64,000 nucleotides of DNA from the NCBI RefSeq assembly GCF_030687495.1, contig NZ_CP117435.1, positions 186,001-250,000 of the forward strand, given 5' to 3'. Made by a program: the position numbers and the translations under genes. The notes under the pieces are model-generated. The model had not been told where the DNA came from. It was given only the letters and a program-made list of their open reading frames with translations, and ran no database searches. Origin of the DNA: Pseudomonas sp. FP453 (GTDB taxonomy: Bacteria > Pseudomonadota > Gammaproteobacteria > Pseudomonadales > Pseudomonadaceae). Shown one piece after another: positions 1-64,000 of this stretch (positions are counted from its first letter, which is position 1; each line of letters starts with the position of its first letter).

Positions 1-383
1 GCACCACCCAGCCACAGGGCCGGGCGAGTTTTCGTACGTGGTTGTTCCAGATTGCCCGCAACCGCCTGATCGACCACTGGCGCAAGCACGGCATCCACAA
101 CCCGCTGCACGACAGCTACGACGAGCAATTGCACGCCCAGGCCGACGACCGCGCCGGCCCCGAGCAGCAGTTGAGCCTGAGCCGCGACCAGGCACGGCTC
201 GACGCTGCCCTGCTAGACCTGCCAGAAGACCAGCGCGAAGTCTTCCTGCTACGCCTGCACGGCGACCTTGAAGTGCCGCAAATCGCCACCCTCACGGGCG
301 CCCCGCTGGAAACCGTAAAAAGCCGCCTGCGCTACGCCCAGCAGAAACTGCGCCGCCTGCTGGCCGAGGAGATACCCGCATGA
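1..383 (+). CDS. ECF-type RNA polymerase sigma factor, 5' end outside window
   Basis: The reading frame is open from base 3, so the start lies upstream of the window. The visible part begins inside sigma region 2 (FRTWLFQIARNRLIDHWRKH). It ends with a typical region 4 helix-turn-helix: LPEDQREVFLLRLHGDLEV, then PQIATLTGAPLETVKSRL, the signature of extracytoplasmic-function sigma factors. Its stop overlaps the next start (ATGA at 380-383), indicating translational coupling with a membrane partner that is probably its anti-sigma factor. The family assignment is firm; the specific group and signal cannot be told. Confidence 0.9.
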   Translation, partial: TTQPQGRASFRTWLFQIARNRLIDHWRKHGIHNPLHDSYDEQLHAQADDRAGPEQQLSLSRDQARLDAALLDLPEDQREVFLLRLHGDLEVPQIATLTGAPLETVKSRLRYAQQKLRRLLAEEIPA

Positions 384-973
384 CCGACTCCCGACACACG
401 CCAGATTCCGACGACGTGCTGCTCCAGCACTTCCGTCAACACAGCACGGGTGAGCCACCTGCGTCCCTCGACGCGTTCATCCTCGCCACCGCCCGCCGCG
501 AAGCCCCGGTGCCGCAACCGAACCTGTGGCAACGCTGGCTGCAAGCCTGCCAACGGCCGCGCTGGCAAATGGCGTTCGCCACCGTCGCAGGCTTGGCGCT
601 GATGGTTGGCGTGGTCACGCGCTCGCCCGTGCCACAGCCGGAAATATCCAGCGCGACCTTCTCCGCGCTCCACGAAGAAGCCGCCAGCCCGCCGCCGCCC
701 ATGATGTCCGCCCCCGCGCCGGTGGCTCGTATGGCTGCTGCGTCCAAGGACGAGAGTGTGCAGGTCATGGGCTCGATGGCAGATGAGTCCACCGCCAAAC
801 TCAGCAAGCGTGCGCCGGTGGTGTTGCCTTCATTGGAGGAGGGGTTGCGGGAGATTGTGCGACTGCGTGAGGCAGGACAGACCAAGGAGGCGGATGAAAA
901 GCTACTGCTATTGCATGAGCGTTTTCGCGCAGAAGACTTGCCTGCGCGGTTGGACGCGCTGAAAAAACCTTGA
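380..973 (+). CDS. Probable anti-sigma factor, single membrane span
   Basis: A 197-residue protein overlapping the sigma gene by 4 bp. The N-terminal ~70 residues are hydrophilic and would be cytoplasmic. One hydrophobic segment follows at about residues 72-86 (MAFATVAGLALMVGVV), then a Pro/Ala-rich periplasmic linker and a charged helical C-terminus (LREIVRLREAGQTKEADEKL). This topology and the coupling to an ECF sigma gene suggest a membrane anti-sigma factor. No conserved zinc motif (HxxxCxxC) is visible, so the role is inferred from context. Confidence 0.6.
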   Translation: MTDSRHTPDSDDVLLQHFRQHSTGEPPASLDAFILATARREAPVPQPNLWQRWLQACQRPRWQMAFATVAGLALMVGVVTRSPVPQPEISSATFSALHEEAASPPPPMMSAPAPVARMAAASKDESVQVMGSMADESTAKLSKRAPVVLPSLEEGLREIVRLREAGQTKEADEKLLLLHERFRAEDLPARLDALKKP

Positions 974-1043
974 GTGCGCAACATCGCGCCTGCATCAATT
1001 TGTGGCCCGCCAGTCACTCGACGCTGGCGGGCGCGAGTCTGGC

Positions 1044-1784
1044 TTAGAACTCGGCCACCCTTTTTTCGACTCGGGTGGGGTCTATCAGGTCGAGTATGTC
1101 GCTATAGGTCATGCCCAGGGTCTTCAACGGATGTTCCAACATGAGCGTGTCCACTTTGTTTGATACCTTCTCCCACTCCAGGCTGGACATATCCACATAG
1201 TCCGGGATATTCCTCAGGAGAGACGCCGGCGAGTACTTCCATAGCTGCAGATAGGCAACGGTGCCCGCCATTTCAGGCGTTGTTTGTCCTTGCTTGACCA
1301 AGAACGCTTGTAGATGTTCGAAAGTGTTGGCTGCACTGCTGTCTCCCGCGCCCCAGTCAAAGCCTCTTATGGAATAGTTGTTACTGTCCGGAATCGAATC
1401 GACCATCTGGCTGGCGAGCCCCGCCATCCCCCACGTCAAAGCGTTGAACGTCGAGCCGCCGAACTTGGTCTGGAGAGCGTGCGACATTTCCTTGCCCATC
1501 GGCGTATTGAGCATCGCGTTCAGCTCACGGGTTGCTACGCCCTCAAGGCTTTTCCACTCGTCAGCCGGCACCTGGTCTCGCATCGCGTCGAGACTGGGTG
1601 GTGGCTTCATGCTTTGCAGAAAACTGAGAATTTCTTGTTGCATCTGCGGGTGAAGGGGGTCCTGACCGAACCCAGCATGGCTTTTGGTTTGGGCGGCGGC
1701 GCTGGTCTTGGTGGACTCTGTGGGTGAAGTCATAGTGCCTGGCACTACGGAGTGGGGCTGATTGTTAAGTGACAACATAGGCAT
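1044..1784 (-). CDS. Hypothetical protein with Ser/Thr-rich N-terminus
   Basis: A 246-residue protein not recognised as any family. The first ~36 residues are rich in Ser, Thr, Pro and Gln with one acidic residue; the rest is mixed helical with no membrane span and no obvious catalytic motif. It reads convergently towards the sigma/anti-sigma pair and ends 70 bp from it. The N-terminus resembles type III secretion signals in composition, but nothing secretion-related lies nearby. It belongs to the chromosome side of the tRNA-Arg insertion boundary. Confidence 0.75.
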   Translation of the reverse strand: MPMLSLNNQPHSVVPGTMTSPTESTKTSAAAQTKSHAGFGQDPLHPQMQQEILSFLQSMKPPPSLDAMRDQVPADEWKSLEGVATRELNAMLNTPMGKEMSHALQTKFGGSTFNALTWGMAGLASQMVDSIPDSNNYSIRGFDWGAGDSSAANTFEHLQAFLVKQGQTTPEMAGTVAYLQLWKYSPASLLRNIPDYVDMSSLEWEKVSNKVDTLMLEHPLKTLGMTYSDILDLIDPTRVEKRVAEF

Positions 1785-1876
1785 TTATCCGCTGGGAGTT
1801 GGAAGAAGACCTGCCAGGGAGAGCTGGCAGTCTCTATCTGTGTAAACCGTCAAAGATCTGGTTCCCAGCGACCACA

Positions 1877-1910
1877 AAAAAGCCCCAGGCCTTTCGACCT
1901 GGGGCTTTTT
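1877..1910 (-). terminator. Rho-independent terminator, probably the original tRNA-Arg terminator
   Basis: A perfect 13-bp inverted repeat (AAAAAGCCCCAGG / CCTGGGGCTTTTT) with an 8-base loop and U-tracts possible in both directions. It lies just outside the left end of the element. In an uninterrupted chromosome it would follow the 3' end of tRNA-Arg, so the insertion probably displaced it by about 17 kb. Confidence 0.75.
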
Positions 1911-1918
1911 CATCTGTG

Positions 1919-1943
1919 TATGGTGCCCCGGCGTCGTTTGAAC
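1919..1943 (-). other. Left attachment-site remnant of the integrated element
   Basis: On the minus strand this reads as a decayed copy of the T-arm and acceptor end of the tRNA-Arg at 18824-18900. Both share GTTC.AA, then CGCCGGG, then CACCATA; the left copy has one missing base and several substitutions (about 20 of 26 positions agree by eye). It marks where the tRNA 3' end was duplicated by integration at the far end of the element. Confidence 0.55.
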
Positions 1944-1995
1944 TGAGTAGGAAAAGTACCGTATCTACTGGGCCTCGTTGGGTATGATTCGGTTA

Positions 1996-2015
1996 GGCAT
2001 ACACGTAGGCATACA
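1996..2015 (+). repeat. Left copy of integrase arm-type repeat (two GGCATACA, 12 bp apart)
   Basis: The 19-mer GCATACACGTAGGCATACA (1997-2015) recurs with a single mismatch at 18690-18708 beside the integrase gene. Each copy holds the octamer (R)GCATACA twice with 12-bp spacing. Presence only near the two ends of the element suggests binding sites for the integrase or its excision factor. Confidence 0.6.
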
Positions 2016-2027
2016 GGAGGCCGTTTC

Positions 2028-2819
2028 CTAGGCGGGTTTGGGGGCGCTCGGACCAGCATCCCCATTGGACTTTTTAGAAGGTGTTTTAAGTTCAGGCTTG
2101 AGCAACGTTTTTCTCACCACGCGGTTTGAGGCATTGTCGATTTTGTAGACAGTATCTTTGATTTGGAGATAGGTCGATTTCGTATCGGCCACGATCAGCC
2201 GACCGGTAAGCGTCTCTTTCTGCTCTGTGACAATGGTGTGTTCTCTTGATAGTCCGTAGCTTGCTTGCACCCCGGTTTCCGCTTCGTAAGTTTTTTCTGC
2301 TCGTTCGATGCCGTTCCGAACGGCTACCGTCGGAGCGATAAATATCATCATAAGCACGACTCCTACCAGCACGCTTCTCTGGACCATGCCCCCAAACGAT
2401 CTGGCGTCGTGCATCGCAAAAAAGAGAAATGTGACAGCCGCCCCCAAGCAAATAAATACTGCCCCTGGGATGTAAGCACCGAGCACGGGCACCTTATCTA
2501 CAGTATCCATTAGCTCGGAGAACGTGTAGCTGTAGCCATACACCAGCAGCGTAGGAGTGCCAAGCTCAAGCTCGCTTGTTCCTATACCAAATTGCTCGTA
2601 GTACGCCGCAAGCTCTAGATAACCCCAGACGATCAGAATTGCCTGCGACACCACGATTAGGAGCGTCCCGAATTTAAACACCAGATCGGCATCGATCCTT
2701 TTCGCCTGAACAGGCATGGTGCTGACCTTGTCGAGGGGAGATGGTCCCGCTAGCGGCTGCACTATGTTGATCGGGGTGGTGAGTTCTACCCGAACCGTTC
2801 TATCGCGTTTCCAGAACAT
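2028..2819 (-). CDS. Small multi-span membrane protein, unknown function
   Basis: About 263 residues. The start at 2819 is preferred over the ATG at 2828 because AAGGA lies at a normal distance only from 2819. Hydrophobic segments sit at about residues 45-68, 112-136 and 145-163, followed by a ~95-residue soluble C-terminal domain rich in Lys and Thr. After the first span comes WGYLELAAYYEQFGIG, a layout also seen in the membrane protein at 4928-5671. It is the first gene inside the element's left end and runs towards that end. No family is recognised. Confidence 0.7.
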   Translation of the reverse strand: MFWKRDRTVRVELTTPINIVQPLAGPSPLDKVSTMPVQAKRIDADLVFKFGTLLIVVSQAILIVWGYLELAAYYEQFGIGTSELELGTPTLLVYGYSYTFSELMDTVDKVPVLGAYIPGAVFICLGAAVTFLFFAMHDARSFGGMVQRSVLVGVVLMMIFIAPTVAVRNGIERAEKTYEAETGVQASYGLSREHTIVTEQKETLTGRLIVADTKSTYLQIKDTVYKIDNASNRVVRKTLLKPELKTPSKKSNGDAGPSAPKPA

Positions 2820-2916
2820 GTCTCTCATCCTTGAACCTATGGAGGGCCGAGACGATAACTAAAGCGGTGCTGTGATGCTAGAAGTCGCTGGGGACCCTGA
2901 GGTTTTAGCTCTGGTA

Positions 2917-2934
2917 CGGGGCATGAAACCCGCG
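2917..2934 (-). repeat. Inverted copy of the CGCGGGTT..ATGCCCCG repeat
   Basis: On the minus strand this is the same core as the two direct copies at 3148-3165 and 3281-3298, with two central differences. The similarity extends outward: a CAGGGTCCCC block follows at a like distance in this copy and in the 3148 copy. Confidence 0.6.
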
Positions 2935-3073
2935 GGATCGAGTTAGTGGGAGGTGGTGGAAGTTACTGAAATTTCAATCGTTGAAATTGAAAGGATCTTG
3001 AAGAAAAAGGACCATCCTTACAGCTTCGGTAAAGGTGGCTTTGTCTGTTGCTGATAGTGAACACCTGCATGGC

Positions 3074-3116
3074 GTCAACCAGGGTGATGGCTGTCAACCA
3101 CGTCAACCTGTCAACC
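3074..3116 (+). repeat. GTCAACC iteron array
   Basis: Four copies of GTCAACC start at 3074, 3093, 3102 and 3110, with a degenerate GGTGATGG near 3083 filling the gap, so the period is close to 9 bp. It is the first of three short-repeat sets in this non-coding region. Confidence 0.65.
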
Positions 3117-3132
3117 GACTTAAAAAATCCAG

Positions 3133-3165
3133 CCGCTAACACGAACGCGCGGGTTCTATGCCCCG
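3133..3165 (+). repeat. 33-bp repeat, copy 1
   Basis: Nearly identical to 3266-3298: both begin CCGCT(A/G)ACACGA and end CGCGGGTTCTATGCCCCG. It follows the GTCAACC array directly. Confidence 0.7.
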
Positions 3166-3224
3166 TGTCTATCCGAAATGCCCAGGGTCCCCAGCGGCTT
3201 TACGATTCATAGGGCAAATGCACT

Positions 3225-3250
3225 GGTGAACAGCAGTTCACCTGTTCACT
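3225..3250. repeat. GTGAAC iteron cluster in both orientations
   Basis: Three 9-mers abut one another: GGTGAACAG (+, 3225), GGTGAACTG (-, 3234-3242) and AGTGAACAG (-, 3242-3250). A further AGTGAACAC lies at 3056. From memory these resemble the type I iterons bound by the alpha primase-helicase of satellite P4; that comparison was not checked. Confidence 0.55.
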
Positions 3251-3265
3251 AAGCTGGGCACCTTT

Positions 3266-3298
3266 CCGCTGACACGATAACGCGGGTTCTATGCCCCG
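3266..3298 (+). repeat. 33-bp repeat, copy 2
   Basis: Second direct copy of the GC-rich 33-mer, again placed just after a 9-mer iteron cluster, as copy 1 is. The repeated unit therefore appears to be iterons plus 33-mer. Confidence 0.7.
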
Positions 3299-3410
3299 CA
3301 CGTAGAAGAATGCTTGAGGGCCCCCACCATCGAACCAAAGCCGAGAGCATGACCATCCGCTTCGCTGAAGGAGCAATACTAACGGGGCAGGGGGCTACCT
3401 TAATAAACCC

Positions 3411-3533
3411 GTGTTACGAGTGTTACGCTTGTTACGTAGCCATATAACTATCTGATTTTATTAGATTTTATTAGCGTTACACAGCTGTGACTGGTTCGCC
3501 GATGTGCGTGTTACATGGCAAACAGGTGTTACA
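3411..3533 (+). repeat. GTGTTAC iteron array A
   Basis: Six direct copies of (G/T)(T/C)GTTAC(G/A) begin at 3411, 3420, 3429, 3474, 3508 and 3526. The first three are perfectly tandem with a 9-bp period. An AT-rich patch separates them from the last three. The same heptamer forms array B at 17268-17390 near the other end of the element. Confidence 0.7.
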
Positions 3534-3854
3534 TAAATGAAAGCCTTAGGAGGATCTGGTTGTGATGGTTACGGCGGGTGTCGTCGAACTATGGCTTTCG
3601 TTCAGAAGGGCTGTTACTGGCCAAAAGTTGCCAATCGCGAACGGCACTAATCGACCAAAAGCAGACGTTCGGGATCGGCGAGTTTCGGCCAAAAGGAGCC
3701 GGTCGCATGCGTCAAGGATATAAGGGACAATTAAAGTGCTCTCAGCTGATCTTGTCTACGACCGAGAAGGCGCTACGATGAAGGCGCGTTACGCCGTTTT
3801 CTGGAACTGAAAAGACGGATAAAGAGTAAACAAAAGTTCATTATGGAGGTTCAT

Positions 3855-4817
3855 ATGAGTGGCTATTTAGACTCTATTCCGCATCCGTGGAATCGGAAGC
3901 AGATTATGGCGGCAATGACACACAAATTTACGGAAGTTAAGCCATCAATTGAAAGAACTCCCGGCGGAAAAATCTGGAATGACTTGAAAGGGCTGGATGA
4001 TACGGTATGGATTTTCTATACAAGCATTTCCGAGCTCATTGATGAGATTTGTATCTTTGGCGAGCGAAGCAAGGATCCAGAATTCTGGAATGAAAGAAAT
4101 GAAAAAACGGCAGAACACTATACAAGAGAGGTCAAGCGAAAACTTTACTACTGCACTTCCTCGCTTATGACATTAGTGGAGGTTGCGAGAAACTTTGACA
4201 AAAGACACGATACAAATGGGGTAGGGGTAAAAAGAGCTGAATTTTTCACTACGCCTGGATTGCACGATTTCTTACAGGACTTGCGTAACTTCAGTACTCA
4301 TTGGCGCATTGCCGAAGCCAATTGGTCAATAAACTACAATATGAAAAATGGTACGCGTACGGTGCACTTTCAAATAACCAAGGAAGATTTATTTGCATGG
4401 AGAAAATGGACTGCTAACTCGAAATGCTACATCCAGGCTTTAAATGGCAGTGTTGACGTATACGAAACTCTCACAACATACAAAAAACAAGCACAGGCAT
4501 ATTACTCATGGCACAAAGGCGTTGTAATTGAACAAAACGCTCTGTCTCTGCAACAATATTTTGAGTATACAAAAATTCATGAGGGCCTTCGGCAGTATCA
4601 AAAATGGAACATGCTCCTTTCGCATGCAAAGAACAACACAAATCCTTATCAATACTTGGCAAAGTTTCTCTCACGCTCTCAAATTGAGTCGGTGCTTTCT
4701 TATCCCAAGCACAGCGAACAACAGGTGGATGCTTTGATAAGGGCAGTAGACATGTATCAGATCTGCGACAAAAATCTCAAAGCCAAACTTATGAAGGTCT
4801 TTTCGGTCTCCGAGTAA
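3855..4817 (+). CDS. HEPN-like protein, possible RNase of a defence module
   Basis: The start at 3855 is preferred over 3843 because GGAGGT lies 4 bases before it, giving 320 residues. A long helical region (about 50-115) precedes FLQDLRNFSTHW, where R144-N145-x3-H149 matches the Rx4-6H motif of HEPN ribonucleases. The downstream pattern (a hydrophobic strand, then EDLFAWRKW and a helical tail) resembles widespread uncharacterised proteins with LRNxxxH. GC content is clearly lower than in the chromosome, as in the rest of the cargo. A membrane-protein gene follows after 110 bp in the same direction. Nuclease activity is inferred. Confidence 0.7.
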   Translation: MSGYLDSIPHPWNRKQIMAAMTHKFTEVKPSIERTPGGKIWNDLKGLDDTVWIFYTSISELIDEICIFGERSKDPEFWNERNEKTAEHYTREVKRKLYYCTSSLMTLVEVARNFDKRHDTNGVGVKRAEFFTTPGLHDFLQDLRNFSTHWRIAEANWSINYNMKNGTRTVHFQITKEDLFAWRKWTANSKCYIQALNGSVDVYETLTTYKKQAQAYYSWHKGVVIEQNALSLQQYFEYTKIHEGLRQYQKWNMLLSHAKNNTNPYQYLAKFLSRSQIESVLSYPKHSEQQVDALIRAVDMYQICDKNLKAKLMKVFSVSE

Positions 4818-4927
4818 TTAATACTTGTTTGGCCGCTAAGTTGATCTGCGCCGCCGGACGGGGAATTAGCTACTATTGCATGGTGCGCAAAGCTTACTAC
4901 TCCCAAAACAATCAAATAAGGAATATC

Positions 4928-5671
4928 ATGAGTGATAAATTGTTTCAAGAGCAGTTAAGAGAGTCGCCAGGTGTCTACATTTATTTCCTGTCTCTATATT
5001 CTGTGGGGGCGGGGGCTCTTTATCTATGGGGATATTGGTCCCCATTCGGTGTTAATATTTTAGAATATGTGAATCTCACAGATATAGTGAAGTCAACAAT
5101 ATATCCCATCGCTTCGACTTTTATTTTTCTAGTACTTGGAGTAATGATGGGGCAATTGGTAGGTGTGGGGCCAGAACTTCCGCCTGGCGAAGGCAGAAAC
5201 AGTCCTCCTGCACGGTTTATAATCAGGCATAAACGGTTATTGATTTTTCTCTATATTGCCGGGACTTTGATGTTGATGATTTATGGGCCTGTTGAGAAGT
5301 GGCTGGGGGCATTGCCAGTTCTGCTCGGAGCTCCTATCGCCTTATATGCGAGCGCCAATAATGTTCTAGCACGTCAAATTCCAGCAGACGGACCTCGTAC
5401 TTTATGCTTGTTCTTGCTTGCGGCTCTTCCTTTTATTGCTTTCGGTACTGGTCAATTAAGAGCGGCTGCCGTCCTGAACGGGAAAGCATTCGACTATGTA
5501 GTTGATAATATTACTATAACGCCTGATGCGAACCCTCTTAAAAGTACCCGCTTCATTGGCCATGCTGGTGATTTCTTTTTTTTCTTGGAGCCAGAAAAAC
5601 TGATATTGTCGATCTCCAAATTTGATACAGTAAAAACATTGAGGCTCGGTAGATTCGAGCACAAGCGCTAG
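4928..5671 (+). CDS. Multi-span membrane protein downstream of the HEPN-like gene
   Basis: 247 residues from ATG 4928, which has AAGGA at a proper distance; the longer frame from 4829 lacks a convincing start. About five hydrophobic segments are visible (near residues 14-35, 52-78, 98-118, 125-142 and 155-175), then a soluble C-terminus of about 65 residues with GHAGDFFFFLEPEK. After the first span comes LWGYWSPFGVNILEY, like the FG-containing loop of the protein at 2028-2819. No family is recognised. The same strand and a short gap suggest co-expression with the HEPN-like gene. Confidence 0.75.
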   Translation: MSDKLFQEQLRESPGVYIYFLSLYSVGAGALYLWGYWSPFGVNILEYVNLTDIVKSTIYPIASTFIFLVLGVMMGQLVGVGPELPPGEGRNSPPARFIIRHKRLLIFLYIAGTLMLMIYGPVEKWLGALPVLLGAPIALYASANNVLARQIPADGPRTLCLFLLAALPFIAFGTGQLRAAAVLNGKAFDYVVDNITITPDANPLKSTRFIGHAGDFFFFLEPEKLILSISKFDTVKTLRLGRFEHKR

Positions 5672-5763
5672 CGAGTACCCTCGTATTTGGTCTCACTATG
5701 TGAGCATAGCTGGCCCGAAAAAATACTTTCGGTGAACTTCGCTTTTGGCCGAAAGCTGTCTGG

Positions 5764-6166
5764 TCAGGTGTTGACTAACTCCATGCTGTGGGTGGCATGG
5801 ACATCTTTTGTTCCCATGAAGCCGCAGCGCAGGTAGACGCGTCGCCTTCAGAAGTATCGGTGGAAAGACGCGCCTTCTGAAAGTGATGAGCGGCGTGTGC
5901 AACCAACGCTTTTACCAGCGCCTGACCGACATGTTGATTCCTTGCCGCACGTGCCACGTACACTCGCCGTAGCCTGACGGTATTGGACTTATTATAGGGA
6001 TCAACTGATAGCCCTCCGATTCCTATCACTTGCGGGTTCGAATACGCTGCCATGAGACATTCACCGGACGCGTGAGAAATCTGAAACCTTCTGCAACTGC
6101 CTCTCTCTCCAGAGTAAGAACTTCCGCCGGTAGATGCGTAATTTTTTGAATTTCAATTGGTTTCAT
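5764..6166 (-). pseudogene. Broken GNAT-family N-acetyltransferase
   Basis: Starting at the ATG at 6166, the N-terminus reads as a normal acetyltransferase (AEVLTLEREAVAEGFRFLTR). The frame then jumps: about 15 codons expected in this family appear to be missing near 6060, and the text resumes as GECLMAAYSNPQVIGIGGLSV with the acetyl-CoA-binding region RLRRVYVARAARNQHVGQAL. Near 5837 one T is missing in the coding strand. Restoring it gives DAFYLRCGFMGTKDVHATHS and a stop at 5764. With a deletion and a frameshift the gene is almost certainly dead. Confidence 0.75.
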
Positions 6167-6589
6167 TCATCGTCCCTGATTCGGTGGGAATCCTTTTGGC
6201 TGATCGAGGATGCATCGGGCGCATGCTGTGAGCGATGCTAGTGGCAGCTACCGACGAGAAGCGGTCGTTTAGATGGTGCTAGAAATCGGAAGCTATTCAG
6301 TGAGCTGATCCAGCATTTCGGTAATCTCACTCTTGCTCTTGCTCAGTGGAGGTGGTCGTGATGATTAGTGCACCAACGTCCAGTCGAGACGTAAGCACAG
6401 CTTGGCGATGGTGCTTCACGATGCAGACGTAGCATTTGTCGGCTAGCCGTGCACGACCAAAGTCCAATCATGCGGCGCCTCTTGTAGCGTCCTGGCACCT
6501 CTGGCGAGACTCAGCCGGTGACGAATAGACAGGATACTGGCAAAACGATAGTGTCTACGTCTAGCAGTACCTTAACTGGAGAGCTGGAT
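6167..6589. other. Non-coding stretch in the element cargo
   Basis: No frame with a credible start or family resemblance is seen on either strand; short open frames here lack ribosome-binding sites. It separates the dead acetyltransferase from the ATPase gene and may be residue of decayed genes. Confidence 0.4.
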
Positions 6590-8791
6590 ATGGACGTCTT
6601 AGGCATAAAGCTAGAGAATTGCTACGGCATACAACAGCTTGACGCAGTACTTACCTTCAGGGGCAGTCCGAAACAAAAAGGCAGCCCGGAAATCCCGTTT
6701 GGCTCTGCCTTCTCCATTTACGCACCAAACGGTTTTCATGAAGACGTCGCTGGCTCGAACATTTCTGGATTTTCAGGAGGGGCGAGACAGCCAGGATTTG
6801 ATATTCCCTGCGCGTCAAACCAGCAGATCAATCACTTCCGACCCAGCCACACCGATTACTCCTGAATCCCTCTTTGTCATCAGGCCATATGTTGAACGCT
6901 ATGCGGGTGGTGGTACCTCAACGCTTCTAGTAAATCCGAAGTTGAGGGGCGAATATGAAGAGGCGGTTCGGAATATTGAATCAACTCAGGAAAGTCTGAT
7001 TAAGGCGTTAAAGGAGATTTCAGGCTGGCCAGGAAAAACATCACCTGCTTCTGAAATTAAAGAGGTGTTCCAGTTCAAGAGTCCATATGATTTCTTTGCA
7101 GAGCTAGCGCATGGCTTGGATGGTGATACTCGGTTTTCTGGGTTGTCATATACCGAAATATTTAACGATAAGACAATTGCAGCATTCAAAGCTGGTACGT
7201 TGCACGAACAACTTAAAGATTACATTTCAAAAATATCAAGAGCTAGTGGATAATTCTCCATTGCTGAGCAAGAAATTTAACCACACTGGCGCTGCTGACG
7301 TATCTAAAAGCCTACAGAGTAATGGGTTCTTTGATGCCAACCATACGCTGAATATTTCGAATGGCGGTGAAAGACTAGAGGTAAGCTCAGCCAAAGACCT
7401 GGAGGCGCTTATTGTTGCAGAAAAACAGCGCATCCTAGGGAATAAGGAATTGTCAGAAAAATTTGAAGCCGTTGACAAACAGCTTCAAAAAAACGCAGAG
7501 CTTAAAAAATTCCGTGAATACCTTGCTGCGCACCCGGAAATTTTAGCTGAACTCGGTGATTTCAATGGGTTCAGGAAGAAACTGTGGAATTCTTATTTCA
7601 ATGTCGCCCAAATACCGCTGGGTTCATTTGCTGAGGCCTATGCATCAGCAAAGGATGTAATAGCCGAGACGGCGCGTCAAGCGATGGAGGAAAAGACTAA
7701 GTGGACTGCGGTGGTAACCCAGTTCAATGAAAGGTTCTATGTGCCTTTCAAGCTGGTAGTGCAAAATCAGCAAGATGTTATTCTGAAGGGGGAAACTCCG
7801 AAGATTGTATTTGAGTTCCAGGATGGGCAGGGCACATGTGGAGTTGAGGAGGATAAGCTTCTTCAAGTTCTCAGTCAGGGTGAAAAGCGTGCTCTGTACA
7901 TACTCAACGTACTGTTTGAAATTCAGGCCCGACGCGAATCGAATCAGCAAACTTTGCTGATAGTTGACGATATAGCTGATTCATTTGACTATAAAAATAA
8001 ATACGCAATTATTGAGTACTTCAACGAAATATCCAAAGTGCCATTTTTTAGGCTGGTTTTCTTGACGCACAATTTCGATTTTCATCGCACAGTTTGTAGT
8101 CGCCTGCAAATTGCTAGGAGTCGAAAGTTATTTGCTAAGAAAAATCAGGGCGCTTTGAGTTTCGTACAAGAAAAGTATCAAAAGAACCCATTCACAACAT
8201 GGAAGAATGGCTTAGAAAAAAACTCAGCCTATTTAGTGGCAAGCATCCCGTTTGTACGAAATCTAGCCGAATACTGTCATGGTGCTGGTAGCCCGATTTT
8301 TTTGATGCTGACATCACTGTTGCATATTAAATCCGATAGCAAAACATTAACTATAAAAGACTTAGAGGTTTCCTTTAAAGCCACATTGCTTGATCAGCCA
8401 AATCTATCTCTAAAAAATTCAGCAGGATCTGCGTTGCAGCTTATTTATGATGAGGCGGATGCCTTAGCGGCTAGAGCTGATGACGATGTCGAGTTAGAGT
8501 CAAAAGTTATTTTATCAATTGGTATTCGTCTCAAAGCTGAAGAGTTTATGATCGCTAAAATTAACGACTCGGTATTTTGTCGATGCCATCAGCAGCAACC
8601 AGACATTTGAGTTGTATAGTAGGTTTGCGTCTAAATTTTCCGTCGCTAGCGACCAAATAATGGTGCTATCTCAGGTCAATCTGATGACGCCGGAAAATAT
8701 CCATTTGAACTCGTTCATGTACGAGCCGATTTTGGATATGTCAGCGCTTCACCTTTATGATTTATATGGGAAGGTAAAGGCTCTGGTTTGA
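6590..8791 (+). pseudogene. Large ABC/SMC-type ATPase gene with three +1 frameshifts
   Basis: Read as one gene of about 732 codons from ATG 6590 (GGAG upstream) to TGA 8789-8791. The frame moves by one extra base three times, each in a short homopolymer: T4 at 6733-6736, A5 at 7229-7233 and T4 at 8575-8578. With these repaired there is a P-loop FSIYAPNGFMKTSLARTF (residues ~41-58), a ~300-residue helical middle, an ABC signature LSQGEKRA (~428) and a Walker B TLLIVDDIADSFD (~455) with a later LTHN switch. The C-terminus ends LHLYDLYGKVKALV. The P-loop has Met where Gly is usual (MKTS for GKTS). The lesions may be real decay or homopolymer sequencing errors. ATPases of this build are common in phage-defence loci, but the family was not identified. 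Confidence 0.7.
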
Positions 8792-8901
8792 ATTGTCGCC
8801 AATGCTGAGGCTTACTGGATGCTGACGCCTGAAGCTATCCGCTTGCTTTCGATTATTCAAACTACTAATACTCATCTTAATTGCGATTTAAAGAGACGAA
8901 A

Positions 8902-9051
8902 ATGTCATTTGAAAAAAACTCTGATGGTTTTGACGAATCCAGAGCTGCGCAGCGACTTCTTAATGCCTGGAAGGCAATGAGAGAGGGGAAACTGAGGTTC
9001 CCACCATCATTACAATCCCATGCAGATGAGCTATTAGCTGCACCTCTCTGA
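8902..9051 (+). CDS. Small 49-residue protein between the ATPase and membrane-hairpin genes
   Basis: ATG 8902 follows AAAGAGACG, a modest ribosome-binding site. The product is hydrophilic and ends RFPPSLQSHADELLAAPL. It sits 110 bp after the ATPase stop and about 50 bp before the next gene, so it may belong to the same transcription unit. No family is recognised and the coding potential of so short a frame is uncertain. Confidence 0.4.
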   Translation: MSFEKNSDGFDESRAAQRLLNAWKAMREGKLRFPPSLQSHADELLAAPL

Positions 9052-9101
9052 CGGCGATTGGATTGGTAGATACGCAAGGTATGTCCAGAGAGGCAATATT
9101 G

Positions 9102-10631
9102 ATGGCTACCAGTTTTGGCGCAGCGCTGTCGATACAAGTAGAAAAACAGTTGAAGGAGAATGATGATCAGCTACTAACTAGCATGAACGAAGTTCAAGTT
9201 GAACTGTTTGCCTTATTCAGCGCACTATTTGCTGCATTGACAGGTCGTGCGATCGAGCTTGTCGTAGGTCTGGGAGAGATCAAGGAGCGGATGATGTGGC
9301 GCATTGAACATCAGCCAGACCTGTTCGCTAAAACCGTAAACCAAGCAACAGGAGAGTTAGGTGAGTTTTATAATCACCACTCCATAAATATTTACCAGCG
9401 AGCAAAAAGTTTTGGTGGGATGAGATTGGTTACGGGGGGGCAACGGTTATTTGGTCCATCCGCACTCAACGCCGTTCGCATAACCGGTCTTTATGCAGAT
9501 ACACAACTAATACCAGATCCTGTATATCCATTCATAAGCTCAGATTTAAAGCTAAATGCTGCGCCTTTACAACTTGCGATTCAGCTCTTTCATATTCTGC
9601 AGTTACGCCCGTTAGTGGATGCAAGATTTCCGGTGCCAGCTGTTTTTATTTTTCCCAGTTTTGAGGAACCCTTGGAACAAAACGATGCACATACTAAGTT
9701 AGGTCTTGAAGAGTTGTCGATTCGACTGATTTCTCCAATTTGCCGAGGACAGATTCATTCGTTGGAGGAACTCTTCGAGTATTCAACTAAACAAGAAACA
9801 GCATTTCTTGAGGCGCTTATGCCATCAGGATTGTTTATTCCTCCAGGAGGGGAGCCGGGCATTTCACTTAGCGCCAGCGAAGCAGCGAGCCAGTACCTCA
9901 AAGAGCTCGAGGGAGTACGCTCACCCCATGTTCTGGATCAAATGAAACACATGCCCATCGGCCCTCTGCTTCTCAATGGCGTTCTGGAGCGATTACGACC
10001 CCAATACCATTTATTTGAAAACTCGAACGAGCTTGGGGCGCAAGCGCTACTTTCGCAACGTGTTCACTGGCACTATTTTGAAAAAATCGCCCAAGCAAAT
10101 GCAACAGATCTTCGTTCACAAAATGTGATTTCTGATCAAGCATTTCAGACGCTCCATGCAGTCCAGGATAACAGCCTATCTTGGCTGGCTAATATCCCCG
10201 TAACAACTCTTGTCCAGCTAATTTCGAACAACGAACATCGGTGGCTTCGAGAGGAACTCAACAAATACACAAGCCAACTAGCGTCCGCAGGACCCATTGA
10301 TACGAATGAAATGATCAAAGAGGTTAGCCACGGCCTCGCTTCGCTAGTACAGCGTCAACGCAAGAGTCTTAATGATATTGAATTAAGATATGCACCGAAG
10401 AAAGCCGCAGTCCTTACAGGCGGCGTCATAGGCGCGGGCCTGGTAGCATCAGCAGTCATGCTTCCCTTGCTCTCACCACTCCTTGCAGTAGGTGTTCCCG
10501 CAGTTGCACTGGCAGGAGCAGCTAGTGGTGCACTAATCGGTTTTGGTAAGGAAAAAATAGGTGAAGTCGTTGAGAAGCGCCACGCGGGTAAGTCTATGCT
10601 TGGCGTGCTGGCCACAGCCCGACCTAGTTAA
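9102..10631 (+). CDS. Uncharacterised protein with C-terminal hydrophobic hairpin
   Basis: Start candidates in one frame are TTG 9063, ATG 9081 and ATG 9102; 9102 is preferred because AGAGAGG lies 8-9 bases upstream, giving 509 residues. The first ~430 residues are soluble and mainly helical, with no recognised catalytic motif. Residues ~440-488 form a long Gly/Ala/Val-rich hydrophobic stretch broken by a Leu-Ser-Pro turn, like a membrane hairpin or glycine-zipper pore segment, then a short basic tail. It follows the ATPase on the same strand. A membrane-acting effector is an inference from this layout only. Confidence 0.7.
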   Translation: MATSFGAALSIQVEKQLKENDDQLLTSMNEVQVELFALFSALFAALTGRAIELVVGLGEIKERMMWRIEHQPDLFAKTVNQATGELGEFYNHHSINIYQRAKSFGGMRLVTGGQRLFGPSALNAVRITGLYADTQLIPDPVYPFISSDLKLNAAPLQLAIQLFHILQLRPLVDARFPVPAVFIFPSFEEPLEQNDAHTKLGLEELSIRLISPICRGQIHSLEELFEYSTKQETAFLEALMPSGLFIPPGGEPGISLSASEAASQYLKELEGVRSPHVLDQMKHMPIGPLLLNGVLERLRPQYHLFENSNELGAQALLSQRVHWHYFEKIAQANATDLRSQNVISDQAFQTLHAVQDNSLSWLANIPVTTLVQLISNNEHRWLREELNKYTSQLASAGPIDTNEMIKEVSHGLASLVQRQRKSLNDIELRYAPKKAAVLTGGVIGAGLVASAVMLPLLSPLLAVGVPAVALAGAASGALIGFGKEKIGEVVEKRHAGKSMLGVLATARPS

Positions 10632-10846
10632 TATACATATGGTCAGTATCTGGATGCGGTCGGCACATCCGCTGCCCTATATAACTAGTTGGAGCGACAT
10701 CCTGGGGGCAGGTCGAACCGGTAAAGGGCCGACACTGCCTCATTCGTTTTTAGAGTTTCGAGCGCCCAAGTTTTCGCGCTAACCATTAGTTTCCTGATTT
10801 AGCTACTCGCGACATCGTTATTCTCCCGCCTTCAGCGGTGCTCTCA

Positions 10847-11056
10847 TTAACCGCTTTTTCTTTTGAGCTGGAGGTCAATAAAATCAAGCTCTGCCTTGAT
10901 TGCATCAATCGTGAGCGTCTCAACTTTGGTGTTCTTATTTTCTCTTGCGTTGAGCTTTTTCACTCCAGCCATTCCGACAATTATCCCGTTCAAATGCAGC
11001 TTTCGGGCCTTTAGGTCATCAGGCATCTGAGCACTGTTCTGTGGTGGTTTATTCAT
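10847..11056 (-). CDS. Small hypothetical protein (69 aa)
   Basis: A lysine-rich protein, probably helical towards the C-terminus (TIDAIKAELDFIDLQLKRK). It lies 60 bp downstream of the coiled-coil protein gene on the same strand and would be the last gene of the minus-strand replication module. No strong ribosome-binding site is seen before its ATG. Unknown family. Confidence 0.45.
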   Translation of the reverse strand: MNKPPQNSAQMPDDLKARKLHLNGIIVGMAGVKKLNARENKNTKVETLTIDAIKAELDFIDLQLKRKSG

Positions 11057-11117
11057 GGTTAGACCGATGGTTGGCCCAAAGCAACCGCCTTTGCTGGTTG
11101 CTTAGGGGAGGTTTAGG

Positions 11118-11960
11118 TTACGCCGGCAGTAGGTCAAGCAGGCTGTGCTGATGTGAGCGATCCACGAGCTCTCGCCAGGTCCAGCTTCCGAAGTGCTCGC
11201 CCTGTTCAGGGATCTCCAGCTTCATCAGTGCAATCGGGTCTCGACTAATCAGTTGTCGTGCAGCCCACAGCTTGCCGCCGGTCTCCAGCAGTGCTTTCGC
11301 GGCCTCGTTCCATTGTTCTTCCAGCACAGTGTTCGCCAGGTGAGCCGCTTTGTTCTCGATCTTGGCGCGTTCCTTTTGTGCCTCTGTGATATGCAGATCA
11401 ATCGTCACCAGCTCCTGCTCCAGTGCAGTGATGAGCAGTTGTTGGCGGCGGTGATGCTCAACTGCCGCCGTGAGGTTTTTTGCTGCCTTTTGAGCTTCTG
11501 CGTTAGCCGCTTTTTCGCCCTCTACATCGCCCCAGGCGACAGCCTGTGCATAAGCGGTGGCCGCTTCCGTTTCAGCTTGTCGAGCTTTTGCCATGTCTTC
11601 CTGATCGCTCTGGCGGACCTGCTGCAACCGGGTCTCGATGCTGCTGCGCTTTTCGTTGAGTTCCATCTCGTCGGCTTTCCAGTTCGCCATATCGCTGAGG
11701 TATCCCGCAGCCAAGCTCTCACGGTTTGCCAATCTCTCAAGGCGAAGAATCTTTTGATTCAGGTTGCTGATCTCCAGATTTCGCGAGTCGATGCGTCTTT
11801 TGTGATCGTTGATTTCATCCTGCACGGCTCGTTGACGGCCCTGCTGGATAACCTCCGGGCTTTCCAGCGCCTCTTCGAAGGGAGCCAGGTCACCCTGAAT
11901 GCTCTCCACTTCGAGGGTCAGTTGGTCGCGGCGGTCTTTCAATTCTTGGATAGTGTTCAT
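11118..11960 (-). CDS. Coiled-coil protein of the element's replication module
   Basis: 280 residues, almost entirely heptad-like charged helix from 1 to ~235 (for example RRIDSRNLEISNLNQKILRL and AHLANTVLEEQWNEAAK), ending in a short globular tail (SWTWRELVDRSHQHSLLDLL). No membrane span or enzyme motif. It is 98 bp downstream of the primase-helicase gene on the same strand. Function unknown; a structural or accessory role in replication is a guess from position. Confidence 0.7.
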   Translation of the reverse strand: MNTIQELKDRRDQLTLEVESIQGDLAPFEEALESPEVIQQGRQRAVQDEINDHKRRIDSRNLEISNLNQKILRLERLANRESLAAGYLSDMANWKADEMELNEKRSSIETRLQQVRQSDQEDMAKARQAETEAATAYAQAVAWGDVEGEKAANAEAQKAAKNLTAAVEHHRRQQLLITALEQELVTIDLHITEAQKERAKIENKAAHLANTVLEEQWNEAAKALLETGGKLWAARQLISRDPIALMKLEIPEQGEHFGSWTWRELVDRSHQHSLLDLLPA

Positions 11961-12058
11961 CTGTATTGTCTCTGGGTACTGCGGTTAATAGGGATGGTTG
12001 TCGAATGGCTGGCAAGGCCGGTAATGAGCCGGCGCTACCTCGATCAGCAGACTTGCCG

Positions 12059-14947
12059 TCAGGCGGCCTTGGCCTCGCCTTCGTCCGTTCCTGGAACCGT
12101 CTTCACCACATAGCAGCGTTGAGGCCCTAATCCGGGCAGGCGGATCAAGCTGTACGCCTTGCCGTCACTTCCCGGCTCAAGCACGCCCCGTTGCAGCAAC
12201 TCCTTGTTCACCGCACTGATGTTCATGCCCTTAAAAATCTCGGCCCTCCAGGCTTCAGGCAGCACGTAGTAGGTGTTGGTGGTGTGCAGGGCATCGCCCA
12301 TGCCGTGTTCCAGGGTCTTGCGAAAGCCCAACCGATCAATCGTGCGTGGGCCGTGTTCATCGATCTTGGCGGCGGCAGATTCCCAACGGGTGAAGCGGCT
12401 TTCTCCAAAGCGCTCGATGACCTGGCGCAGCCGCGCCACAATCGCATCCCCCTCAAAGTTACCGGCGCCGCCACGTTCGGCCAGCCACGCATGCAGGCAA
12501 ACCCGTGCAGCAGTCGTGGCTGTACCATCAGGCCAACCTGTGACGCCGAAGGCGGTGGCCAACTCTCCGGCCGCTGCCGCAAGGCCAAAGCGAAGGGCGG
12601 CACGTTGGGCTTGCCCACTGGCCGATGCGGGTAGGTTTTGAGTGATGAACTGTTCCACCGTGCGGCGAATGATCACCGTCCATCTGAGCATTTCGCCAGG
12701 CGCGCACAGAGAGTGCAGGAAGGCGGTGAGGGGGGTTCCGTAGTATTTGGCGACACGGGCCTTGAGCGCATCGGAGAGGGCGGCCGCATCCTCAAAACCG
12801 TTCAGCACATCGAACATGCCGAGGCCTTTGCTGGCATCCGCAGGCACGGCGAGCATGCGCACCTCCATACCGGCTTTCAGCTCCTTGTTGGCATCTGCCA
12901 TGTGCTGCGCCAACGTCTTCTCGCCGGTCGAGAGGAATAGCAAGCGCCACTCCTGCACCTGTCGGCCCGCTTGTCCTCGATCATTCGCCCGGGCCTTACC
13001 GGTGCCGTTACCGAGCATGTAAACCGTCTCGCCAATGATGCGTGGGTCACACATGCCAATTTCATCCAGCACCAGGAGCCCGTCTGAATGGGCGGCTGCG
13101 ATGGACTCCAGGGCGTTATCTGTCGAGCGCCATGAGCGCACTAGACGCGGCCCGCCATAAACCGATGCAGCGACTTGCAGGTGAGTGGTCTTGCCCCCGG
13201 AGCTGTCGCCGTAGAGATGGAAGCCGCCCGACTCATGCCCGAGTAGGTTGAGCAGAGGTCCTGCAAAAGCCACAGAGACGACAAATGCCAAGCGGTGGTT
13301 GCCAACGCACAGTGCCGCGATTTGCTGCTGCCATTGCTCCAGAGAGCCCGCTTCGCTGATTGGTGGAAGCTGCGCACCGGCTTCATAAAAATGCAGGTGT
13401 TCGGCGTGCGAACCGATTTGCTGTTCCGGCAAAAGGAAAGCGTTGTCGTGCCACCCCAGGCGCGTTACCAAGCGTGCGCGCTGGGCACTGTCGAAGCCTC
13501 CGAGGTAACTCTGCAGGTCGTTGCGGGCATTGCGTCCTGATCGACTTCCTGCAAGGCGCAGGCCCATGTCTACCAGCGGGCCGAGTACGTCCTTGCCGAA
13601 GTCGCCGGTCATCGTCCGAGCAGGAATGTTCCAACGTTTTTTGGCGCCGTCCGGGTCATCGAACTCAACCAACAAACCCCAGTTGTGGCCCTTGTCGTCA
13701 CGAGTGCGGGCGATGATTTCCAGAGGCGAGCACACGGGGCGCGCCTCGCCATCATCGCCGGAATAAAAGACCCCTTCAGGCGTCAGGCGAAAGCCGCCTG
13801 GCAACAGGTCGGTTTTCGATTTGGCAGGGCGTTTGGCGGGCGCTTTGGCCTTCTGTTCTTGAGGCTCAGTGGGCTCAGTGGCACCGCCGAAAAACTCGCC
13901 GCTGCGCACCAGCTCGGCGACGTGGTCTGCGGTCCAGCCTTTGGCTAATGCATCCGCTGCATCATCGCCATCCGCCCATTTTCCACCCTTGATGAGCGTC
14001 GGTTTGCTGCCTTTGCTGCTTGGCTTGAGCTTAAACACGTCGAGCGAGATTCGTTGCACTGAAGCGGCGCCCAGCTCAATCAGCTTGAGCTCGATGGCGT
14101 CCATGCACGCTGTGCCGCTAGCATCGTTATCCGGCCACAGCACCACAGCGCGCCCTTTGAGTGGTGTCAGGTTGGCTTTGTGCCAGGAGTTGGAGCCGTT
14201 CGGCCAGCACGTGGCTACGTGGTCGGGCATCAGTTCAGCGGCGGCGTCAGCAGCCTTTTCGCCTTCACACAGCACCACAGTCGCATCGACACGCTGTGCC
14301 AGGTCATCCAGGCGCAGCAATGGCCGAGGCTCAGGCAATCCTTGCCAGCGCCATTGCGTGGTTTGTCCATCGGAGCGCTTGCACCAGGTCAACGGCGCAA
14401 AGACCTTTCGCGGTTTGCCGTCTTCATCTGGGCCCAGGTCGAAGCGATACTGCGCCATGACCGGTTGGCCCTGTGCATCGCGATAGATCCACACCTTTGA
14501 CGGAACACCGTGTTGCCGGTGTCTGGCTGGGCACTTGTTCATGGCCTCGGCCGGGATCGGCTGAATTGCGATCCACTCCGGCGTTGCGCTCTTGGCCGGT
14601 GCGCTTTTGGTAGTCGCAGAACCTGCGGAAACACTGAGCAGATCCGCAAGCTTTTTGCAGGCCTCAACGTCCGTGCCGCCGTCGATGTAGCGCACTAGGT
14701 CGATCAGGTCGCCGCCCTTATCGCCGGTGGCAAAATCCGCCCAGGTGCCTTTGCTCAAATTGACCTTGAGCGAGCCTGCACGTTTGTCCGTGCGCGTGGG
14801 GTTTGGTGCGGTGTATTCCTTGCCGCCGTCGACGCGTTTGCCATTTGGCAGCCAATGAGTAAGGACGCGGTCGATGTTCTTCAGGGCAGTGCTTTTTACG
14901 TCGGCAAAGCTGGGGCGTTTTGAGGTGTTGCCGGTGCGCTGAGTCAT
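12059..14947 (-). CDS. Primase-helicase with Toprim and DUF927 domains
   Basis: 962 residues. An N-terminal part resembling a primase DNA-binding region (KGTWADFATGDKGGDLIDLV, ~65-85) is followed by a Toprim domain with the catalytic Glu in VVLCEGEKAADA (~225-235) and WPDNDASG (~271-278). A DUF927-type helicase follows with Walker A GDSSGGKTT (~575) and Walker B GLLVLDEIGMCDP (~620). Such fusions replicate satellites and integrative elements, as alpha does in P4. The start overlaps the upstream gene's stop (ATGA), so it is translated as part of a minus-strand operon. The paired iteron arrays of the element are candidate target sites. Confidence 0.85.
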   Translation of the reverse strand: MTQRTGNTSKRPSFADVKSTALKNIDRVLTHWLPNGKRVDGGKEYTAPNPTRTDKRAGSLKVNLSKGTWADFATGDKGGDLIDLVRYIDGGTDVEACKKLADLLSVSAGSATTKSAPAKSATPEWIAIQPIPAEAMNKCPARHRQHGVPSKVWIYRDAQGQPVMAQYRFDLGPDEDGKPRKVFAPLTWCKRSDGQTTQWRWQGLPEPRPLLRLDDLAQRVDATVVLCEGEKAADAAAELMPDHVATCWPNGSNSWHKANLTPLKGRAVVLWPDNDASGTACMDAIELKLIELGAASVQRISLDVFKLKPSSKGSKPTLIKGGKWADGDDAADALAKGWTADHVAELVRSGEFFGGATEPTEPQEQKAKAPAKRPAKSKTDLLPGGFRLTPEGVFYSGDDGEARPVCSPLEIIARTRDDKGHNWGLLVEFDDPDGAKKRWNIPARTMTGDFGKDVLGPLVDMGLRLAGSRSGRNARNDLQSYLGGFDSAQRARLVTRLGWHDNAFLLPEQQIGSHAEHLHFYEAGAQLPPISEAGSLEQWQQQIAALCVGNHRLAFVVSVAFAGPLLNLLGHESGGFHLYGDSSGGKTTHLQVAASVYGGPRLVRSWRSTDNALESIAAAHSDGLLVLDEIGMCDPRIIGETVYMLGNGTGKARANDRGQAGRQVQEWRLLFLSTGEKTLAQHMADANKELKAGMEVRMLAVPADASKGLGMFDVLNGFEDAAALSDALKARVAKYYGTPLTAFLHSLCAPGEMLRWTVIIRRTVEQFITQNLPASASGQAQRAALRFGLAAAAGELATAFGVTGWPDGTATTAARVCLHAWLAERGGAGNFEGDAIVARLRQVIERFGESRFTRWESAAAKIDEHGPRTIDRLGFRKTLEHGMGDALHTTNTYYVLPEAWRAEIFKGMNISAVNKELLQRGVLEPGSDGKAYSLIRLPGLGPQRCYVVKTVPGTDEGEAKAA

Positions 14948-15216
14948 GGTGCGATCCTCGACTCAAGCAACGCCTCGTTCACGTCGTCGATCAGCGCCTT
15001 AGCCATCTCGCCGAGGTAGAACGCAGGCCAACTAAAACGCTCGCCCGCATCGCTGATGGCGGCGTCGAGGATCAGTTGATTGGCGTGGTGCAGAGTCTGG
15101 GAGACGGCTTCAAGTGCGTCCTCTAGCGGGATACCAGCATTCACCGGAAACAGGTTTTGGCCGTTACCGTTGGCAGGGGAAAACTCGGACCGTCCAAGCG
15201 TGCTTGAGTGGGTCAC
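14944..15216 (-). CDS. Small hypothetical protein of the replication operon (90 aa)
   Basis: Overlaps the primase start by 4 bp and its own upstream neighbour by 4 bp, so it is coupled on both sides. The sequence (LEDALEAVSQTLHHANQLIL, FYLGEMAKALIDDVNEALLE) resembles small helical proteins of unknown function found with AlpA/primase modules in Pseudomonas elements; I recognise the type from such contexts but cannot name a domain. Confidence 0.7.
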   Translation of the reverse strand: MTHSSTLGRSEFSPANGNGQNLFPVNAGIPLEDALEAVSQTLHHANQLILDAAISDAGERFSWPAFYLGEMAKALIDDVNEALLESRIAP

Positions 15217-15497
15217 AGCGCACCGCCTTTCTGGCTCATTGGCACAGAGGAGGCATCACCGTACATGGTGAGTGTTTTGATCAAGCCTAAGGTGCCGCGT
15301 ACGTCCCAAATAACTGACGACAGCACGCGGTTGGAAAGCAGGGGTTTATCGCCGTCTAAGTGATCTTCCAACAGCATGAGAACTGAATCGGCACGGTCGA
15401 GCGCACAGGTGATGGCGTCGATAGGCAGACCGGCTTCGGCGTCTTGGCTGACGCAGAGGAGATCCTCGGGTAGTGCAAAGCCTGGGAGCATGCTCAT
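15213..15497 (-). CDS. Small hypothetical protein of the replication operon (94 aa)
   Basis: Helical, acidic protein with FALPEDLLCVSQDAEAGLPI near the start and a repeated leucine pattern. It is coupled by 4-bp overlaps to genes on both sides. No annotated domain recognised; its consistent place between the regulator and the primase suggests an accessory role. Confidence 0.65.
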   Translation of the reverse strand: MSMLPGFALPEDLLCVSQDAEAGLPIDAITCALDRADSVLMLLEDHLDGDKPLLSNRVLSSVIWDVRGTLGLIKTLTMYGDASSVPMSQKGGAL

Positions 15498-15655
15498 TGG
15501 GCACCCCCAGCGGCTTCCAGAGCTCGCGCTTTGGACATATGGACGTTATAACGGGAGAGGCGTGTAGCGAGGCTGGAGTTGGCATGTAAAGCGGAGAGAG
15601 CCATTGCTCGATGAGCAGCGGCGCGAATTTTGGACGGATTGAGGGCGTGTTTCAT
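15494..15655 (-). CDS. Small basic protein (53 aa), first gene after the structured leader
   Basis: ATG at 15655 has AAGGAG 8 bases upstream, the best ribosome-binding site of this stretch, giving a 53-residue basic helical protein (MKHALNPSKIRAAAHRAM). The same frame is open upstream to 15979, which would give 161 residues. The upstream part has odd composition and lies over a chain of hairpins, so the short form is preferred. It is coupled to the next gene by a 4-bp overlap. Confidence 0.55.
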   Translation of the reverse strand: MKHALNPSKIRAAAHRAMALSALHANSSLATRLSRYNVHMSKARALEAAGGAQ

Positions 15656-15979
15656 CTGTGTAGCTCCTTGATTTGAGGAGCTGCCACGTTCGTTACCAAG
15701 CGAATGGGTGGCAGCTGTGCGCAGGTTGGTAAACCGGGAATCAAGGAACCCGGCAGGCACGAATGCCTCCCACGCACAGCCGCCATAACACGTAACTGCG
15801 GGCACAAAAAAAGCGCCTGCAATCGTAATGGGGGCGCTGTTGCGCCTTGATTTCGTCGGGTTACCAAGCCCGTTCGCTGAATTTGCAGCGACTACCGGAG
15901 AGTAACGTCCGTTTTTTGAAAGCGCAACCGTGCGGATCACTTGCGGATTTTTTCGGTGAAGAATAAATTGCTCAGGCAT
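15656..15979 (-). ncRNA. Hairpin-rich leader, candidate regulatory RNA of the element
   Basis: In transcription order (minus strand) several inverted repeats occur close together: AGGCA/TGCCT (15755-15768), CCGGG/CCCGG (15734-15753) and a 9-bp AGCTGCCAC/GTGGCAGCT stem (15679-15716), with a GCGCC pairing further upstream. GTTACCAAGC occurs twice (near 15692 and 15859). Satellite P4 makes its immunity RNA from a similar structured leader before its replication genes. Open frames here (to 15979, and 15652-15867) may be coding in some relatives. Whether this is RNA, protein or both is unresolved. Confidence 0.35.
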
Positions 15980-15992
15980 GCAGATTTACCTC

Positions 15993-16020
15993 AACGCCTC
16001 CGGTTGCCGCCGGAGGCGTT
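15993..16020 (+). terminator. Strong 11-bp hairpin between regulator and leader
   Basis: AACGCCTCCGG and CCGGAGGCGTT pair perfectly around a 6-base loop. A short T-tract follows only on the plus strand, so as a terminator it would act on plus-strand transcripts. On the minus strand, in which the operon runs, it is a stem without a U-tract and may instead be the first stem of the structured leader. Confidence 0.5.
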
Positions 16021-16026
16021 TTCGTT

Positions 16027-16332
16027 TCAGGCATTGGCTTCCCAGCGCAGGGAGAGCAGTGGGAGGAAGTCGCCGTCGAGGCAAGATCGTGCATCTTCGT
16101 AAGCGTCGATTTGTTGCCCTTCATCTACGATCACTGCACGCGGGGCTTCGTTGGGTACTGACAGTGCGCACCAGGTGCCGTCAGCCCATCGCATGACTAG
16201 AACTACTCGATTCAGGTGTTTTTGTTGCGTTCTGTGACGCTCAAAACGTTGCATCCACCGCGACGAGAAACCGACTTTTCTGAGTGCAGAAAAGGGCTGC
16301 AAAATGGCCTTGTTAGCGACACGATTAGTCAT
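16027..16332 (-). CDS. Hypothetical protein following the AlpA gene (101 aa)
   Basis: The start at 16332 overlaps the AlpA stop as ATGA, which decides it over the longer frame from 16398. The protein begins MTNRVANKAILQPFSALRKV and has a compact second half (RVVLVMRWADGTWCALSVPN, then an acidic strand and DFLPLLSLRWEA). Unknown family; tightly coupled to the regulator and ending just before the hairpin at 15993-16020. Confidence 0.65.
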   Translation of the reverse strand: MTNRVANKAILQPFSALRKVGFSSRWMQRFERHRTQQKHLNRVVLVMRWADGTWCALSVPNEAPRAVIVDEGQQIDAYEDARSCLDGDFLPLLSLRWEANA

Positions 16333-16682
16333 GCCGCCACCCGGTCGCGGGCCGCGATACGCGCCCGTGTCCAATTCAAAATTTCGGCTAATACCCAAGC
16401 GACCGGAGCCCCACGCGCATTGCTATCGGTGAGCTTCACGGCTTGCGGAAAGCCGCTATCTGGCTGGCTCATAAGTTTGTAAACCGTTGCGCGGGCGATA
16501 CCTGTCAGGGCTATGACTTGATTGATGCGTATCAGCGTGGCGGCCGGATCGAACTGTCCCAGTTCCGTATGATGCGCGCTGATCGGCAAGCATGCGGATC
16601 CGCTAGGGGCCTTTTGGTGACTTTCTCGTGGAGTGGAGGGGGCAAGCCCCACAACTTTTGCAGATTGCTTTGGGGTGCTCAT
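16329..16682 (-). CDS. AlpA-family transcriptional regulator
   Basis: 117 residues. A ~45-residue N-terminal extension precedes the AlpA domain: LIRINQVIALTGIARATVYK (helix-turn-helix), then QPDSGFPQAVKLTDSNARGAPVAW and WTRARIAARD. AlpA proteins are small DNA-binding regulators of P4-type integrative elements and can act on excision genes. Its ATG overlaps the stop of the upstream HTH gene (TGATG), and its stop overlaps the next start. It is expected to control this operon or the integrase promoter. Confidence 0.85.
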   Translation of the reverse strand: MSTPKQSAKVVGLAPSTPRESHQKAPSGSACLPISAHHTELGQFDPAATLIRINQVIALTGIARATVYKLMSQPDSGFPQAVKLTDSNARGAPVAWVLAEILNWTRARIAARDRVAA

Positions 16683-16930
16683 CAGGTCCTGTCTCCAGCG
16701 GTTTTTGCAGGTGAGCGCAGTTGGGTTTCAAGCCACGCGACCACGTCTTGGGAGCGATAACGAACCCGAGACCCGGTTTTGATATAGGGAAGTGAGTTGC
16801 TGCGAGAACTTCGCCAGGCGGCAAGCGTTCGGCTGGACAGACCTAGTGCATTAGCGACTTGGTCGGTAGTGAGCAAACAAGCAGGGGTGAGAGAGGTAGT
16901 GGAGTGGTCTGAAGTGTCGTGAGGCTGCAT
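16682..16930 (-). CDS. Excisionase-like helix-turn-helix protein
   Basis: 82 residues with a winged-HTH of the excisionase/MerR type: LLTTDQVANALGLSSRTLAA, then YIKTGSRVRYRSQDVVAWLE, the usual pattern for binding-domain family 17. It is the first gene of the minus-strand operon and is coupled to the AlpA gene. With the integrase 490 bp away it is a good candidate recombination directionality factor, but either this protein or AlpA could fill that role. Confidence 0.75.
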   Translation of the reverse strand: MQPHDTSDHSTTSLTPACLLTTDQVANALGLSSRTLAAWRSSRSNSLPYIKTGSRVRYRSQDVVAWLETQLRSPAKTAGDRT

Positions 16931-17420
16931 AGCGCGTTTCCTGTCGTAGTTCGTACAGGCCCCAGCTATGTAAACGATTTTCTATTTTTTAAAAGTTTTA
17001 TTTTTATAGTTTTCGAAGCAGGTTTTATGGATAAGACAATTTAATTGAGCAAGATCGCAGCAAGGTTTCAGTTTTTTTCGGGGCTGTCCTACCTTGCCAT
17101 ACTGGTTTTCTATACAGTTGAAAATCGGAAAGTGAGAAATGAAACCCGGTGAGGTCCCGACGAACGGTAGTCCCCTGCGCCCCTTCTGGTAGTCCGATAA
17201 CAGCGGCCCCTCCTTAGCGTGGGGCGACCAATAAGAGATGGCCGCCAGAGGTTTTGGGCGCCTTAGGCGTAACACGCTTTTGACGCGTAACACATGATGT
17301 ACGGATCTCTTTTAATACGTGTTACGCAAGAAATATTAAATAAAATCAATTGGTTGATCGGATGCGTAACGTGCGTAACACCAGTAACATCGATTTTTGA
17401 TGGGTATGGGGTTGGCGTAT
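16931..17420. other. Non-coding region between integrase and operon, with iteron array B
   Basis: No credible gene is present (a 103-codon minus frame lacks support). The AT-rich part at 16970-17040 is a likely promoter region for the operon starting at 16930. The part from 17265 carries repeats of CGTAACAC that mirror array A in the left non-coding region. Confidence 0.5.
17268..17390 (-). repeat. GTGTTAC iteron array B
   Basis: On the minus strand GTTAC-containing copies occur at 17268, 17286, 17365, 17374 and 17383, and one lies on the plus strand at 17319. The last three are tandem with a 9-bp period, and the first two are 18 bp apart. The heptamer is the same as in array A (3411-3533), in opposite orientation relative to the window, and an AT-rich patch likewise sits in the middle. 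Confidence 0.7.
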
Positions 17421-18656
17421 TCAACCCGCCTTTCCAAACCTTCCCTGAATAATGTTGCCATCTACTAGCTCATCCAGATGATCTGCGTACCACTGCATCA
17501 TCACTCTGCGCTGAGGTAGGTAAACCGCCTTGTTGTACACCCCTGCAATTCCTTCCTTTGCGTGAGAGAGCTGGGCCTCAATGTGATTCTCATCGAAACC
17601 CTGCTCATTGAGTATGGTGCTCGCGATGTGACGAAAGCCGTGGCCTGTTTGCCGACCCGCATATCCCAGTCTGCGGAGCGCCATTAGAAAGACGGTGTTG
17701 CTACGCGGGATTGTCCTGTCTTTCCTGCCTGGAAATAGGAGAGGGTACGCACCTGTCAGTGTTCGTAACTCTGTGAGCGCTTCAATTGCCTGTCGAGAGA
17801 GAGGCACCACATGTTCGCGACGACGTTTCATTCGCTCGGCTGGGATCGTCCATAGCTTTTTGGAGAGGTCGATTTCTGACCAGCGTGCTTCTCGGATCTC
17901 GCTCGGGCGCGATGCTAATAAGGAAAGCAAGCGAAGCCCTATACGAACGTCCTTTGCGTGAGGGTAGGAGTTGATCGCTCGAAGTAGCGCAGGCAGTTCT
18001 TCAATCGAAACGTGTGCATAGTTTTCAGCGCTACGTGATTGCAAGAATTTGCTGAGGCCTTCAAGGGGGTTGTGGACGGCTCGTCCTGTTACGCGGGCCA
18101 GGTCATAGATCTCTTTGCAAAAGGCACGAACTCGGCCCATTTGTTCAATGATCCCTTTCTGCTCCATGCCGCGTAGAAACTCCATCCATTCCAGGGGCAA
18201 TATTTCTGTGTACACGCGTTTGCCGAAGACGGGGAACACATGAAGCTCAAGTGCGCCAAGCACTCGTCGAGACGTACCTGATTCCCAGCTTGTGCGTCTG
18301 GCCTCAAACCACTCGCGGCCTAGCGCTTCAAAGGTGTTGTTGGCAGCAACCTGGTCTGCAACCTTGCGAGCTTGCTTGCTCACCAAAGGATTTTTGCCAG
18401 TCGATGCATCATCCCTCAGCTGAGCTGCTTTCTGTCTCGCTAATGAGCCACTGATTTCCGGGTAGCCGCCGAGACCCAGCCACGACCATTTCCCGTCTGG
18501 CTTTTTGTAGCGCAGCTCCCACGATTTTTGCCCGTTAGGTTTCACCCGAAAGTACAGACCATTCCCGTCCTGCTCCCGATAAGTAGTGTGCTCGGGCTCC
18601 AGGCCTGCGAGCGTGGTGTCTGCTAAGGGGCGGCGTTTGATTTCAGAGCGCTTCAC
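17421..18656 (-). CDS. P4-type tyrosine recombinase (integrase)
   Basis: 411 residues with the usual two-part build. An N-terminal arm-binding DUF4102-like domain (LADTTLAGLEP, then GLYFRVKPNGQKSWELRYKK and WLGLGGYPEISGSLAR) is followed by a catalytic domain with SRPSEIREARW (Arg), HGFRHIAST (His-x-x-Arg), QLSHA (His) and GVYNKA (Tyr). Length is normal for the family. It starts at GTG 18656 and points away from the adjacent tRNA-Arg. A copy of the GGCATACA repeat overlaps its ribosome-binding region (18661-18668), suggesting autoregulation. Confidence 0.95.
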   Translation of the reverse strand: MKRSEIKRRPLADTTLAGLEPEHTTYREQDGNGLYFRVKPNGQKSWELRYKKPDGKWSWLGLGGYPEISGSLARQKAAQLRDDASTGKNPLVSKQARKVADQVAANNTFEALGREWFEARRTSWESGTSRRVLGALELHVFPVFGKRVYTEILPLEWMEFLRGMEQKGIIEQMGRVRAFCKEIYDLARVTGRAVHNPLEGLSKFLQSRSAENYAHVSIEELPALLRAINSYPHAKDVRIGLRLLSLLASRPSEIREARWSEIDLSKKLWTIPAERMKRRREHVVPLSRQAIEALTELRTLTGAYPLLFPGRKDRTIPRSNTVFLMALRRLGYAGRQTGHGFRHIASTILNEQGFDENHIEAQLSHAKEGIAGVYNKAVYLPQRRVMMQWYADHLDELVDGNIIQGRFGKAG

Positions 18657-18660
18657 TTCC

Positions 18661-18708
18661 TGTATGCCTCCAGTTATAGGAATCTCAAAGCATACACGTG
18701 GGCATACA
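18661..18708. repeat. Right integrase arm-type repeats, three copies
   Basis: GGCATACA on the minus strand at 18661-18668, and AGCATACA and GGCATACA on the plus strand at 18689-18696 and 18701-18708. The pair from 18690 to 18708 matches the left-end copy at 1997-2015 with one mismatch. It lies between the integrase start and the tRNA att site. Confidence 0.6.
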
Positions 18709-18751
18709 CGGCGGGAAGTTATAGGGGTGGACAGGGATGGATAGCCAGAAA

Positions 18752-18780
18752 CAAGAAAACCCGCACAGGGCGGGCTTCTT
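18752..18780 (-). terminator. Terminator downstream of tRNA-Arg (element side)
   Basis: On the minus strand GCCCGC CCTGT GCGGGT is followed by TTTTCTTG. It lies 45 bp past the 3' end of the tRNA and would end its transcript now that the element separates the tRNA from the terminator at 1877-1910. Confidence 0.6.
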
Positions 18781-18823
18781 GTGGTGTTTCGTAGGCTGTC
18801 TGAGACAGCCCGAGACTGCTATA

Positions 18824-18900
18824 TGGTGCACCCGGCGGGATTCGAACCCACGACCCCTGCCTTCGGAGGGCAGTACTCTATCCAGCTGAGCTACGGATGC
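18824..18900 (-). tRNA. tRNA-Arg, anticodon CCG
   Basis: On the minus strand a 77-nt cloverleaf with encoded CCA. The acceptor GCATCCG pairs with CGGGTGC, and the anticodon stem CTGCC/GGCAG encloses loop CTCCGAA, with anticodon CCG at 18866-18864. The T-arm contains GGTTCGAATCC. Its 3' end is the insertion site of the element. Confidence 0.97.
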
Positions 18901-19270
18901 TTGTGCGGGCGACATCATACCCATGTCGCCCTTGGGCGTCCATGCTGGTTTTTGGCCGCTGAACCGTAGGAAATCGGCGCGCTGGCGCCCTAAACCGGGC
19001 GCCGCCGGTCAAGGCGGGGGAACCCGGGCCAATCACGCTGATCCGAAAGATTCGGCAAATGCGCCGTTTTCGTTCTTTTTTTCGAACAGACTATTGCCCT
19101 GTACCCCCATTGATCCTAGGATTCGTTTGAGATTTCAAACGCTCTGTCTCCCGCGTGCGCTTCACATATTCCGCGCGCTGGGGCTGATTTCCCTGACGGC
19201 AGCCCACAAGGCGCCTTTCAACAACTCTAATTCGCTCCGCGCGTGCGCGGTGCTGTTAAGGAAAGCCGAC
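18901..19270. other. Upstream region of gabD
   Basis: 370 bp without a gene between the divergently read tRNA-Arg and gabD. It contains the inverted repeat at 19124-19141 and GC-rich dyads around 18985-19015; a ribosome-binding site (AAGGAA) precedes the gabD start. Confidence 0.5.
19124..19141. promoter_or_regulatory. Inverted repeat upstream of gabD, possible operator
   Basis: CGTTTGA and TCAAACG form a perfect 7-bp dyad with a 4-bp spacer, 130 bp upstream of gabD. The size fits a dimeric regulator site. Which regulator binds is unknown. Confidence 0.35.
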
Positions 19271-20713
19271 ATGCAGCTTAAAGATGCCCAGTTGTTCCGC
19301 CAGCAAGCCTTTATCGATGGTGCTTGGGTCGATGCGGACAACGGTCAGACCATCAAGGTCAACAACCCGGCCACGGGCGAGATTCTCGGTACCGTGCCAA
19401 AGATGGGCGCCGCGGAAACCCGCCGCGCCATCGAAGCCGCCGACAACGCCTTGCCGGCCTGGCGTGCGCTGACCGCCAAGGAGCGCGCGAACAAGCTGCG
19501 CCGTTGGTTTGAGCTGCTGATCGAAAACCAGGACGACCTCGCCCGCCTGATGACCCTCGAACAAGGCAAGCCGCTGGCCGAAGCCAAGGGCGAAATCGTC
19601 TACGCCGCGTCCTTTATCGAGTGGTTCGCCGAAGAAGCCAAGCGCATCTACGGTGACGTGATTCCCGGCCACCAGCCCGACAAGCGCCTGATCGTGATCA
19701 AGCAGCCGATCGGCGTGACCGCTGCCATCACCCCGTGGAACTTCCCGGCCGCGATGATCACCCGTAAAGCCGGCCCGGCCCTGGCCGCCGGTTGCACCAT
19801 GGTCATCAAGCCCGCTTCGCAAACCCCGTTCTCGGCCCTGGCGCTGGTTGAGCTGGCGCACCGTGCCGGCATCCCGAAAGGCGTGCTGAGCGTGGTCACC
19901 GGCAGCGCTGGCGACATCGGCGGCGAGCTGACCGGCAACCCGATCGTGCGTAAATTGTCCTTCACCGGCTCGACCGAAATCGGTCGCCAGCTGATGGCCG
20001 AATGCGCCAAGGACATCAAGAAAGTGTCCCTGGAGCTGGGCGGCAACGCGCCGTTCATCGTGTTTGACGACGCCGACCTGGATAAGGCCGTCGAAGGCGC
20101 GATCATCTCCAAGTACCGCAACAACGGCCAGACCTGCGTCTGCGCCAACCGCCTGTACATCCAGGATTCGGTGTACGACGCCTTCGCCGAAAAACTCAAA
20201 GTGGCCGTGGCCAAATTGAAGATCGGCAACGGTCTGGAAGACGGCACCACCACAGGTCCCCTGATCGACGAAAAGGCCGTGGCCAAGGTCCAGGAACACA
20301 TCGCCGATGCCCTGAGCAAAGGCGCCACGCTGCTGGCGGGTGGCAAGGTCATGGAAGGCAACTTCTTCGAGCCGACCATCCTCACCAACGTGCCGAAAAA
20401 CGCCGCTGTGGCGAAGGAAGAAACCTTCGGCCCGCTGGCGCCGCTGTTCCGCTTCAAAGACGAAGCCGAAGTGATCGCGATGTCCAACGACACCGAGTTC
20501 GGCCTGGCTTCCTACTTCTATGCCCGCGACCTGGGCCGTGTGTTCCGTGTGGCCGAAGCCCTGGAATACGGCATGGTCGGCGTCAACACCGGGTTGATCT
20601 CCAACGAAGTGGCGCCGTTCGGCGGTATCAAGGCCTCGGGCCTGGGCCGTGAAGGCTCCAAGTACGGGATCGAGGATTACCTGGAAATCAAATACCTCTG
20701 CCTGGGCATCTAA
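19271..20713 (+). CDS. gabD: NADP-dependent succinate-semialdehyde dehydrogenase
   Basis: 480 residues from ATG 19271 (AAGGAA upstream); the open frame extends further 5' but without homology. It oxidises succinate semialdehyde to succinate, the last step of GABA catabolism, in the cytoplasm. Visible aldehyde-dehydrogenase features are PWNFPAAMITRK, SFTGSTEIGRQL, the catalytic Glu in VSLELGGNAPFIVFDDAD, and the catalytic Cys in NNGQTCVCANRLYIQD. The ending SGLGREGSKYGIEDYLEIKY is typical of GabD. It precedes gabT on the same strand, as in other pseudomonads. Confidence 0.97.
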   Translation: MQLKDAQLFRQQAFIDGAWVDADNGQTIKVNNPATGEILGTVPKMGAAETRRAIEAADNALPAWRALTAKERANKLRRWFELLIENQDDLARLMTLEQGKPLAEAKGEIVYAASFIEWFAEEAKRIYGDVIPGHQPDKRLIVIKQPIGVTAAITPWNFPAAMITRKAGPALAAGCTMVIKPASQTPFSALALVELAHRAGIPKGVLSVVTGSAGDIGGELTGNPIVRKLSFTGSTEIGRQLMAECAKDIKKVSLELGGNAPFIVFDDADLDKAVEGAIISKYRNNGQTCVCANRLYIQDSVYDAFAEKLKVAVAKLKIGNGLEDGTTTGPLIDEKAVAKVQEHIADALSKGATLLAGGKVMEGNFFEPTILTNVPKNAAVAKEETFGPLAPLFRFKDEAEVIAMSNDTEFGLASYFYARDLGRVFRVAEALEYGMVGVNTGLISNEVAPFGGIKASGLGREGSKYGIEDYLEIKYLCLGI

Positions 20714-20895
20714 GCCCGGCAAGAGATTGCAGTGAACGCAGAGGGCACGAGAGCGCTGACCCTTTGCGTGTTTCAAGACGTTATTCGTAGTGGCCGGGAA
20801 CGCTGTGGCAGTCGATCATCGCATGCTGCCGCAGTTGCCTCCCCGCCACGTATTCCTTGGACCCCGCCACCCGATGAGTGGCGAATGAGGACTTT

Positions 20896-22173
20896 ATGAG
20901 CAAGACCAACGCATCCCTGATGAAACGCCGCGAAGCCGCTGTACCGCGCGGTGTCGGCCAGATCCACCCGATCTTCGCCGAATCCGCGAAGAACGCCACG
21001 GTGACCGACGTTGAAGGTCGCGAGTTCATCGACTTCGCCGGCGGCATCGCCGTGCTGAACACCGGTCACGTGCACCCGAAAATCATCGCCGCCGTGACCG
21101 AACAGCTGAACAAACTGACCCACACCTGCTTCCAGGTCCTGGCCTACGAGCCGTACGTCGAAGTGTGCGAGAAAGTGAACGCCAAGGTGCCTGGCGACTT
21201 CGCCAAGAAAACCCTGCTGGTCACCACCGGTTCCGAAGCCGTCGAAAACGCCGTGAAGATCGCCCGTGCCGCCACTGGCCGTGCCGGCGTGATCGCCTTC
21301 ACCGGCGCCTATCACGGCCGCACCATGATGACCCTGGGCCTCACCGGTAAAGTCGTGCCGTACTCGGCCGGCATGGGCCTGATGCCCGGCGGCGTGTTCC
21401 GCGCGCTGTACCCGAACGAACTGCACGGTGTGAGCGACGACGATTCCATCGCCAGCATCGAACGCATTTTCAAGAACGATGCCGAGCCGCGTGACATCGC
21501 TGCCATCATCATCGAGCCGGTGCAGGGCGAAGGCGGTTTCTACGTCGCGCCGAAATCCTTCATGAAGCGCCTGCGCGAACTGTGCGACAAGCACGGCATC
21601 CTGCTGATCGCCGACGAAGTGCAAACCGGTGCCGGCCGTACCGGTACCTTCTTCGCCATGGAACAGATGGGCGTTGCTGCCGACCTGACCACCTTCGCCA
21701 AATCCATCGCTGGCGGCTTCCCGCTGGCCGGTGTGTGCGGCAAGGCCGAATACATGGATGCCATCGCTCCAGGCGGCCTGGGCGGCACCTACGCCGGTAG
21801 CCCGATCGCGTGCGCGGCTGCGCTGGCGGTAATGGAAGTGTTCGAAGAAGAGCACCTGCTGGACCGTTGCAAGTCCGTCGGCGAGCGTCTGGTCACTGGC
21901 CTGAAAGCCATCCAGGCCAAGTACCCGGTGATCGGTGATGTGCGTGCCCTGGGCGCGATGATCGCCGTCGAGCTGTTCGATGGCGGCGACACCCACAAGC
22001 CCAACGCTGCGGCCGTGGCTGCCGTGGTGGCCAAGGCGCGTGACAAGGGCCTGATCCTGCTGAGCTGCGGCACCTACGGCAACGTGTTGCGCGTGCTGGT
22101 CCCGCTGACCGCGCCGGACGAGCTGTTGGACAAAGGCCTGGCGATCATCGAAGAGTGCTTCTCCGAGCTGTAA
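20896..22173 (+). CDS. gabT: 4-aminobutyrate aminotransferase
   Basis: 425 residues from ATG 20896, preceded by GAGGA. A class III PLP-dependent aminotransferase that moves the amino group of GABA to 2-oxoglutarate, giving succinate semialdehyde for GabD. Seen are TTGSEAVENAVKIAR (phosphate binding), FTGAYHGRTMM, IADEVQTGAGRTGTFF (Asp contacting PLP), TTFAKSIAGGFPLAG (PLP lysine) and GGTYAGSPIACAAAL. It lies 182 bp after gabD and is followed by a strong terminator. Confidence 0.97.
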   Translation: MSKTNASLMKRREAAVPRGVGQIHPIFAESAKNATVTDVEGREFIDFAGGIAVLNTGHVHPKIIAAVTEQLNKLTHTCFQVLAYEPYVEVCEKVNAKVPGDFAKKTLLVTTGSEAVENAVKIARAATGRAGVIAFTGAYHGRTMMTLGLTGKVVPYSAGMGLMPGGVFRALYPNELHGVSDDDSIASIERIFKNDAEPRDIAAIIIEPVQGEGGFYVAPKSFMKRLRELCDKHGILLIADEVQTGAGRTGTFFAMEQMGVAADLTTFAKSIAGGFPLAGVCGKAEYMDAIAPGGLGGTYAGSPIACAAALAVMEVFEEEHLLDRCKSVGERLVTGLKAIQAKYPVIGDVRALGAMIAVELFDGGDTHKPNAAAVAAVVAKARDKGLILLSCGTYGNVLRVLVPLTAPDELLDKGLAIIEECFSEL

Positions 22174-22196
22174 GCGCAAGCTGACCTGATCGACAG

Positions 22197-22223
22197 AAAA
22201 AACCCGCTTCGGCGGGTTTTTTT
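22197..22223 (+). terminator. Rho-independent terminator of gabT
   Basis: AACCCGC TTCG GCGGGTT with a UUCG tetraloop, flanked by an A-run and a T7 run, 24 bp after the gabT stop. Confidence 0.9.
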
Positions 22224-22312
22224 GTGCCCGACCCGGCACATTCAGCCCAGGTTCATTGTACGTACCCGCCTCCATTGACTAAGGTGCAAGCATTGCCGAT
22301 GGAGCGTGCTGG

Positions 22313-23521
22313 ATGACTGCTGTTGATTTACCCGCTGTACCCCGTGTGTTGATTGCCGAAGCGGACCCTTGGTCGCGGGACCTGCTCAAGCAAGTGTTGT
22401 TGAACGTGCGCTGTGACGCACGGCTGGATGTGTGTGCCGATGGTCAGCAAGCGGCTACGTTGCTGCGGGAAAAAACCTACGACCTGATCCTGGCCGATTG
22501 GGAGCTGCCGGGCGTCGATGGCCTGAGCCTGCTGCGCAACGTGCGCCAGCAGCGCCGCTCGCCTGCGCTGCCGTTCATTCTGCTGAGCAGTCGCAATGAC
22601 AGCGCCAGTGTGCGCGAAGCCCTGCCCCTGGCGCCCACGGCGTACCTGACCAAACCCCTGAACATGGAGAGCCTGACCCAGCGCCTGCAAGACCTGCTGC
22701 TCAATGAAGGCGAAAGCGTGTATTGCGAGATTCCGCCGCTGGCGCCGGGCATGACGTTGCCGGTGTTCCTGGAGCGCCGCCGCGAAGCTTCCGATGGCGC
22801 GCCGTTGCGCGTGGATGTGAAAGCTGCGGTACAAAAAAGCCTTGGGCCCAACGGCCTGGACCTCAAGCGCCTGGAAGACCAGGTGCGCATGGACCCGCAA
22901 ATCACCGCCGTACTGATCGCCGCCGCCAACAGCGCCGGCCATCACGGCACGCCGGTGCAAACCCTGCCAGCGGCGTTGCACAAGCTGGCTGCCGGGCAAA
23001 GCATGAACCTGATCCTCGGCCTGTCCCTCAAGCACAACGTGGTGCTGGCCGACCCGGCGCTGGTGGCCTATGCCGAGCGCCACTGGCAGCTGTCCCAGGA
23101 CACCGCCGACTACGCGCGACGCCTGGCGCGCATGCTGGAGTTGGATCACGAGCGTTGCTACAGCGCCGGTATCCTGCATCGGCTCGGCGACCTGGCCTTG
23201 TTGCGCTGCCTGGAAGACTGGCGGCTGGGCGGCGGCGCGCTGGATGACGAAGCGATTGGCGAGGCGCTCTACACTTTTGGTGCCGCCTATGGCTCGGCGT
23301 TGCGTGCGCGCTGGCGCTTGCCCCATGAACTGCGCCAGTTGATCGCGGCGATCTACTCGCTGGAGGGCGGGGTGTATGCGCGGGATGCGCTGGTGGTGAA
23401 CCTGGCGGCGCAGATGGCGCGGCTGACCGAGCATGAAGGGCTCGAAGCGCTGGCGGCGGGCAAGACGGCGCGGTTGCTCAAGGTGGGTTTGTCGGAGCTG
23501 ACTCGGGTGCGCAAGGCCTAG
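22313..23521 (+). CDS. Response regulator with REC and HDOD domains
   Basis: 402 residues. The REC domain (~10-130) has the acidic pair near EADPWSRD, phospho-acceptor Asp in LILADWELPGVDGL and Lys in AYLTKPLNMESL. An HDOD domain (~165-370) follows, with GHHGTPVQTLPAALHKLAAG and a degenerate HD-like helix set (YSAGILHRLGDLALLRCLED). HDOD proteins are non-enzymatic signalling scaffolds, often linked to c-di-GMP or motility control. No partner kinase is adjacent. It lies between gabT and a diguanylate cyclase gene. Confidence 0.88.
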   Translation: MTAVDLPAVPRVLIAEADPWSRDLLKQVLLNVRCDARLDVCADGQQAATLLREKTYDLILADWELPGVDGLSLLRNVRQQRRSPALPFILLSSRNDSASVREALPLAPTAYLTKPLNMESLTQRLQDLLLNEGESVYCEIPPLAPGMTLPVFLERRREASDGAPLRVDVKAAVQKSLGPNGLDLKRLEDQVRMDPQITAVLIAAANSAGHHGTPVQTLPAALHKLAAGQSMNLILGLSLKHNVVLADPALVAYAERHWQLSQDTADYARRLARMLELDHERCYSAGILHRLGDLALLRCLEDWRLGGGALDDEAIGEALYTFGAAYGSALRARWRLPHELRQLIAAIYSLEGGVYARDALVVNLAAQMARLTEHEGLEALAAGKTARLLKVGLSELTRVRKA

Positions 23522-23539
23522 AGAACAGTGAGATCCAAA

Positions 23540-23628
23540 TGTGGGAGCGGGCTTGCCCGCGATGAGGGTGTGTCAGTCAGCAGATTTCTAGCTGACCCAC
23601 CGCCATCGCGGGCAAGCCCGCTCCCACA
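23540..23628. repeat. REPIN (GC type) after the REC-HDOD gene
   Basis: Two inverted REP units (TGTGGGAGCGGGCTTGCCCG and its complement) about 40 bp apart. It lies between convergent genes, the usual place for these elements. Confidence 0.9.
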
Positions 23629-23652
23629 CTGGATCTTTGTTGCGGCAGATAT

Positions 23653-24660
23653 TTAGCTCGCGACGACGCGATTCTTGCCCAGTCGCTTGGCCTCATACAT
23701 CGCCGCATCCGCGCGGGCGAACAGGCTGTCCAACGTCGAGTCCTCCTCGCTCAGGCTGGCCAAACCCTGGCTGACCGTCACCGTAAACGCCGATCCTTCA
23801 TAGCTGAAACTCAACGCCTGGATCTCCTTGCCCAGCCGCTCCGCCACTTGCAACGCCATCTCCGGCGCACAACCGGGCAGGACCGCGGCGAATTCTTCGC
23901 CGCCAATGCGCCCGAACAGGTCGCCACGGCGCAATACCCCGCGACCGCTCTCGGCGATACGCCGCAGCACCTGGTCGCCCTCCAGATGGCCGTAGGAGTC
24001 GTTGACGTCCTTGAAGTCATCGATATCCAGCAACAGGAACGCCAAGGGCGCGCCCTGGGCGCAGGCGCTGTCGAAGGCCTGGTTGGCGCATTCGAAGAAG
24101 TGCCGGCGGTTGCTGCTCTGGGTCAGCACGTCGGTGGTGGCGAGGCGATGCAGCTCCAGTTCCAGCTGCTTTTTCTCGGTGATGTCTTCGGCCATGCCGA
24201 CCACGATCACCGGCTCGCCGGGTTCCACCTGCTGATTGATGTAGCACTTGTCGCTGAGCCAGCGGATCTGCCCGTCGGCGGTGATGATGCGGTACTCGCG
24301 GTCTTCCACGGCGCCCTGTTCCAGCACGCGGGCCAGGCTGTGCTCGGCGTAGTCGAGGTCTTCGGGGTGAATGCTGTTGCGCCATTCACGGTGGTCGGCC
24401 AGCAGCAGGCCGGCCGAACGCCCGAATACCCGCTCGTAGGCCGGGCTCACGTACAGCACGCGGCGCGTTTCCCAGTCGATGGCCCACAGCACGGCGTTCA
24501 CGCTGACCAACAGGGAACTGAGCAATTGTTCGCGCTCGCTCAGCCGCTCGACTTCGCCCTGGGCGTGCATCAGCGCCAGCAGCGTCGCCGCCGCTGCGGG
24601 GCGCGGGTGCTCGGTGCTGGGGGGATCGGGCTGGTAGGGCTTTTCGTGAACCATCGGCAC
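23653..24660 (-). CDS. PAS-domain diguanylate cyclase
   Basis: 335 residues. A short coiled N-terminus is followed by a PAS/PAC sensor (~45-165: VLWAIDWETRRVLYVSPAYE, then REYRIITADGQIRWLSDKCY, VVGMAEDITEKK) and a GGDEF domain (~175-330). The active site reads GGEEF and the inhibitory I-site RRGD lies five residues before it. Intact motifs imply synthesis of c-di-GMP with product inhibition. Probably cytoplasmic, since no membrane span is seen. It resembles the P. aeruginosa single-PAS cyclase of the same neighbourhood. Confidence 0.93.
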   Translation of the reverse strand: MPMVHEKPYQPDPPSTEHPRPAAAATLLALMHAQGEVERLSEREQLLSSLLVSVNAVLWAIDWETRRVLYVSPAYERVFGRSAGLLLADHREWRNSIHPEDLDYAEHSLARVLEQGAVEDREYRIITADGQIRWLSDKCYINQQVEPGEPVIVVGMAEDITEKKQLELELHRLATTDVLTQSSNRRHFFECANQAFDSACAQGAPLAFLLLDIDDFKDVNDSYGHLEGDQVLRRIAESGRGVLRRGDLFGRIGGEEFAAVLPGCAPEMALQVAERLGKEIQALSFSYEGSAFTVTVSQGLASLSEEDSTLDSLFARADAAMYEAKRLGKNRVVAS

Positions 24661-24812
24661 AACTCTCTCTGGGCGCGCCGCAGGATGGAACAGCGGTCAC
24701 TACAAGGGGCCGCCATGATGGCGAAGTGTTCATTGAGAGAGGGGAATTGCAGTGAAGTTCCGTCATCGGTCGCGATTGACGGTGTCCGAGAAATGGCGCC
24801 AAAAAGCCGGTG

Positions 24813-24836
24813 GGTGGGAGGGCAAGCCCTCCCACC
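24813..24836. repeat. Perfect 11-bp hairpin in the desA 3' flank
   Basis: GGTGGGAGGGC and GCCCTCCCACC with a 2-base loop, 7 bp past the desaturase stop. It resembles a diverged single REP unit (GTGGGAGGGC) rather than a terminator, since no T-run follows on the minus strand. Confidence 0.6.
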
Positions 24837-24842
24837 GTAGGG

Positions 24843-26027
24843 TCAGACCGCTGCAGGACGCAGGGAATAGGTCTTCAATTGGTGGGCAAAGTCGCGCAGG
24901 GACTGGATGCCGCTGGCCTCGGCCTCATGCACCCATTCCTTGATGGCGGCGAGCATGTCGTGGCCATTGGTGCTGGTCTTGAGCCAGATCTGTTGCAGCG
25001 CCAGGCGCTTTTCGTAGATCACTTTCAGGGCCTGGCTGTGTTCCAGCATGCCCTGGATGCGCAGGTGATGGCGCTCATCCAGCAGGCTGGTCTCCCGCGA
25101 CAGCAAACGCTTGGCGCGGTGGAACTGGTGGCGCACCGAGTGATCGACCTTTTCCAGCTCTTGCTTGACCAGCGGGCCGATCACCAGCTTGCGGTACTGG
25201 GCCATGATCTGGAAGCGGTTGTTGAGGATCGCCATCGCAGTGTCCATGTCCAGGTGGCCCTTGCCCTCGACGCGGTGGGCAATCGGCGCCACACGCTGCA
25301 CCTTGGCCAGGCGCAGCCAGCTGAACACCTTGATCCAGGCCCAACCGAGGTCGAACTCCCACTTCTTCACCGACAGCTTGGCGGAGTTGGGGTAGGTGTG
25401 ATGGTTGTTGTGCAGCTCTTCGCCACCGACGATGATGCCCCACGGCACCAGGTTGGTCGCCGCGTCACGGCATTCGAAGTTGCGATAGCCCACGGCATGG
25501 CCCAGGCCGTTGATCACGCCGGCGGCCCAGAACGGGATCCACATCATCTGGATCGCCCAGATGGTGATGCCGATGGTGCCGAACAGCAGCAGGTCGATCA
25601 CGCCCATGATCGCCACGCCCAGCAGCGGGTAAGGGGTGTAGATTTTGCGTTCGATCCAGTCGTCCGGGCAGTTCTTGCCGTAGATGCGCAAGGTCTCGGG
25701 GTTTTCCGCTTCGGCGCGGTACAGTTCGGCACCCTTGCGCAACACGGTGGACAGGCCTTTGATCACCGGGCTGTGCGGGTCATCGACGGTTTCACATTTG
25801 GCGTGGTGTTTACGGTGGATGGCGGTCCACTCGCGGGTGTTCTGCGCCGTGGTCAGCCACAGCCAGAAGCGGAAGAAGTGTTTCAGGCCGGCATTGAGTT
25901 CCAGGGAACGATGGGCTGAATAGCGGTGCAGATAGACGGTGACCCCAACGATGGTCACGTGGGTCATCAACAGAGTGACTGCCACCAGTTGCCAGGCTGA
26001 CAGGTCAAGAAAACCGTTGTACCACAT
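24843..26027 (-). CDS. desA: Membrane acyl-lipid delta-9 fatty-acid desaturase
   Basis: 394 residues when started at ATG 26027 (MWYNGFLDLS, the usual DesA start), not the longer frame from 26066. The di-iron histidine boxes are intact: HRYSAH (34-39), HRKHH (71-75) and EELHNNHH (~205). Several membrane spans separate them. DesA introduces a double bond into phospholipid acyl chains to maintain fluidity under aerobic growth. A long helical C-terminus (~270-394) follows the catalytic core. It is divergent from the PAS-GGDEF-EAL gene. Confidence 0.93.
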   Translation of the reverse strand: MWYNGFLDLSAWQLVAVTLLMTHVTIVGVTVYLHRYSAHRSLELNAGLKHFFRFWLWLTTAQNTREWTAIHRKHHAKCETVDDPHSPVIKGLSTVLRKGAELYRAEAENPETLRIYGKNCPDDWIERKIYTPYPLLGVAIMGVIDLLLFGTIGITIWAIQMMWIPFWAAGVINGLGHAVGYRNFECRDAATNLVPWGIIVGGEELHNNHHTYPNSAKLSVKKWEFDLGWAWIKVFSWLRLAKVQRVAPIAHRVEGKGHLDMDTAMAILNNRFQIMAQYRKLVIGPLVKQELEKVDHSVRHQFHRAKRLLSRETSLLDERHHLRIQGMLEHSQALKVIYEKRLALQQIWLKTSTNGHDMLAAIKEWVHEAEASGIQSLRDFAHQLKTYSLRPAAV

Positions 26028-26193
26028 AGGCTGTATGGCCCTCAGATAAAGAAAAAAACAGCTCACGCATTATCACTAAGCCTACAGAGAAAACCAGCCA
26101 CCCTTTCAGATAGGAGTGACTGGATGTTTCTTATTCTATAATCCGCAGCCTTTGTAGGGCGATTCTGTTTTTTTAGTAAGGATTACTGAGCAT

Positions 26194-28107
26194 ATGCTGC
26201 TTTCATACCGAGGTGCCCTACGTGTAGGGCTGGTATACCTGCTGGTTTCCATTGTCTGGCTCCAGCTCAGCAACCAGGTATTGATCAACTTTCTCGATGA
26301 ACCGAGGGAGCTGGGTCACTGGCTGCAGGTGCGCGGCTATGTGTGGGTGGCCCTCAGCGCGCTGGCCATTTACCTGCTCTGTGCGCGGTTTGACCGGGCC
26401 AGCCGGCTTGCCCAGCCCCTGCAGGAAAACCGCGAGCGCCTGCGCCAGGCCGCCGCCGTGTTCGACTGCACCCGCGAAGGCGTGCTGGTCACCGACGCCA
26501 AGGGCCTGATCGTGCATGTGAACCGGGCCTTTGTGGAGATCACCGGCTACCGCCGCGAAGACGTCATGGGCCAGCAGCCGAGCCTGTTCAAGTCTGGGCG
26601 CCATTCATCGGGTTTTTATCAACAGATGTTCCAGGCCCTGGGGCGTACCGGCGAATGGAGCGGAGAGATCTGGAACCGACGCAAGAGCGGCGAGATTTAT
26701 CCACAGTGGCAAACCATCCGCGCCGTGCAGGATGATCTCGGCCACGTCAGCCACTACGTCGCGGTGTTCTCCGACATCACCGCCATCAAGCATTCCGAGC
26801 ACGAACTGGCGCACCTGGCGCACCACGACCCGCTCACCGACCTGCCCAATCGCCTGCTGTTCACCGACCGCGCCGAGCAGGCGCTGGCCTCCGCGCAAGT
26901 GCACAAGCGCGGCTGTGCCTTGCTGCTGCTGGACCTGGACCACTTCAAGATCATCAACGACAGCCTTGGCCATAACGTCGGCGACCAACTGCTCAAGCTG
27001 GTGGGCGAGCGGCTCAAGGCCCTGTTCGGCCCCGGCGTGACCCTGGCGCGCCTGGGCGGCGACGAGTTCGCCGTGCTGGCGGAAAGTTGTCCACAGGTGG
27101 TGCAAGCCGCCGGCCTGGCGCAGCGCATGCTGGATACGATGAAACAACCGTTCATCTTTGACGGCCACCAGCTGTTTATCAGCGCCAGCGTCGGCATCAG
27201 CCTGTTCCCCAGCGATGCCCTGAGCGCCGAGCAACTGCTGCGCAACGCCGACTCGGCGCTGTTCAAGGCCAAGAGCGCCGGGCGCGAAGGCTACGCCCTG
27301 TACACCGAAGAACTCACCGCCCACGCGCAAAACCGCGTGGAAATCGCCAGCGAACTGCGCCGCGCCCTCGACCAGCACGAACTGCGCGTCTACTACCAGC
27401 CCGTGCACGACCTGCAAGACAGCCGCCTGATCGGCGTCGAGGCGCTGGTGCGCTGGGAACACCCGGAACGTGGCCTGGTGCCGCCGGGGGATTTCATCCC
27501 CATCGCCGAACGCACCGGGTTGATCGCCGACATCGACGCCTGGGTGCTGGACCAGTCGTGCCGCCAGATGGGCCAATGGCTGGCGCAGGGCGTGGCGCTG
27601 AATTTTATTGCGGTCAACGTCTCCAGCCGCCTGTTTGCCCGTCGCGAGCTGTACGAGCAAGTTGCCCAGGTGCTGCACGACACCGGCCTGGACCCGGCTT
27701 TTCTTGAGCTGGAAGTCACCGAAAGCGCGGTGATGGACGACCCCGAAGCCGCCCTGGAGCAACTGCATCGCCTGCGCGAACTGGGCTTGCGCCTGGCCAT
27801 CGACGACTTCGGCACCGGCTATTCCTCACTGCTGCGCCTCAAGCGCCTGCCGGTGCAGAAACTCAAGATCGACCAGGGCTTTGTCGCCGGCTTGCCGTGG
27901 GACGAAGACGACGCCGCCATCGTGCGCGTGGTCATCGCCCTGGCGAAAAGCATGGGCATGCAGGTGCACGCCGAAGGGATCGAGCAGGTGGAGCAGGCGC
28001 GGTTCCTGTTGGAGCATGAATGCGACTTGGGCCAGGGTTACTGGTTTGGCCGGCCAGTGCCGGCGAGTGAAATCGACTGGAACCGAGCCCCGCCGATCCA
28101 AAGTTGA
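26194..28107 (+). CDS. Membrane PAS-GGDEF-EAL c-di-GMP protein
   Basis: 637 residues. Two N-terminal membrane spans (~11-28 and ~48-65) enclose a short periplasmic loop; then come PAS/PAC (~85-205), GGDEF (~205-370, motif ARLGGDEF intact) and EAL (~380-630, with GVEALVRWEHPE, LAIDDFGTGYSS and KIDQGFV). Both catalytic signatures are intact, so net activity cannot be told from sequence. It corresponds in order and architecture to PA0285 of P. aeruginosa, between desA and oscA-sbp. Confidence 0.93.
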   Translation: MLLSYRGALRVGLVYLLVSIVWLQLSNQVLINFLDEPRELGHWLQVRGYVWVALSALAIYLLCARFDRASRLAQPLQENRERLRQAAAVFDCTREGVLVTDAKGLIVHVNRAFVEITGYRREDVMGQQPSLFKSGRHSSGFYQQMFQALGRTGEWSGEIWNRRKSGEIYPQWQTIRAVQDDLGHVSHYVAVFSDITAIKHSEHELAHLAHHDPLTDLPNRLLFTDRAEQALASAQVHKRGCALLLLDLDHFKIINDSLGHNVGDQLLKLVGERLKALFGPGVTLARLGGDEFAVLAESCPQVVQAAGLAQRMLDTMKQPFIFDGHQLFISASVGISLFPSDALSAEQLLRNADSALFKAKSAGREGYALYTEELTAHAQNRVEIASELRRALDQHELRVYYQPVHDLQDSRLIGVEALVRWEHPERGLVPPGDFIPIAERTGLIADIDAWVLDQSCRQMGQWLAQGVALNFIAVNVSSRLFARRELYEQVAQVLHDTGLDPAFLELEVTESAVMDDPEAALEQLHRLRELGLRLAIDDFGTGYSSLLRLKRLPVQKLKIDQGFVAGLPWDEDDAAIVRVVIALAKSMGMQVHAEGIEQVEQARFLLEHECDLGQGYWFGRPVPASEIDWNRAPPIQS

Positions 28108-28120
28108 AATGCACTCAAAA

Positions 28121-28209
28121 TGTGGGAGCTGGCTTGCCTGCGATAGCGGTGTGTCAGCCAGCACATCACTTGCTGATAGACCGCTATCGCAGGCAAGCCA
28201 GCTCCCACA
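28121..28209. repeat. REPIN (AT type) after the GGDEF-EAL gene
   Basis: Two inverted REP units of the variant TGTGGGAGCTGGCTTGCCTG, ending CGATAGCG, with a ~40 bp loop, 13 bp after the stop codon. Confidence 0.9.
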
Positions 28210-28303
28210 TTTGGATCGTCTCAAGGCTTAATTTCAGCCAAAACCCACAAAACCCGCACGCAACCCCACGTCCCACCAGAAAATTCTTTCTGGTTATATA
28301 AAC

Positions 28304-28328
28304 ATTCTTAAATAGTATTTTTAAGAAT
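28304..28328. promoter_or_regulatory. AT-rich inverted repeat upstream of oscA, possible sulfur-regulator site
   Basis: ATTCTTAAA and TTTAAGAAT are perfect 9-bp arms with a 7-bp spacer, about 80 bp upstream of oscA, within an AT-rich island (TATATAAACATTC). CysB is known to control sulfate-starvation genes and binds AT-rich sites; assignment to CysB here is inference. Confidence 0.45.
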
Positions 28329-28408
28329 ATCCGCGCTTATCTACTATCGCTCTCACGCCACCCGCAGTGCCGCCACTGCAAGGCACTTTTTATTTCAGGA
28401 GCGAGACC

Positions 28409-28591
28409 ATGAGCGCATCTCTACGTAGCGTCGACGGCCAGGACGAAGCAGCCATTTTGCGTGAGATCCAGAGCGCATTGCGCGACCTGCGCTTTGGCGC
28501 GGTGGAAATCACCGTGCATAACGCGCAAGTGGTACAGATCGAACGCAAAGAAAAATTCCGCCTGCAAAACCCGGGTAACAAACCGAGCTGA
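28409..28591 (+). CDS. oscA: OscA-family small sulfur-starvation protein
   Basis: 60 residues from ATG 28409 (CAGGAG upstream). The core [20 protein letters not shown], then [17 protein letters not shown], is the OscA/DUF2292 pattern. OscA is known in pseudomonads as a small protein upstream of the sulfate transporter genes, needed for growth on organosulfur compounds; its biochemical role is unclear. It stands 74 bp before sbp and probably shares its promoter. Confidence 0.88.
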
Positions 28592-28665
28592 GCAGTCACG
28601 GCGATTCGCATGCTAGACCCGCACTTATAAGAAAAAGCCAACACCCAGAATTTTCAGGAGCTTCT

Positions 28666-29676
28666 ATGTCGTCGATTCGCCGTTACGCCCTGGCCGCCCT
28701 GGCCAGCGCCGTGTTTGCAGGTTCCGCCGTTGCCAAGGACTACGAGTTGCTCAACGTCTCGTACGACCCGACCCGTGAGCTGTACCAGGACTACAACGCT
28801 GAGTTCACCAATTTCTGGAAACAGTCCCACCCCGGCGACAACGTGAAAATCCAGCAATCCCACGGTGGCTCGGGCAAGCAAGGCCGCGCCGTGATCGACG
28901 GCCTGCGCGCCGACGTGGTGACCCTGGCCCTGGCCGGCGACATCGATGAAATCGCCAAGCTGGGCAAGACCCTCCCGGAAAACTGGCAGACCCGCCTGCC
29001 GGACGCCAGCACCCCGTACACCTCGACCATCGTGTTCCTGGTGCGCAAGGGCAACCCTAAAGGCATCAAGGATTGGGGCGACCTGATCAAGAAAGACGTG
29101 TCCGTGATCACCCCGAACCCGAAAACCTCCGGCGGCGCCCGCTGGAACTTCCTCGCCGCCTGGGCCTACGGCCTGAAAACCGGCGGCAGCGAAGCCAAGG
29201 CCCAGGAATACGTTCAAGCGCTGTTCAAACACGTACCTGTGCTGGACACCGGCGCACGCGGTTCGACCATCACCTTCGTCAACAACGGTCAGGGTGACGT
29301 GTTGCTGGCCTGGGAAAACGAAGCCTTCCTCGCGCTGAAAGAAGACGGCGGCGCAGACAAGTTCGACATCGTCGTGCCGTCCCTGTCGATCCTCGCCGAG
29401 CCGCCAGTGGCCGTAGTCGACAAGAACGCCGAGAAAAAGGGCAACACCGAAATCGCCACTGAATACCTGAAACACCTGTACAGCCCGGCTGGCCAGGAGA
29501 TTGCGGCGAAGAACTTCTACCGCCCACGGGATGCGAAAGTTGCCGCCAAATACGCCCAACAGTTCCCGAAACTGGACCTGGTGACTATCGACAAAGACTT
29601 CGGCGGCTGGAAAACTGCCCAACCGAAATTCTTTAACGACGGTGGCGTGTTCGACCAGATCTACACGGCGCAGTAA
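28666..29676 (+). CDS. sbp: Periplasmic sulfate-binding protein
   Basis: 336 residues. Signal peptide residues 1-23 end in AVA before [20 protein letters not shown], a start typical of Sbp. The ligand-loop segment [20 protein letters not shown] and [19 protein letters not shown] are characteristic of sulfate/thiosulfate binders. It delivers sulfate to the CysTWA permease encoded just downstream. GGAG-type ribosome-binding site (CAGGAGC) before the ATG. Confidence 0.96.
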
Positions 29677-29720
29677 GCAACACTACCTGTAGGAACCCGC
29701 TTTTCTGTGAGATCTGGCTT

Positions 29721-29828
29721 GTGTGGGAGCTGGCTTGCCTGCGATAGCATCACCAAGGTGTGACTGACACACCGAGGTGCCTGCATCGCGGGCAAGCCCG
29801 GCTCCCACAGAAAAGCCAGCTCCCACAC
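29721..29828. repeat. Mixed-type REPIN between sbp and cysT
   Basis: The left unit is of the CTGGCTTGCCTG variant and the right unit of the GCGGGCAAGCCC variant with one extra G, followed by a third partial unit (GCCAGCTCCCACA, about 29814-29826). It lies inside the sbp-cysT gap and could affect the relative levels of the two transcripts. Confidence 0.8.
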
Positions 29829-29874
29829 AAAGCGCGCTCCTACAGTGGTTTCTACCCTTTTACCAAGGACTCTT

Positions 29875-30693
29875 ATGTCGCGTCGTATCTCCCCCGTCAT
29901 ACCCGGCTTCGGGCTGACGCTGGGCTACACCGTGGTGTACCTCAGCCTGATCGTACTCATCCCCCTCGCGGCGATGTTTGTACACGCCGCTCAACTTACC
30001 TGGGATCAGTTCTGGAACATCATCTCCGCCCCGCGCGTGCTGGCTGCGTTGAAGTTGAGTTTCAGCACCGCGTTGTACGCCGCGCTGATCAACGGCGTGA
30101 TCGGCACGCTGCTGGCCTGGGTGCTGGTGCGCTACACCTTCCCCGGCCGCAAGATCATCGATGCGATGATCGACCTGCCCTTCGCCTTGCCCACCGCCGT
30201 GGCGGGTATCGCACTGACCGCCTTGTACACGCCGAATGGTTTTGTCGGCCAGTTTGCCGCCGACCTGGGTTTCAAGATCGCCTACACCCCGCTGGGCATC
30301 ACCCTGGCGCTGACCTTCGTCACGCTGCCCTTCGTGGTGCGCACGGTGCAGCCGGTACTGGCCGATATCCCCCGGGAAATCGAAGAAGCCGCCGCCTGCC
30401 TGGGCGCCAAGCCGTTGCAGGTGTTCCGCTACATCCTCGTGCCGGCGCTGCTGCCCGCGTGGCTCACCGGTTTCGCCCTGGCGTTTGCCCGTGGCGTCGG
30501 TGAGTACGGTTCGGTGATCTTCATCGCCGGCAACATGCCGATGAAAACCGAGATCCTGCCGCTGCTGATCATGGTCAAGCTCGACCAATACGACTACCGC
30601 GGCGCCACCTCCATTGGTGTGCTGATGCTGGTGGTTTCCTTTGTCCTGCTGCTGCTGATCAACTTGTTGCAGCGGCGCATCGAACGTCCATAA
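29875..30693 (+). CDS. cysT: Sulfate ABC transporter permease CysT
   Basis: 272 residues from ATG 29875 (AAGGA upstream). About six membrane spans, with the permease coupling loop [20 protein letters not shown] (EAA motif). [18 protein letters not shown] is typical of CysT/CysU. Forms the sulfate channel with CysW; followed after 13 bp by cysW. Confidence 0.95.
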
Positions 30694-30706
30694 GGAGGCG
30701 CGGAAC

Positions 30707-31579
30707 ATGTCCCAATCGTCTATTTCCGCCGCGTCCTCGGCCAACGCTGCCCGCCGTGGCAGTGCGGTGTCGCGACGTATCCTGATCAGCCTTGGCTGGC
30801 TGGTGTTCGCCTTGTTCCTGCTGTTGCCGCTGTTGATCGTGGTGACCCAGGGCCTGAAGAACGGCCTTGGTTCGTTCTTCACCGCGATCCTCGAACCCGA
30901 CGCGCTGTCGGCGCTGAAACTCACGGTGATCGCCGTGGCGATTTCGGTGCCGCTCAACGTGGTGTTTGGCGTCAGCGCTGCCTGGTGCGTGAGCAAATAC
31001 TCGTTCCGTGGCAAGAGCATCCTGGTCACGTTGATCGACCTGCCGTTCTCGGTGTCGCCGGTGATCGCCGGCCTGGTCTACGTGCTGATGTTCGGCGCCC
31101 AGGGCTTCTTTGGCCCGTGGTTGCAGGACCATGACATCCAGCTCGTGTTCGCCTTGCCCGGCATTGTGCTGGCGACCATCTTCGTCACCGTGCCGTTCGT
31201 GGCCCGTGAACTGATCCCGCTGATGCAAGAGCAGGGCACCCAGGAAGAAGAAGCCGCGCGCCTGCTCGGTGCGAATGGCTGGCAGATGTTCTGGCACGTC
31301 ACTGTGCCGAATATCAAATGGGGCCTGATCTACGGCGTGGTGCTGTGTACCGCACGGGCCATGGGGGAGTTTGGCGCGGTGTCGGTGGTGTCCGGCCACA
31401 TTCGCGGCGTCACCAACACCCTGCCGCTGCACGTCGAGATTCTCTACAACGAATACAACCACGTCGCCGCGTTTGCGGTGGCCAGCCTGCTGCTGATCCT
31501 GGCGCTCTTCATCCTGCTGCTCAAGCAGTGGAGCGAGAACCGTATCAACCGCCTGCGCAACAGTGCCGGTGATGAATAA
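30707..31579 (+). CDS. cysW: Sulfate ABC transporter permease CysW
   Basis: 290 residues. After a Ser/Ala-rich start come about six membrane spans, the CysW segment [20 protein letters not shown] and the EAA loop [25 protein letters not shown] precedes the ATG. It pairs with CysT and is 3 bp from cysA, so the three genes are one operon. Confidence 0.95.
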
Positions 31580-31582
31580 GTC

Positions 31583-32563
31583 ATGTCGATCGAAGTCCGT
31601 AATGTCAGCAAGAACTTCAACGCCTTCAAGGCCCTGAACAGCATCAATCTGGACATCCAGAGTGGCGAGCTGGTGGCGTTGCTTGGCCCGTCCGGCTGCG
31701 GCAAGACCACCTTGCTGCGCATCATCGCCGGCCTCGAAACCCCGGATGACGGCAGCATCGTGTTCCACGGTGAAGACGTCTCCGGCCACGACGTGCGTGA
31801 TCGCAACGTCGGCTTTGTGTTCCAGCACTACGCGTTGTTCCGCCACATGACCGTGTTCGACAACGTTGCCTTCGGCCTGCGCATGAAACCGAAGAACCAG
31901 CGCCCGAGCGAAAGCCAGATCGCCAGCAAAGTCCACGAGCTGCTGAACATGGTGCAACTGGACTGGCTGTCCGACCGCTACCCGGAACAACTCTCCGGCG
32001 GCCAGCGCCAGCGTATCGCCCTGGCCCGCGCCCTGGCGGTGGAGCCGAAAGTGCTGCTGCTCGACGAACCGTTCGGCGCCCTTGACGCCAAGGTGCGTAA
32101 AGAACTGCGCCGCTGGCTTGCACGCCTGCACGAAGACATCAACCTGACCTCGGTGTTTGTGACCCACGACCAGGAAGAGGCCATGGAAGTCGCCGACCGC
32201 ATCGTGGTGATGAACAAGGGCGTGATCGAGCAGATCGGCTCACCGGGCGAAGTCTACGAAAACCCGGCCAGTGATTTCGTCTATCACTTCCTCGGCGATT
32301 CGAACCGCCTGCACCTGGGTGAAGACAATCATGTGTTGTTCCGCCCCCACGAAGTGTCGCTGTCGCGCCATGAACTGGAAGACCACCACGCTGCCGAAGT
32401 GCGCGATATCCGCCCGTTGGGTGCGACCACGCGCGTGACGTTGAAGGTGGAAGGCCAGAGCGAGCTGATCGAAGCCGAAGTGGTCAAAGACCACGACAGC
32501 CTCACCGGTTTGGCCCGTGGCGAGACACTGTTCTTCAAGCCCAAGGTCTGGCAAAAAGCCTGA
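31583..32563 (+). CDS. cysA: Sulfate/thiosulfate ABC transporter ATP-binding protein
   Basis: 326 residues. Walker [10 protein letters not shown] (35-43), Q-loop FVFQHYALF, signature LSGGQRQR (~136), Walker [13 protein letters not shown] and switch His [11 protein letters not shown]-terminal regulatory TOBE-like part ([20 protein letters not shown]) completes the usual length. It powers sulfate uptake through CysTW with Sbp. Confidence 0.96.
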
Positions 32564-32581
32564 GAACACTGCACCACCCAC

Positions 32582-32670
32582 TGTGGGAGCGGGCTTGCCC
32601 GCGATAGCGGTCTGTCAGTTGCCAATGTGCTGACTGACCCACCGCTATCGCGGGCAAGCCCGCTCCCACA
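32582..32670. repeat. REPIN (GC type) after cysA
   Basis: Two inverted REP units of the GCGGGCTTGCCCG variant around a ~40 bp loop, between the convergent cysA and DUF962 genes. Confidence 0.9.
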
Positions 32671-32671
32671 T

Positions 32672-33199
32672 TTAAATCCCGCTGGGCTTTAGATCGCGGC
32701 GCGCCACTGGGCCCGAGCGTGCTTCGATCTGCTGCTTGAGGTCATGCCGCAGCCCCACCAGAAACGCCAACTCCGCCACCACAAACAACGGCCCGACGAT
32801 CAGCCCCGACACATCGTCCACAAACGCCGGCTTTTTACCCTCGTAATAGTGCCCGACAAACTGAATCACCCAGCCCACCACAAACATCCCGATCCCGCTG
32901 CCCAGCCACACCAGCGTGCTCTGCGCCGCCAACACATGCCCGGCCCACACCGACAAGCCCATCAGCACCGTCATCAACACACCGAGCGCCAGCTCCAGGC
33001 GCAGGTAAAACCACGCCGAAAACAACGCGAGCAGCACCGCCGGTGAAACCCACAGCCCACCCACGGCCCATTCGGGACGCGACAGCAACACCGCCACCGC
33101 GACCACAATCAACGGGATGCCGATAAAGTGGCTGGCGATATTGCGCGGGTCGCGGTGGTAGGCGGCGTATTGGCTGAGGTGATCGACGAGGCTTTTCAT
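32672..33199 (-). CDS. DUF962/Mpo1-like membrane protein
   Basis: 175 residues from ATG 33199 (GAGGAAC upstream), preferred over the frame start at 33229. Four hydrophobic segments and the conserved pairs AAYHRDPRNIASHFIGIPL and GWVIQFVGHYYEGKKPAFVD, both with His, match the Mpo1/YGL010w family. The yeast member oxidises 2-hydroxy fatty acids using iron bound by such histidines; the bacterial role is not established. Convergent with cysA and divergent from a Crp/Fnr gene. Confidence 0.88.
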   Translation of the reverse strand: MKSLVDHLSQYAAYHRDPRNIASHFIGIPLIVVAVAVLLSRPEWAVGGLWVSPAVLLALFSAWFYLRLELALGVLMTVLMGLSVWAGHVLAAQSTLVWLGSGIGMFVVGWVIQFVGHYYEGKKPAFVDDVSGLIVGPLFVVAELAFLVGLRHDLKQQIEARSGPVARRDLKPSGI

Positions 33200-33282
33200 T
33201 GTTGTTCCTCCTGTAGGATGTTTGATCATGCCCTGTCAGCCTTTGCCTGACTGTCAGCTGGGCGACAATCTTCGGAGTTCCC

Positions 33283-33969
33283 ATGGATGCAGCGCAATGG
33301 CACGCGCAACTGGCGACCGGCCAGTGGTTCAGTCACCTGCCCGCACCGTTTCAGACTAGCTTGCTGGCCCACGCCCGGTTGCGTCAGCTGACGGCGGGGC
33401 AATACCTGTTCAAGCGCGGCGACCCGCCGTGCGGCCTGTATGCGGTGCTCGAGGGCAGCCTGCGCATCAGCGCGGTCAATGAACACGGCAAGGAAGCGGT
33501 ATTGAGCCTGGTGGAGCCGCCTTTCTGGTTTGGCGAGATCTGCCTGTTCGACGGCCTGCCGCGCACCCACGACGCCTGCGCCGTCGGCCCGTGCACGCTG
33601 TTGCAGGTGCCGCAGCAGGCGCTGTTGAAAGACCTCGACGAAAATCCGCGCTACTGGCGCGACCTGGCCCTGTTGATGAGCCAGAAACTGCGCCTGAGTT
33701 TTATCGGCCTCGAACAGCTGCGCCTGATGCCGGCGTCGGTGCGCCTGGCCCATCGCTTGCTGATGATCATTGACGGTCATGGCGACATCGAGCCCTCACG
33801 GCGCCTCGTGCAACTGCCCCAGGAAGACCTGGCGGCGATGCTCAGCCTGTCGCGCCAGACCACCAACGCCCTGCTCAAGGACCTGCAAGCCCAAGGCATC
33901 GTGCGCCTGGGCTACGGCGCGATCGAAATCCTCGACGCCGGGCGGTTGCGGGAGGCGGCGCACACCTGA
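33283..33969 (+). CDS. Crp/Fnr-family transcriptional regulator
   Basis: 228 residues. A cyclic-nucleotide-type beta-roll (~15-125: LKRGDPPCGLYAVLEGSLRI appears as FKRGDPPCGLYAVLEGSLRI, then WFGEICLFDGLPRTHDACA) is followed by a dimer helix and a Crp-type HTH (LPQEDLAAMLSLSRQTTNAL). The N-terminal cysteines of Fnr are absent, and the phosphate-cassette residues of cAMP binders are not clear, so the signal is unknown. Divergent from the DUF962 gene. Confidence 0.92.
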   Translation: MDAAQWHAQLATGQWFSHLPAPFQTSLLAHARLRQLTAGQYLFKRGDPPCGLYAVLEGSLRISAVNEHGKEAVLSLVEPPFWFGEICLFDGLPRTHDACAVGPCTLLQVPQQALLKDLDENPRYWRDLALLMSQKLRLSFIGLEQLRLMPASVRLAHRLLMIIDGHGDIEPSRRLVQLPQEDLAAMLSLSRQTTNALLKDLQAQGIVRLGYGAIEILDAGRLREAAHT

Positions 33970-34007
33970 GGGTGTTAGCCTGCTGGCCTGATCAATCGAG
34001 GTGTCTT

Positions 34008-34373
34008 ATGCGCGTGCTGTTAGTGGAACATGAATCCGACGAGGCACAGCGGATGGCCCAGGGCTTGAACGAGGCCAGCTACAGCGTGGACGTGGCGGCC
34101 AACGGCATGGCGGCCCAGCGTCTGGTCGAGGACGGCGAGTACGACCTGGTGATCCTCGACGTGATGCTGCCCGGGCTGAATGCCTGGAAATTGCAGCAGG
34201 CGATTCGCCAGAAGGGCGACACGCCGCTGTTGTTCCTGACGACGCCCGGCGGCATTGAAGACCGACTGCGGGGGTTGGAATTGCATGAGGATGACTACCT
34301 GCTCAAGCCGTTTGAGGCCAAGGCGTTGGTGGCGCGGGTGAGGTCGGTGTTACGGCGTGATCGTGGGCGTTGA
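34008..34373 (+). CDS. Stand-alone response-regulator receiver domain
   Basis: 121 residues from ATG 34008. A complete REC domain: acidic residues near LVEHESDEA, phospho-acceptor Asp in YDLVILDVMLPGLNAWKL, Thr in FLTTPGG and Lys in YLLKPFEAKALVARV. It resembles the receiver half of OmpR/heavy-metal regulators but stops right after the domain (RSVLRRDRGR), with no DNA-binding half and no kinase nearby. The next bases are a REP unit, so the missing part is not simply frameshifted away. Confidence 0.85.
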   Translation: MRVLLVEHESDEAQRMAQGLNEASYSVDVAANGMAAQRLVEDGEYDLVILDVMLPGLNAWKLQQAIRQKGDTPLLFLTTPGGIEDRLRGLELHEDDYLLKPFEAKALVARVRSVLRRDRGR

Positions 34374-34385
34374 CCTTACGGGCGC

Positions 34386-34470
34386 CATCGCGGGCAAGCC
34401 CGCTCCCACAGGTGACCGGGTTCCAACCTTGGAATGCAATCAAATGTGGGAGCGGGCTTGCCCGCGATGA
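34386..34470. repeat. REP pair in tail-to-tail order
   Basis: Two GC-type REP units in the opposite relative order to a normal REPIN (CGCGGGCAAGCCCG first, GCGGGCTTGCCCG second), separated by ~35 bp. It lies between convergent genes. Confidence 0.85.
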
Positions 34471-34496
34471 GGCCCTCAAAACCAACACAAATCCAA

Positions 34497-35501
34497 CTAC
34501 CGCAACCCCTCCCGAAACTGCCCCGGCGTCACCCCCGTCCACCGCTTGAACGCCCGGCTAAAACTGCTGGTATCAGCAAACCCCAACAAATGACTGATCT
34601 CCGCCAATGAACACTGCGGATCGCGCAAGTGCAGCAACGCCAAATTCTCCCGGCACTCATTGAGCAACGCATCAAACCGGCAACCTTCATCCGCCAGATG
34701 CCGCTGCAAGCTGCGCAAGCTCAAGTGCAACGCCTGGGCGACCCGTTCCGCGCTCGGCTCGCCATCGGGCAATTGCGCTTCGATCACCCGGCGCACCTTG
34801 CGCTCCCAGGTCAGTGGTTGCAGTTGGGCGAGGGTGCGTTTGAGCACGGTTTCATTGTGCTCGGCCAGCTCGGGGTTGGCGTCGTCGAGGTGGCTGTCGA
34901 AGTCCTGGGCGGCGAATTCCAGGCGGTCTTCCTCGGCGCCAAAAAACACCGGCGCGCGAAACACCGTGTGCCAGGGCTGGGGATCGACCGGCTCGGGGCG
35001 CCGCAAATACACGGCTAAGGGGGCGTAGTCCCGGCCCAGGCGATTGCGGCATGTACGCACATAAATCGCCGCAAAGGCATCGATGGCTTCGAACGCCGGC
35101 GCCGGGCTGCCGGCAGGTTGCAGCATGCGAAAGCGATAGCGTTCTCCATCACCGTCCAAGGTCAGGGTCAGTGCATCACTGACCACCTGGTGATAACGCA
35201 CGATGCGCTCGAACACCTCCCGCAGGCTGCCGCTGGCCACCAGCGCATAACCCAGCGCATGAAAGGTGGTGGGGCTGACAAACCGCGACACCCGCAAGCC
35301 AATCGCCGGGTCGCCGCTGGCCTGCACCGCCAGTTCCCACAGCCGCGTGGTGGCCGACAGCGGGTAGCGCGCATTCGGGTCGTCCATCTGCTGCGGGTCG
35401 AGCCCGGCTTGCGCGCACAGCGCGGCGCTGTCGAGGCCGAGGGCGTCGAGCTGCTTGCGCAGGGCGCGGGTCCAGCTGGCGAGGGAGGTGGGTTCGGGCA
35501 T
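34497..35501 (-). CDS. AraC-family regulator next to a desaturase-like gene
   Basis: 334 residues. An N-terminal arabinose-binding-like domain of the OruR/ArgR-like group (LDSAALCAQAGLDPQQMDDP, then ALGYALVASGSLREVFERIV) is followed by an AraC DNA-binding domain (~240-334: SAERVAQALHLSLRSLQRHL and CSLAEISHLLGFADTSSFSR, ending AFKRWTGVTPGQFR). It is divergent from the desaturase-like gene at 35602 with a ~100 bp gap, so it probably controls that gene. Confidence 0.92.
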   Translation of the reverse strand: MPEPTSLASWTRALRKQLDALGLDSAALCAQAGLDPQQMDDPNARYPLSATTRLWELAVQASGDPAIGLRVSRFVSPTTFHALGYALVASGSLREVFERIVRYHQVVSDALTLTLDGDGERYRFRMLQPAGSPAPAFEAIDAFAAIYVRTCRNRLGRDYAPLAVYLRRPEPVDPQPWHTVFRAPVFFGAEEDRLEFAAQDFDSHLDDANPELAEHNETVLKRTLAQLQPLTWERKVRRVIEAQLPDGEPSAERVAQALHLSLRSLQRHLADEGCRFDALLNECRENLALLHLRDPQCSLAEISHLLGFADTSSFSRAFKRWTGVTPGQFREGLR

Positions 35502-35601
35502 GGCGATTGGCGCTTGCGGTCAACAGGTTGGCGTCCGGGGCTAGCGCCCTGCCAGATCGCGTGGGGCAGGATGGACGCATCAATAACCAGAGGATGGAAG
35601 C

Positions 35602-36696
35602 ATGGACGGTACTTCTGCAAGTCCCCAGCAGATGAACGCGCAACAGCGTTCGGCGCATATCCGTGAAGTGGTGCTGGCCGAAGGCGTGCGCTTGCGCCAG
35701 CAGCATCCGTGGCTGCTGCATCAGGACGCGCTCGGCGCGGGCATCCTGGCGTTTGCGTTGCTCGGCATGGTTGGCTCGGCAGCGCTCTACATCGAGGGTC
35801 ATATGGCCTGGTGGGCGTGCCTGTTGATCAACGCGTTCCTGGCTTCACTGACCCACGAGCTGGAACACGACCTGATCCACAGCATGTACTTTCGCAAGCA
35901 GCGCATCCCCCACCACCTGATGATGGGCTTGGTGTGGCTGGCGCGGCCGAGCACGATCAACCCGTGGATTCGCCGCCACCTGCACCTCAACCATCACAAG
36001 GTCTCCGGCACCGAGACGGACATGGAAGAACGCGCCATCACCAACGGCGAGCCCTGGGGGTTTGCGCGGCTGTTGATGGTGGGCGACAACGTCATGTCGG
36101 CGTTTATCCGCCTGCTGCGGGCCAAGACCTGGAAGCACAAGCTCAGCATCCTCAAGCGCTCGCTGCTGGTGTATGCGCCGCTGGCGCTGCTGCATTGGGG
36201 CGCGTGGTATGTGTTCCTCGGCTTCCACGCGGCCAATGGCATCGCCAGCCTGCTGGGCGCGCCCATCGAGTGGTCAGCCACGACCTTGCAGGTGATGCAG
36301 GTGATCGATATCGCCGCCGTGGTGATCATCGGCCCCAACGTGCTGCGCACCTTTTGCCTGCACTTTGTCAGCTCCAACATGCACTACTACGGCGATGTGG
36401 AACTGGGCAACGTGATCCAGCAGACCCAGGTGTTGAACCCGTGGTGGATGTGGCCGTTGCAGGCGTTCTGCTTCAACTTTGGCAGCACCCATGGCATCCA
36501 CCATTTTGTGGTGAAGGAGCCGTTCTACATCCGCCAGATGACCGCCAAGGTGGCGCACAAGGTGATGGCGCAGATGGGCGTGCGCTTCAATGATTTCGGG
36601 ACGTTTGCGCGGGCCAATCGGCTTGGTTTTCCACCGCCAGCAACGTCTCGATCAACGCCTTCGCCGCAGGCGACAAGCGCGCCCCAGCGCGGCTGA
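35602..36696 (+). CDS. Fatty-acid desaturase-like membrane di-iron protein
   Basis: 364 residues; AGAGGATGG precedes ATG 35602. Several membrane spans and histidine boxes HELEHDLIH (85-93), HLHLNHH (126-132) and THGIHH (~300) mark the fatty-acid desaturase/hydroxylase superfamily. The substrate is unknown. The last ~25 residues (PPPATSRSTPSPQATSAPQR) are Pro/Ser-rich and overlap the end of the convergent LysR gene by 110 bp. Likely regulated by the divergent AraC protein. Confidence 0.88.
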   Translation: MDGTSASPQQMNAQQRSAHIREVVLAEGVRLRQQHPWLLHQDALGAGILAFALLGMVGSAALYIEGHMAWWACLLINAFLASLTHELEHDLIHSMYFRKQRIPHHLMMGLVWLARPSTINPWIRRHLHLNHHKVSGTETDMEERAITNGEPWGFARLLMVGDNVMSAFIRLLRAKTWKHKLSILKRSLLVYAPLALLHWGAWYVFLGFHAANGIASLLGAPIEWSATTLQVMQVIDIAAVVIIGPNVLRTFCLHFVSSNMHYYGDVELGNVIQQTQVLNPWWMWPLQAFCFNFGSTHGIHHFVVKEPFYIRQMTAKVAHKVMAQMGVRFNDFGTFARANRLGFPPPATSRSTPSPQATSAPQRG

Positions 36697-37522
36697 TTAT
36701 CCCGCAGCGGTTGCTCAAGCTGTCGAGGGCGTGGGGCAGGTTGCGCCAGTGCAGCACCTGCAACGCGCCACTGGCGAAGTCATCGACGAAGGCTTCTTCG
36801 GCGCCCAGGCCAATCGCATCGGACTGGCGCACGATGCTCGCCAACGCGGCGAACTGTTCCAGCTCGATGGCGGGGGCAAAGTCGATGCGCCCACTGAGGT
36901 TGGCCAACAGCTTGCGAATGCCCGGCGCGATCAGCGGCGTGGCCAGCGGGTAGCCGAACAGGTCGTTGGTGGACAGGCTGTCCTTGGCCAATAGCGGGTG
37001 CCCGGCACGGCAGAAAAACACGCTGCGCCGGGGCGTGAGGGCCTGGGTCTGGAAGTTCGGGTCGGCTTCGAAGTGACGTACATCGGCGATAAAAAATTCG
37101 ATCTCTTCGCGACTCAGGCTGCGCCCGAGCCGCTCCCAGTTATCCACCTGCAAGGCACTGCGCACCTTCGGGTAGGCGCTGACAAACCGCGCCAGGGCCT
37201 CGGGCAGCAGGTTGACCGCCGCCACCACGTCGCAGCCCAAACGCACTTCGCCGGCGTCGAGTTTGGTCATGCGCGTGACTTCGTGGCTGAGCAATGCCGC
37301 GCCTTGCACCAGGCTCAGGGCATGTTGCAGCACCACCTGGCCTTCCGGGGTGGGGCGCAGCTCTTTGTGGGCGCGGTCCACCAGCACGCAGCCGAATTCT
37401 TGCTCCAGGCCCTGGATGCTGCGGCTGAACGCCGGTTGCGTGATGCCCATGGCGTCGGCGGCGCGCACGAAACTGCGGTGCTCGTTGAGCGCGATGAAAT
37501 AGCGCAGTTGGCGAAGATCCAT
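36587..37522 (-). CDS. LysR-family transcriptional regulator
   Basis: 311 residues from ATG 37522 (MDLRQLRYFIALNEHRSFVR), preferred over 37540. The N-terminal HTH contains RAADAMGITQPAFSRSIQGL; a periplasmic-binding-like effector domain follows (~90-300). It is convergent with the desaturase-like gene and overlaps it by 110 bp. The target is unknown. Confidence 0.9.
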   Translation of the reverse strand: MDLRQLRYFIALNEHRSFVRAADAMGITQPAFSRSIQGLEQEFGCVLVDRAHKELRPTPEGQVVLQHALSLVQGAALLSHEVTRMTKLDAGEVRLGCDVVAAVNLLPEALARFVSAYPKVRSALQVDNWERLGRSLSREEIEFFIADVRHFEADPNFQTQALTPRRSVFFCRAGHPLLAKDSLSTNDLFGYPLATPLIAPGIRKLLANLSGRIDFAPAIELEQFAALASIVRQSDAIGLGAEEAFVDDFASGALQVLHWRNLPHALDSLSNRCGIISRAGARLSPAAKALIETLLAVENQADWPAQTSRNH

Positions 37523-37619
37523 GGGGGGCCCGGCGTCCAAGAGGAGAACCGGGATTTTAAGCGCCGCGCTTATTCCGTCAATGAAGCATGTTTGTTTTAT
37601 CTAGATCTTAAACGCATAA

Positions 37620-38789
37620 CTATAGAGCGGGCGCCGTGCGGTAGGTCGCCGGGCTGAACACCCGCGTGACCACCAGCATCGCCACGGCGGTGACGGCCAG
37701 CACCACCCAGGCGCTGATGAAGTTGCCGTTGAGCTCGCGCAGCCAGCCGGTCATCCACGGCGACACGGCATTGATCAAAAAGCCCACGCCTTGCACAAAG
37801 GCCGCCAGTTGCCCGGCCTGGCGCGGGTCGCGGTGGTGGTCGAGGGTCAGCAGCAGGCTCAGGGCAAAACACGCGCCGAGGCCAAAGCCACACAACGCGA
37901 CCCACAGGTGGGGAAATTGCAGCGGCGCCATGCTCAGGCCCAGATAACCCACGGTCTGCGCCAACAGGCTGATGCCAAGCAACGGCCGCCGGTCGATGCC
38001 GCGTTGTGCCAGCACCGGCATCAGCAGGGCGGCGAGCACCTGGAAGATGGTCATGAACGCCAGCAACGAGCCGCTGGGCAACACGCCCCAGCCCAGCTGC
38101 TGATAGAACGCCGGTAGCCACGCCACCAGGCTCATATAGCCGCAGTTCACCAAACCGAAATACAGCGCCAGCAACCACGCACGACGATTGCGCAGGCCCT
38201 TGAACGCCGGGATCTCCTTGACGCTCTTTGCCGCGCCCAGAGGCAACCAGGCCCACAGCAACAACGCGCCCAGCGCCGGCAACAGCCACACGCCCAGGCC
38301 CGCCTGCCAATCGCCGAACTGCGTAGCCACCAGCGGGCTGAGCAGCGCCGCGAGCCCGCCGCCGGCCATCAGCGAGGCCGAGTACACGCCCATCGCCACC
38401 GGCACGCGGTGCTGGAATTCGCGCTTGATCATCGCCGGCACCAGCGCCTGGATCAGCGCCACGCCGGCACCGCCCAGCAACGCCGTGACCAGCAGCGCCG
38501 CGCCCTGGCCCATCAGCCAGCGGGCGAGGCACGCCAGCAGGATCATCATCAGGCCCAAGGCGATGCCGCGCCGCTCACCCAGCTGCGCCTCGACACGCAC
38601 GCCGACCAACGCCACCAGGCCCATGCAAATCACCGGCAGGCTGGTGAGCAGGGCGCTGCTCTGGAAACTCAGGCCGGTGGCCAGGCGAATCTCGCCGAGC
38701 AACGGGCTGATGGAACTGAGGATCGGTCGCAGGTTGAGGCCCAGCACAATCAGCAGGCCCCAGCCGGCGAGGGATTTATTGAGGGTCAT
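37620..38789 (-). CDS. MFS transporter of the CynX/NimT group
   Basis: 389 residues with about 12 membrane spans. The start GLNLRPILSSISPLLGEIRL is the signature of CynX-type carriers (cyanate, 2-nitroimidazole and related exporters). The cytoplasmic loop after span 2 (RVEAQLGERRGIALGLMMIL) is the MFS motif A region. It is divergent from a LysR gene at 38898, which probably regulates it. The substrate cannot be told. Confidence 0.9.
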   Translation of the reverse strand: MTLNKSLAGWGLLIVLGLNLRPILSSISPLLGEIRLATGLSFQSSALLTSLPVICMGLVALVGVRVEAQLGERRGIALGLMMILLACLARWLMGQGAALLVTALLGGAGVALIQALVPAMIKREFQHRVPVAMGVYSASLMAGGGLAALLSPLVATQFGDWQAGLGVWLLPALGALLLWAWLPLGAAKSVKEIPAFKGLRNRRAWLLALYFGLVNCGYMSLVAWLPAFYQQLGWGVLPSGSLLAFMTIFQVLAALLMPVLAQRGIDRRPLLGISLLAQTVGYLGLSMAPLQFPHLWVALCGFGLGACFALSLLLTLDHHRDPRQAGQLAAFVQGVGFLINAVSPWMTGWLRELNGNFISAWVVLAVTAVAMLVVTRVFSPATYRTAPAL

Positions 38790-38897
38790 GCAGCGCCCTT
38801 GCGGCAGATAAATGAGGCGTGAGTATGGCCAGCGCCGCAGGTATTCTGAAATTAAATATAACCATGAAAACCAGTGGCAAATGGAATGGTGAGTGCG

Positions 38898-39749
38898 ATG
38901 TTCGATCCCGTGTTGTTACGCAGCTTTGTCGCCGTGGTGGAGTGCGGCAACTTCACCCGCGCCGCCGAGCGCCTGCACTTGACCCAATCCACCGTGAGCC
39001 AGCAGATCCGCCGCCTGGAAGACGTCGCCGGCTGCCAGTTGCTCGACCGCGACCAGCGCCATGTGGTCGCCACCGCCGAGGGTGAACGCCTGCTGGCCTA
39101 CGCGCGGCGCATCCTCGCGCTGCATGAAGAGGCTGCCGACGTGTTGATCAACCAGCAAAGCGACGGCGTGTTGCGCCTCGGTGTGCCGGAGGATTTTGCC
39201 GCCGAGCGCCTGATGCCCTTGCTGTCGGCGTTTGTGCTGGCGTATCCCCGGGTGCGCCTGGAAGTCACCAGCGGCCTTGGCCCGGAGTTGCAGCGCCAGT
39301 ACCGCAGCGGTGAATTCGATGTGTTGCTGGTCAAGCAGATGGGCGACAGCGACGACTGCCTGGCGTCCTGGCCGGAACCGCTGTGCTGGGTCGACAGCCG
39401 CAGCACGCCGTCCCTGGGGCGTGATCCGCTGCCATTGGTGGCGTTTCCAGTGGGTGGGCTGTACCGCAATGAAATGCTGCAACACCTGGAAGTGGGCGGC
39501 TGGCGCTGGCGCATCGGCTATTCCAGCGCGAGCCTGGCCAGTGTGTGCTCGGCGGTGGCGGCGGGGTTGGGGATCAGCTTGTTGCCGCGTCGTGTGGTGC
39601 AGGCCGGGCACCGGATCCTTGGCGACGACAGCGGTTTGCCGGCGGTGCAGGGCGTGCGCCTGGCGCTGTATGCACGCAGCGGCTTGGGCGCGGCGGGGCA
39701 GTGTTTGCAGAGCGAGTTGTTCGATTTATGCGCAAACAACCCCCATTGA
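38898..39749 (+). CDS. LysR-family regulator divergent from the MFS gene
   Basis: 283 residues from ATG 38898 (MFDPVLLRSFVAVVECGNFT); ATG 38886 is an in-frame alternative. The HTH reads RAAERLHLTQSTVSQQIRRL. The effector domain includes VLRLGVPEDFAAERLMPLLS. The divergent arrangement with the CynX-type exporter, ~110 bp apart, suggests control of that exporter. Confidence 0.9.
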   Translation: MFDPVLLRSFVAVVECGNFTRAAERLHLTQSTVSQQIRRLEDVAGCQLLDRDQRHVVATAEGERLLAYARRILALHEEAADVLINQQSDGVLRLGVPEDFAAERLMPLLSAFVLAYPRVRLEVTSGLGPELQRQYRSGEFDVLLVKQMGDSDDCLASWPEPLCWVDSRSTPSLGRDPLPLVAFPVGGLYRNEMLQHLEVGGWRWRIGYSSASLASVCSAVAAGLGISLLPRRVVQAGHRILGDDSGLPAVQGVRLALYARSGLGAAGQCLQSELFDLCANNPH

Positions 39750-39807
39750 TTCATGCCTTTGCGGAATATTTTGTATGCCTGCAAAGCATTGAAAAAAACC
39801 GCCTCGG

Positions 39808-39842
39808 CGCCAGGCCACGGAAGACGTGGCCTTGGCGTTTCT
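39808..39842 (+). terminator. Terminator-like hairpin after the LysR gene
   Basis: CGCCAGGCCACG pairs with CGTGGCCTTGGCG (one bulge) around a short A-rich loop and is followed by TTTCT; 58 bp past the stop codon. Confidence 0.7.
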
Positions 39843-39929
39843 GAATGTTTCGTTTATTCAGTTTGGATCTATGTATAACTTTAAAGATTACTTTAAGAGA
39901 TAAGCGTCTGGCCCCGATGATTCAGCCCT

Positions 39930-39962
39930 CGACGGCCTTCCACGCAGGCCCGTCGGTTTTTT
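39930..39962 (+). terminator. Hairpin with U-tract just upstream of tonB
   Basis: CGACGGCC and GGCCCGTCG form a stem with one bulge, followed by GTTTTTT, only 28 bp before tonB. It is preceded by an AT-rich promoter-like stretch (about 39870-39900). It could be the end of a ~60-nt small RNA or an attenuator for tonB. Confidence 0.5.
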
Positions 39963-39989
39963 GGTTTCAAGACCGTAGGGAGTGAATCA

Positions 39990-40805
39990 ATGGGCAATGT
40001 CCAGACCGCCGCCAGTGCACCAGAGGCGCAATGGCGCCAGGCACCGAGTGGTGAGTTGGTCGACCTTGGGCGGCCGCACCGCGCGCCGTTGGGGCAACTG
40101 CGCACGCAGCAAACCCCCAAGCGTTTCTCCAGCCGGCGCGAAGGGATTCTGCTGGGCCTGCTGGTGCTGGCCCTGCACGCTGCGGTGATCTACTGGGTGG
40201 CGCAGAAGCCCACGCCGGTGCTGCCGATCGTGCCGCCGGAAATTCCGCCGATGACCATCGAATTTTCCCAGCCGGCGCCGCCGGTGGTGGAACCGCCACC
40301 GCCCGTGCCGCCGCCACCACCGCCGCCGCCTGTGGTCGAGCCACCGCCACCGGTGGTGGATGAATTGGCCGCCAAGCCGGCGCCGCCAAAACCGATTCCA
40401 AAACCCAAGCCAAAGCCCGTGCCGAAGCCTGAGCCCAAGCCCGCCCCGAAACCGGTCGAGCAACCGCCTGCGCCACCGACACCCGCACCGCCTGCGCCGC
40501 CCGCTCCACCGGCGCCGGCCCCGGTCACACCGGCTTCGGCCAACGCCGCGTACCTGAAGAACCCGGCGCCCGAGTACCCGTCACTGGCCCAGCGCCGGGG
40601 CTGGGAAGGCACTGTGTTGTTGCGGGTACAGGTGCTGGCCAGCGGCAAGCCGGGCGAGATCCAGATCCAGAAAAGCAGCGGTCGCCAGCAACTCGACGAC
40701 GCCGCACTGGCCGCGGTGAAGCGCTGGAGCTTCGTGCCGGCCAAGCAGGGCGACGTGGCGCAGAACGGCTGGGTCAGCGTCCCGATCGATTTCAAGATTC
40801 ACTAA
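39990..40805 (+). CDS. tonB: TonB energy-transducing protein
   Basis: 271 residues. A ~50-residue cytoplasmic extension precedes the single span (~53-71), longer than in classical TonB. Then comes a long Pro-rich region with EP, KP and AP runs (~85-185), and the C-terminal TonB domain (NPAPEYPSLAQRRGWEGTVL, VQVLASGKPGEIQIQKSSGR, ending WVSVPIDFKIH). It couples proton-motive force from ExbBD to outer-membrane receptors. It leads a tonB-exbB-exbD operon. Confidence 0.95.
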   Translation: MGNVQTAASAPEAQWRQAPSGELVDLGRPHRAPLGQLRTQQTPKRFSSRREGILLGLLVLALHAAVIYWVAQKPTPVLPIVPPEIPPMTIEFSQPAPPVVEPPPPVPPPPPPPPVVEPPPPVVDELAAKPAPPKPIPKPKPKPVPKPEPKPAPKPVEQPPAPPTPAPPAPPAPPAPAPVTPASANAAYLKNPAPEYPSLAQRRGWEGTVLLRVQVLASGKPGEIQIQKSSGRQQLDDAALAAVKRWSFVPAKQGDVAQNGWVSVPIDFKIH

Positions 40806-40859
40806 CTATTCGGCTGCGGTGTGTCTCACACGCCGCGACCTGCACAGAGGGAACACATC

Positions 40860-41579
40860 ATGGCATTAGCATCTCCACTTGAATCCATCGAAAGCGCGGT
40901 GATCTGGCTGCTGGTGGTCTTTTCGGTCGCGACCTGGGGCCTGGCGCTGTTGAAGGGCGTGCAGTTCGGGCGGCTCAAGGCGCAGGATCGCAAGTTCCAC
41001 AAACAGTTCTGGGCGGCGTCGAGCCTCGACTCGGCTGCCGAGCTGGCGGAAACCCAACCCGGCGCCGCTGCTCGTGTGGCCCAGGCGGGTTACGCGGCAA
41101 TCCAGGTCGGTGACACCCCGCACGCGGCGGATCTGAGCCAGGCCATCAACCACCAGGACCGCCTCGAACGTGCCCTGCGCCAGCAGATCGTGCGTGAGCG
41201 TCGCTCTCTGGAAACCGGCCTGGCCGTGGTCGCCAGTATCGGCAGCACCTCGCCGTTCATCGGTCTGTTCGGCACCGTGTGGGGCATCATGGAAGCGCTC
41301 AAAGGCATCAGCGCCGCCGGTTCCGCCAGCCTCGAAACCGTGGCCGGGCCGATTGGTGCCGCGCTGGTGGCAACGGGCGTTGGTATTGCCGTCGCCGTGC
41401 CAGCGGTGCTGGTCTACAACTACTTCCTGCGTCGCCTCAAGCTGACCGCCGCCGACCTCGACGACTTCGCCCACGACTTCTACAGCCTCGCGCAGAAAAA
41501 TTCGTTCCGCGTGCTGCTGCACCCGGCGCTGAACAAAACGGCGGCCGGCACCCCGCAAAAAGTGAAGGAGGCGTCCTGA
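40860..41579 (+). CDS. exbB: ExbB proton-channel subunit of the TonB system
   Basis: 239 residues from ATG 40860 (AGAGGGAAC upstream). Three spans: near residues 10-30 (SAVIWLLVVFSVATWGLALL), and two around GLFGTVWGIMEALKGISAAG and LVATGVGIAVAVPAVLVYNY, the MotA/TolQ/ExbB signature. It forms the pentameric channel with ExbD in the inner membrane. Confidence 0.95.
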   Translation: MALASPLESIESAVIWLLVVFSVATWGLALLKGVQFGRLKAQDRKFHKQFWAASSLDSAAELAETQPGAAARVAQAGYAAIQVGDTPHAADLSQAINHQDRLERALRQQIVRERRSLETGLAVVASIGSTSPFIGLFGTVWGIMEALKGISAAGSASLETVAGPIGAALVATGVGIAVAVPAVLVYNYFLRRLKLTAADLDDFAHDFYSLAQKNSFRVLLHPALNKTAAGTPQKVKEAS

Positions 41580-41580
41580 C

Positions 41581-41982
41581 ATGGCCTTCTCCACGCAAGA
41601 CAGCGATGAGGTGCTGAGCGAGATCAACGTCACGCCGCTGGTAGACGTGATGCTGGTGCTGCTGGTGGTGTTTATCGTCACCGCGCCGCTGCTGACCAAC
41701 GCGATCCCGATCAACCTGCCCAAGACCGAGGCCGTTGCCCCGGTGGAGCAGAAGGACCCGCTGGTGGTGAGCATCGACGGTGCCGGCAAAGTGTTTATCA
41801 ACAAGGATGAAATCCAGCCGAACCTGCTGGAGTTCAACCTGCAGGCGGCCAAGGCCAAGGATCCCGATGTGCGGGTGCAACTGCAGGCCGATGACGGCGT
41901 GAATTATGGCGAAGTGGCGCGAGCCATGGCGTCTATCGAACGCGCGGGGATTACCAAGTTGTCGGTGATTACCGCTCGTTAA
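41581..41982 (+). CDS. exbD: ExbD subunit of the TonB system
   Basis: 133 residues, beginning 1 bp after the exbB stop. One span with the proton-carrying Asp in INVTPLVDVMLVLLVVFIVT (residue ~23), then a periplasmic domain ending RAGITKLSVIT. Acts with ExbB; followed by a terminator. Confidence 0.95.
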   Translation: MAFSTQDSDEVLSEINVTPLVDVMLVLLVVFIVTAPLLTNAIPINLPKTEAVAPVEQKDPLVVSIDGAGKVFINKDEIQPNLLEFNLQAAKAKDPDVRVQLQADDGVNYGEVARAMASIERAGITKLSVITAR

Positions 41983-42006
41983 GCTACACAAGCCTCGACA
42001 ATTTTT

Positions 42007-42041
42007 TGGCCGTCTCCTTGGCAGGGTGCGGCCTTTTTTTT
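42007..42041 (+). terminator. Terminator of the tonB-exbBD operon
   Basis: GGCCG and CGGCC arms around a longer loop, followed by T8, 25 bp after the exbD stop. Confidence 0.75.
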
Positions 42042-42089
42042 GCGCGCGATTTAACGAAAACCACCTTTTCCAATTTGGAACAGGGTCAA

Positions 42090-42176
42090 TGTGGGAGCTG
42101 GCTTGCCTGCGATGCAGACAACTCGGTACATCAGGCAAAGCCAGTTGATGCCATCGCAGGCAAGCCAGCTCCCACA
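42090..42176. repeat. REPIN (AT type) after exbD
   Basis: Two inverted CTGGCTTGCCTG-type units with a ~40 bp loop, followed by a partial third unit (GCCAGTTCCCACA, about 42180). Confidence 0.88.
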
Positions 42177-42312
42177 CAAGCCAGTTCCCACAGGTTGACT
42201 CGTTGTGGTTTTGAGTTTTTGGTTATTAATAAATAGCTTCTTATTCCTTAACGAATATAAAACCCGTCCCTATACTGTCCTACAACGTTAAACGCTGCAG
42301 GAGGGCACACCC

Positions 42313-42894
42313 ATGCACAGCGAGTCGATTCGTTATCTGATCGTGCCGGGCTGGCAAGGATCGCCAGAAGATCATTGGCAAACTCATTGGCAGAACAGCC
42401 TGCCCAACAGCGCCCGCGTGGAGCAGGCCGACTGGCTGACGCCGCGCCGCGAAGACTGGGTGGCCGCGCTGGCCGAGGCCATTGCTGCCGACAGCACGCC
42501 GGTGATCCTGATCGCCCATAGCCTGGGTTGCATCACCGTGGCCCATTGGGCGGCGACGGCGCCCGTGCAGTACTTGCGACAGGTGCGTGGCGCCTTGCTG
42601 GTGGCGCCAGCCGATGTCGAACGGCCTGCCTGCTCGCCGGCCCTGCGCAATTTCGCGCCGATTCCTACCGACCTGCTGCCGTTTCCCAGCCAGGTGGTCA
42701 GCTCCGACAACGACAGTGCCGTCAGCGCCCCACGGGCCCTGGAGCTGGCGCGTCAGTGGGGCGCCGAAGCAGGCATCCTCTCGGGCGCGGGGCATATCAA
42801 CGTGAAGTCCGGCCATCAGCGCTGGGAGCAGGGTTTTGCCTACCTCTATCGCCTGCAAAACCGCCTTGAGCACCACGCCCGCCGTAGTGCCTGA
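42313..42894 (+). CDS. RBBP9/YdeN-family alpha/beta hydrolase
   Basis: 193 residues; GGAGGG precedes the ATG. The start YLIVPGWQGSPEDHWQTHWQ and the nucleophile elbow LIAHSLGCITVAHW (Ser) mark the YdeN/RBBP9 serine-hydrolase family. The Asp is probably in SDNDSAV and the His in GAGHINVKSG. Substrate unknown. A homologue follows exbD in other pseudomonads. Confidence 0.9.
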   Translation: MHSESIRYLIVPGWQGSPEDHWQTHWQNSLPNSARVEQADWLTPRREDWVAALAEAIAADSTPVILIAHSLGCITVAHWAATAPVQYLRQVRGALLVAPADVERPACSPALRNFAPIPTDLLPFPSQVVSSDNDSAVSAPRALELARQWGAEAGILSGAGHINVKSGHQRWEQGFAYLYRLQNRLEHHARRSA

Positions 42895-42943
42895 ATATTT
42901 TTCAACGCCCCGTCCCTGAGTGGAGCCGGGGCGGGAGCCTGCC

Positions 42944-43870
42944 ATGAGTCTGCATGAAACCTACGGCCAGCCACTGCTGACCTTTCCCGACGCCGATAAA
43001 AGCCCGCTGAGCATCCGCGCCAAGGCGCTGGTGTTTGTCGACCCCCGTTCGCGCCAACTGCGCGAAGACCTCGAAAGCCTCGCGCCGCGCGCCTTGCCCG
43101 TGTTGATTCGCGGCGAGACCGGCAGCGGCAAGGAGCTGTTGGCGCGCCACATTCACCGTGGCAGCGATCGCGGCGGCTTGTTTGTCTCGGTCAACTGCGG
43201 CGCCATCAGCCCGACCTACGCCGACGCGGAGCTGTTCGGTTACGCCGCCGGCAGCCACAGCGGCGCGGCCAGCAGCCGAGCCGGCTGGTTTGGTTCGGCC
43301 AATGGCGGCACCTTGTACCTGGACGAGATCGGCGACTTGCCGCTGCCGATCCAGGTCAAATTGCTCGCCGCCCTGGAAAACCACGAAGTCACCCGCGTCG
43401 GCGCCCATCAGCCGAGCCCGGTGGATGTGCGCCTGGTCGCCGCCACCAGCATCGACCTGGCCCAGGCCGTGGCGGCGGGCAAGTTCCATGAGCGCCTGTT
43501 CCATTACCTGAGCGAAGGCCAGCTGGAGCTGCCGGCGCTGCGCGAGCGGGTCGGCGATATCTTGTCCCTGGCGGAATACTTCCTCGGCATCTACAGCCAG
43601 CGCCTGGACTTGCCGGTGCCACTGATCAGCGACGCTGCCCAGCAGGTGCTGGAACAGCACAGCTGGCCGGGCAATACCCGTGAGCTGGAAAACGTTATTC
43701 ACTTTGCGTTGCTGGTGAGCAGTGGCGACGAGATCTTGCCCGAGCATTTGAATTTGCCGGTGGCGGGCTCGCCGTTAGAGCAGGTCCAGCGGATCTTCAA
43801 CAACGCCAGCGCCGCCGAACGGGAAACCTTACGAAAATTCCTACATGAACAAAATGGAATATCAAAGTGA
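42944..43870 (+). CDS. Atypical sigma-54-activator-like AAA+ regulator
   Basis: 308 residues from ATG 42944 (GGGAG upstream). It has no N-terminal sensor. The AAA+ core is present: Walker A GETGSGKE (57-64), Walker B GGTLYLDEIGD (~121-131) and sensor region WPGNTRELENVI. The sigma-54 contact loop, normally GAFTGA, reads GSHSGA (103-108). After residue ~275 only a short tail remains (RIFNNASAAERETLRKFLHE) with no Fis-type HTH. It precedes an NlpA-type sulfur-transport gene by 120 bp, so it resembles SfnR-type sulfur regulators. Whether it binds DNA or activates sigma-54 is doubtful. Confidence 0.85.
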   Translation: MSLHETYGQPLLTFPDADKSPLSIRAKALVFVDPRSRQLREDLESLAPRALPVLIRGETGSGKELLARHIHRGSDRGGLFVSVNCGAISPTYADAELFGYAAGSHSGAASSRAGWFGSANGGTLYLDEIGDLPLPIQVKLLAALENHEVTRVGAHQPSPVDVRLVAATSIDLAQAVAAGKFHERLFHYLSEGQLELPALRERVGDILSLAEYFLGIYSQRLDLPVPLISDAAQQVLEQHSWPGNTRELENVIHFALLVSSGDEILPEHLNLPVAGSPLEQVQRIFNNASAAERETLRKFLHEQNGISK

Positions 43871-43992
43871 ATAAAAGATATTGTTCGGGAATAAAAAATC
43901 TAGGTATTGTCCGTTTCACGCCGCGATAGCACATCGCTGGCACACCACATGACAAGCGGCCGTCACCGACGCCCCGGAATTAAGGACACTGC

Positions 43993-44775
43993 ATGAAAAA
44001 GGTTCTGTTGTTTACCGCGCTGGCGGCTGCCCTGACTGCAAGCTTCGCCCAAGCCAACGAGAAACTGGTGGTTGCCGCCACGCCGATCCCGCACGCGGAG
44101 ATCCTCGAGCTGATCAAGCCGACCCTGGCCAAAGAAGGCGTGGACCTGCAGATCAAAGTCTTCACCGACTACGTACAACCCAACGTACAAGTGGCGGAGA
44201 AGCGTCTGGACGCGAACTACTTCCAGACCCTGCCATACCTGGAAAACTTCAACAAAGGTAAAGGCACCAACCTGACCACCGTGGTCGGCGTGCACGTTGA
44301 ACCGTTCGGCGCCTACTCGAAGAAGATCAAGAACATCTCCGAGCTGAAAGATGGCGCCACCGTGGCCATCCCGAACGAAGGCTCCAACAGCGGCCGCGCC
44401 CTGTTGCTGCTGCAAAAGGCCGGCGTGATCACCTTGAAAGACCCGAAAAACGCCTTGGCGACGCCGAAAGACATCGCCAGCAACCCGAAGAACCTGAAGT
44501 TCAAAGAGCTGGAATCGGCCCTGCTGCCACGCGTGCTGGACCAGGTTGACCTGGACCTGATCAACACCAACTACGCCCTGGAAGCCGGCCTGAACCCGGC
44601 GAAAGACGCGCTGTTGATCGAAGGCGCTGATTCTCCGTACGTGAACTACCTGGTGGCACGCCCTGACAACAAGGACAGCGATGCGATCCAGAAACTGTCC
44701 AAGGCCCTGACCAGCCCGGAAGTCAAAGCCTTCATCGAGAAAAAATACAGCGGCGCCGTGCTGCCGGCGTTCTGA
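43993..44775 (+). CDS. NlpA/MetQ-family substrate-binding protein
   Basis: 260 residues. A type I signal peptide (cleavage about ASFAQA-NEK, residue 21) replaces the lipobox of classical MetQ. The mature start LVVAATPIPHAEILELIKPT and GHVEPFG-like VGVHVEPFGAYSKKIKN are typical of the family, which binds methionine or related compounds. No permease or ATPase lies adjacent in the same family; the amino-acid importer downstream is of another type. It may share the metIN permease encoded at 57.8-59.6 kb. Confidence 0.9.
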   Translation: MKKVLLFTALAAALTASFAQANEKLVVAATPIPHAEILELIKPTLAKEGVDLQIKVFTDYVQPNVQVAEKRLDANYFQTLPYLENFNKGKGTNLTTVVGVHVEPFGAYSKKIKNISELKDGATVAIPNEGSNSGRALLLLQKAGVITLKDPKNALATPKDIASNPKNLKFKELESALLPRVLDQVDLDLINTNYALEAGLNPAKDALLIEGADSPYVNYLVARPDNKDSDAIQKLSKALTSPEVKAFIEKKYSGAVLPAF

Positions 44776-44803
44776 TGTAAGCCAAAACCCCCTTCAAGGT
44801 TTC

Positions 44804-44838
44804 AACGCCGACGGCTTCTACAGCGTCGGCGTTTTTTA
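44804..44838 (+). terminator. Terminator of the NlpA-family gene
   Basis: AACGCCGACG and CGTCGGCGTT with a 10-base loop, followed by TTTTATT, 28 bp after the stop. Confidence 0.88.
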
Positions 44839-44867
44839 TTGCCTGGAATTTGGAATGCAATCAAACC

Positions 44868-44956
44868 TGTGGGAGCTGGCTTGCCTGCGATAGCGGTCTA
44901 TCAGCCAGCACATCTGTATCTGACACACCGCTATCGCAGGCAAGCCAGCTCCCACA
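44868..44956. repeat. REPIN (AT type)
   Basis: Two inverted CTGGCTTGCCTG-type units with CGATAGCG ends and a ~40 bp loop, between the NlpA-type gene and the amino-acid ABC operon. Confidence 0.9.
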
Positions 44957-45013
44957 GGGGATTTGTGTGGGTTTGCGGCAGTTAGGTTTTTGCGTGATAT
45001 CAATATGCTATTT

Positions 45014-45041
45014 AGGTATTTAAATTTTTGTTTTTATACCT
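45014..45041. promoter_or_regulatory. AT-rich promoter region with dyad before the amino-acid ABC operon
   Basis: AGGTAT and ATACCT are arms of an imperfect dyad in a very AT-rich stretch, ~85 bp upstream of the first permease gene. Similar AT-rich islands precede oscA and the NlpA-type gene, which would fit common control by a sulfur-starvation regulator such as CysB; this is inference. Confidence 0.35.
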
Positions 45042-45123
45042 TTAAAGTCTGCGCTACCCGACGTTACCCACGCCGGATCGAACCGCGCACGCCGCATTAC
45101 CCCTGCGGCGTTTTGGACTGCCG

Positions 45124-45789
45124 ATGACCTTCGATTTCGCCTTTATCCTCACCACCCTGCCGGCGTTTCTGAAAGCCGTGGGGGTGACGCTGCAAGTGGG
45201 CCTGATTGCCATTGCCACCTCGCTGCTGGTGGCGCTGATCAACGCCGCGTTGCTGGTGTTTCGCACGCCGTACCTGTCACGCCTGGTGGCGCTGTACGTG
45301 GAGCTGGCGCGCAACACACCGCTGCTGATCCAACTGTTCTTCGTCTACTTCGCCCTGCCGGCCCTGGGTTTCAATATCTCCGGGTTCTGGGCGGCGATCA
45401 TCACCATGACCTTTCTCGGCGGCGCCTACCTCACCGAAGTGCTGCGCGCCGGTGTGGAAGCGGTGCCGCTGGCGCAGATCGAGTCGGGCAAGTCCATCGG
45501 CCTGTCCGACTGGCAGCTGCTGCGCCATGTGATCCTGCCCCAGGCCGGCATCCTCAGCCTGCCGGCGTTGTTCGCCAATTTCATCTTCCTGCTCAAGGAA
45601 ACCACCGTGGTCTCCGCCGTGGCGGTGCCGGAGATTCTCTACACCACCAAGAGCTACATCGCGCTGTACTACAAGACCTACGAAATGCTCGCCGTGCTGA
45701 CGCTGATCTGCGTGCTGCTGTTCCTGCCGCTGTCGCTGCTGCTCAGCCGCCTGGAAAGGAGGCTCCAGCATGGCCAGTTCGGGTCTTGA
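45124..45789 (+). CDS. Polar amino-acid ABC transporter permease 1
   Basis: 221 residues of the HisM/GlnP type: spans near 18-40 and 55-75, the coupling loop ESGKSIGLSDWQLLRHVILP, and the conserved VELARNTPLLIQLFFVYFAL. Overlaps the second permease gene by 20 bp. First gene of a four-gene importer operon. Confidence 0.93.
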   Translation: MTFDFAFILTTLPAFLKAVGVTLQVGLIAIATSLLVALINAALLVFRTPYLSRLVALYVELARNTPLLIQLFFVYFALPALGFNISGFWAAIITMTFLGGAYLTEVLRAGVEAVPLAQIESGKSIGLSDWQLLRHVILPQAGILSLPALFANFIFLLKETTVVSAVAVPEILYTTKSYIALYYKTYEMLAVLTLICVLLFLPLSLLLSRLERRLQHGQFGS

Positions 45790-46429
45790 GTTGTTGTGGG
45801 TGTCGTTGCCGCAACTGGGCAAGGGCGCTGCGCAAACCCTGTCGATTTCCTTCTTGAGCATCGCCTTCAGCACCGTCGGTGGCGTGTTGTACGGCGTATT
45901 GCGCACCTTGAATAACAAGGTGATCAACGCGGTGTTGCGGGTGTACCTGGAGCTGTTCCGCGCGATCCCGGTGCTGGTGTGGTTGTACCTGCTGTTTTTC
46001 GGCCTGCCGATTTTCTTCGGCCTGAGCATTCCGAGCTTCTGGTGCGCGGTGCTGGTGCTGTCGCTGTGGGGCGCCAGTGAAGTCGGCGAAGTGGTGCGCG
46101 GCGCGTTGCATTCGCTGCCCCGGGGCCAGCGTGAAGCGGGCTTGTCGATTGGCCTGTCCGATCCGCAGCTGTACGGCTACGTGCTGCTGCCCCAGGCGCT
46201 CAAGCGCATGACGCCGCCGACCATCAACGTCTACACGCGGATCATCAAGACCAGCTCCCTGGCGGTGCTGATCGGCGTGGTGGATGTGATCAAGGTCGGC
46301 CAGCAAATCATCGAACGCACCTACGAATCCGTGTTGATTTACGGCGTGCTGTTCCTGTTTTTCTTCTTTATCTGCTACCCGTTGTCGGCCGCCTCCAAGG
46401 TGCTGGAACGGCGCTGGGCCCAAGCATGA
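45770..46429 (+). CDS. Polar amino-acid ABC transporter permease 2
   Basis: 219 residues of the same family as its neighbour (YLELFRAIPVLVWLYLLFFG, coupling loop REAGLSIGLSDPQLYGYVLL). The two would form a heterodimeric channel. It overlaps the ATPase gene by 4 bp. Confidence 0.93.
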   Translation: MASSGLELLWVSLPQLGKGAAQTLSISFLSIAFSTVGGVLYGVLRTLNNKVINAVLRVYLELFRAIPVLVWLYLLFFGLPIFFGLSIPSFWCAVLVLSLWGASEVGEVVRGALHSLPRGQREAGLSIGLSDPQLYGYVLLPQALKRMTPPTINVYTRIIKTSSLAVLIGVVDVIKVGQQIIERTYESVLIYGVLFLFFFFICYPLSAASKVLERRWAQA

Positions 46430-47202
46430 GCGCATTGATCGAGTTTCAGGGTTTCAACAAATATTTCGGCGAAGCGCAGGTGCTCAAGGGCATCGACCTG
46501 AGTGTGCAAAGCGGCGAAGTGGTGGTGATCCTCGGCCCCAGCGGCTGTGGCAAAAGCACCTTGCTGCGCTGCCTGAATGGGCTGGAAGTCGCCCACAGCG
46601 GCAGCCTGCGTTTTGCCGGAAACGAGCTGTTGGACAAAAAAACCGACTGGCGCCAAGTGCGCCAGGACATCGGCATGGTGTTCCAGAGCTATCACCTGTT
46701 CCCGCACATGAGCGTGCTCGACAACATCCTGCTCGGCCCGCTGAAAGTGCAAAAACGCGAACCCCGCGAAGCCCGCGAGCAAGCCGAAAAACTCCTGGAG
46801 CGCGTGGGCCTGGCCGACAAGCGCGACGCCTTCCCGCGCCAGCTTTCGGGCGGCCAGCAGCAACGCATCGCCATCGTCCGTTCGCTGTGCATGAACCCGC
46901 AGGTCATGCTGTTTGACGAAGTCACCGCCGCCCTCGACCCGGAAATGGTCAAGGAAGTGCTGGAAGTGATCCAGGGCCTGGCCCGCGATGGCATGACCCT
47001 GCTGATCGTCACCCACGAAATGGCCTTCGCCCGCGCCGTCGCCGACCGCGTGGTGTTTATGGAGGCCGGTCGCATCCTCGAACACAACACCCCCGAGGCA
47101 TTCTTTACGAACCCGCAGACCGCACGCGCGCAGCAGTTCCTGGAGAAGTTCTCCTTTGTTTCAACACTGCCCAAAAAGACCAAGGAACTGGAGCTGACAT
47201 GA
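46426..47202 (+). CDS. Amino-acid ABC transporter ATP-binding protein
   Basis: 258 residues. Walker A GPSGCGKST (~38), Q-loop MVFQSYHLFPHMSVLDN, signature LSGGQQQR (~138), Walker B VMLFDEVTAALD, switch THEMAFARAV. GlnQ-type. Overlaps the next gene by 4 bp, so the four genes are coupled. Confidence 0.95.
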   Translation: MSALIEFQGFNKYFGEAQVLKGIDLSVQSGEVVVILGPSGCGKSTLLRCLNGLEVAHSGSLRFAGNELLDKKTDWRQVRQDIGMVFQSYHLFPHMSVLDNILLGPLKVQKREPREAREQAEKLLERVGLADKRDAFPRQLSGGQQQRIAIVRSLCMNPQVMLFDEVTAALDPEMVKEVLEVIQGLARDGMTLLIVTHEMAFARAVADRVVFMEAGRILEHNTPEAFFTNPQTARAQQFLEKFSFVSTLPKKTKELELT

Positions 47203-48053
47203 AAAAACTACTGCTGCCACTGTTTGCCGTCGCCCTGCTGGCCGGCTGCGATAAAAAGGCCGAAGAGCCTGCCAAACCTGTCGCCGCTGCCGCGAGCTAC
47301 ATCGACAAGATCAAGGCCCGCGACAAGCTGATCGTCGGCGTATTCACCGACAAGCCGCCGTTCGGCTTTGTGAACGAAGCCGGGCGCTACGTCGGCTTTG
47401 ATACCGACATCGGCCGCCAATTCGCCAAGGATCTGCTGGGCGATGAAAACAAAGTCGAATTCGTCGCGGTCGAGCCGGCCAGCCGTATTCCGTTCCTGCA
47501 AAGCGACAAGGTCGACCTGATCCTCGCCAACATGACCGTGACGCCGGAACGCAAGGAAGCGGTGGACTTCACCAACCCCAACCTGAAAGTCGCGGTGCAG
47601 GCCCTAGTGCCCAACGACAGCGTGGTGAAAAGCCTGGATGACCTGGCGACCCGCACCACCATCGTCACCACCGGCACCACCGCCGATATCTGGCTGACCA
47701 AAAACCACCCGGACTGGAAACTGCTCAAGTTCGAGAAAAACTCCGAATCGCTGCAAGCGCTGTCGGCGGGCCGTGGTGATGCGTATGCGCAAGACAACCT
47801 GGTGCTGTTCAGCTGGGCCAAGCAGAACCCGGGCTACCGCGTGCTGGAAGAGAAACTCGGTGATGAAGCACCGATTGCGCCAGCGGTGAAGAAGGGCAAC
47901 ATCGAACTGCGCGACTGGGTGAACGCCGAGCTGGCGAAGTTGGGTGAGCAGAAATTTTTGCTCAAGCTGTATGACCAATATGTGCGTAAAGAGCTGAGCG
48001 ATGACACCAAGCCTGAAAGCGTGATTGTTGAAGGCGGTAAGTGGCAGGGCTGA
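47199..48053 (+). CDS. Amino-acid-binding lipoprotein of the ABC importer
   Basis: 284 residues. Lipoprotein signal with lipobox LAGC (Cys17), then a type II periplasmic-binding fold starting IKARDKLIVGVFTDKPPFGF, with NMTVTPERKEAVDFTNPN. Sequence fits binders of small polar amino acids, possibly cystine/cysteine given the sulfur context; the ligand is not certain. Last gene of the operon. Confidence 0.9.
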   Translation: MKKLLLPLFAVALLAGCDKKAEEPAKPVAAAASYIDKIKARDKLIVGVFTDKPPFGFVNEAGRYVGFDTDIGRQFAKDLLGDENKVEFVAVEPASRIPFLQSDKVDLILANMTVTPERKEAVDFTNPNLKVAVQALVPNDSVVKSLDDLATRTTIVTTGTTADIWLTKNHPDWKLLKFEKNSESLQALSAGRGDAYAQDNLVLFSWAKQNPGYRVLEEKLGDEAPIAPAVKKGNIELRDWVNAELAKLGEQKFLLKLYDQYVRKELSDDTKPESVIVEGGKWQG

Positions 48054-48081
48054 TCCCTGGCTTGTGTGGTGAATGATCTAC

Positions 48082-48160
48082 CGCTATCGCAGGCAAGCCA
48101 GCTCCCACATTTGAAGGTATTCACAGTTCAAAATGTGGGAGCGGGCTTGCCCGCGATGAG
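48082..48160. repeat. Mixed-type REP pair
   Basis: The left unit is of the CTGGCTTGCCTG variant (read on the minus strand) and the right unit of the GCGGGCTTGCCCG variant, in tail-to-tail order. It lies between the convergent importer and ATPase genes. Confidence 0.8.
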
Positions 48161-48177
48161 GCCCTCCCAGTCACCGC

Positions 48178-49344
48178 CTATTCCGGCCAATGCCACGCCG
48201 GCGCATCCAGAATCCCTTGCCCCACAATCCGCGTCTCCCCCAGCACCTTCTCCAGCACAATCGAATTGCACCCTGCATCCTGCTGCAACGCCGCAATCAA
48301 CCGGCTGGCATGGGACACCACCCACACCTGGCACTGCCGCGACGCCTGGACAATCAAGCGCGCCAACGCCGGCAGCAGGTCCGGATGCAGACTGGTTTCC
48401 GGCTCGTTCAGCACCATCATGGTCGGCGGCCGCGGCGTCAGCAGCGCCGCGATCAGCAGCAGATAACGCAAGGTGCCGTCGGACAACTCCGCCGCCGACA
48501 GCGGCCGCAGCAAGCCTTCCTGGTAAAACTCGATTGCAAAGCGTCCACCCTGTAACGGCTGGATATTCAGGCGTGCGCCGGGAAACGCGTCGCTGACCGC
48601 GCGCTGCAATGCCTCGGGGTCGCCGATTTCGCGGATGGTCTGCAACGCCGCCGCCAGGTCGCGCCCGTCGTGGTGCAGCACCGGCGTGCGCGTGCCCAGT
48701 TGCGGCTGGCGCACGGGGGCGTCCACGTCGCTGCGAAAGTGATCATAAAAGCGCCAGCCACGAATGCTTTCGCGCAACAACAACACCTCCGGCGAGCCGC
48801 GCAGGCTGCCGACCTGGTCGAACAGGCTGTGGTAATTCGGCGTGTGCTGCGCCAGCACATCCCAGGCGCGGCCGTCGCGGGCGCGCACCATCGGCCCGGA
48901 GCGCTGCACCAGCAGGCTGGCCGGGCGGTAGATATGGCCGGCCCAGATGCATTCTTTTTTCACCTCCGGGTCGAGGGCGAAAAACGACTCGCTGGGTTCG
49001 GGCAGTCCCAGGGAAATGGCGTAGCTGAAATCCTCCCCGGCAAAGCCCAGGCGCAGGCGCTTGACGCCTTGGCGCACGGTGGACTCAATCGGCACCTCGC
49101 CCTTGTGCATGCGGCGGCTGATGGTTTCCGGGCCGGCCCAGAAGGTCGAATCCAGCCCGCCCTCACGGGCCAGCGCATTGATCACTCCACCCTGGGCGGT
49201 TTCCGCCAGCAGGCGCAGGGCGCGGTACAGGTTGGATTTACCGCTGCCATTGGGGCCCGTCACCAGGTTCAGCCGGTCCAGGGGCACTACCAATTTGTTG
49301 ATCGAGCGGTAATTGGCCACCGCGAGGGTCTTGAGCATGGGCAT
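48178..49344 (-). CDS. RecF/OLD-like AAA ATPase (AAA_21 type)
   Basis: 388 residues. N-terminal LAVANYRSINKLVVPLDRLN with Walker A TGPNGSGKSNLYRAL (~29-43), signature-like ELSDGTLRYLLLIAALL (~300), Walker B TMMVLNEPETSLHPDLLPAL and a final VWVVSHASRLIAAL. It lacks a Toprim nuclease domain and no nuclease gene is adjacent. This single-gene form is common in pseudomonad chromosomes; its role is unknown. Start at 49344 or the ATG at 49338. Confidence 0.88.
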   Translation of the reverse strand: MPMLKTLAVANYRSINKLVVPLDRLNLVTGPNGSGKSNLYRALRLLAETAQGGVINALAREGGLDSTFWAGPETISRRMHKGEVPIESTVRQGVKRLRLGFAGEDFSYAISLGLPEPSESFFALDPEVKKECIWAGHIYRPASLLVQRSGPMVRARDGRAWDVLAQHTPNYHSLFDQVGSLRGSPEVLLLRESIRGWRFYDHFRSDVDAPVRQPQLGTRTPVLHHDGRDLAAALQTIREIGDPEALQRAVSDAFPGARLNIQPLQGGRFAIEFYQEGLLRPLSAAELSDGTLRYLLLIAALLTPRPPTMMVLNEPETSLHPDLLPALARLIVQASRQCQVWVVSHASRLIAALQQDAGCNSIVLEKVLGETRIVGQGILDAPAWHWPE

Positions 49345-49459
49345 TCAATCGGTGTGGGAACCCTCGGAGTATGGGAGCCTGCATGCAGATAAGGAACCCT
49401 GAACTAAGCTCACAGTCGCATACACACTTGGTATATCGCATCGCGCAAAAGGAGCCTGC

Positions 49460-50542
49460 ATGGGCGGTCGTATTTCCACCTGTATTTTCGGACTTGGCCT
49501 ACTGGCGCTGCTCAGCGGTTGTGGCCAGGAAAAGGCCGAGCCCAAGCAGCATTCCCGGGTCTTTGTACAGACCGTGCAACCGGCGGATTTCGCCGCGGCG
49601 GTCACCCTCACTGGCGATATCCAGGCCCGCGTGCAAACCGACCTGTCGTTCCGCGTGGGTGGCAAGATCATCCAGCGCATGGTCGATGTGGGTGATCGCG
49701 TGACGGCCAAGCAAGTGCTGGCCAAGCTCGATCCCAAGGATTTGCAGACCAACGTCGATTCCGCCCAGGCCCAGGTCGTGGCCGAACAGGCACGGGTCAA
49801 GCAAACGGCGGCGGCCTTTGTGCGCCAGGAAAAACTCCTGCCCAAGGGCTACACCAGCCGCAGCGAATACGACGCCGCCCAGGCGGCCTTGCGCAGCAGC
49901 CAAAGCGCCCTGGCCGCTGCCCAGGCGCAGTTGGCCAACGCCCGCGAACAACTCGGCTACACCGCGCTGATCGCCGACGCCCCCGGTGTGATCACCGCGC
50001 GCCAGGCCGAAGTCGGCCAGGTGGTGCAGGCCACCGTGCCGATCTTCAGCCTGGCCCAGGATGGCGAACGCGATGCGGTGTTCAACGTCTACGAGTCGCT
50101 GCTGGTGGAGCCGCCGCCCGACGCGCCGATTACCGTGAGCCTGTTGGATAACCCCAGCATCAAGGCCCAAGGCAAGGTCCGCGAAGTCACCCCGGCCGTG
50201 GCCGCCAACACCGGCACCGTGCAGGTGAAGATTGCCCTGGAGGCGTTGCCCAAGGGCATGCGACTGGGCTCGGTGGTCAGCGCCACCGCCAATGGCCCGG
50301 CCAAGCCGAGCGTCGAACTGCCCTGGTCGGCCCTGACCAAAGACCTCAACGAGCCCGCCGTGTGGTTGATCGACGGCGACGGCAAGGCGCAGTTGCACAC
50401 GGTCAGCGTGGCGCGTTACCTCACCGGCAAAGTCATCATCAGCGACGGCCTCAAGGGCGGCGAAAAGGTCGTGGTGGCCGGTGGGCAATTGCTCCACCCC
50501 GGCATGCTGGTCGAGATTGCCCAACAAGGAGCCCAGCCATGA
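49460..50542 (+). CDS. triA: RND efflux periplasmic adaptor, first of two
   Basis: 360 residues. Lipobox LLSGC (Cys21); after it the membrane-fusion-protein order: beta-barrel/lipoyl halves around a coiled-coil hairpin (LRSSQSALAAAQAQLANARE). The operon encodes two adaptors and one RND pump, the arrangement of TriABC of P. aeruginosa (triclosan efflux), so the name is given by homology of layout. Its stop overlaps the second adaptor start (ATGA). Confidence 0.85.
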   Translation: MGGRISTCIFGLGLLALLSGCGQEKAEPKQHSRVFVQTVQPADFAAAVTLTGDIQARVQTDLSFRVGGKIIQRMVDVGDRVTAKQVLAKLDPKDLQTNVDSAQAQVVAEQARVKQTAAAFVRQEKLLPKGYTSRSEYDAAQAALRSSQSALAAAQAQLANAREQLGYTALIADAPGVITARQAEVGQVVQATVPIFSLAQDGERDAVFNVYESLLVEPPPDAPITVSLLDNPSIKAQGKVREVTPAVAANTGTVQVKIALEALPKGMRLGSVVSATANGPAKPSVELPWSALTKDLNEPAVWLIDGDGKAQLHTVSVARYLTGKVIISDGLKGGEKVVVAGGQLLHPGMLVEIAQQGAQP

Positions 50543-51609
50543 AGCACCTGACGGCTTTGCTCACGGCCAGCCTGTTGCTCGCGGCGTGCTCCAAGGAAGA
50601 GGCGCCGCCCGAACAGGTGCGCCCGGTGTTGTCGATGGAAGTGAAAGCCGAGGACCAGGCCAACCTCGGCCGCTTCGCCGGTACGATCCAGGCGCGCTAT
50701 GAAAGCAACCTGGGGTTCCGCGTGCCCGGGCGCATCGCCCGGCGTGCCGTGGATGTGGGCGCCGAAGTGGAGCAGGGCGCCTTGCTCGCGGTGCTCGACC
50801 CCACCGACCAGCAAAACCAGCTGCGCGCGGCCCAGGGTGACCTGGCCAAGGTGCAGGCGCAATTTATCAACGCCCAGGCCAACGCACGCCGCCAGCAGGA
50901 ACTGTTCAACCGTGGCGTCGGTGCCCAGGCTCAGTTGGATGTGGCCCAGACCGACCTGAAAACCACCCAGGCCTCCCTGGATCAGGCACAGGCGGCGGTC
51001 AACCAGGCCAAGGACCAGCTCAACTACGCCGAGCTGCGCACCGACCACGCCGGCATCGTCACCGCCTGGAATGCCGAAGCCGGCCAGGTGGTCAGCGCCG
51101 GCCAGCAAGTGGTGACCCTGGCTCGCCCGGACATCAAGGAAGCGGTAATCGACCTGCCGGCCGGCCTCGCCGAACGGCTGCCGCCTGACGTGGTGTTCCT
51201 GGTCGCCGGGCAGCTCGACCCGAGCGTGCACACCACCGCCATCGTGCGCGAGATCGAACCCCAGGCGCAAAGCGCCACGCGCACCCGTCGCGCGCGCCTG
51301 ACCCTGGCCGAGACGCCGCCCGCCTTCCGCCTGGGCACGGCGATCAGCGTGACCTTGAGCACCGCCATCGCGCCACGCATCGAAGTGCCGCTGAGCGCGT
51401 TGCAGGAGGTCGATGGCATGACCCGCATCTGGCTGCTCGACACCCAAAGCCGCACCGTGCAACCGCGTGACATCACCGTCATCCGCCGTGACGCCGGCAG
51501 CGCCGTGCTCAATGGCGGCGTCAAACCCGGCGAGCGCATCGTCACCGCCGGCGTGAACAGCCTGAAACCCGGGCAGACAGTCAAAATCGACGAGGACAGC
51601 CCGCGATGA
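50539..51609 (+). CDS. triB: RND efflux periplasmic adaptor, second of two
   Basis: 356 residues from ATG 50539 (AAGGAG upstream), not the longer open frame. Lipobox LLAAC (Cys17), lipoyl/hairpin region (LDVAQTDLKTTQASLDQAQA) and a beta-barrel with RIWLLDTQSRTVQPRDI. A paralogue of the upstream adaptor; TriABC needs both. Overlaps the pump gene by 4 bp. Confidence 0.85.
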   Translation: MKHLTALLTASLLLAACSKEEAPPEQVRPVLSMEVKAEDQANLGRFAGTIQARYESNLGFRVPGRIARRAVDVGAEVEQGALLAVLDPTDQQNQLRAAQGDLAKVQAQFINAQANARRQQELFNRGVGAQAQLDVAQTDLKTTQASLDQAQAAVNQAKDQLNYAELRTDHAGIVTAWNAEAGQVVSAGQQVVTLARPDIKEAVIDLPAGLAERLPPDVVFLVAGQLDPSVHTTAIVREIEPQAQSATRTRRARLTLAETPPAFRLGTAISVTLSTAIAPRIEVPLSALQEVDGMTRIWLLDTQSRTVQPRDITVIRRDAGSAVLNGGVKPGERIVTAGVNSLKPGQTVKIDEDSPR

Positions 51610-54600
51610 AAGGCAGCTTCAACTTATCCGACTGGGCCCTCAAGCATCAGTCCTTCGTCTGGTACCTGATGTTCGTCGCGCTGCTGATGGGCGTGTTCTC
51701 CTACATGAACCTGGGCCGCGAGGAAGACCCGTCCTTCACCATCAAGACCATGGTGATCCAGACCCGCTGGCCCGGCGCGACCCAGGAAGAAACCCTCAAG
51801 CAGGTCACCGACCGCATCGAGAAAAAACTCGAAGAGCTGGACTCCCTCGACTACGTGAAAAGCTACACCCGGCCCGGTGAGTCCACGGTGTTCGTGTTCC
51901 TGAAGGACACCACCAGCGCCAAGGACATCCCCCACATCTGGTACCTGGTGCACAAGAAGATCGACGACATTCGCGGCAGCTTCCCCCAAGGCTTGCAGGG
52001 GCCGTCGTTCAACGACGAGTTCGGTGACGTGTTCGGCTCGGTCTACGCGTTCACCGGCGACGGCCTGTCGATGCGCCAGTTGCGCGACTACGTGGAGCAG
52101 GTGCGCGCCGAGATCCGCTCGGTGCCGGGGCTGGGCAAGGTCGAGATGATCGGTCAGCAGGACGAAGTGATTTACCTGAACTTCTCCACGCGCAAACTGG
52201 CCGCGCTGGGCATTGATCAGCGCCAGGTCGTGCAAAGCCTGCAATCGCAGAACGCGGTGACGCCTGCTGGCGTGATCGAGGCAGGGCCGGAGCGGATTTC
52301 GGTGCGCACCTCCGGGCAGTTCGCCTCGGAAAAAGACCTGGCCGACGTCAACCTGCGGCTCAATGACCGTTTCTATCGGCTGGCGGACATCGCCGAGATC
52401 AGCCGTGGCTACGTCGACCCGGCGCGGCCGATGTTCCGTTTCAACGGCACGCCGGCGATTGGCTTGGCCATTGCCATGCAGAAGGGCGGCAATATCCAGG
52501 CGTTCGGCAAGGCCCTGCATGAGCGCATGGACGAGCTGACCGCCGACCTGCCGGTGGGCGTTGGCGTGCACAAGGTGTCCGACCAGGCGGAAGTGGTGGA
52601 GGAGGCCGTCGGCGGCTTCACCAGCGCGCTGTTTGAAGCGGTGATCATCGTGCTGGTGGTGAGTTTTATCAGCCTCGGTATGCGTGCCGGGCTGGTGGTG
52701 GCGTGCTCGATTCCGCTGGTGCTGGCGCTGGTGTTCGTGTTCATGGAATACAGCGGCATCACCATGCAGCGCGTGTCGCTGGGCGCGTTGATCATCGCCC
52801 TCGGCCTGTTGGTGGACGACGCCATGATCACCGTGGAGATGATGATCACGCGCCTGGAAAAAGGCGAAACCAAGGAACAGGCGGCGACCTACGCCTATAC
52901 GTCGACGGCGTTCCCGATGCTCACCGGCACGCTGGTGACGGTGGCGGGCTTTGTGCCGATTGGCCTCAACGCCAGCTCGGCGGGCGAGTACACCTTCACC
53001 CTGTTTGCCGTGATCGCCGTGGCGATGCTGGTGTCGTGGGTGGTGGCCGTGCTGTTTGCGCCGGTGATTGGCGTGCATATCCTCAGCGCCAAGGTGAAGC
53101 CGCACGATGCGGAGCCGGGGCGCATCGGTCGCGCGTTCAACGGCGGCATGCTCTGGGCCATGCGCAACCGCTGGTGGGCCATCGGCATTACCGTGGCGTT
53201 GTTTGTGGCGTCGGTGTTCTCGATGCAGTTCGTGCAGAACCAGTTTTTTCCGTCGTCGGACCGCCCGGAAATCCTCGTCGACCTGAACCTGCCGCAAAAC
53301 GCCTCGATCAACGAGACGCGCAAGGCCGTGGACCGTCTCGAAGCGATCATCAAGGACGACCCGGACATCGCGCGCTGGAGCACCTATATCGGCCAGGGCG
53401 CGATCCGTTTCTACCTGCCGCTGGACCAGCAACTGGAAAACCCCTACTACGCGCAGCTGGTGATCGTCAGCAAAGGCCTGGAAGAACGCGGCGCGTTGAT
53501 CCAACGCCTGCAAAAGCGCCTGCGTGATGACTTCGTCGGCATCGGCAGCTATGTGCAGCCGCTGGAAATGGGCCCGCCGGTGGGGCGGCCGATCCAGTAC
53601 CGCGTGTCCGGCAAGGACATCGACCAGGTGCGCAAACACGCGATCGAACTGGCCACGCTGCTCGACCAGAATACCCACCTGGGCGAGATCATCTACGACT
53701 GGAACGAGCCCGGCAAAGTGCTGCGGGTGGACATCGCCCAGGACAAGGCGCGGCAACTGGGGCTGTCGTCGGAAGACGTCGCACAGCTGATGAACAGCGT
53801 GGTCAGCGGCGCCTCGGTGACCCAGGTGCATGACGATATCTACCTGATCAACGTGGTCGGCCGCGCCGAAGACGCCGAGCGCGGTACGCCGGAAACCTTG
53901 CAGAACTTGCAGATCGTCACGCCCAACGGCACGTCGATTCCGCTGCTGGCGTTCGCCACGGTGCGTTATGAGCTGGAACAGCCGCTGGTCTGGCGGCGCG
54001 ACCGCAAGCCGACCATCACCATCAAGGCGTCGGTGCGCGATGAGATGCAGCCGACGGATCTGGTGAAACAGCTGGCGCCGACCATCGACAAATTCAACGC
54101 CGATTTGCCGGTGGGCTACAAGGTCGCCACCGGCGGCACCGTGGAAGAAAGCGGCAAGGCCCAGGGCCCGATTGCCAGCGTGGTGCCGCTGATGCTGTTC
54201 CTCATGGCGACGTTCCTGATGATCCAGCTGCACAGCGTACAGAAGATGTTCCTGGTGGCCAGCGTCGCGCCGCTGGGGCTGATCGGCGTGGTGTTGGCGC
54301 TGATCCCCACGGGCACGCCCATGGGCTTTGTGGCGATCCTCGGCATCCTCGCGCTGATCGGCATCATCATCCGCAACTCGGTGATCCTGGTGACGCAGAT
54401 CGACGAGTACGAAGTGGCCGGTTATTCACCGTGGGACGCGGTGGTGCAAGCCACCGAGCACCGCCGCCGACCGATCCTGCTGACCGCGGCGGCGGCGAGC
54501 CTGGGCATGATCCCCATCGCCCGCGAAGTGTTCTGGGGGCCGATGGCGTACGCGATGATTGGCGGGATCATCATCGCCACGTTGTTGACGTTGTTGTTCC

Positions 54601-54665
54601 TGCCGGCGCTGTATGTGGCCTGGTACAAGATCCGCGAGCCAGAGCCGGAACAAAAGGCCGAATAA
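51606..54665 (+). CDS. triC: RND efflux transporter, TriC type
   Basis: 1019 residues, normal for the family. A hydrophobic first span (SFVWYLMFVALLMGVFSYMN) and GREEDPSFTIKTMVIQTRWP; two large periplasmic loops; spans 4-6 with the proton-relay region GLLVDDAMITVEMM (paired Asp) and span 10-12 region ending RRRPILLTAAAASLGMIPIA. Uses proton-motive force to export drugs or toxic compounds. It would need an outer-membrane channel encoded elsewhere (OpmH in P. aeruginosa). Confidence 0.93.
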   Translation: MKGSFNLSDWALKHQSFVWYLMFVALLMGVFSYMNLGREEDPSFTIKTMVIQTRWPGATQEETLKQVTDRIEKKLEELDSLDYVKSYTRPGESTVFVFLKDTTSAKDIPHIWYLVHKKIDDIRGSFPQGLQGPSFNDEFGDVFGSVYAFTGDGLSMRQLRDYVEQVRAEIRSVPGLGKVEMIGQQDEVIYLNFSTRKLAALGIDQRQVVQSLQSQNAVTPAGVIEAGPERISVRTSGQFASEKDLADVNLRLNDRFYRLADIAEISRGYVDPARPMFRFNGTPAIGLAIAMQKGGNIQAFGKALHERMDELTADLPVGVGVHKVSDQAEVVEEAVGGFTSALFEAVIIVLVVSFISLGMRAGLVVACSIPLVLALVFVFMEYSGITMQRVSLGALIIALGLLVDDAMITVEMMITRLEKGETKEQAATYAYTSTAFPMLTGTLVTVAGFVPIGLNASSAGEYTFTLFAVIAVAMLVSWVVAVLFAPVIGVHILSAKVKPHDAEPGRIGRAFNGGMLWAMRNRWWAIGITVALFVASVFSMQFVQNQFFPSSDRPEILVDLNLPQNASINETRKAVDRLEAIIKDDPDIARWSTYIGQGAIRFYLPLDQQLENPYYAQLVIVSKGLEERGALIQRLQKRLRDDFVGIGSYVQPLEMGPPVGRPIQYRVSGKDIDQVRKHAIELATLLDQNTHLGEIIYDWNEPGKVLRVDIAQDKARQLGLSSEDVAQLMNSVVSGASVTQVHDDIYLINVVGRAEDAERGTPETLQNLQIVTPNGTSIPLLAFATVRYELEQPLVWRRDRKPTITIKASVRDEMQPTDLVKQLAPTIDKFNADLPVGYKVATGGTVEESGKAQGPIASVVPLMLFLMATFLMIQLHSVQKMFLVASVAPLGLIGVVLALIPTGTPMGFVAILGILALIGIIIRNSVILVTQIDEYEVAGYSPWDAVVQATEHRRRPILLTAAAASLGMIPIAREVFWGPMAYAMIGGIIIATLLTLLFLPALYVAWYKIREPEPEQKAE

Positions 54666-54674
54666 GGTCAAAAA

Positions 54675-54763
54675 TGTGGGAGCGGGCTTGCCCGCGATAG
54701 CAGTCTGTCAGTTAAAAATGTGCTGACTGACCCAATGCAATCGCGGGCAAGCCCGCTCCCACA
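54675..54763. repeat. REPIN (GC type) after triC
   Basis: Two inverted GCGGGCTTGCCCG-type units around a ~40 bp loop, 10 bp after the stop codon. Confidence 0.9.
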
Positions 54764-54880
54764 TTTGGATCTCCATAGGGCTGAGGGGCTGTGGGAAACC
54801 TCCCGAAATATCTATCACTGCCATGTCAGGCAGCGCAGTGGTCTACCCTCCCAACCTCCACCCCCACCCGGTCGAACGTT

Positions 54881-57055
54881 ATGAACTGGCCTCGTCATTT
54901 CTTACTGCTCTGCACATGCCTCATCTCCCCGCTGGCCCTTGCCAGCACCGTCCTCGAAAACCCGCTGTGGCGCGTCGAACTCGACCCCGCCACCCTCGCC
55001 ATTCGCGTCACGCCCAACGGCCAGGCGCCGGTGCAGGCCTCCAGTGGTGTTGCGGCGCGTGCAGTCAGCGAACTCGCGCAGGACACCCAACAGGCCAGTT
55101 GGCAGTGGGGCGCCTTTCGCGTGACGGCCAACCTTGCGCAACGCGACCTGATGCTAGCCATCACTGCACGCGAACCGGGTGAATTGCCGATCCTGCAACA
55201 ACCCGCCAGCGCCTTTGGCAAGGGCTTGATCTGGCCGTTGGCCGAAGGGCATTACGTGCCTGCCGACAATGCCGTGTGGAAAGCCTTTCTGCTGGAACAG
55301 GGCGATATCAACACCACCCAGGACCTCAGCCTGCCGCTGTGGGGCATGGACCACGGCGGCTTTACCCTGAACTGGTTGCTGACCAACCCCTACAACAATC
55401 GCTTGCGTTGGCAGGCGGACCAGGGGTTGTCGGTGACCCATGAATTCACCGCACTTGATCCCGCCGCGCCCATGACCCTGTTGTTGCACCTGGGCGAGGC
55501 TGATCCGTTGGCCGGCGCCAAGCGTTATCGGCGATGGCTGGTAGAGCAGGGCCGTTATGAGCCCCTGGTGGACAAGCTGAAACAGACACCCGAGGGCGAG
55601 AAACTGCTGGGGGCCAGCCACGTCTATCTGTGGGGCAATGATCTGCTGGCCTTGGACGATGTGCAGGACTGGCCGCTGCTGCTCAAGCGCCTGCGCACCC
55701 ATGAACTCAAGGGTTTGCTGGACAAGGAAGCGACGAAAGTCCTGGCACAGACCACACCGCTGAATCGCTATGAACAGACGGTGTTGCTCCGTGGCTTCAA
55801 CGCGGCGATCAACAAAAAAGCCCGACAGAGCTGGCAGGTGGACGCGCCCGACATGACGCGCCTCGCGGCACGCTATGGCGAGCTTCGCAGTGAACTGGCC
55901 GTCGCGTTTGCCGGGGCGCTGAGTGACGCCCCGGACACATGGGGCAACCAGACGATTCAAGCGTTGAGCCGTGCAGGTCTCCCCCGCTTGCTGGTGACCC
56001 TGGGCGAAGGCTGGGAAGGCGGCCTGTGGCATCCCGAGGCGATTCGCGCCGGGGTGGACGCCGGCTTCCTGATGGCGCCCTACGATTCCTATGAAACCGC
56101 CTTGTCCGCCAGCGAAAACCCCGACTGGACCACCGCTCACCTGGGCAGCCGGGCCTACCGTGACTGCGCGATCGTGTTGCAAACGGGCAAGCTGAAAACC
56201 GGCTTCCAGCAATCGGGCCACTACACCGACCCACGGTGTGTACGGCCCTTGTTGGAGGCGCGGGTGCCAGCAGTGCAGGCCAAGGCCGGCTTCAACGCCT
56301 GGTTCCTCGACGCCTACGCCACAGGCATGGTCTTCGACAGCTACCGCGACGGCGCATCCATGAGCCAGGCGCAAAACGCCGCAGGCAATATCGAGGCTTC
56401 ACGTTGGCTCAACACCGCACGCCAGTTGCCGGCCGGTTCCGAAGACGGCAACGCGATCACTGCCCAGGGCATCCTGTTCGCCCACGGGATGCAGACGCCG
56501 GTGATTGGCTGGGGTGATCCAGCGATGACAAAGGACAAGCAATCGCGCTATTACGTCGGCAACTGGTACCCGCCGGAGCAACCGGCGGTGTTCTTCAAGC
56601 CGGTGCCGTTGAGCGAGCCGTTTCGCACGATCCATTTCGAGCCAGGCATGCGTCTGCCGCTGTATCAGGCGGTGTTCCATGGGTCGGTGATCACGACCCA
56701 TCACTGGCTGTTCGACAGTCTCAAGCTGAGCAATGTGAGTGTCGAGAATGAGCTGGCGCAACTGCTTTACAACGTGCCGCCGCTCTACCACTTGAGTGCT
56801 GCGACGGTTGAGCAGCGGTTGCCGCTGATTGAGCGCCAGGACCGGTTTTTCCGGCCGTTGCATCAGCGCTTGGCGACGCAGGCGATGACCGGGTTTCGGT
56901 GGCTGACGGTGGATCGACAGGTGCAGGAGACCACCTTTGCGGATGGTTCGCGGTTGGTGGCGAATTTTGCGGCGGGCCCGAGAGAGGGTTATGCCGCGCG
57001 CAGCGTTACGGCGTTGGTGGTGGGTGAAAAACCTTTGGTGTATCAGGTGAAATAG
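54881..57055 (+). CDS. Secreted glycoside-hydrolase-like protein
   Basis: 724 residues from ATG 54881. A signal peptide (LLLCTCLISPLALA, cleavage near residue 21) sends it to the periplasm or outside. A beta-rich N-terminal domain is followed by a likely barrel with DAGFLMAPYDSYETAL, AGFNAWFLDAYATGMVFDSY (candidate catalytic Asp) and a late HWLFDSLKLSNVSVENELAQ. This layout recalls families related to endo-alpha-N-acetylgalactosaminidase, and I recognise it as glycoside hydrolase-like, but the substrate is not known. Monocistronic between REP elements. Confidence 0.8.
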   Translation: MNWPRHFLLLCTCLISPLALASTVLENPLWRVELDPATLAIRVTPNGQAPVQASSGVAARAVSELAQDTQQASWQWGAFRVTANLAQRDLMLAITAREPGELPILQQPASAFGKGLIWPLAEGHYVPADNAVWKAFLLEQGDINTTQDLSLPLWGMDHGGFTLNWLLTNPYNNRLRWQADQGLSVTHEFTALDPAAPMTLLLHLGEADPLAGAKRYRRWLVEQGRYEPLVDKLKQTPEGEKLLGASHVYLWGNDLLALDDVQDWPLLLKRLRTHELKGLLDKEATKVLAQTTPLNRYEQTVLLRGFNAAINKKARQSWQVDAPDMTRLAARYGELRSELAVAFAGALSDAPDTWGNQTIQALSRAGLPRLLVTLGEGWEGGLWHPEAIRAGVDAGFLMAPYDSYETALSASENPDWTTAHLGSRAYRDCAIVLQTGKLKTGFQQSGHYTDPRCVRPLLEARVPAVQAKAGFNAWFLDAYATGMVFDSYRDGASMSQAQNAAGNIEASRWLNTARQLPAGSEDGNAITAQGILFAHGMQTPVIGWGDPAMTKDKQSRYYVGNWYPPEQPAVFFKPVPLSEPFRTIHFEPGMRLPLYQAVFHGSVITTHHWLFDSLKLSNVSVENELAQLLYNVPPLYHLSAATVEQRLPLIERQDRFFRPLHQRLATQAMTGFRWLTVDRQVQETTFADGSRLVANFAAGPREGYAARSVTALVVGEKPLVYQVK

Positions 57056-57143
57056 CTATCGCAGGCAAGCCAGCTCCCACAGTTGACCGAGTTGCCGATT
57101 TGGAATGCGTTCACCTGTGGGAGCTGGCTTGCCTGCGATGAGG
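57056..57143. repeat. REP pair (AT type), tail-to-tail
   Basis: Two CTGGCTTGCCTG-type units in tail-to-tail order, starting at the stop of the glycoside-hydrolase-like gene and ending before the convergent methyltransferase. Confidence 0.85.
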
Positions 57144-57163
57144 CCGGTCCAGCCAACCCACCT

Positions 57164-57790
57164 CTACACCTTGCGCCACACACTGGCCAACCAGGGCTGC
57201 TGCTCCCGCGGCAACCCGGCTGGTCGGTAGTAATGCTCCAACTCCACAAACCCCGCCTCAGCCAGCAACGCCTGCCACGCCTCAAGATCGTGATAAGAGC
57301 CATATCGCGGCCCATTCCAACCTTCCTGGTTTTCCCCGCGAGGGTTGGAACTGAACAACACCCCCTCAGCCTTCAACGCCCCATGCAGCTGCTTGAGCAC
57401 ACGCGGCAGCTCCTGCTTGGGAATATGAAACAGCACCGCATTGGCAAAGATCCCGTCGAAGCGTTCAGCCGGCAGGTCGAGCTTGAGGAAATCCTGCTGC
57501 AACACCTCGCACCCGCTGTCTTCCCGCGCCATCTGCGCAAAGCGCTCCGAGCCGTCGAGGCCCACGGCGATATGCCCCCTGCGCGTGAAGGTCTGCAAGT
57601 CGCGCCCTGGGCCGCAGCCGAAATCCAGCACGGTAAACGGCACCGTGCCCTGGATGTGGCGCAGCAGCGCGTCGATGTTCTGGCTCACATCGTGGTCGCG
57701 GGTGCCTTCGCGGAAGTCCTCGGCCACTTTGTTGTAGTGGCCGAGGGTGGTGGCGGTGATCTGGTCGAGGTCGTCGGGCTTGAGGGACAT
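57164..57790 (-). CDS. SAM-dependent class I methyltransferase
   Basis: 208 residues. Motif I VLDFGCGPGRDL (~53-64) binds S-adenosylmethionine, motif II ends in AVGLDGSERFAQMA, and FDGIFANAVLFHIPKQELPR is motif IV. A small-molecule methyltransferase fold; substrate unknown. It lies 40 bp beyond the end of metI on the same strand and may be read from the met operon. Confidence 0.9.
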   Translation of the reverse strand: MSLKPDDLDQITATTLGHYNKVAEDFREGTRDHDVSQNIDALLRHIQGTVPFTVLDFGCGPGRDLQTFTRRGHIAVGLDGSERFAQMAREDSGCEVLQQDFLKLDLPAERFDGIFANAVLFHIPKQELPRVLKQLHGALKAEGVLFSSNPRGENQEGWNGPRYGSYHDLEAWQALLAEAGFVELEHYYRPAGLPREQQPWLASVWRKV

Positions 57791-57829
57791 GGCGGGCGAT
57801 ACCGGGTGCGGAGATGCCCCGACTATACC

Positions 57830-58474
57830 TCAGCGCTTGTTCAGCACCCGCGCCAACCGATCGCCGCCGAGCTGGATGAACGCCACCAGCACCACCAGCA
57901 GCACAATCACCGTCAGCATGATCTGCGTGTCAAAGCGCTGGTAGCCGTAGCGATAGGCAATGTCACCCAAGCCACCGGCGCCAATGGCACCGGCCATGGC
58001 CGAGGAGTTGATCATCGTCACCAGGGTGATGGTGAACCCGCCGACAATCCCCGGCAGCGCTTCCGGCAACAGCACGTGCCAGATGATGTGCCAGCGCCGG
58101 CAGCCCATGGCCTGGGCGGCTTCGATCAAGCCATGATCGACCTCGCGCAGGCTCACCTCGGCAATCCGCGCAAAGAACGGTGTGGCGGCGATGGTCAGCG
58201 GTACCACCGCTGCCCACACGCCGTAGGTGGTGCCGACGATCAGCCGGGTGAACGGGATCAGCGCCACCATCAGGATCAGAAACGGAATCGAGCGGAACAG
58301 ATTGACGAACGCCCCCAGCACGCGGTTCAACGCCGGTGCCTGGTAGATGCCGCCCTTGTCGCTGGTCACCAGGAACACTGCCAGCGGAATCCCCACCAGC
58401 AACGCGATCAGCGACGACACGCCGACCATCAACAAGGTGTCGATGGCGCCCTGCAATAAACGATCAAACCACAT
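57830..58474 (-). CDS. metI: Methionine ABC transporter permease
   Basis: 214 residues from ATG 58474, which overlaps the end of metN by 11 bp; the longer frame from 58549 is unlikely. Five membrane spans, with [20 protein letters not shown] and the coupling loop [20 protein letters not shown] typical of MetI. Moves methionine and related sulfur compounds delivered by MetQ. Last gene of metQ-metN-metI. Confidence 0.94.
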
Positions 58475-59579
58475 AGCCCAGCACCTCCGCCTGTTGTGCC
58501 CAATTGCCAGCGCGCTTGCGCAATTCATCGGCGCTGTGGGCCGAGCCACTTACCGCCAGCAGCAATTGCCCCAAGGCATGGCCCTGGATGCGTTCCACAC
58601 CGCCTTGCAGCAAGCGCACGCGCCCGCCGAGGGCGGCGAACAGCGCGGCCAGGTCCGGTTCGTCGGTGTCGCTGCCGGTGAACCGCAAGCGCAGCACCAC
58701 CGCCGCCTCGGCCGATGCGGGCGTGACCTGCAAACGGTTTTGCAGTTCTTCCGGCAAGCCGTGTTGCAGGGGCGCCAGCAGGGTTTTGCTGACCTCGTGT
58801 TGCGGGTCGCCAAACACCTGCCACACCGGGCCTTGCTCGACGATGTGGCCGTGTTCCAGCACCACCACGCGGTCGCAGATCTCGCGGATCACTGCCATCT
58901 CGTGGGTGATCAGCACGATGGTCAGGCCCAGGCGTTTGTTGATCTCGCGCAGCAGGCCGAGGATCGACTGGGTGGTCTCCGGGTCGAGGGCCGAGGTGGC
59001 CTCGTCGCACAGCAAAATCTCGGGGTCATGCACCAGCGAGCGGGCGATGCCCACGCGCTGCTTTTGTCCGCCAGACAGCTGCGCCGGGTAAGACTTGTGC
59101 TTGTCCTGCAAGCCCACCAACTCCAGCAGCTCGCGCACCTTTTGCTCGCGTTGCGGCTTGGGCACGCCGGCGACTTTCAGCGGCAGCTCGACGTTCTGCC
59201 ATACGGTCTTGGCCGACATCAGGTTGAAGTGCTGGAAGATCATGCCGATGCGCCGACGCAGCGCCACCAGGCGGTCTTCATCGTAGTCACCGATGTCCAC
59301 CTGATCGATCAGCACCCGCCCGCTGCTGGGTTGTTCCAGGCGGTTGATCGTGCGGATCAACGAGGACTTGCCGGCGCCGCTGCGGCCAATGATGCCGAAC
59401 ACTTCACCGCGCTGGATCGCCAGGTCGATGCCTTGCAGGGCATGCACCTTGCCGTCGTAGCTCTTGCCCAGGTTGATAAAACGCACATGGGCGCGGTTGA
59501 GGTCCGGGTGCAGTTCGGTCTGCTCGGCGTCCCTGGGCGGTGTGCCCAGGTCGCGCAGTTGGGAGTGGGCGGCGGTCAT
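58464..59579 (-). CDS. metN: Methionine ABC transporter ATP-binding protein
   Basis: 371 residues. A ~30-residue N-terminal extension precedes the ATPase core: Walker [10 protein letters not shown] (~63), Q-loop [20 protein letters not shown], signature LSGGQKQR, Walker [13 protein letters not shown], switch [10 protein letters not shown]. The C-terminal NIL domain (~295-365), which senses methionine, is present. It overlaps metQ by 4 bp. Confidence 0.95.
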
Positions 59580-60391
59580 TTTTTAGCTTCCCAGCCAACT
59601 TGGTAGAGCTTGCCCAGGGACTTGTCCAGCGCGGCGCGCACCACCGGCGAGTGCTGGTAGATATCGACGAACTTGATCACGCGCGGGTCGGTGGTGCCCT
59701 TGGGCTGGGTGACGAACTGGATCACGTATTCCGGGTGGTCGAGGCCGTCGAACAGCAGCGCCGACTCGGCATCGAAGGTCTTGGACAGGCGGATATAGGC
59801 CGGGTAGCCCTGCACCAGATCGGCATCGTCATAGGCGCGCACCAGTTGCACGGCCTCGACTTGCAGGATCTTGATCTTTTTCGGGTTGCTGACGATGTCT
59901 TCTTCGGTGGCCTTGTAGCCCACGCCCGGCTTGAGGGTGATCAAACCCGCCTTGGCCAGCAATTGCAGGCCGCGCCCGCTGTTGATCGGGTCGTTGGCGA
60001 TGGCCACGCTGGCGCCTTGGGGCAGGTCGTTGAGGCTTTTGAATTTCTTCGAATACAGGCCGACGTTGTTGATGATCCCCGGCGCGTACGGCACCAGGTC
60101 AAACCCGGCGGCAGCCTTGGCGTTTTCCAGGAACGGGATGTGCTGGAAGTAGTTCACGTCGATATCACCTGCGGCCAGGCTGACGTTGGGCGCGATCCAA
60201 TCGGTGAACTCCACCAGCTCGACTTTCAGGCCTTGCTTGCCGGCTTCGGCGACGGCGGCTTCCAAAGGGATGGCGAAAGCGGCGGTGGTGCCGACTTTCA
60301 GCGGCGCATCGCTGGCGAACACCGCCGAGCTGAACAGGCCGAGGGCCAGGGCCAGTGCTTTGACTGGGTGGGCGAGCAGTGTTTTTTTCAT
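59576..60391 (-). CDS. metQ: Methionine-type substrate-binding protein (MetQ/NlpA)
   Basis: 271 residues. A signal peptide with no lipobox Cys ([15 protein letters not shown], ~27) precedes [40 protein letters not shown] is the NlpA family segment. First gene of metQ-metN-metI. In pseudomonads such operons beside SfnB-type genes import organosulfur compounds, so the ligand may be wider than methionine. Confidence 0.92.
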
Positions 60392-60437
60392 AGTGGTTTT
60401 CCAGTCATAAGATTTAGGTCAGAACAATGCGGTCTAC

Positions 60438-60540
60438 TGTGGGAGCTGGCTTGTCGGGTCGCCGCATCGCTGCGATAGCGGTGTGTCAGGCAACTCTTTT
60501 TTGCTGACCCACCGCTATCGCAGGCAAGCCAGCTCCCACA
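60438..60540. repeat. REPIN with a ~17-bp insertion in one unit
   Basis: The right unit is a normal CTGGCTTGCCTG type. The left unit reads GTGGGAGCTGGCTTGTCGGG and then has extra bases (TCGCCGCATCGC) before CTGCGATAGCGG, so it is interrupted about two-thirds through. Confidence 0.8.
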
Positions 60541-60546
60541 TTTTGA

Positions 60547-61899
60547 TTAGCGGCGGTAAGTGGATCCGGTGTGCTGTTGGGGAAGTCGAGCGCTGGCGTG
60601 GAAGACTTTTTCTCTCAACGTGCCAACCTCATACGCAGTCTTGTACGACCCGCGCCTCTGCAACTCCGGCACCACCAGCTCAATGAAATCCACATAGCTT
60701 TCCGGCGTGACAATCCGCGTCAGGTTGAAGCCATCCAGCCCGGTCTCGCTGATCCACGACTCCAACTCATCCGCCACCTGCTCGGGCGAGCCGACCAGGG
60801 TGATATAGCGCCCGCCCAGCGCGTGTTGCTCCAGCAATTTGCGCCGGGTCCAGTCGTTGTTTTGCAGGTTCTTGGTGGCCGACTGGATCGCGTTGCTTTT
60901 CACGTACTGGATCGGTTCATCCAGTGCGTACTGGGAAAAATCAATCGCCGTCGACGCCGAGAAGTGCGCTACGCCGGCTTCCGCGCTGGCATAGCTCAGG
61001 TACTCGGCGTGCTTGGCCCAGGCCGTTTCTTCGGTGGCGCCAACGATCACGTTGAGGCCCATGAACACCTTGATGTCATCCGGGTTGCGCCCGGCTTCGA
61101 CGGCGCTGGCGCGCACCTTGTCCACCTGGATTTTGGTCGCGGCCTTGTTCTGCCCACTGATAAACACGCACTCGGCATGCCGCCCGGCGAACAGCAGACC
61201 ACGGTCCGAACTGCCCGCCTGGAACAGCACCGGCGTACGCTGCGGCGATGGCTCGCACAGGTGATAGCCCTCCACCTGATAGAACTCGCCGTGGTGCTCG
61301 ACCTTGTGCACCTTGCCCGGCTGGGCATACACCCGCGCCTGCGGGTCGTTGACCACGGCGCCGTCTTCCCAGCTGCCTTCCCAGAGTTTGTAGAGCACCT
61401 CCAGGTACTCGTCGGCCTGGTCGTAGCGCCGGTCATGCTCGACCTGCTCGGTGAGGCCCATGGCCTTGGCGGCGCTGTCGAGGTAGCCGGTGACAATGTT
61501 CCAACCCACGCGGCCACGGCTCAGGTGGTCCAGCGTGGACATGCGCCGCGCGAACAGATACGGCGGCTCGTAGGTGAGGTTGGCGGTGAGGCCGAAGCCG
61601 AGGTTCTTCGTCACCGCCGCCATCGCCGAGACCAGCAGCAACGGGTCATTCACCGGCAGCTGGATCGACTCTTTGAGCGGCACGTCGATAGAGTTTTGGT
61701 AGACGTCGTACACGCCGACGATATCGGCAATGAACAAACCGTCGAACAGCCCGCGCTCGAGGATCTGCGCCAGTTCGGTCCAGTACTCGATGGTCTTGTA
61801 CTGGGTCGAAGTGTCCCGTGGGTGGGTCCACATACCGTGGTTGATATGCCCGATGCAGTTCATGTTGAAGGCATTGAGCAGGATTTTTTTCTTGGCCAT
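60547..61899 (-). CDS. FMN-dependent monooxygenase, NtaA/SnaA/DszA group
   Basis: 450 residues of the luciferase-like fold. N-terminal LLNAFNMNCIGHINHGMWTH with RDTSTQYKTIEYW; then LSRGRVGWNIVTGYLDSAAK and HRGEFYQ-like EHHGEFYQVEGYHLCEPSPQ, followed by RTPVLFQAGSSDRGLLFAGR, the NtaA/DszA hallmarks. These enzymes oxygenate sulfur or nitrogen compounds with reduced FMN from a separate reductase. It follows the SfnB-type gene with no gap (61899/61900) and precedes the metQNI operon, suggesting release of sulfur from imported organosulfur compounds. Confidence 0.92.
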   Translation of the reverse strand: MAKKKILLNAFNMNCIGHINHGMWTHPRDTSTQYKTIEYWTELAQILERGLFDGLFIADIVGVYDVYQNSIDVPLKESIQLPVNDPLLLVSAMAAVTKNLGFGLTANLTYEPPYLFARRMSTLDHLSRGRVGWNIVTGYLDSAAKAMGLTEQVEHDRRYDQADEYLEVLYKLWEGSWEDGAVVNDPQARVYAQPGKVHKVEHHGEFYQVEGYHLCEPSPQRTPVLFQAGSSDRGLLFAGRHAECVFISGQNKAATKIQVDKVRASAVEAGRNPDDIKVFMGLNVIVGATEETAWAKHAEYLSYASAEAGVAHFSASTAIDFSQYALDEPIQYVKSNAIQSATKNLQNNDWTRRKLLEQHALGGRYITLVGSPEQVADELESWISETGLDGFNLTRIVTPESYVDFIELVVPELQRRGSYKTAYEVGTLREKVFHASARLPQQHTGSTYRR

Positions 61900-63093
61900 T
61901 TAGATGGTCCCCCGCAGCGGCGGGTTTGCATCGTTGAGGTAGTAATTGCCCACCGCGTGGTACTTCCAGCGCGCCGGGTCGTGCAGGGTGTGCACGCGGG
62001 CGTTGCGCCAGTGGCGGTCGAGGCCGTGCTCGGCCAGGGTCGCCTGGCTGCCGGCCAGTTCGAACAGGGTGCTGCCGGCGGCCAGGGAAATCTCGGTGCT
62101 CAGGGCGCGCACTTCGGCCACCGCTATCGAGGCGGCGGCGACGGTGTCGGCGTTGCTGTCGGTCTGGGCGCGGTCGAGGAATTCGCCTGCGCGTTCCAGC
62201 AAGGCTTCGCTGGCGTGCAGGCGGATGCTCAGGTGGCCGAAGCTTTTCAGGGTCAGTGGGTCTTCGCTGGCCTTGTCGTTGCCGGAATCGATCCACGGGC
62301 GGGTCTTGGTGCGCACAAAGTGCAGCGCATCTTCAAAGGCGGCGCGGGCGATGCCGGTGTCGATGGCGGCGTGCAGGATCTGCGCCAGCGGGCCGACGGT
62401 GGTCGGGCGTTCGAAGGCGCTCTGGAACGGGATCACGTCGGCGGCGGCGACCCACACGTTGTCGAACACCACCGAACCGCTGCCGGTGGTGCGCTGGCCG
62501 AAGCCGCTCCAGTCGTCGATCACCGTCAGGCCGGCGCTGTCACGCGGCACGAAGGCCAGTTGCTGCACGCCGTGTTCGTCCACCACCGAGGTGGGGATGC
62601 GCTGGGCGTAGATCGCGCCGGTGGAATAGAACTTGCGGCCGCTGATGCGGAAACCATCGCCGTCACGGGTGATCGAGGTGACGCGGTCGTGGGCGGTCTT
62701 GGTGCCCAGTTCGGCCAAGGCATTGCCGAAACGCTGGCCGGCCAATACCTCGGCGTACAGGCGTTGTTGCTGCGCTGGCGTGCCGTTCACCCGCAGCACT
62801 TCGAGGGCGTAGAAATGGTTTTGCGGGATCTGGCCCAGGGACGCATCCGCCTGGGCGATCAGCGCGATGACCTTGGCCAGGGTGACGTTGGACACGCCCG
62901 CGCCGCCGTATTCCTTCGGCACGCTGATGCCCCACAGGCCGGAGCGCGAGAACACGTCCAGTTCGGGCAAGGGCAGGCGGCGTTCGCGGTCGCGCTGGGC
63001 GCTGTCGCGGCGGAAGTCTTCGGCCAGGTCGCTGGCGACAACAAGGGCTTGTTCATCGCTGGTGATAACCGCGACGTTTGCAGAGAAAGTCAT
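61900..63093 (-). CDS. sfnB: SfnB-family sulfur-acquisition flavoprotein
   Basis: 397 residues of the acyl-CoA-dehydrogenase fold. N-terminal helices (VFSRSGLWGISVPKEYGGAG), then DASLGQIPQNHFYALEVLRV, GRKFYSTGAIYAQRIPTSVV and IDDWSGFGQRTTGSGSVVFD, and the C-terminal HWRNARVHTLHDPARWKYHA typical of SfnB/DszC-like proteins. Known members aid growth on dimethyl sulfone and other organosulfur sources. One of two tandem paralogues. Confidence 0.9.
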   Translation of the reverse strand: MTFSANVAVITSDEQALVVASDLAEDFRRDSAQRDRERRLPLPELDVFSRSGLWGISVPKEYGGAGVSNVTLAKVIALIAQADASLGQIPQNHFYALEVLRVNGTPAQQQRLYAEVLAGQRFGNALAELGTKTAHDRVTSITRDGDGFRISGRKFYSTGAIYAQRIPTSVVDEHGVQQLAFVPRDSAGLTVIDDWSGFGQRTTGSGSVVFDNVWVAAADVIPFQSAFERPTTVGPLAQILHAAIDTGIARAAFEDALHFVRTKTRPWIDSGNDKASEDPLTLKSFGHLSIRLHASEALLERAGEFLDRAQTDSNADTVAAASIAVAEVRALSTEISLAAGSTLFELAGSQATLAEHGLDRHWRNARVHTLHDPARWKYHAVGNYYLNDANPPLRGTI

Positions 63094-63132
63094 ATGTGCT
63101 CCAGAAGCTTGTAGAGGAAGTGTTCTGGTCGG

Positions 63133-64000
63133 TTAAATCCAGGAGTGACGAGCCGGCAACGTGCCGTTCAATCGGTAGGCGCCGATGGCGTGATACTTCC
63201 AGCGCACCGGGTCGTGCAGGGTGTGCACGCGGGCGTTGCGCCAGTGGCGGTCGAGGTTGAATTCGGCGAGGGTGGCGCGGCTGCCGGCCAGTTCGAAGAG
63301 CTTTTCGCTGACCAGCAGCGACACTTCGGTGGTCAGCACTTTCGCCTCGGCCACGGCAATCGAGGCACGGGCGGCGGACTGCGCGGTGATCGGCGCGGCG
63401 CTGACCTGGTCCAGCACGTGGCCGGCCTTGCGCAGCAGGGCTTCGGCGGCGTGCAGTTCGATCTTCAGCTTGCCGATGTCGGCGATCACATACAGGTCAT
63501 CGCTGGCGCGTTCGACCTTGGCGTCGATCCATGGGCGCGAACGTTCACGCACGAAGGTGATGGTGTCGTCGAGTGCACCACGGGCGATGCCGGCGTCGAT
63601 GGCGGCCTGGATCAGTTGCGAGACGGCGCCCTGGATGTTCGGGGTTTCACCGATGCGCCAGTTTTCCACCACCAGCTCGGCGTCCACGGGTACTTGATCC
63701 AGCAATACGGTGCCGCTGGCGGTGGTGCGTTGGCCGAAGCCCGACCAGTCGTCAACGATGCGCAGCCCTTCGGTGCCACGGCGTACAAACGCCATGACCT
63801 GCTTGCCGTCGTCGTTGAGCGCCTTGACCGCCACCCAGTGGGCGAACAGCGCGCCGGTGGAGTAGAACTTCTGACCGCTGATCACATAGCCGTCGCCCTG
63901 GGCGGTGAGGCGCGCCTTGAGTTCCAGGGTGTTCCTGGTGCCGCGTTCCGGGCCGCCATTGCCGATGCGCCAGCCGTCGAGGACGCTCTGGAACAGCTGC
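63133..64000 (-). CDS. Second SfnB-family flavoprotein, 5' end outside window
   Basis: At least 289 residues are visible; the frame stays open to the window edge (QLFQSVLDGWRIGNGGPERG at the truncated end), so the start lies beyond 64000. It shares with its downstream neighbour SGQKFYSTGALFAHWVAVKA, VDDWSGFGQRTTASGTVLLD and HWRNARVHTLHDPVRWKYHA. Tandem paralogue, likely part of the same operon (39 bp gap). Confidence 0.9.
   Translation of the reverse strand, partial: QLFQSVLDGWRIGNGGPERGTRNTLELKARLTAQGDGYVISGQKFYSTGALFAHWVAVKALNDDGKQVMAFVRRGTEGLRIVDDWSGFGQRTTASGTVLLDQVPVDAELVVENWRIGETPNIQGAVSQLIQAAIDAGIARGALDDTITFVRERSRPWIDAKVERASDDLYVIADIGKLKIELHAAEALLRKAGHVLDQVSAAPITAQSAARASIAVAEAKVLTTEVSLLVSEKLFELAGSRATLAEFNLDRHWRNARVHTLHDPVRWKYHAIGAYRLNGTLPARHSWI

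Follow-up and report, generated by a model that had tools for sequence, protein, structure and literature searches.

Two mirrored heptamer arrays as a probable ori/crr-type pair read by a DUF927 primase-helicase in a P4-like element of Pseudomonas

The stretch of Pseudomonas DNA analysed here, the window (64 kb), harbours an integrated P4-like element with a length of roughly 16.9 kb. Toward both ends of this element there is an array of short repeats of the type GTGTTAC, which raises the question of what purpose the two arrays serve. Comparison of sequences, structure prediction and analogy with known systems indicate that they are very likely the element's paired cis replication sites, bound by its own DUF927 primase-helicase, a protein of 962 aa encoded at 12059..14947 on the minus strand and having a primase-like N-terminal part.

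Array A, the crr-like candidate site (3411..3532, plus strand), is composed of a triplet (3411-3417, 3420-3426, 3429-3435), an AT-rich gap (3436-3475), an inverted copy (3476-3482) and a pair (3508-3514, 3526-3532). Array B, the ori-like candidate site (17269..17390, minus strand), is its mirror image, with the triplet at 17384-17390, 17375-17381 and 17366-17372, the AT-rich gap at about 17326-17360, the inverted copy on the plus strand at 17319-17325 and the pair at 17287-17293 and 17269-17275. The two are inverted relative to each other and share the same site offsets (0, 9, 18, 65 on the opposite strand, 97 and 115). A sequence-only reading of this DNA had counted six copies of GTGTTAC in each array; six sites are present in each, but only four of them are exact, the other two being variants (TTGTTAC at 3429-3435 and inverted GTGTAAC at 3476-3482 in A; ATGTTAC at 17384-17390 and ACGTTAC at 17366-17372 in B). 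The AT-rich patch which it had placed inside each array was recovered, as A+T in the 40-bp gap had a mean of 63% among 113 array calls, with values between 35% and 90%, in comparison with 45% for the loci as a whole.

These arrays are far above chance. Arrays A and B hold eight of the nine exact GTGTTAC copies of the window, while shuffled sequences had a mean of 3.05 copies and reached nine in 1 of 100 cases. In the 6.28-Mb genome 198 exact copies were counted on both strands, about one per 32 kb, and the phased pair GTGTWACNNGTGTWAC was found five times genome-wide, in comparison with none for its backwards control. An equal frequency of the heptamer elsewhere, which the sequence-only reading had named as grounds for refutation, was thus not observed. 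One phased pair, at 5293212 of the same genome, stands without a full array and with no match to a protein of the window's element nearby.

The integration target and right att is a tRNA-Arg(ccg) gene (18824..18900, minus strand; ARAGORN), and the probable left att is an imperfect copy of its 3' end at 1919..1945, with a local alignment score of 32 against a maximum of 28 for 300 random stretches. If the left end is this imperfect att, the arrays, 14 kb apart in the chromosome, would be only about 3 kb apart in the excised circle, as had been proposed. The integrase is a tyrosine recombinase of the P4-integrase type (17421..18656, minus strand; Pfam; 31% identity to P4 Int, E 7e-55), and the arrays, by lying toward both element ends in inverted orientation, could be regarded as integrase arm or excisionase sites serving excision. 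However, some 1.4-1.5 kb separate them from the att sites, and other repeats, TAGGCATACA at 1994..2015, probable integrase arm sites separate from the heptamer arrays, are matched by GCATACA copies at 18690-18710, so that both att sites are flanked by them. Moreover, the array architecture remains constant across integrases that are 23-99% identical. By these GCATACA repeats and the indifference to integrase type, a role as arm sites, to which we gave very little probability, was rejected.

A scan for the six-site architecture in the window's element and 65 relatives returned 104 arrays, and none in reversed sequences. Among the 57 sequences with a full-length primase (the window and 56 relatives; L038, a short contig, was left out), the upstream array (B) was found in 53, the downstream array (A) in 47, both in 43 and neither in 0, in agreement with the expectation that relatives keeping the primase would keep the paired arrays. 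One array is missing from the available stretch in 14 of the 57, most of which are cut contigs or loci with B beside A; in L022, L024 and L052 array A was not found despite 10 kb of flank, and the exact phased pair was not found in the L022 genome. In a set of 149 Pseudomonas genomes the exact phased triplet occurs in 20, and 18 of these carry the primase too, G179 and G287 having the triplet with no primase match; the exact triplet is absent from 13 of the 31 primase genomes, the window's own among them. In viral contigs one stretch matched a pattern, and none of the contigs encodes a relative.

As for the part of the protein that would contact the heptamer, the N-terminus had been suggested as the DNA binder. 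The evidence points instead to the C-terminal domain (about residues 830-955, the DUF927 domain being at 389-664), which is predicted to bind DNA on the grounds of its covariation with iteron type and of its predicted fold. A GTGTTCC iteron accompanies a diverged primase C-terminus, seen as a drop of identity at the level of the domain. Five alignment columns, four of them C-terminal, separate the GTGTTCC from the GTGTWAC primases; since similar column counts result from other labelings that keep the same deep branches, single-residue specificity determinants were rejected and only the domain-level drop was used. The C-terminal domain of L047, a GTGTTAC carrier, is nevertheless 73% identical to the GTGTTCC clade against 60-65%, and that of L048, of the GTGTTCC type, is 62% identical to this clade, no nearer to it than the GTGTWAC groups are. 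AlphaFold gave an unusable model of the full-length primase-helicase (pLDDT 53.4), and for the C-terminal domain a moderate one (pLDDT 66.4), for which a predicted fold match was found.

Another possibility is that the arrays are operators, through which AlpA, the HTH_17 protein or another regulator would act on the alpA operon from B and on a cargo promoter from A. Array B is indeed located just upstream of the operon that encodes the HTH_17 regulator or excisionase-like protein (16682..16930, minus strand; Pfam HTH_17, E 3.8e-11) and the AlpA-family, Vis-like regulator (16329..16682, minus strand; Pfam Phage_AlpA, E 3.3e-12; 35% identity to P4 Vis, E 6.8e-10), and an excerpt of PMC6092414 describes the AlpA of a phage-inducible chromosomal island (PICI) as a regulator which binds DNA and switches on its own expression. 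On the other hand, the architecture is unchanged while AlpA drops to 49-73% identity, which disfavours AlpA operators, and HTH_17 was found in just 14 of the 65 loci. In elements with other integrases array B adjoins array A, the heptamer changes with the primase C-terminus, and distant DUF927 loci have their arrays downstream of the helicase gene, so that control by a regulator appears quite unlikely. By sequence comparison, the arrays track the primase and not the integrase or the regulators.

The likeness to the ori and crr of satellite phage P4 (NC_001609), also put forward in the sequence-only reading, holds for site grammar and position. Both elements have two separate cis sites made of direct and inverted copies of one short iteron, and P4 ori has, like the arrays described here, a triplet, an inverted copy and a pair. 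P4 ori is upstream of the vis (AlpA-like) operon, as array B is upstream of the HTH_17/alpA operon, and P4 crr lies between attP and the alpha 3' end, a position matched by that of array A, which has att on one side and the 3' end of the primase gene on the other. In addition, P4 has C4/isrK RNAs between alpha and vis, and its integrase and Vis are related to those of this element, which carries a C4 antisense RNA, the P4-type immunity RNA (15704..15790, minus strand; Rfam RF01695, 87.6 bits, gathering 45), and the c4-a1b1 target sites of this RNA (15853..15905, minus strand; RF03163, 51.5 bits, gathering 46.7). Among the 65 loci the P4-type integrase was found in 53 and vis in 54. RNAs of the C4/isrK type also match several PICIs (PMC10111431, in excerpt).

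However, the iteron is CTGTTCACC in P4 and GTGTTAC here, the P4 ori has the reverse orientation of array B relative to its operon, and P4 crr is formed by two 120-bp repeats, unlike array A. P4 alpha belongs to D5_N/Pox_D5 and the primase-helicase here to DUF927, with no detectable homology between them (BLASTP E 1.0; different Pfam domains), and because of this the match with P4 is one of layout. No Toprim/D5_N/Pox_D5 alpha was found in the window by tblastn with P4 alpha (best E 0.69). The P4 genes psu, sid, delta and epsilon gave best tblastn E values of 0.12, 2.9, 0.81 and 1.4 in the window, respectively, and none was found among the 65 loci at E 1e-4. This comparison suggests that the two-site ori/crr layout of P4 is not bound to the P4 alpha protein.

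Another known system is SaPIbov1, whose Rep is a DUF927-related self-loading helicase with an iteron origin. The element likewise has a DUF927 helicase with a predicted C-terminal origin-reading domain, and the replicon that encodes it also contains a cognate iteron array (at least one array in 57 of 57 sequences; 25 of 31 distant DUF927 loci). While the SaPI origin sits directly downstream of rep (PMC7581432, in excerpt), two mirrored sites are present here, both far from the primase gene. Gram-negative PICIs of the EcCICFT073 type have int, alpA, a primase-replication gene and an AT-rich region between iteron sets, and their origin follows the rep gene directly on its 3' side (excerpts of PMC6092414). 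The former four features were all found in this element; no array was found directly downstream of the primase (12059), A being 8.5 kb beyond and B upstream of the operon.

Among the 31 distant loci, the detector missed six and placed two more arrays off the downstream side; plasmid pHS87b (L076), one of those missed, does have repeats of the AGGGAAC type on the downstream side of its DUF927 gene. The Antarctic Pseudomonas satellite phiAH14b (KU708005; PMC4936722, in excerpt) has AlpA, a DUF927-like helicase, just 33% identical to that of this element, and a topoisomerase-primase encoded by a separate gene. Its iteron is a different one, GGGGAAC, and forms two mirrored arrays, about 60 bp apart, which lie a short way downstream of the helicase gene. 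The word "iteron" is absent from the main text of its paper as excerpted (PMC4936722). Methylobacterium nodulans plasmid pMNOD05 (NC_011888), which is recorded as a free circular plasmid and has no annotated tyrosine integrase gene, encodes a DUF927 primase-helicase 38% identical to the one described here, and has two mirrored 9-bp-phased GTGTGAC arrays with facing triplets, about 1.9 kb apart, one of them, unlike in this element, directly downstream of the helicase gene. In the open-access literature consulted, no description of an origin for this Pseudomonas element family was found.

From the architecture, pairing, conservation and primase linkage of the sites obtained here, together with the C-terminal covariation with iteron type and the predicted fold match, we infer binding, melting, a need for both sites and replication of the circle. 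The C-terminal domain would read the heptamer and, with the triplet on one side of the AT-rich stretch and the inverted copy and pair on the other, the bound sites would position helicase rings at this stretch, where the duplex would melt. Array B would be the counterpart of P4 ori and array A that of P4 crr. In the excised circle the two arrays would be turned toward each other at a distance of about 3 kb, with att and int between them, and with both occupied, probably in contact, the element would replicate after excision.

Replication of P4 requires both ori and crr, and the P4 layout favours two cooperating sites over a related reading, in which one array is the true origin and the other serves copy-number control or incompatibility by titrating or handcuffing the primase. 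Iteron handcuffing, which is established for plasmids of the iteron type, was counted in favour of such an arrangement, as were the same sites facing each other in A and B, the more AT-rich gap of A (67%, 59 calls) in comparison with B (58%, 54 calls) and the loci that show one array only. Nevertheless, most loci have the full six sites and the AT-rich gap at both arrays, which makes a single origin possible but rather doubtful, and a pair of replication sites is preferred.

A wider reading, tentative although a serious possibility, is that DUF927 self-loading helicases share a general origin code in the phased heptamer grammar (triplet, AT-rich gap, inverted copy, pair), which is often mirror-doubled and was found from Proteobacteria to single Firmicutes and Actinobacteria loci. 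Evolution of the C-terminus would rewrite the heptamer with the geometry kept, the unrelated P4 alpha would use the same geometry, and in Pseudomonas a palindromic origin would have been split into two half-origins. If true, firing could be tied to excision, since the half-origins are 14 kb apart in the chromosome and would come to within about 3 kb in the circle. The arrays described here provide a candidate origin with a readable code for a very large primase-helicase family that is annotated just as "domain of unknown function 927" and whose members occur in small plasmids as well as in satellites and integrative elements. With the iteron sequence tied to a domain of roughly 100 residues, origin specificity becomes predictable and testable, and the element offers a tractable Pseudomonas system in which to ask why a pair of mirrored origins is needed by some elements and whether replication is licensed by excision.

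Beside array A there is also a conserved noncoding block (2885..3330), for which a helper-phage search against a phage collection returned no match. It holds four GTCAACC and three GTGAAC-type sites, three CGGGTT-n-CCCC motifs, a palindrome and a terminator-like hairpin.

Two mirror-image clusters of the heptamer GTGTTAC, the crr-like array A (plus strand, 3411-3532) and the ori-like array B (minus strand, 17269-17390), are enclosed by an element of about 16.9 kb integrated at tRNA-Arg(ccg), and by far the best reading is that they form an ori/crr-type pair bound by the element's DUF927 primase-helicase. Measured from the outer end, both arrays have sites at offsets 0, 9, 18, 65 (opposite strand), 97 and 115, namely at 3411, 3420, 3429, 3476 (inverted), 3508 and 3526 in A and, read on the minus strand, at 17384, 17375, 17366, 17319 (inverted), 17287 and 17269 in B. 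The sequence-only reading had counted six GTGTTAC copies per array; there are indeed six sites in each, of which four are exact heptamers and two are variants. Its expectation of enrichment held, as eight of the nine exact copies in the window fall inside the arrays, compared with 198 on both strands of the 6.28 Mb genome of Pseudomonas sp. FP453. That genome has five copies of the phased pair GTGTWACNNGTGTWAC and none of its backwards version: one in array A, two at 3257448 and 3257685, one at 4726050 in a second element, and an isolated one at 5293212. The pairs at 3257448 and 3257685 belong to a solo remnant (L074 8949-9215, genome ~3257448-3257714) with one array and part of another; no element-protein matches were found near it, and it is apparently a left-over element end.

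The arrays are kept in relatives that retain the primase, which had been named beforehand as one of two points on which the proposal would stand or fall. In 65 relatives from one primase scan of genome contigs, together with the window element, the architecture scan called 104 arrays, and 0 in the same 66 sequences reversed; a looser threshold gave 113 calls, a few of them repeat hits within or next to an array already called (L058, L047, window), and again 0 in the control. Among the sequences whose primase is full-length (57 in all, the window plus 56 relatives, with L038 left out for its short contig), an upstream plus-strand array is present in 53, a downstream minus-strand array in 47, both in 43 and neither in 0. 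Only two calls have other orientations, a minus-strand call overlapping the upstream array of L058 and a plus-strand array beyond A in L051. Among the 14 sequences lacking one array, six (L004, L009, L034, L035, L045, L050) have less than 9.3 kb of downstream DNA, L039 and L051 have short upstream sequence, B adjoins A in L008 and L051, and the L029 contig bears, 16.4 kb away from B, a phased pair on the minus strand. In L026, B probably lies beside A, cut off by the locus end; L022, L024 and L052 have no A array within 10 kb.

Where a different integrase replaces the usual one, B adjoins A yet still faces it. Facing arrays occur at 475 (-) and 1251 (+) in L145, part of the second element of the same genome (the latter scoring 34 of 42), at 2402 (-, scoring 35) and 3055 (+) in L147, and at 5867 (-) and 6813 (+) in L148; both arrays and their mutual orientation are therefore retained while the spacing, about 3 kb in the circle, falls to 0.65-0.95 kb. 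The primase would bind the arrays and melt the duplex, with both sites required; the chief rival reading gives origin firing to one array and copy-number control to the other. The second element (4706600-4740000; L098, L145) belongs to the same family, its primase being 94% identical, and is bordered on one side by a distant integrase-like frame; adjoining the facing arrays is a frame that, by eye, looks serine-recombinase-like. In five loci (L006, L010, L015, L017, L062) the A end has two arrays pointing the same way and separated by 582-666 bp, the outer of which resembles the B-type sequence by eye.

Linkage to the primase was evident in 149 Pseudomonas genomes, with primase presence set at E 1e-100 or better. 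The exact triplet was found in 20 and the primase in 31: both in 18, the triplet only in 2, the primase only in 13 and neither in 116 (Fisher p 4.6e-13). The primase-only genomes include that of FP453, whose triplets are imperfect, and G179 and G287, which have exact phased triplets without a primase match at this threshold, possibly hold remnants or else elements whose primase is more distant. The arrays persist over integrase identities of 23-99% and AlpA identities of 47-96% to the window's proteins; HTH_17 was found in 14/65 loci.

Beyond Pseudomonas relatives, protein matches comprised 83 plasmid and 31 phage records. An unsupervised heptamer-array detector was run on 33 loci, of which 31 were counted, leaving out L074 (no DUF927 gene) and L098 (a Pseudomonas family member): one phage and 17 plasmids, hand-picked from the protein hits for small size or diversity, and 13 chromosomal loci taken out of a class-wide sample of 143 genomes, 14 of which were positive (the partial match G111 was left out). 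A phased array was detected in 25/31 loci, lying no more than 1.2 kb downstream of the DUF927 gene in 23 and elsewhere in L105 and L117; the detector found none in L076, L104, L106, L107, L111 and L114. It fired in 1/165 shuffled controls and in 2/22 control stretches drawn from the remainder of the window and from the source chromosomes of the chromosomal loci (Fisher p 2e-7). Because it requires exact copies, and the arrays of the Pseudomonas family are a mixture of two heptamers, it fired in only 26/66 sequences of that family. The iterons vary between lineages (e.g., GGGGAAC, TGGGACA, GTGTGAC, GGTAACA, TGAACCA), and a mirrored pair of arrays is present in both plasmid pMNOD05 and satellite phiAH14b. 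The analysis as a whole shows the architecture, pairing, conservation and primase linkage of the candidate ori/crr pair first proposed from the sequence.

The likeness to satellite P4 extends to grammar and site order. The type-1 repeats annotated at P4 ori (9310, 9320 and 9331 on one strand, 9353 on the other, 9396 and 9406) form a triplet, an inverted copy and a pair, as in A and B, and crr consists of two 120-bp repeats with direct and inverted copies. P4 is ordered int, attP, crr, alpha, C4/isrK, vis, ori, and the window int, att, A, cargo, primase, C4, alpA, B. P4 Int and Vis have matches in the window (E 7e-55 and 6.8e-10), whereas alpha, psu, sid, delta and epsilon have none there, and alpha carries D5_N and Pox_D5 without DUF927. 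The layout and grammar are therefore common to both and the initiator is different; P4 ori also has the opposite orientation relative to its operon, and spacings differ, the P4 triplet being phased at 10-11 bp. By the genes that define the P4-like family, the window element falls outside it.

The element encodes a P4-type tyrosine integrase, HTH_17 and AlpA proteins, the 962-residue DUF927 primase-helicase (12059-14947, minus strand) and cargo. Its left end is placed only as probable, at about 1919-1945, because the att copy there is imperfect (it scores 32, where 300 random stretches reached at most 28); GCATACA repeats adjoining both att sites are likely integrase arm sites. The cargo includes a match to the candidate defence protein PDC-S46 at 6639-8610, split across two frames that overlap (E 4.9e-36 and 8.4e-177), and the gene is therefore probably frameshifted. 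C4 antisense RNA (87.6 bits) and its a1b1 targets (51.5 bits) exceed the gathering score, while an isrK match of 45.4 bits falls under its gathering score of 50; the C4/a1b1 region is present in 54/65 relatives. A predicted 161-aa frame overlapping this region (15494-15979), with no match in Pfam and PHROGs searches, is possibly not a protein.

Adjoining array A is a strongly conserved noncoding block (2885-3330), recurring in L063, L012, L046, L030, L051 and others, for which the phage collection gave no match. It contains GTGAAC sites, one of them the exact GGTGAACAG, which is the P4 type-1 repeat, together with four GTCAACC, three CGGGTT-n-CCCC motifs and a palindrome. The three repeat kinds occur at 23, 19 and 24 of 38 A-ends, and in 0/38 control stretches.
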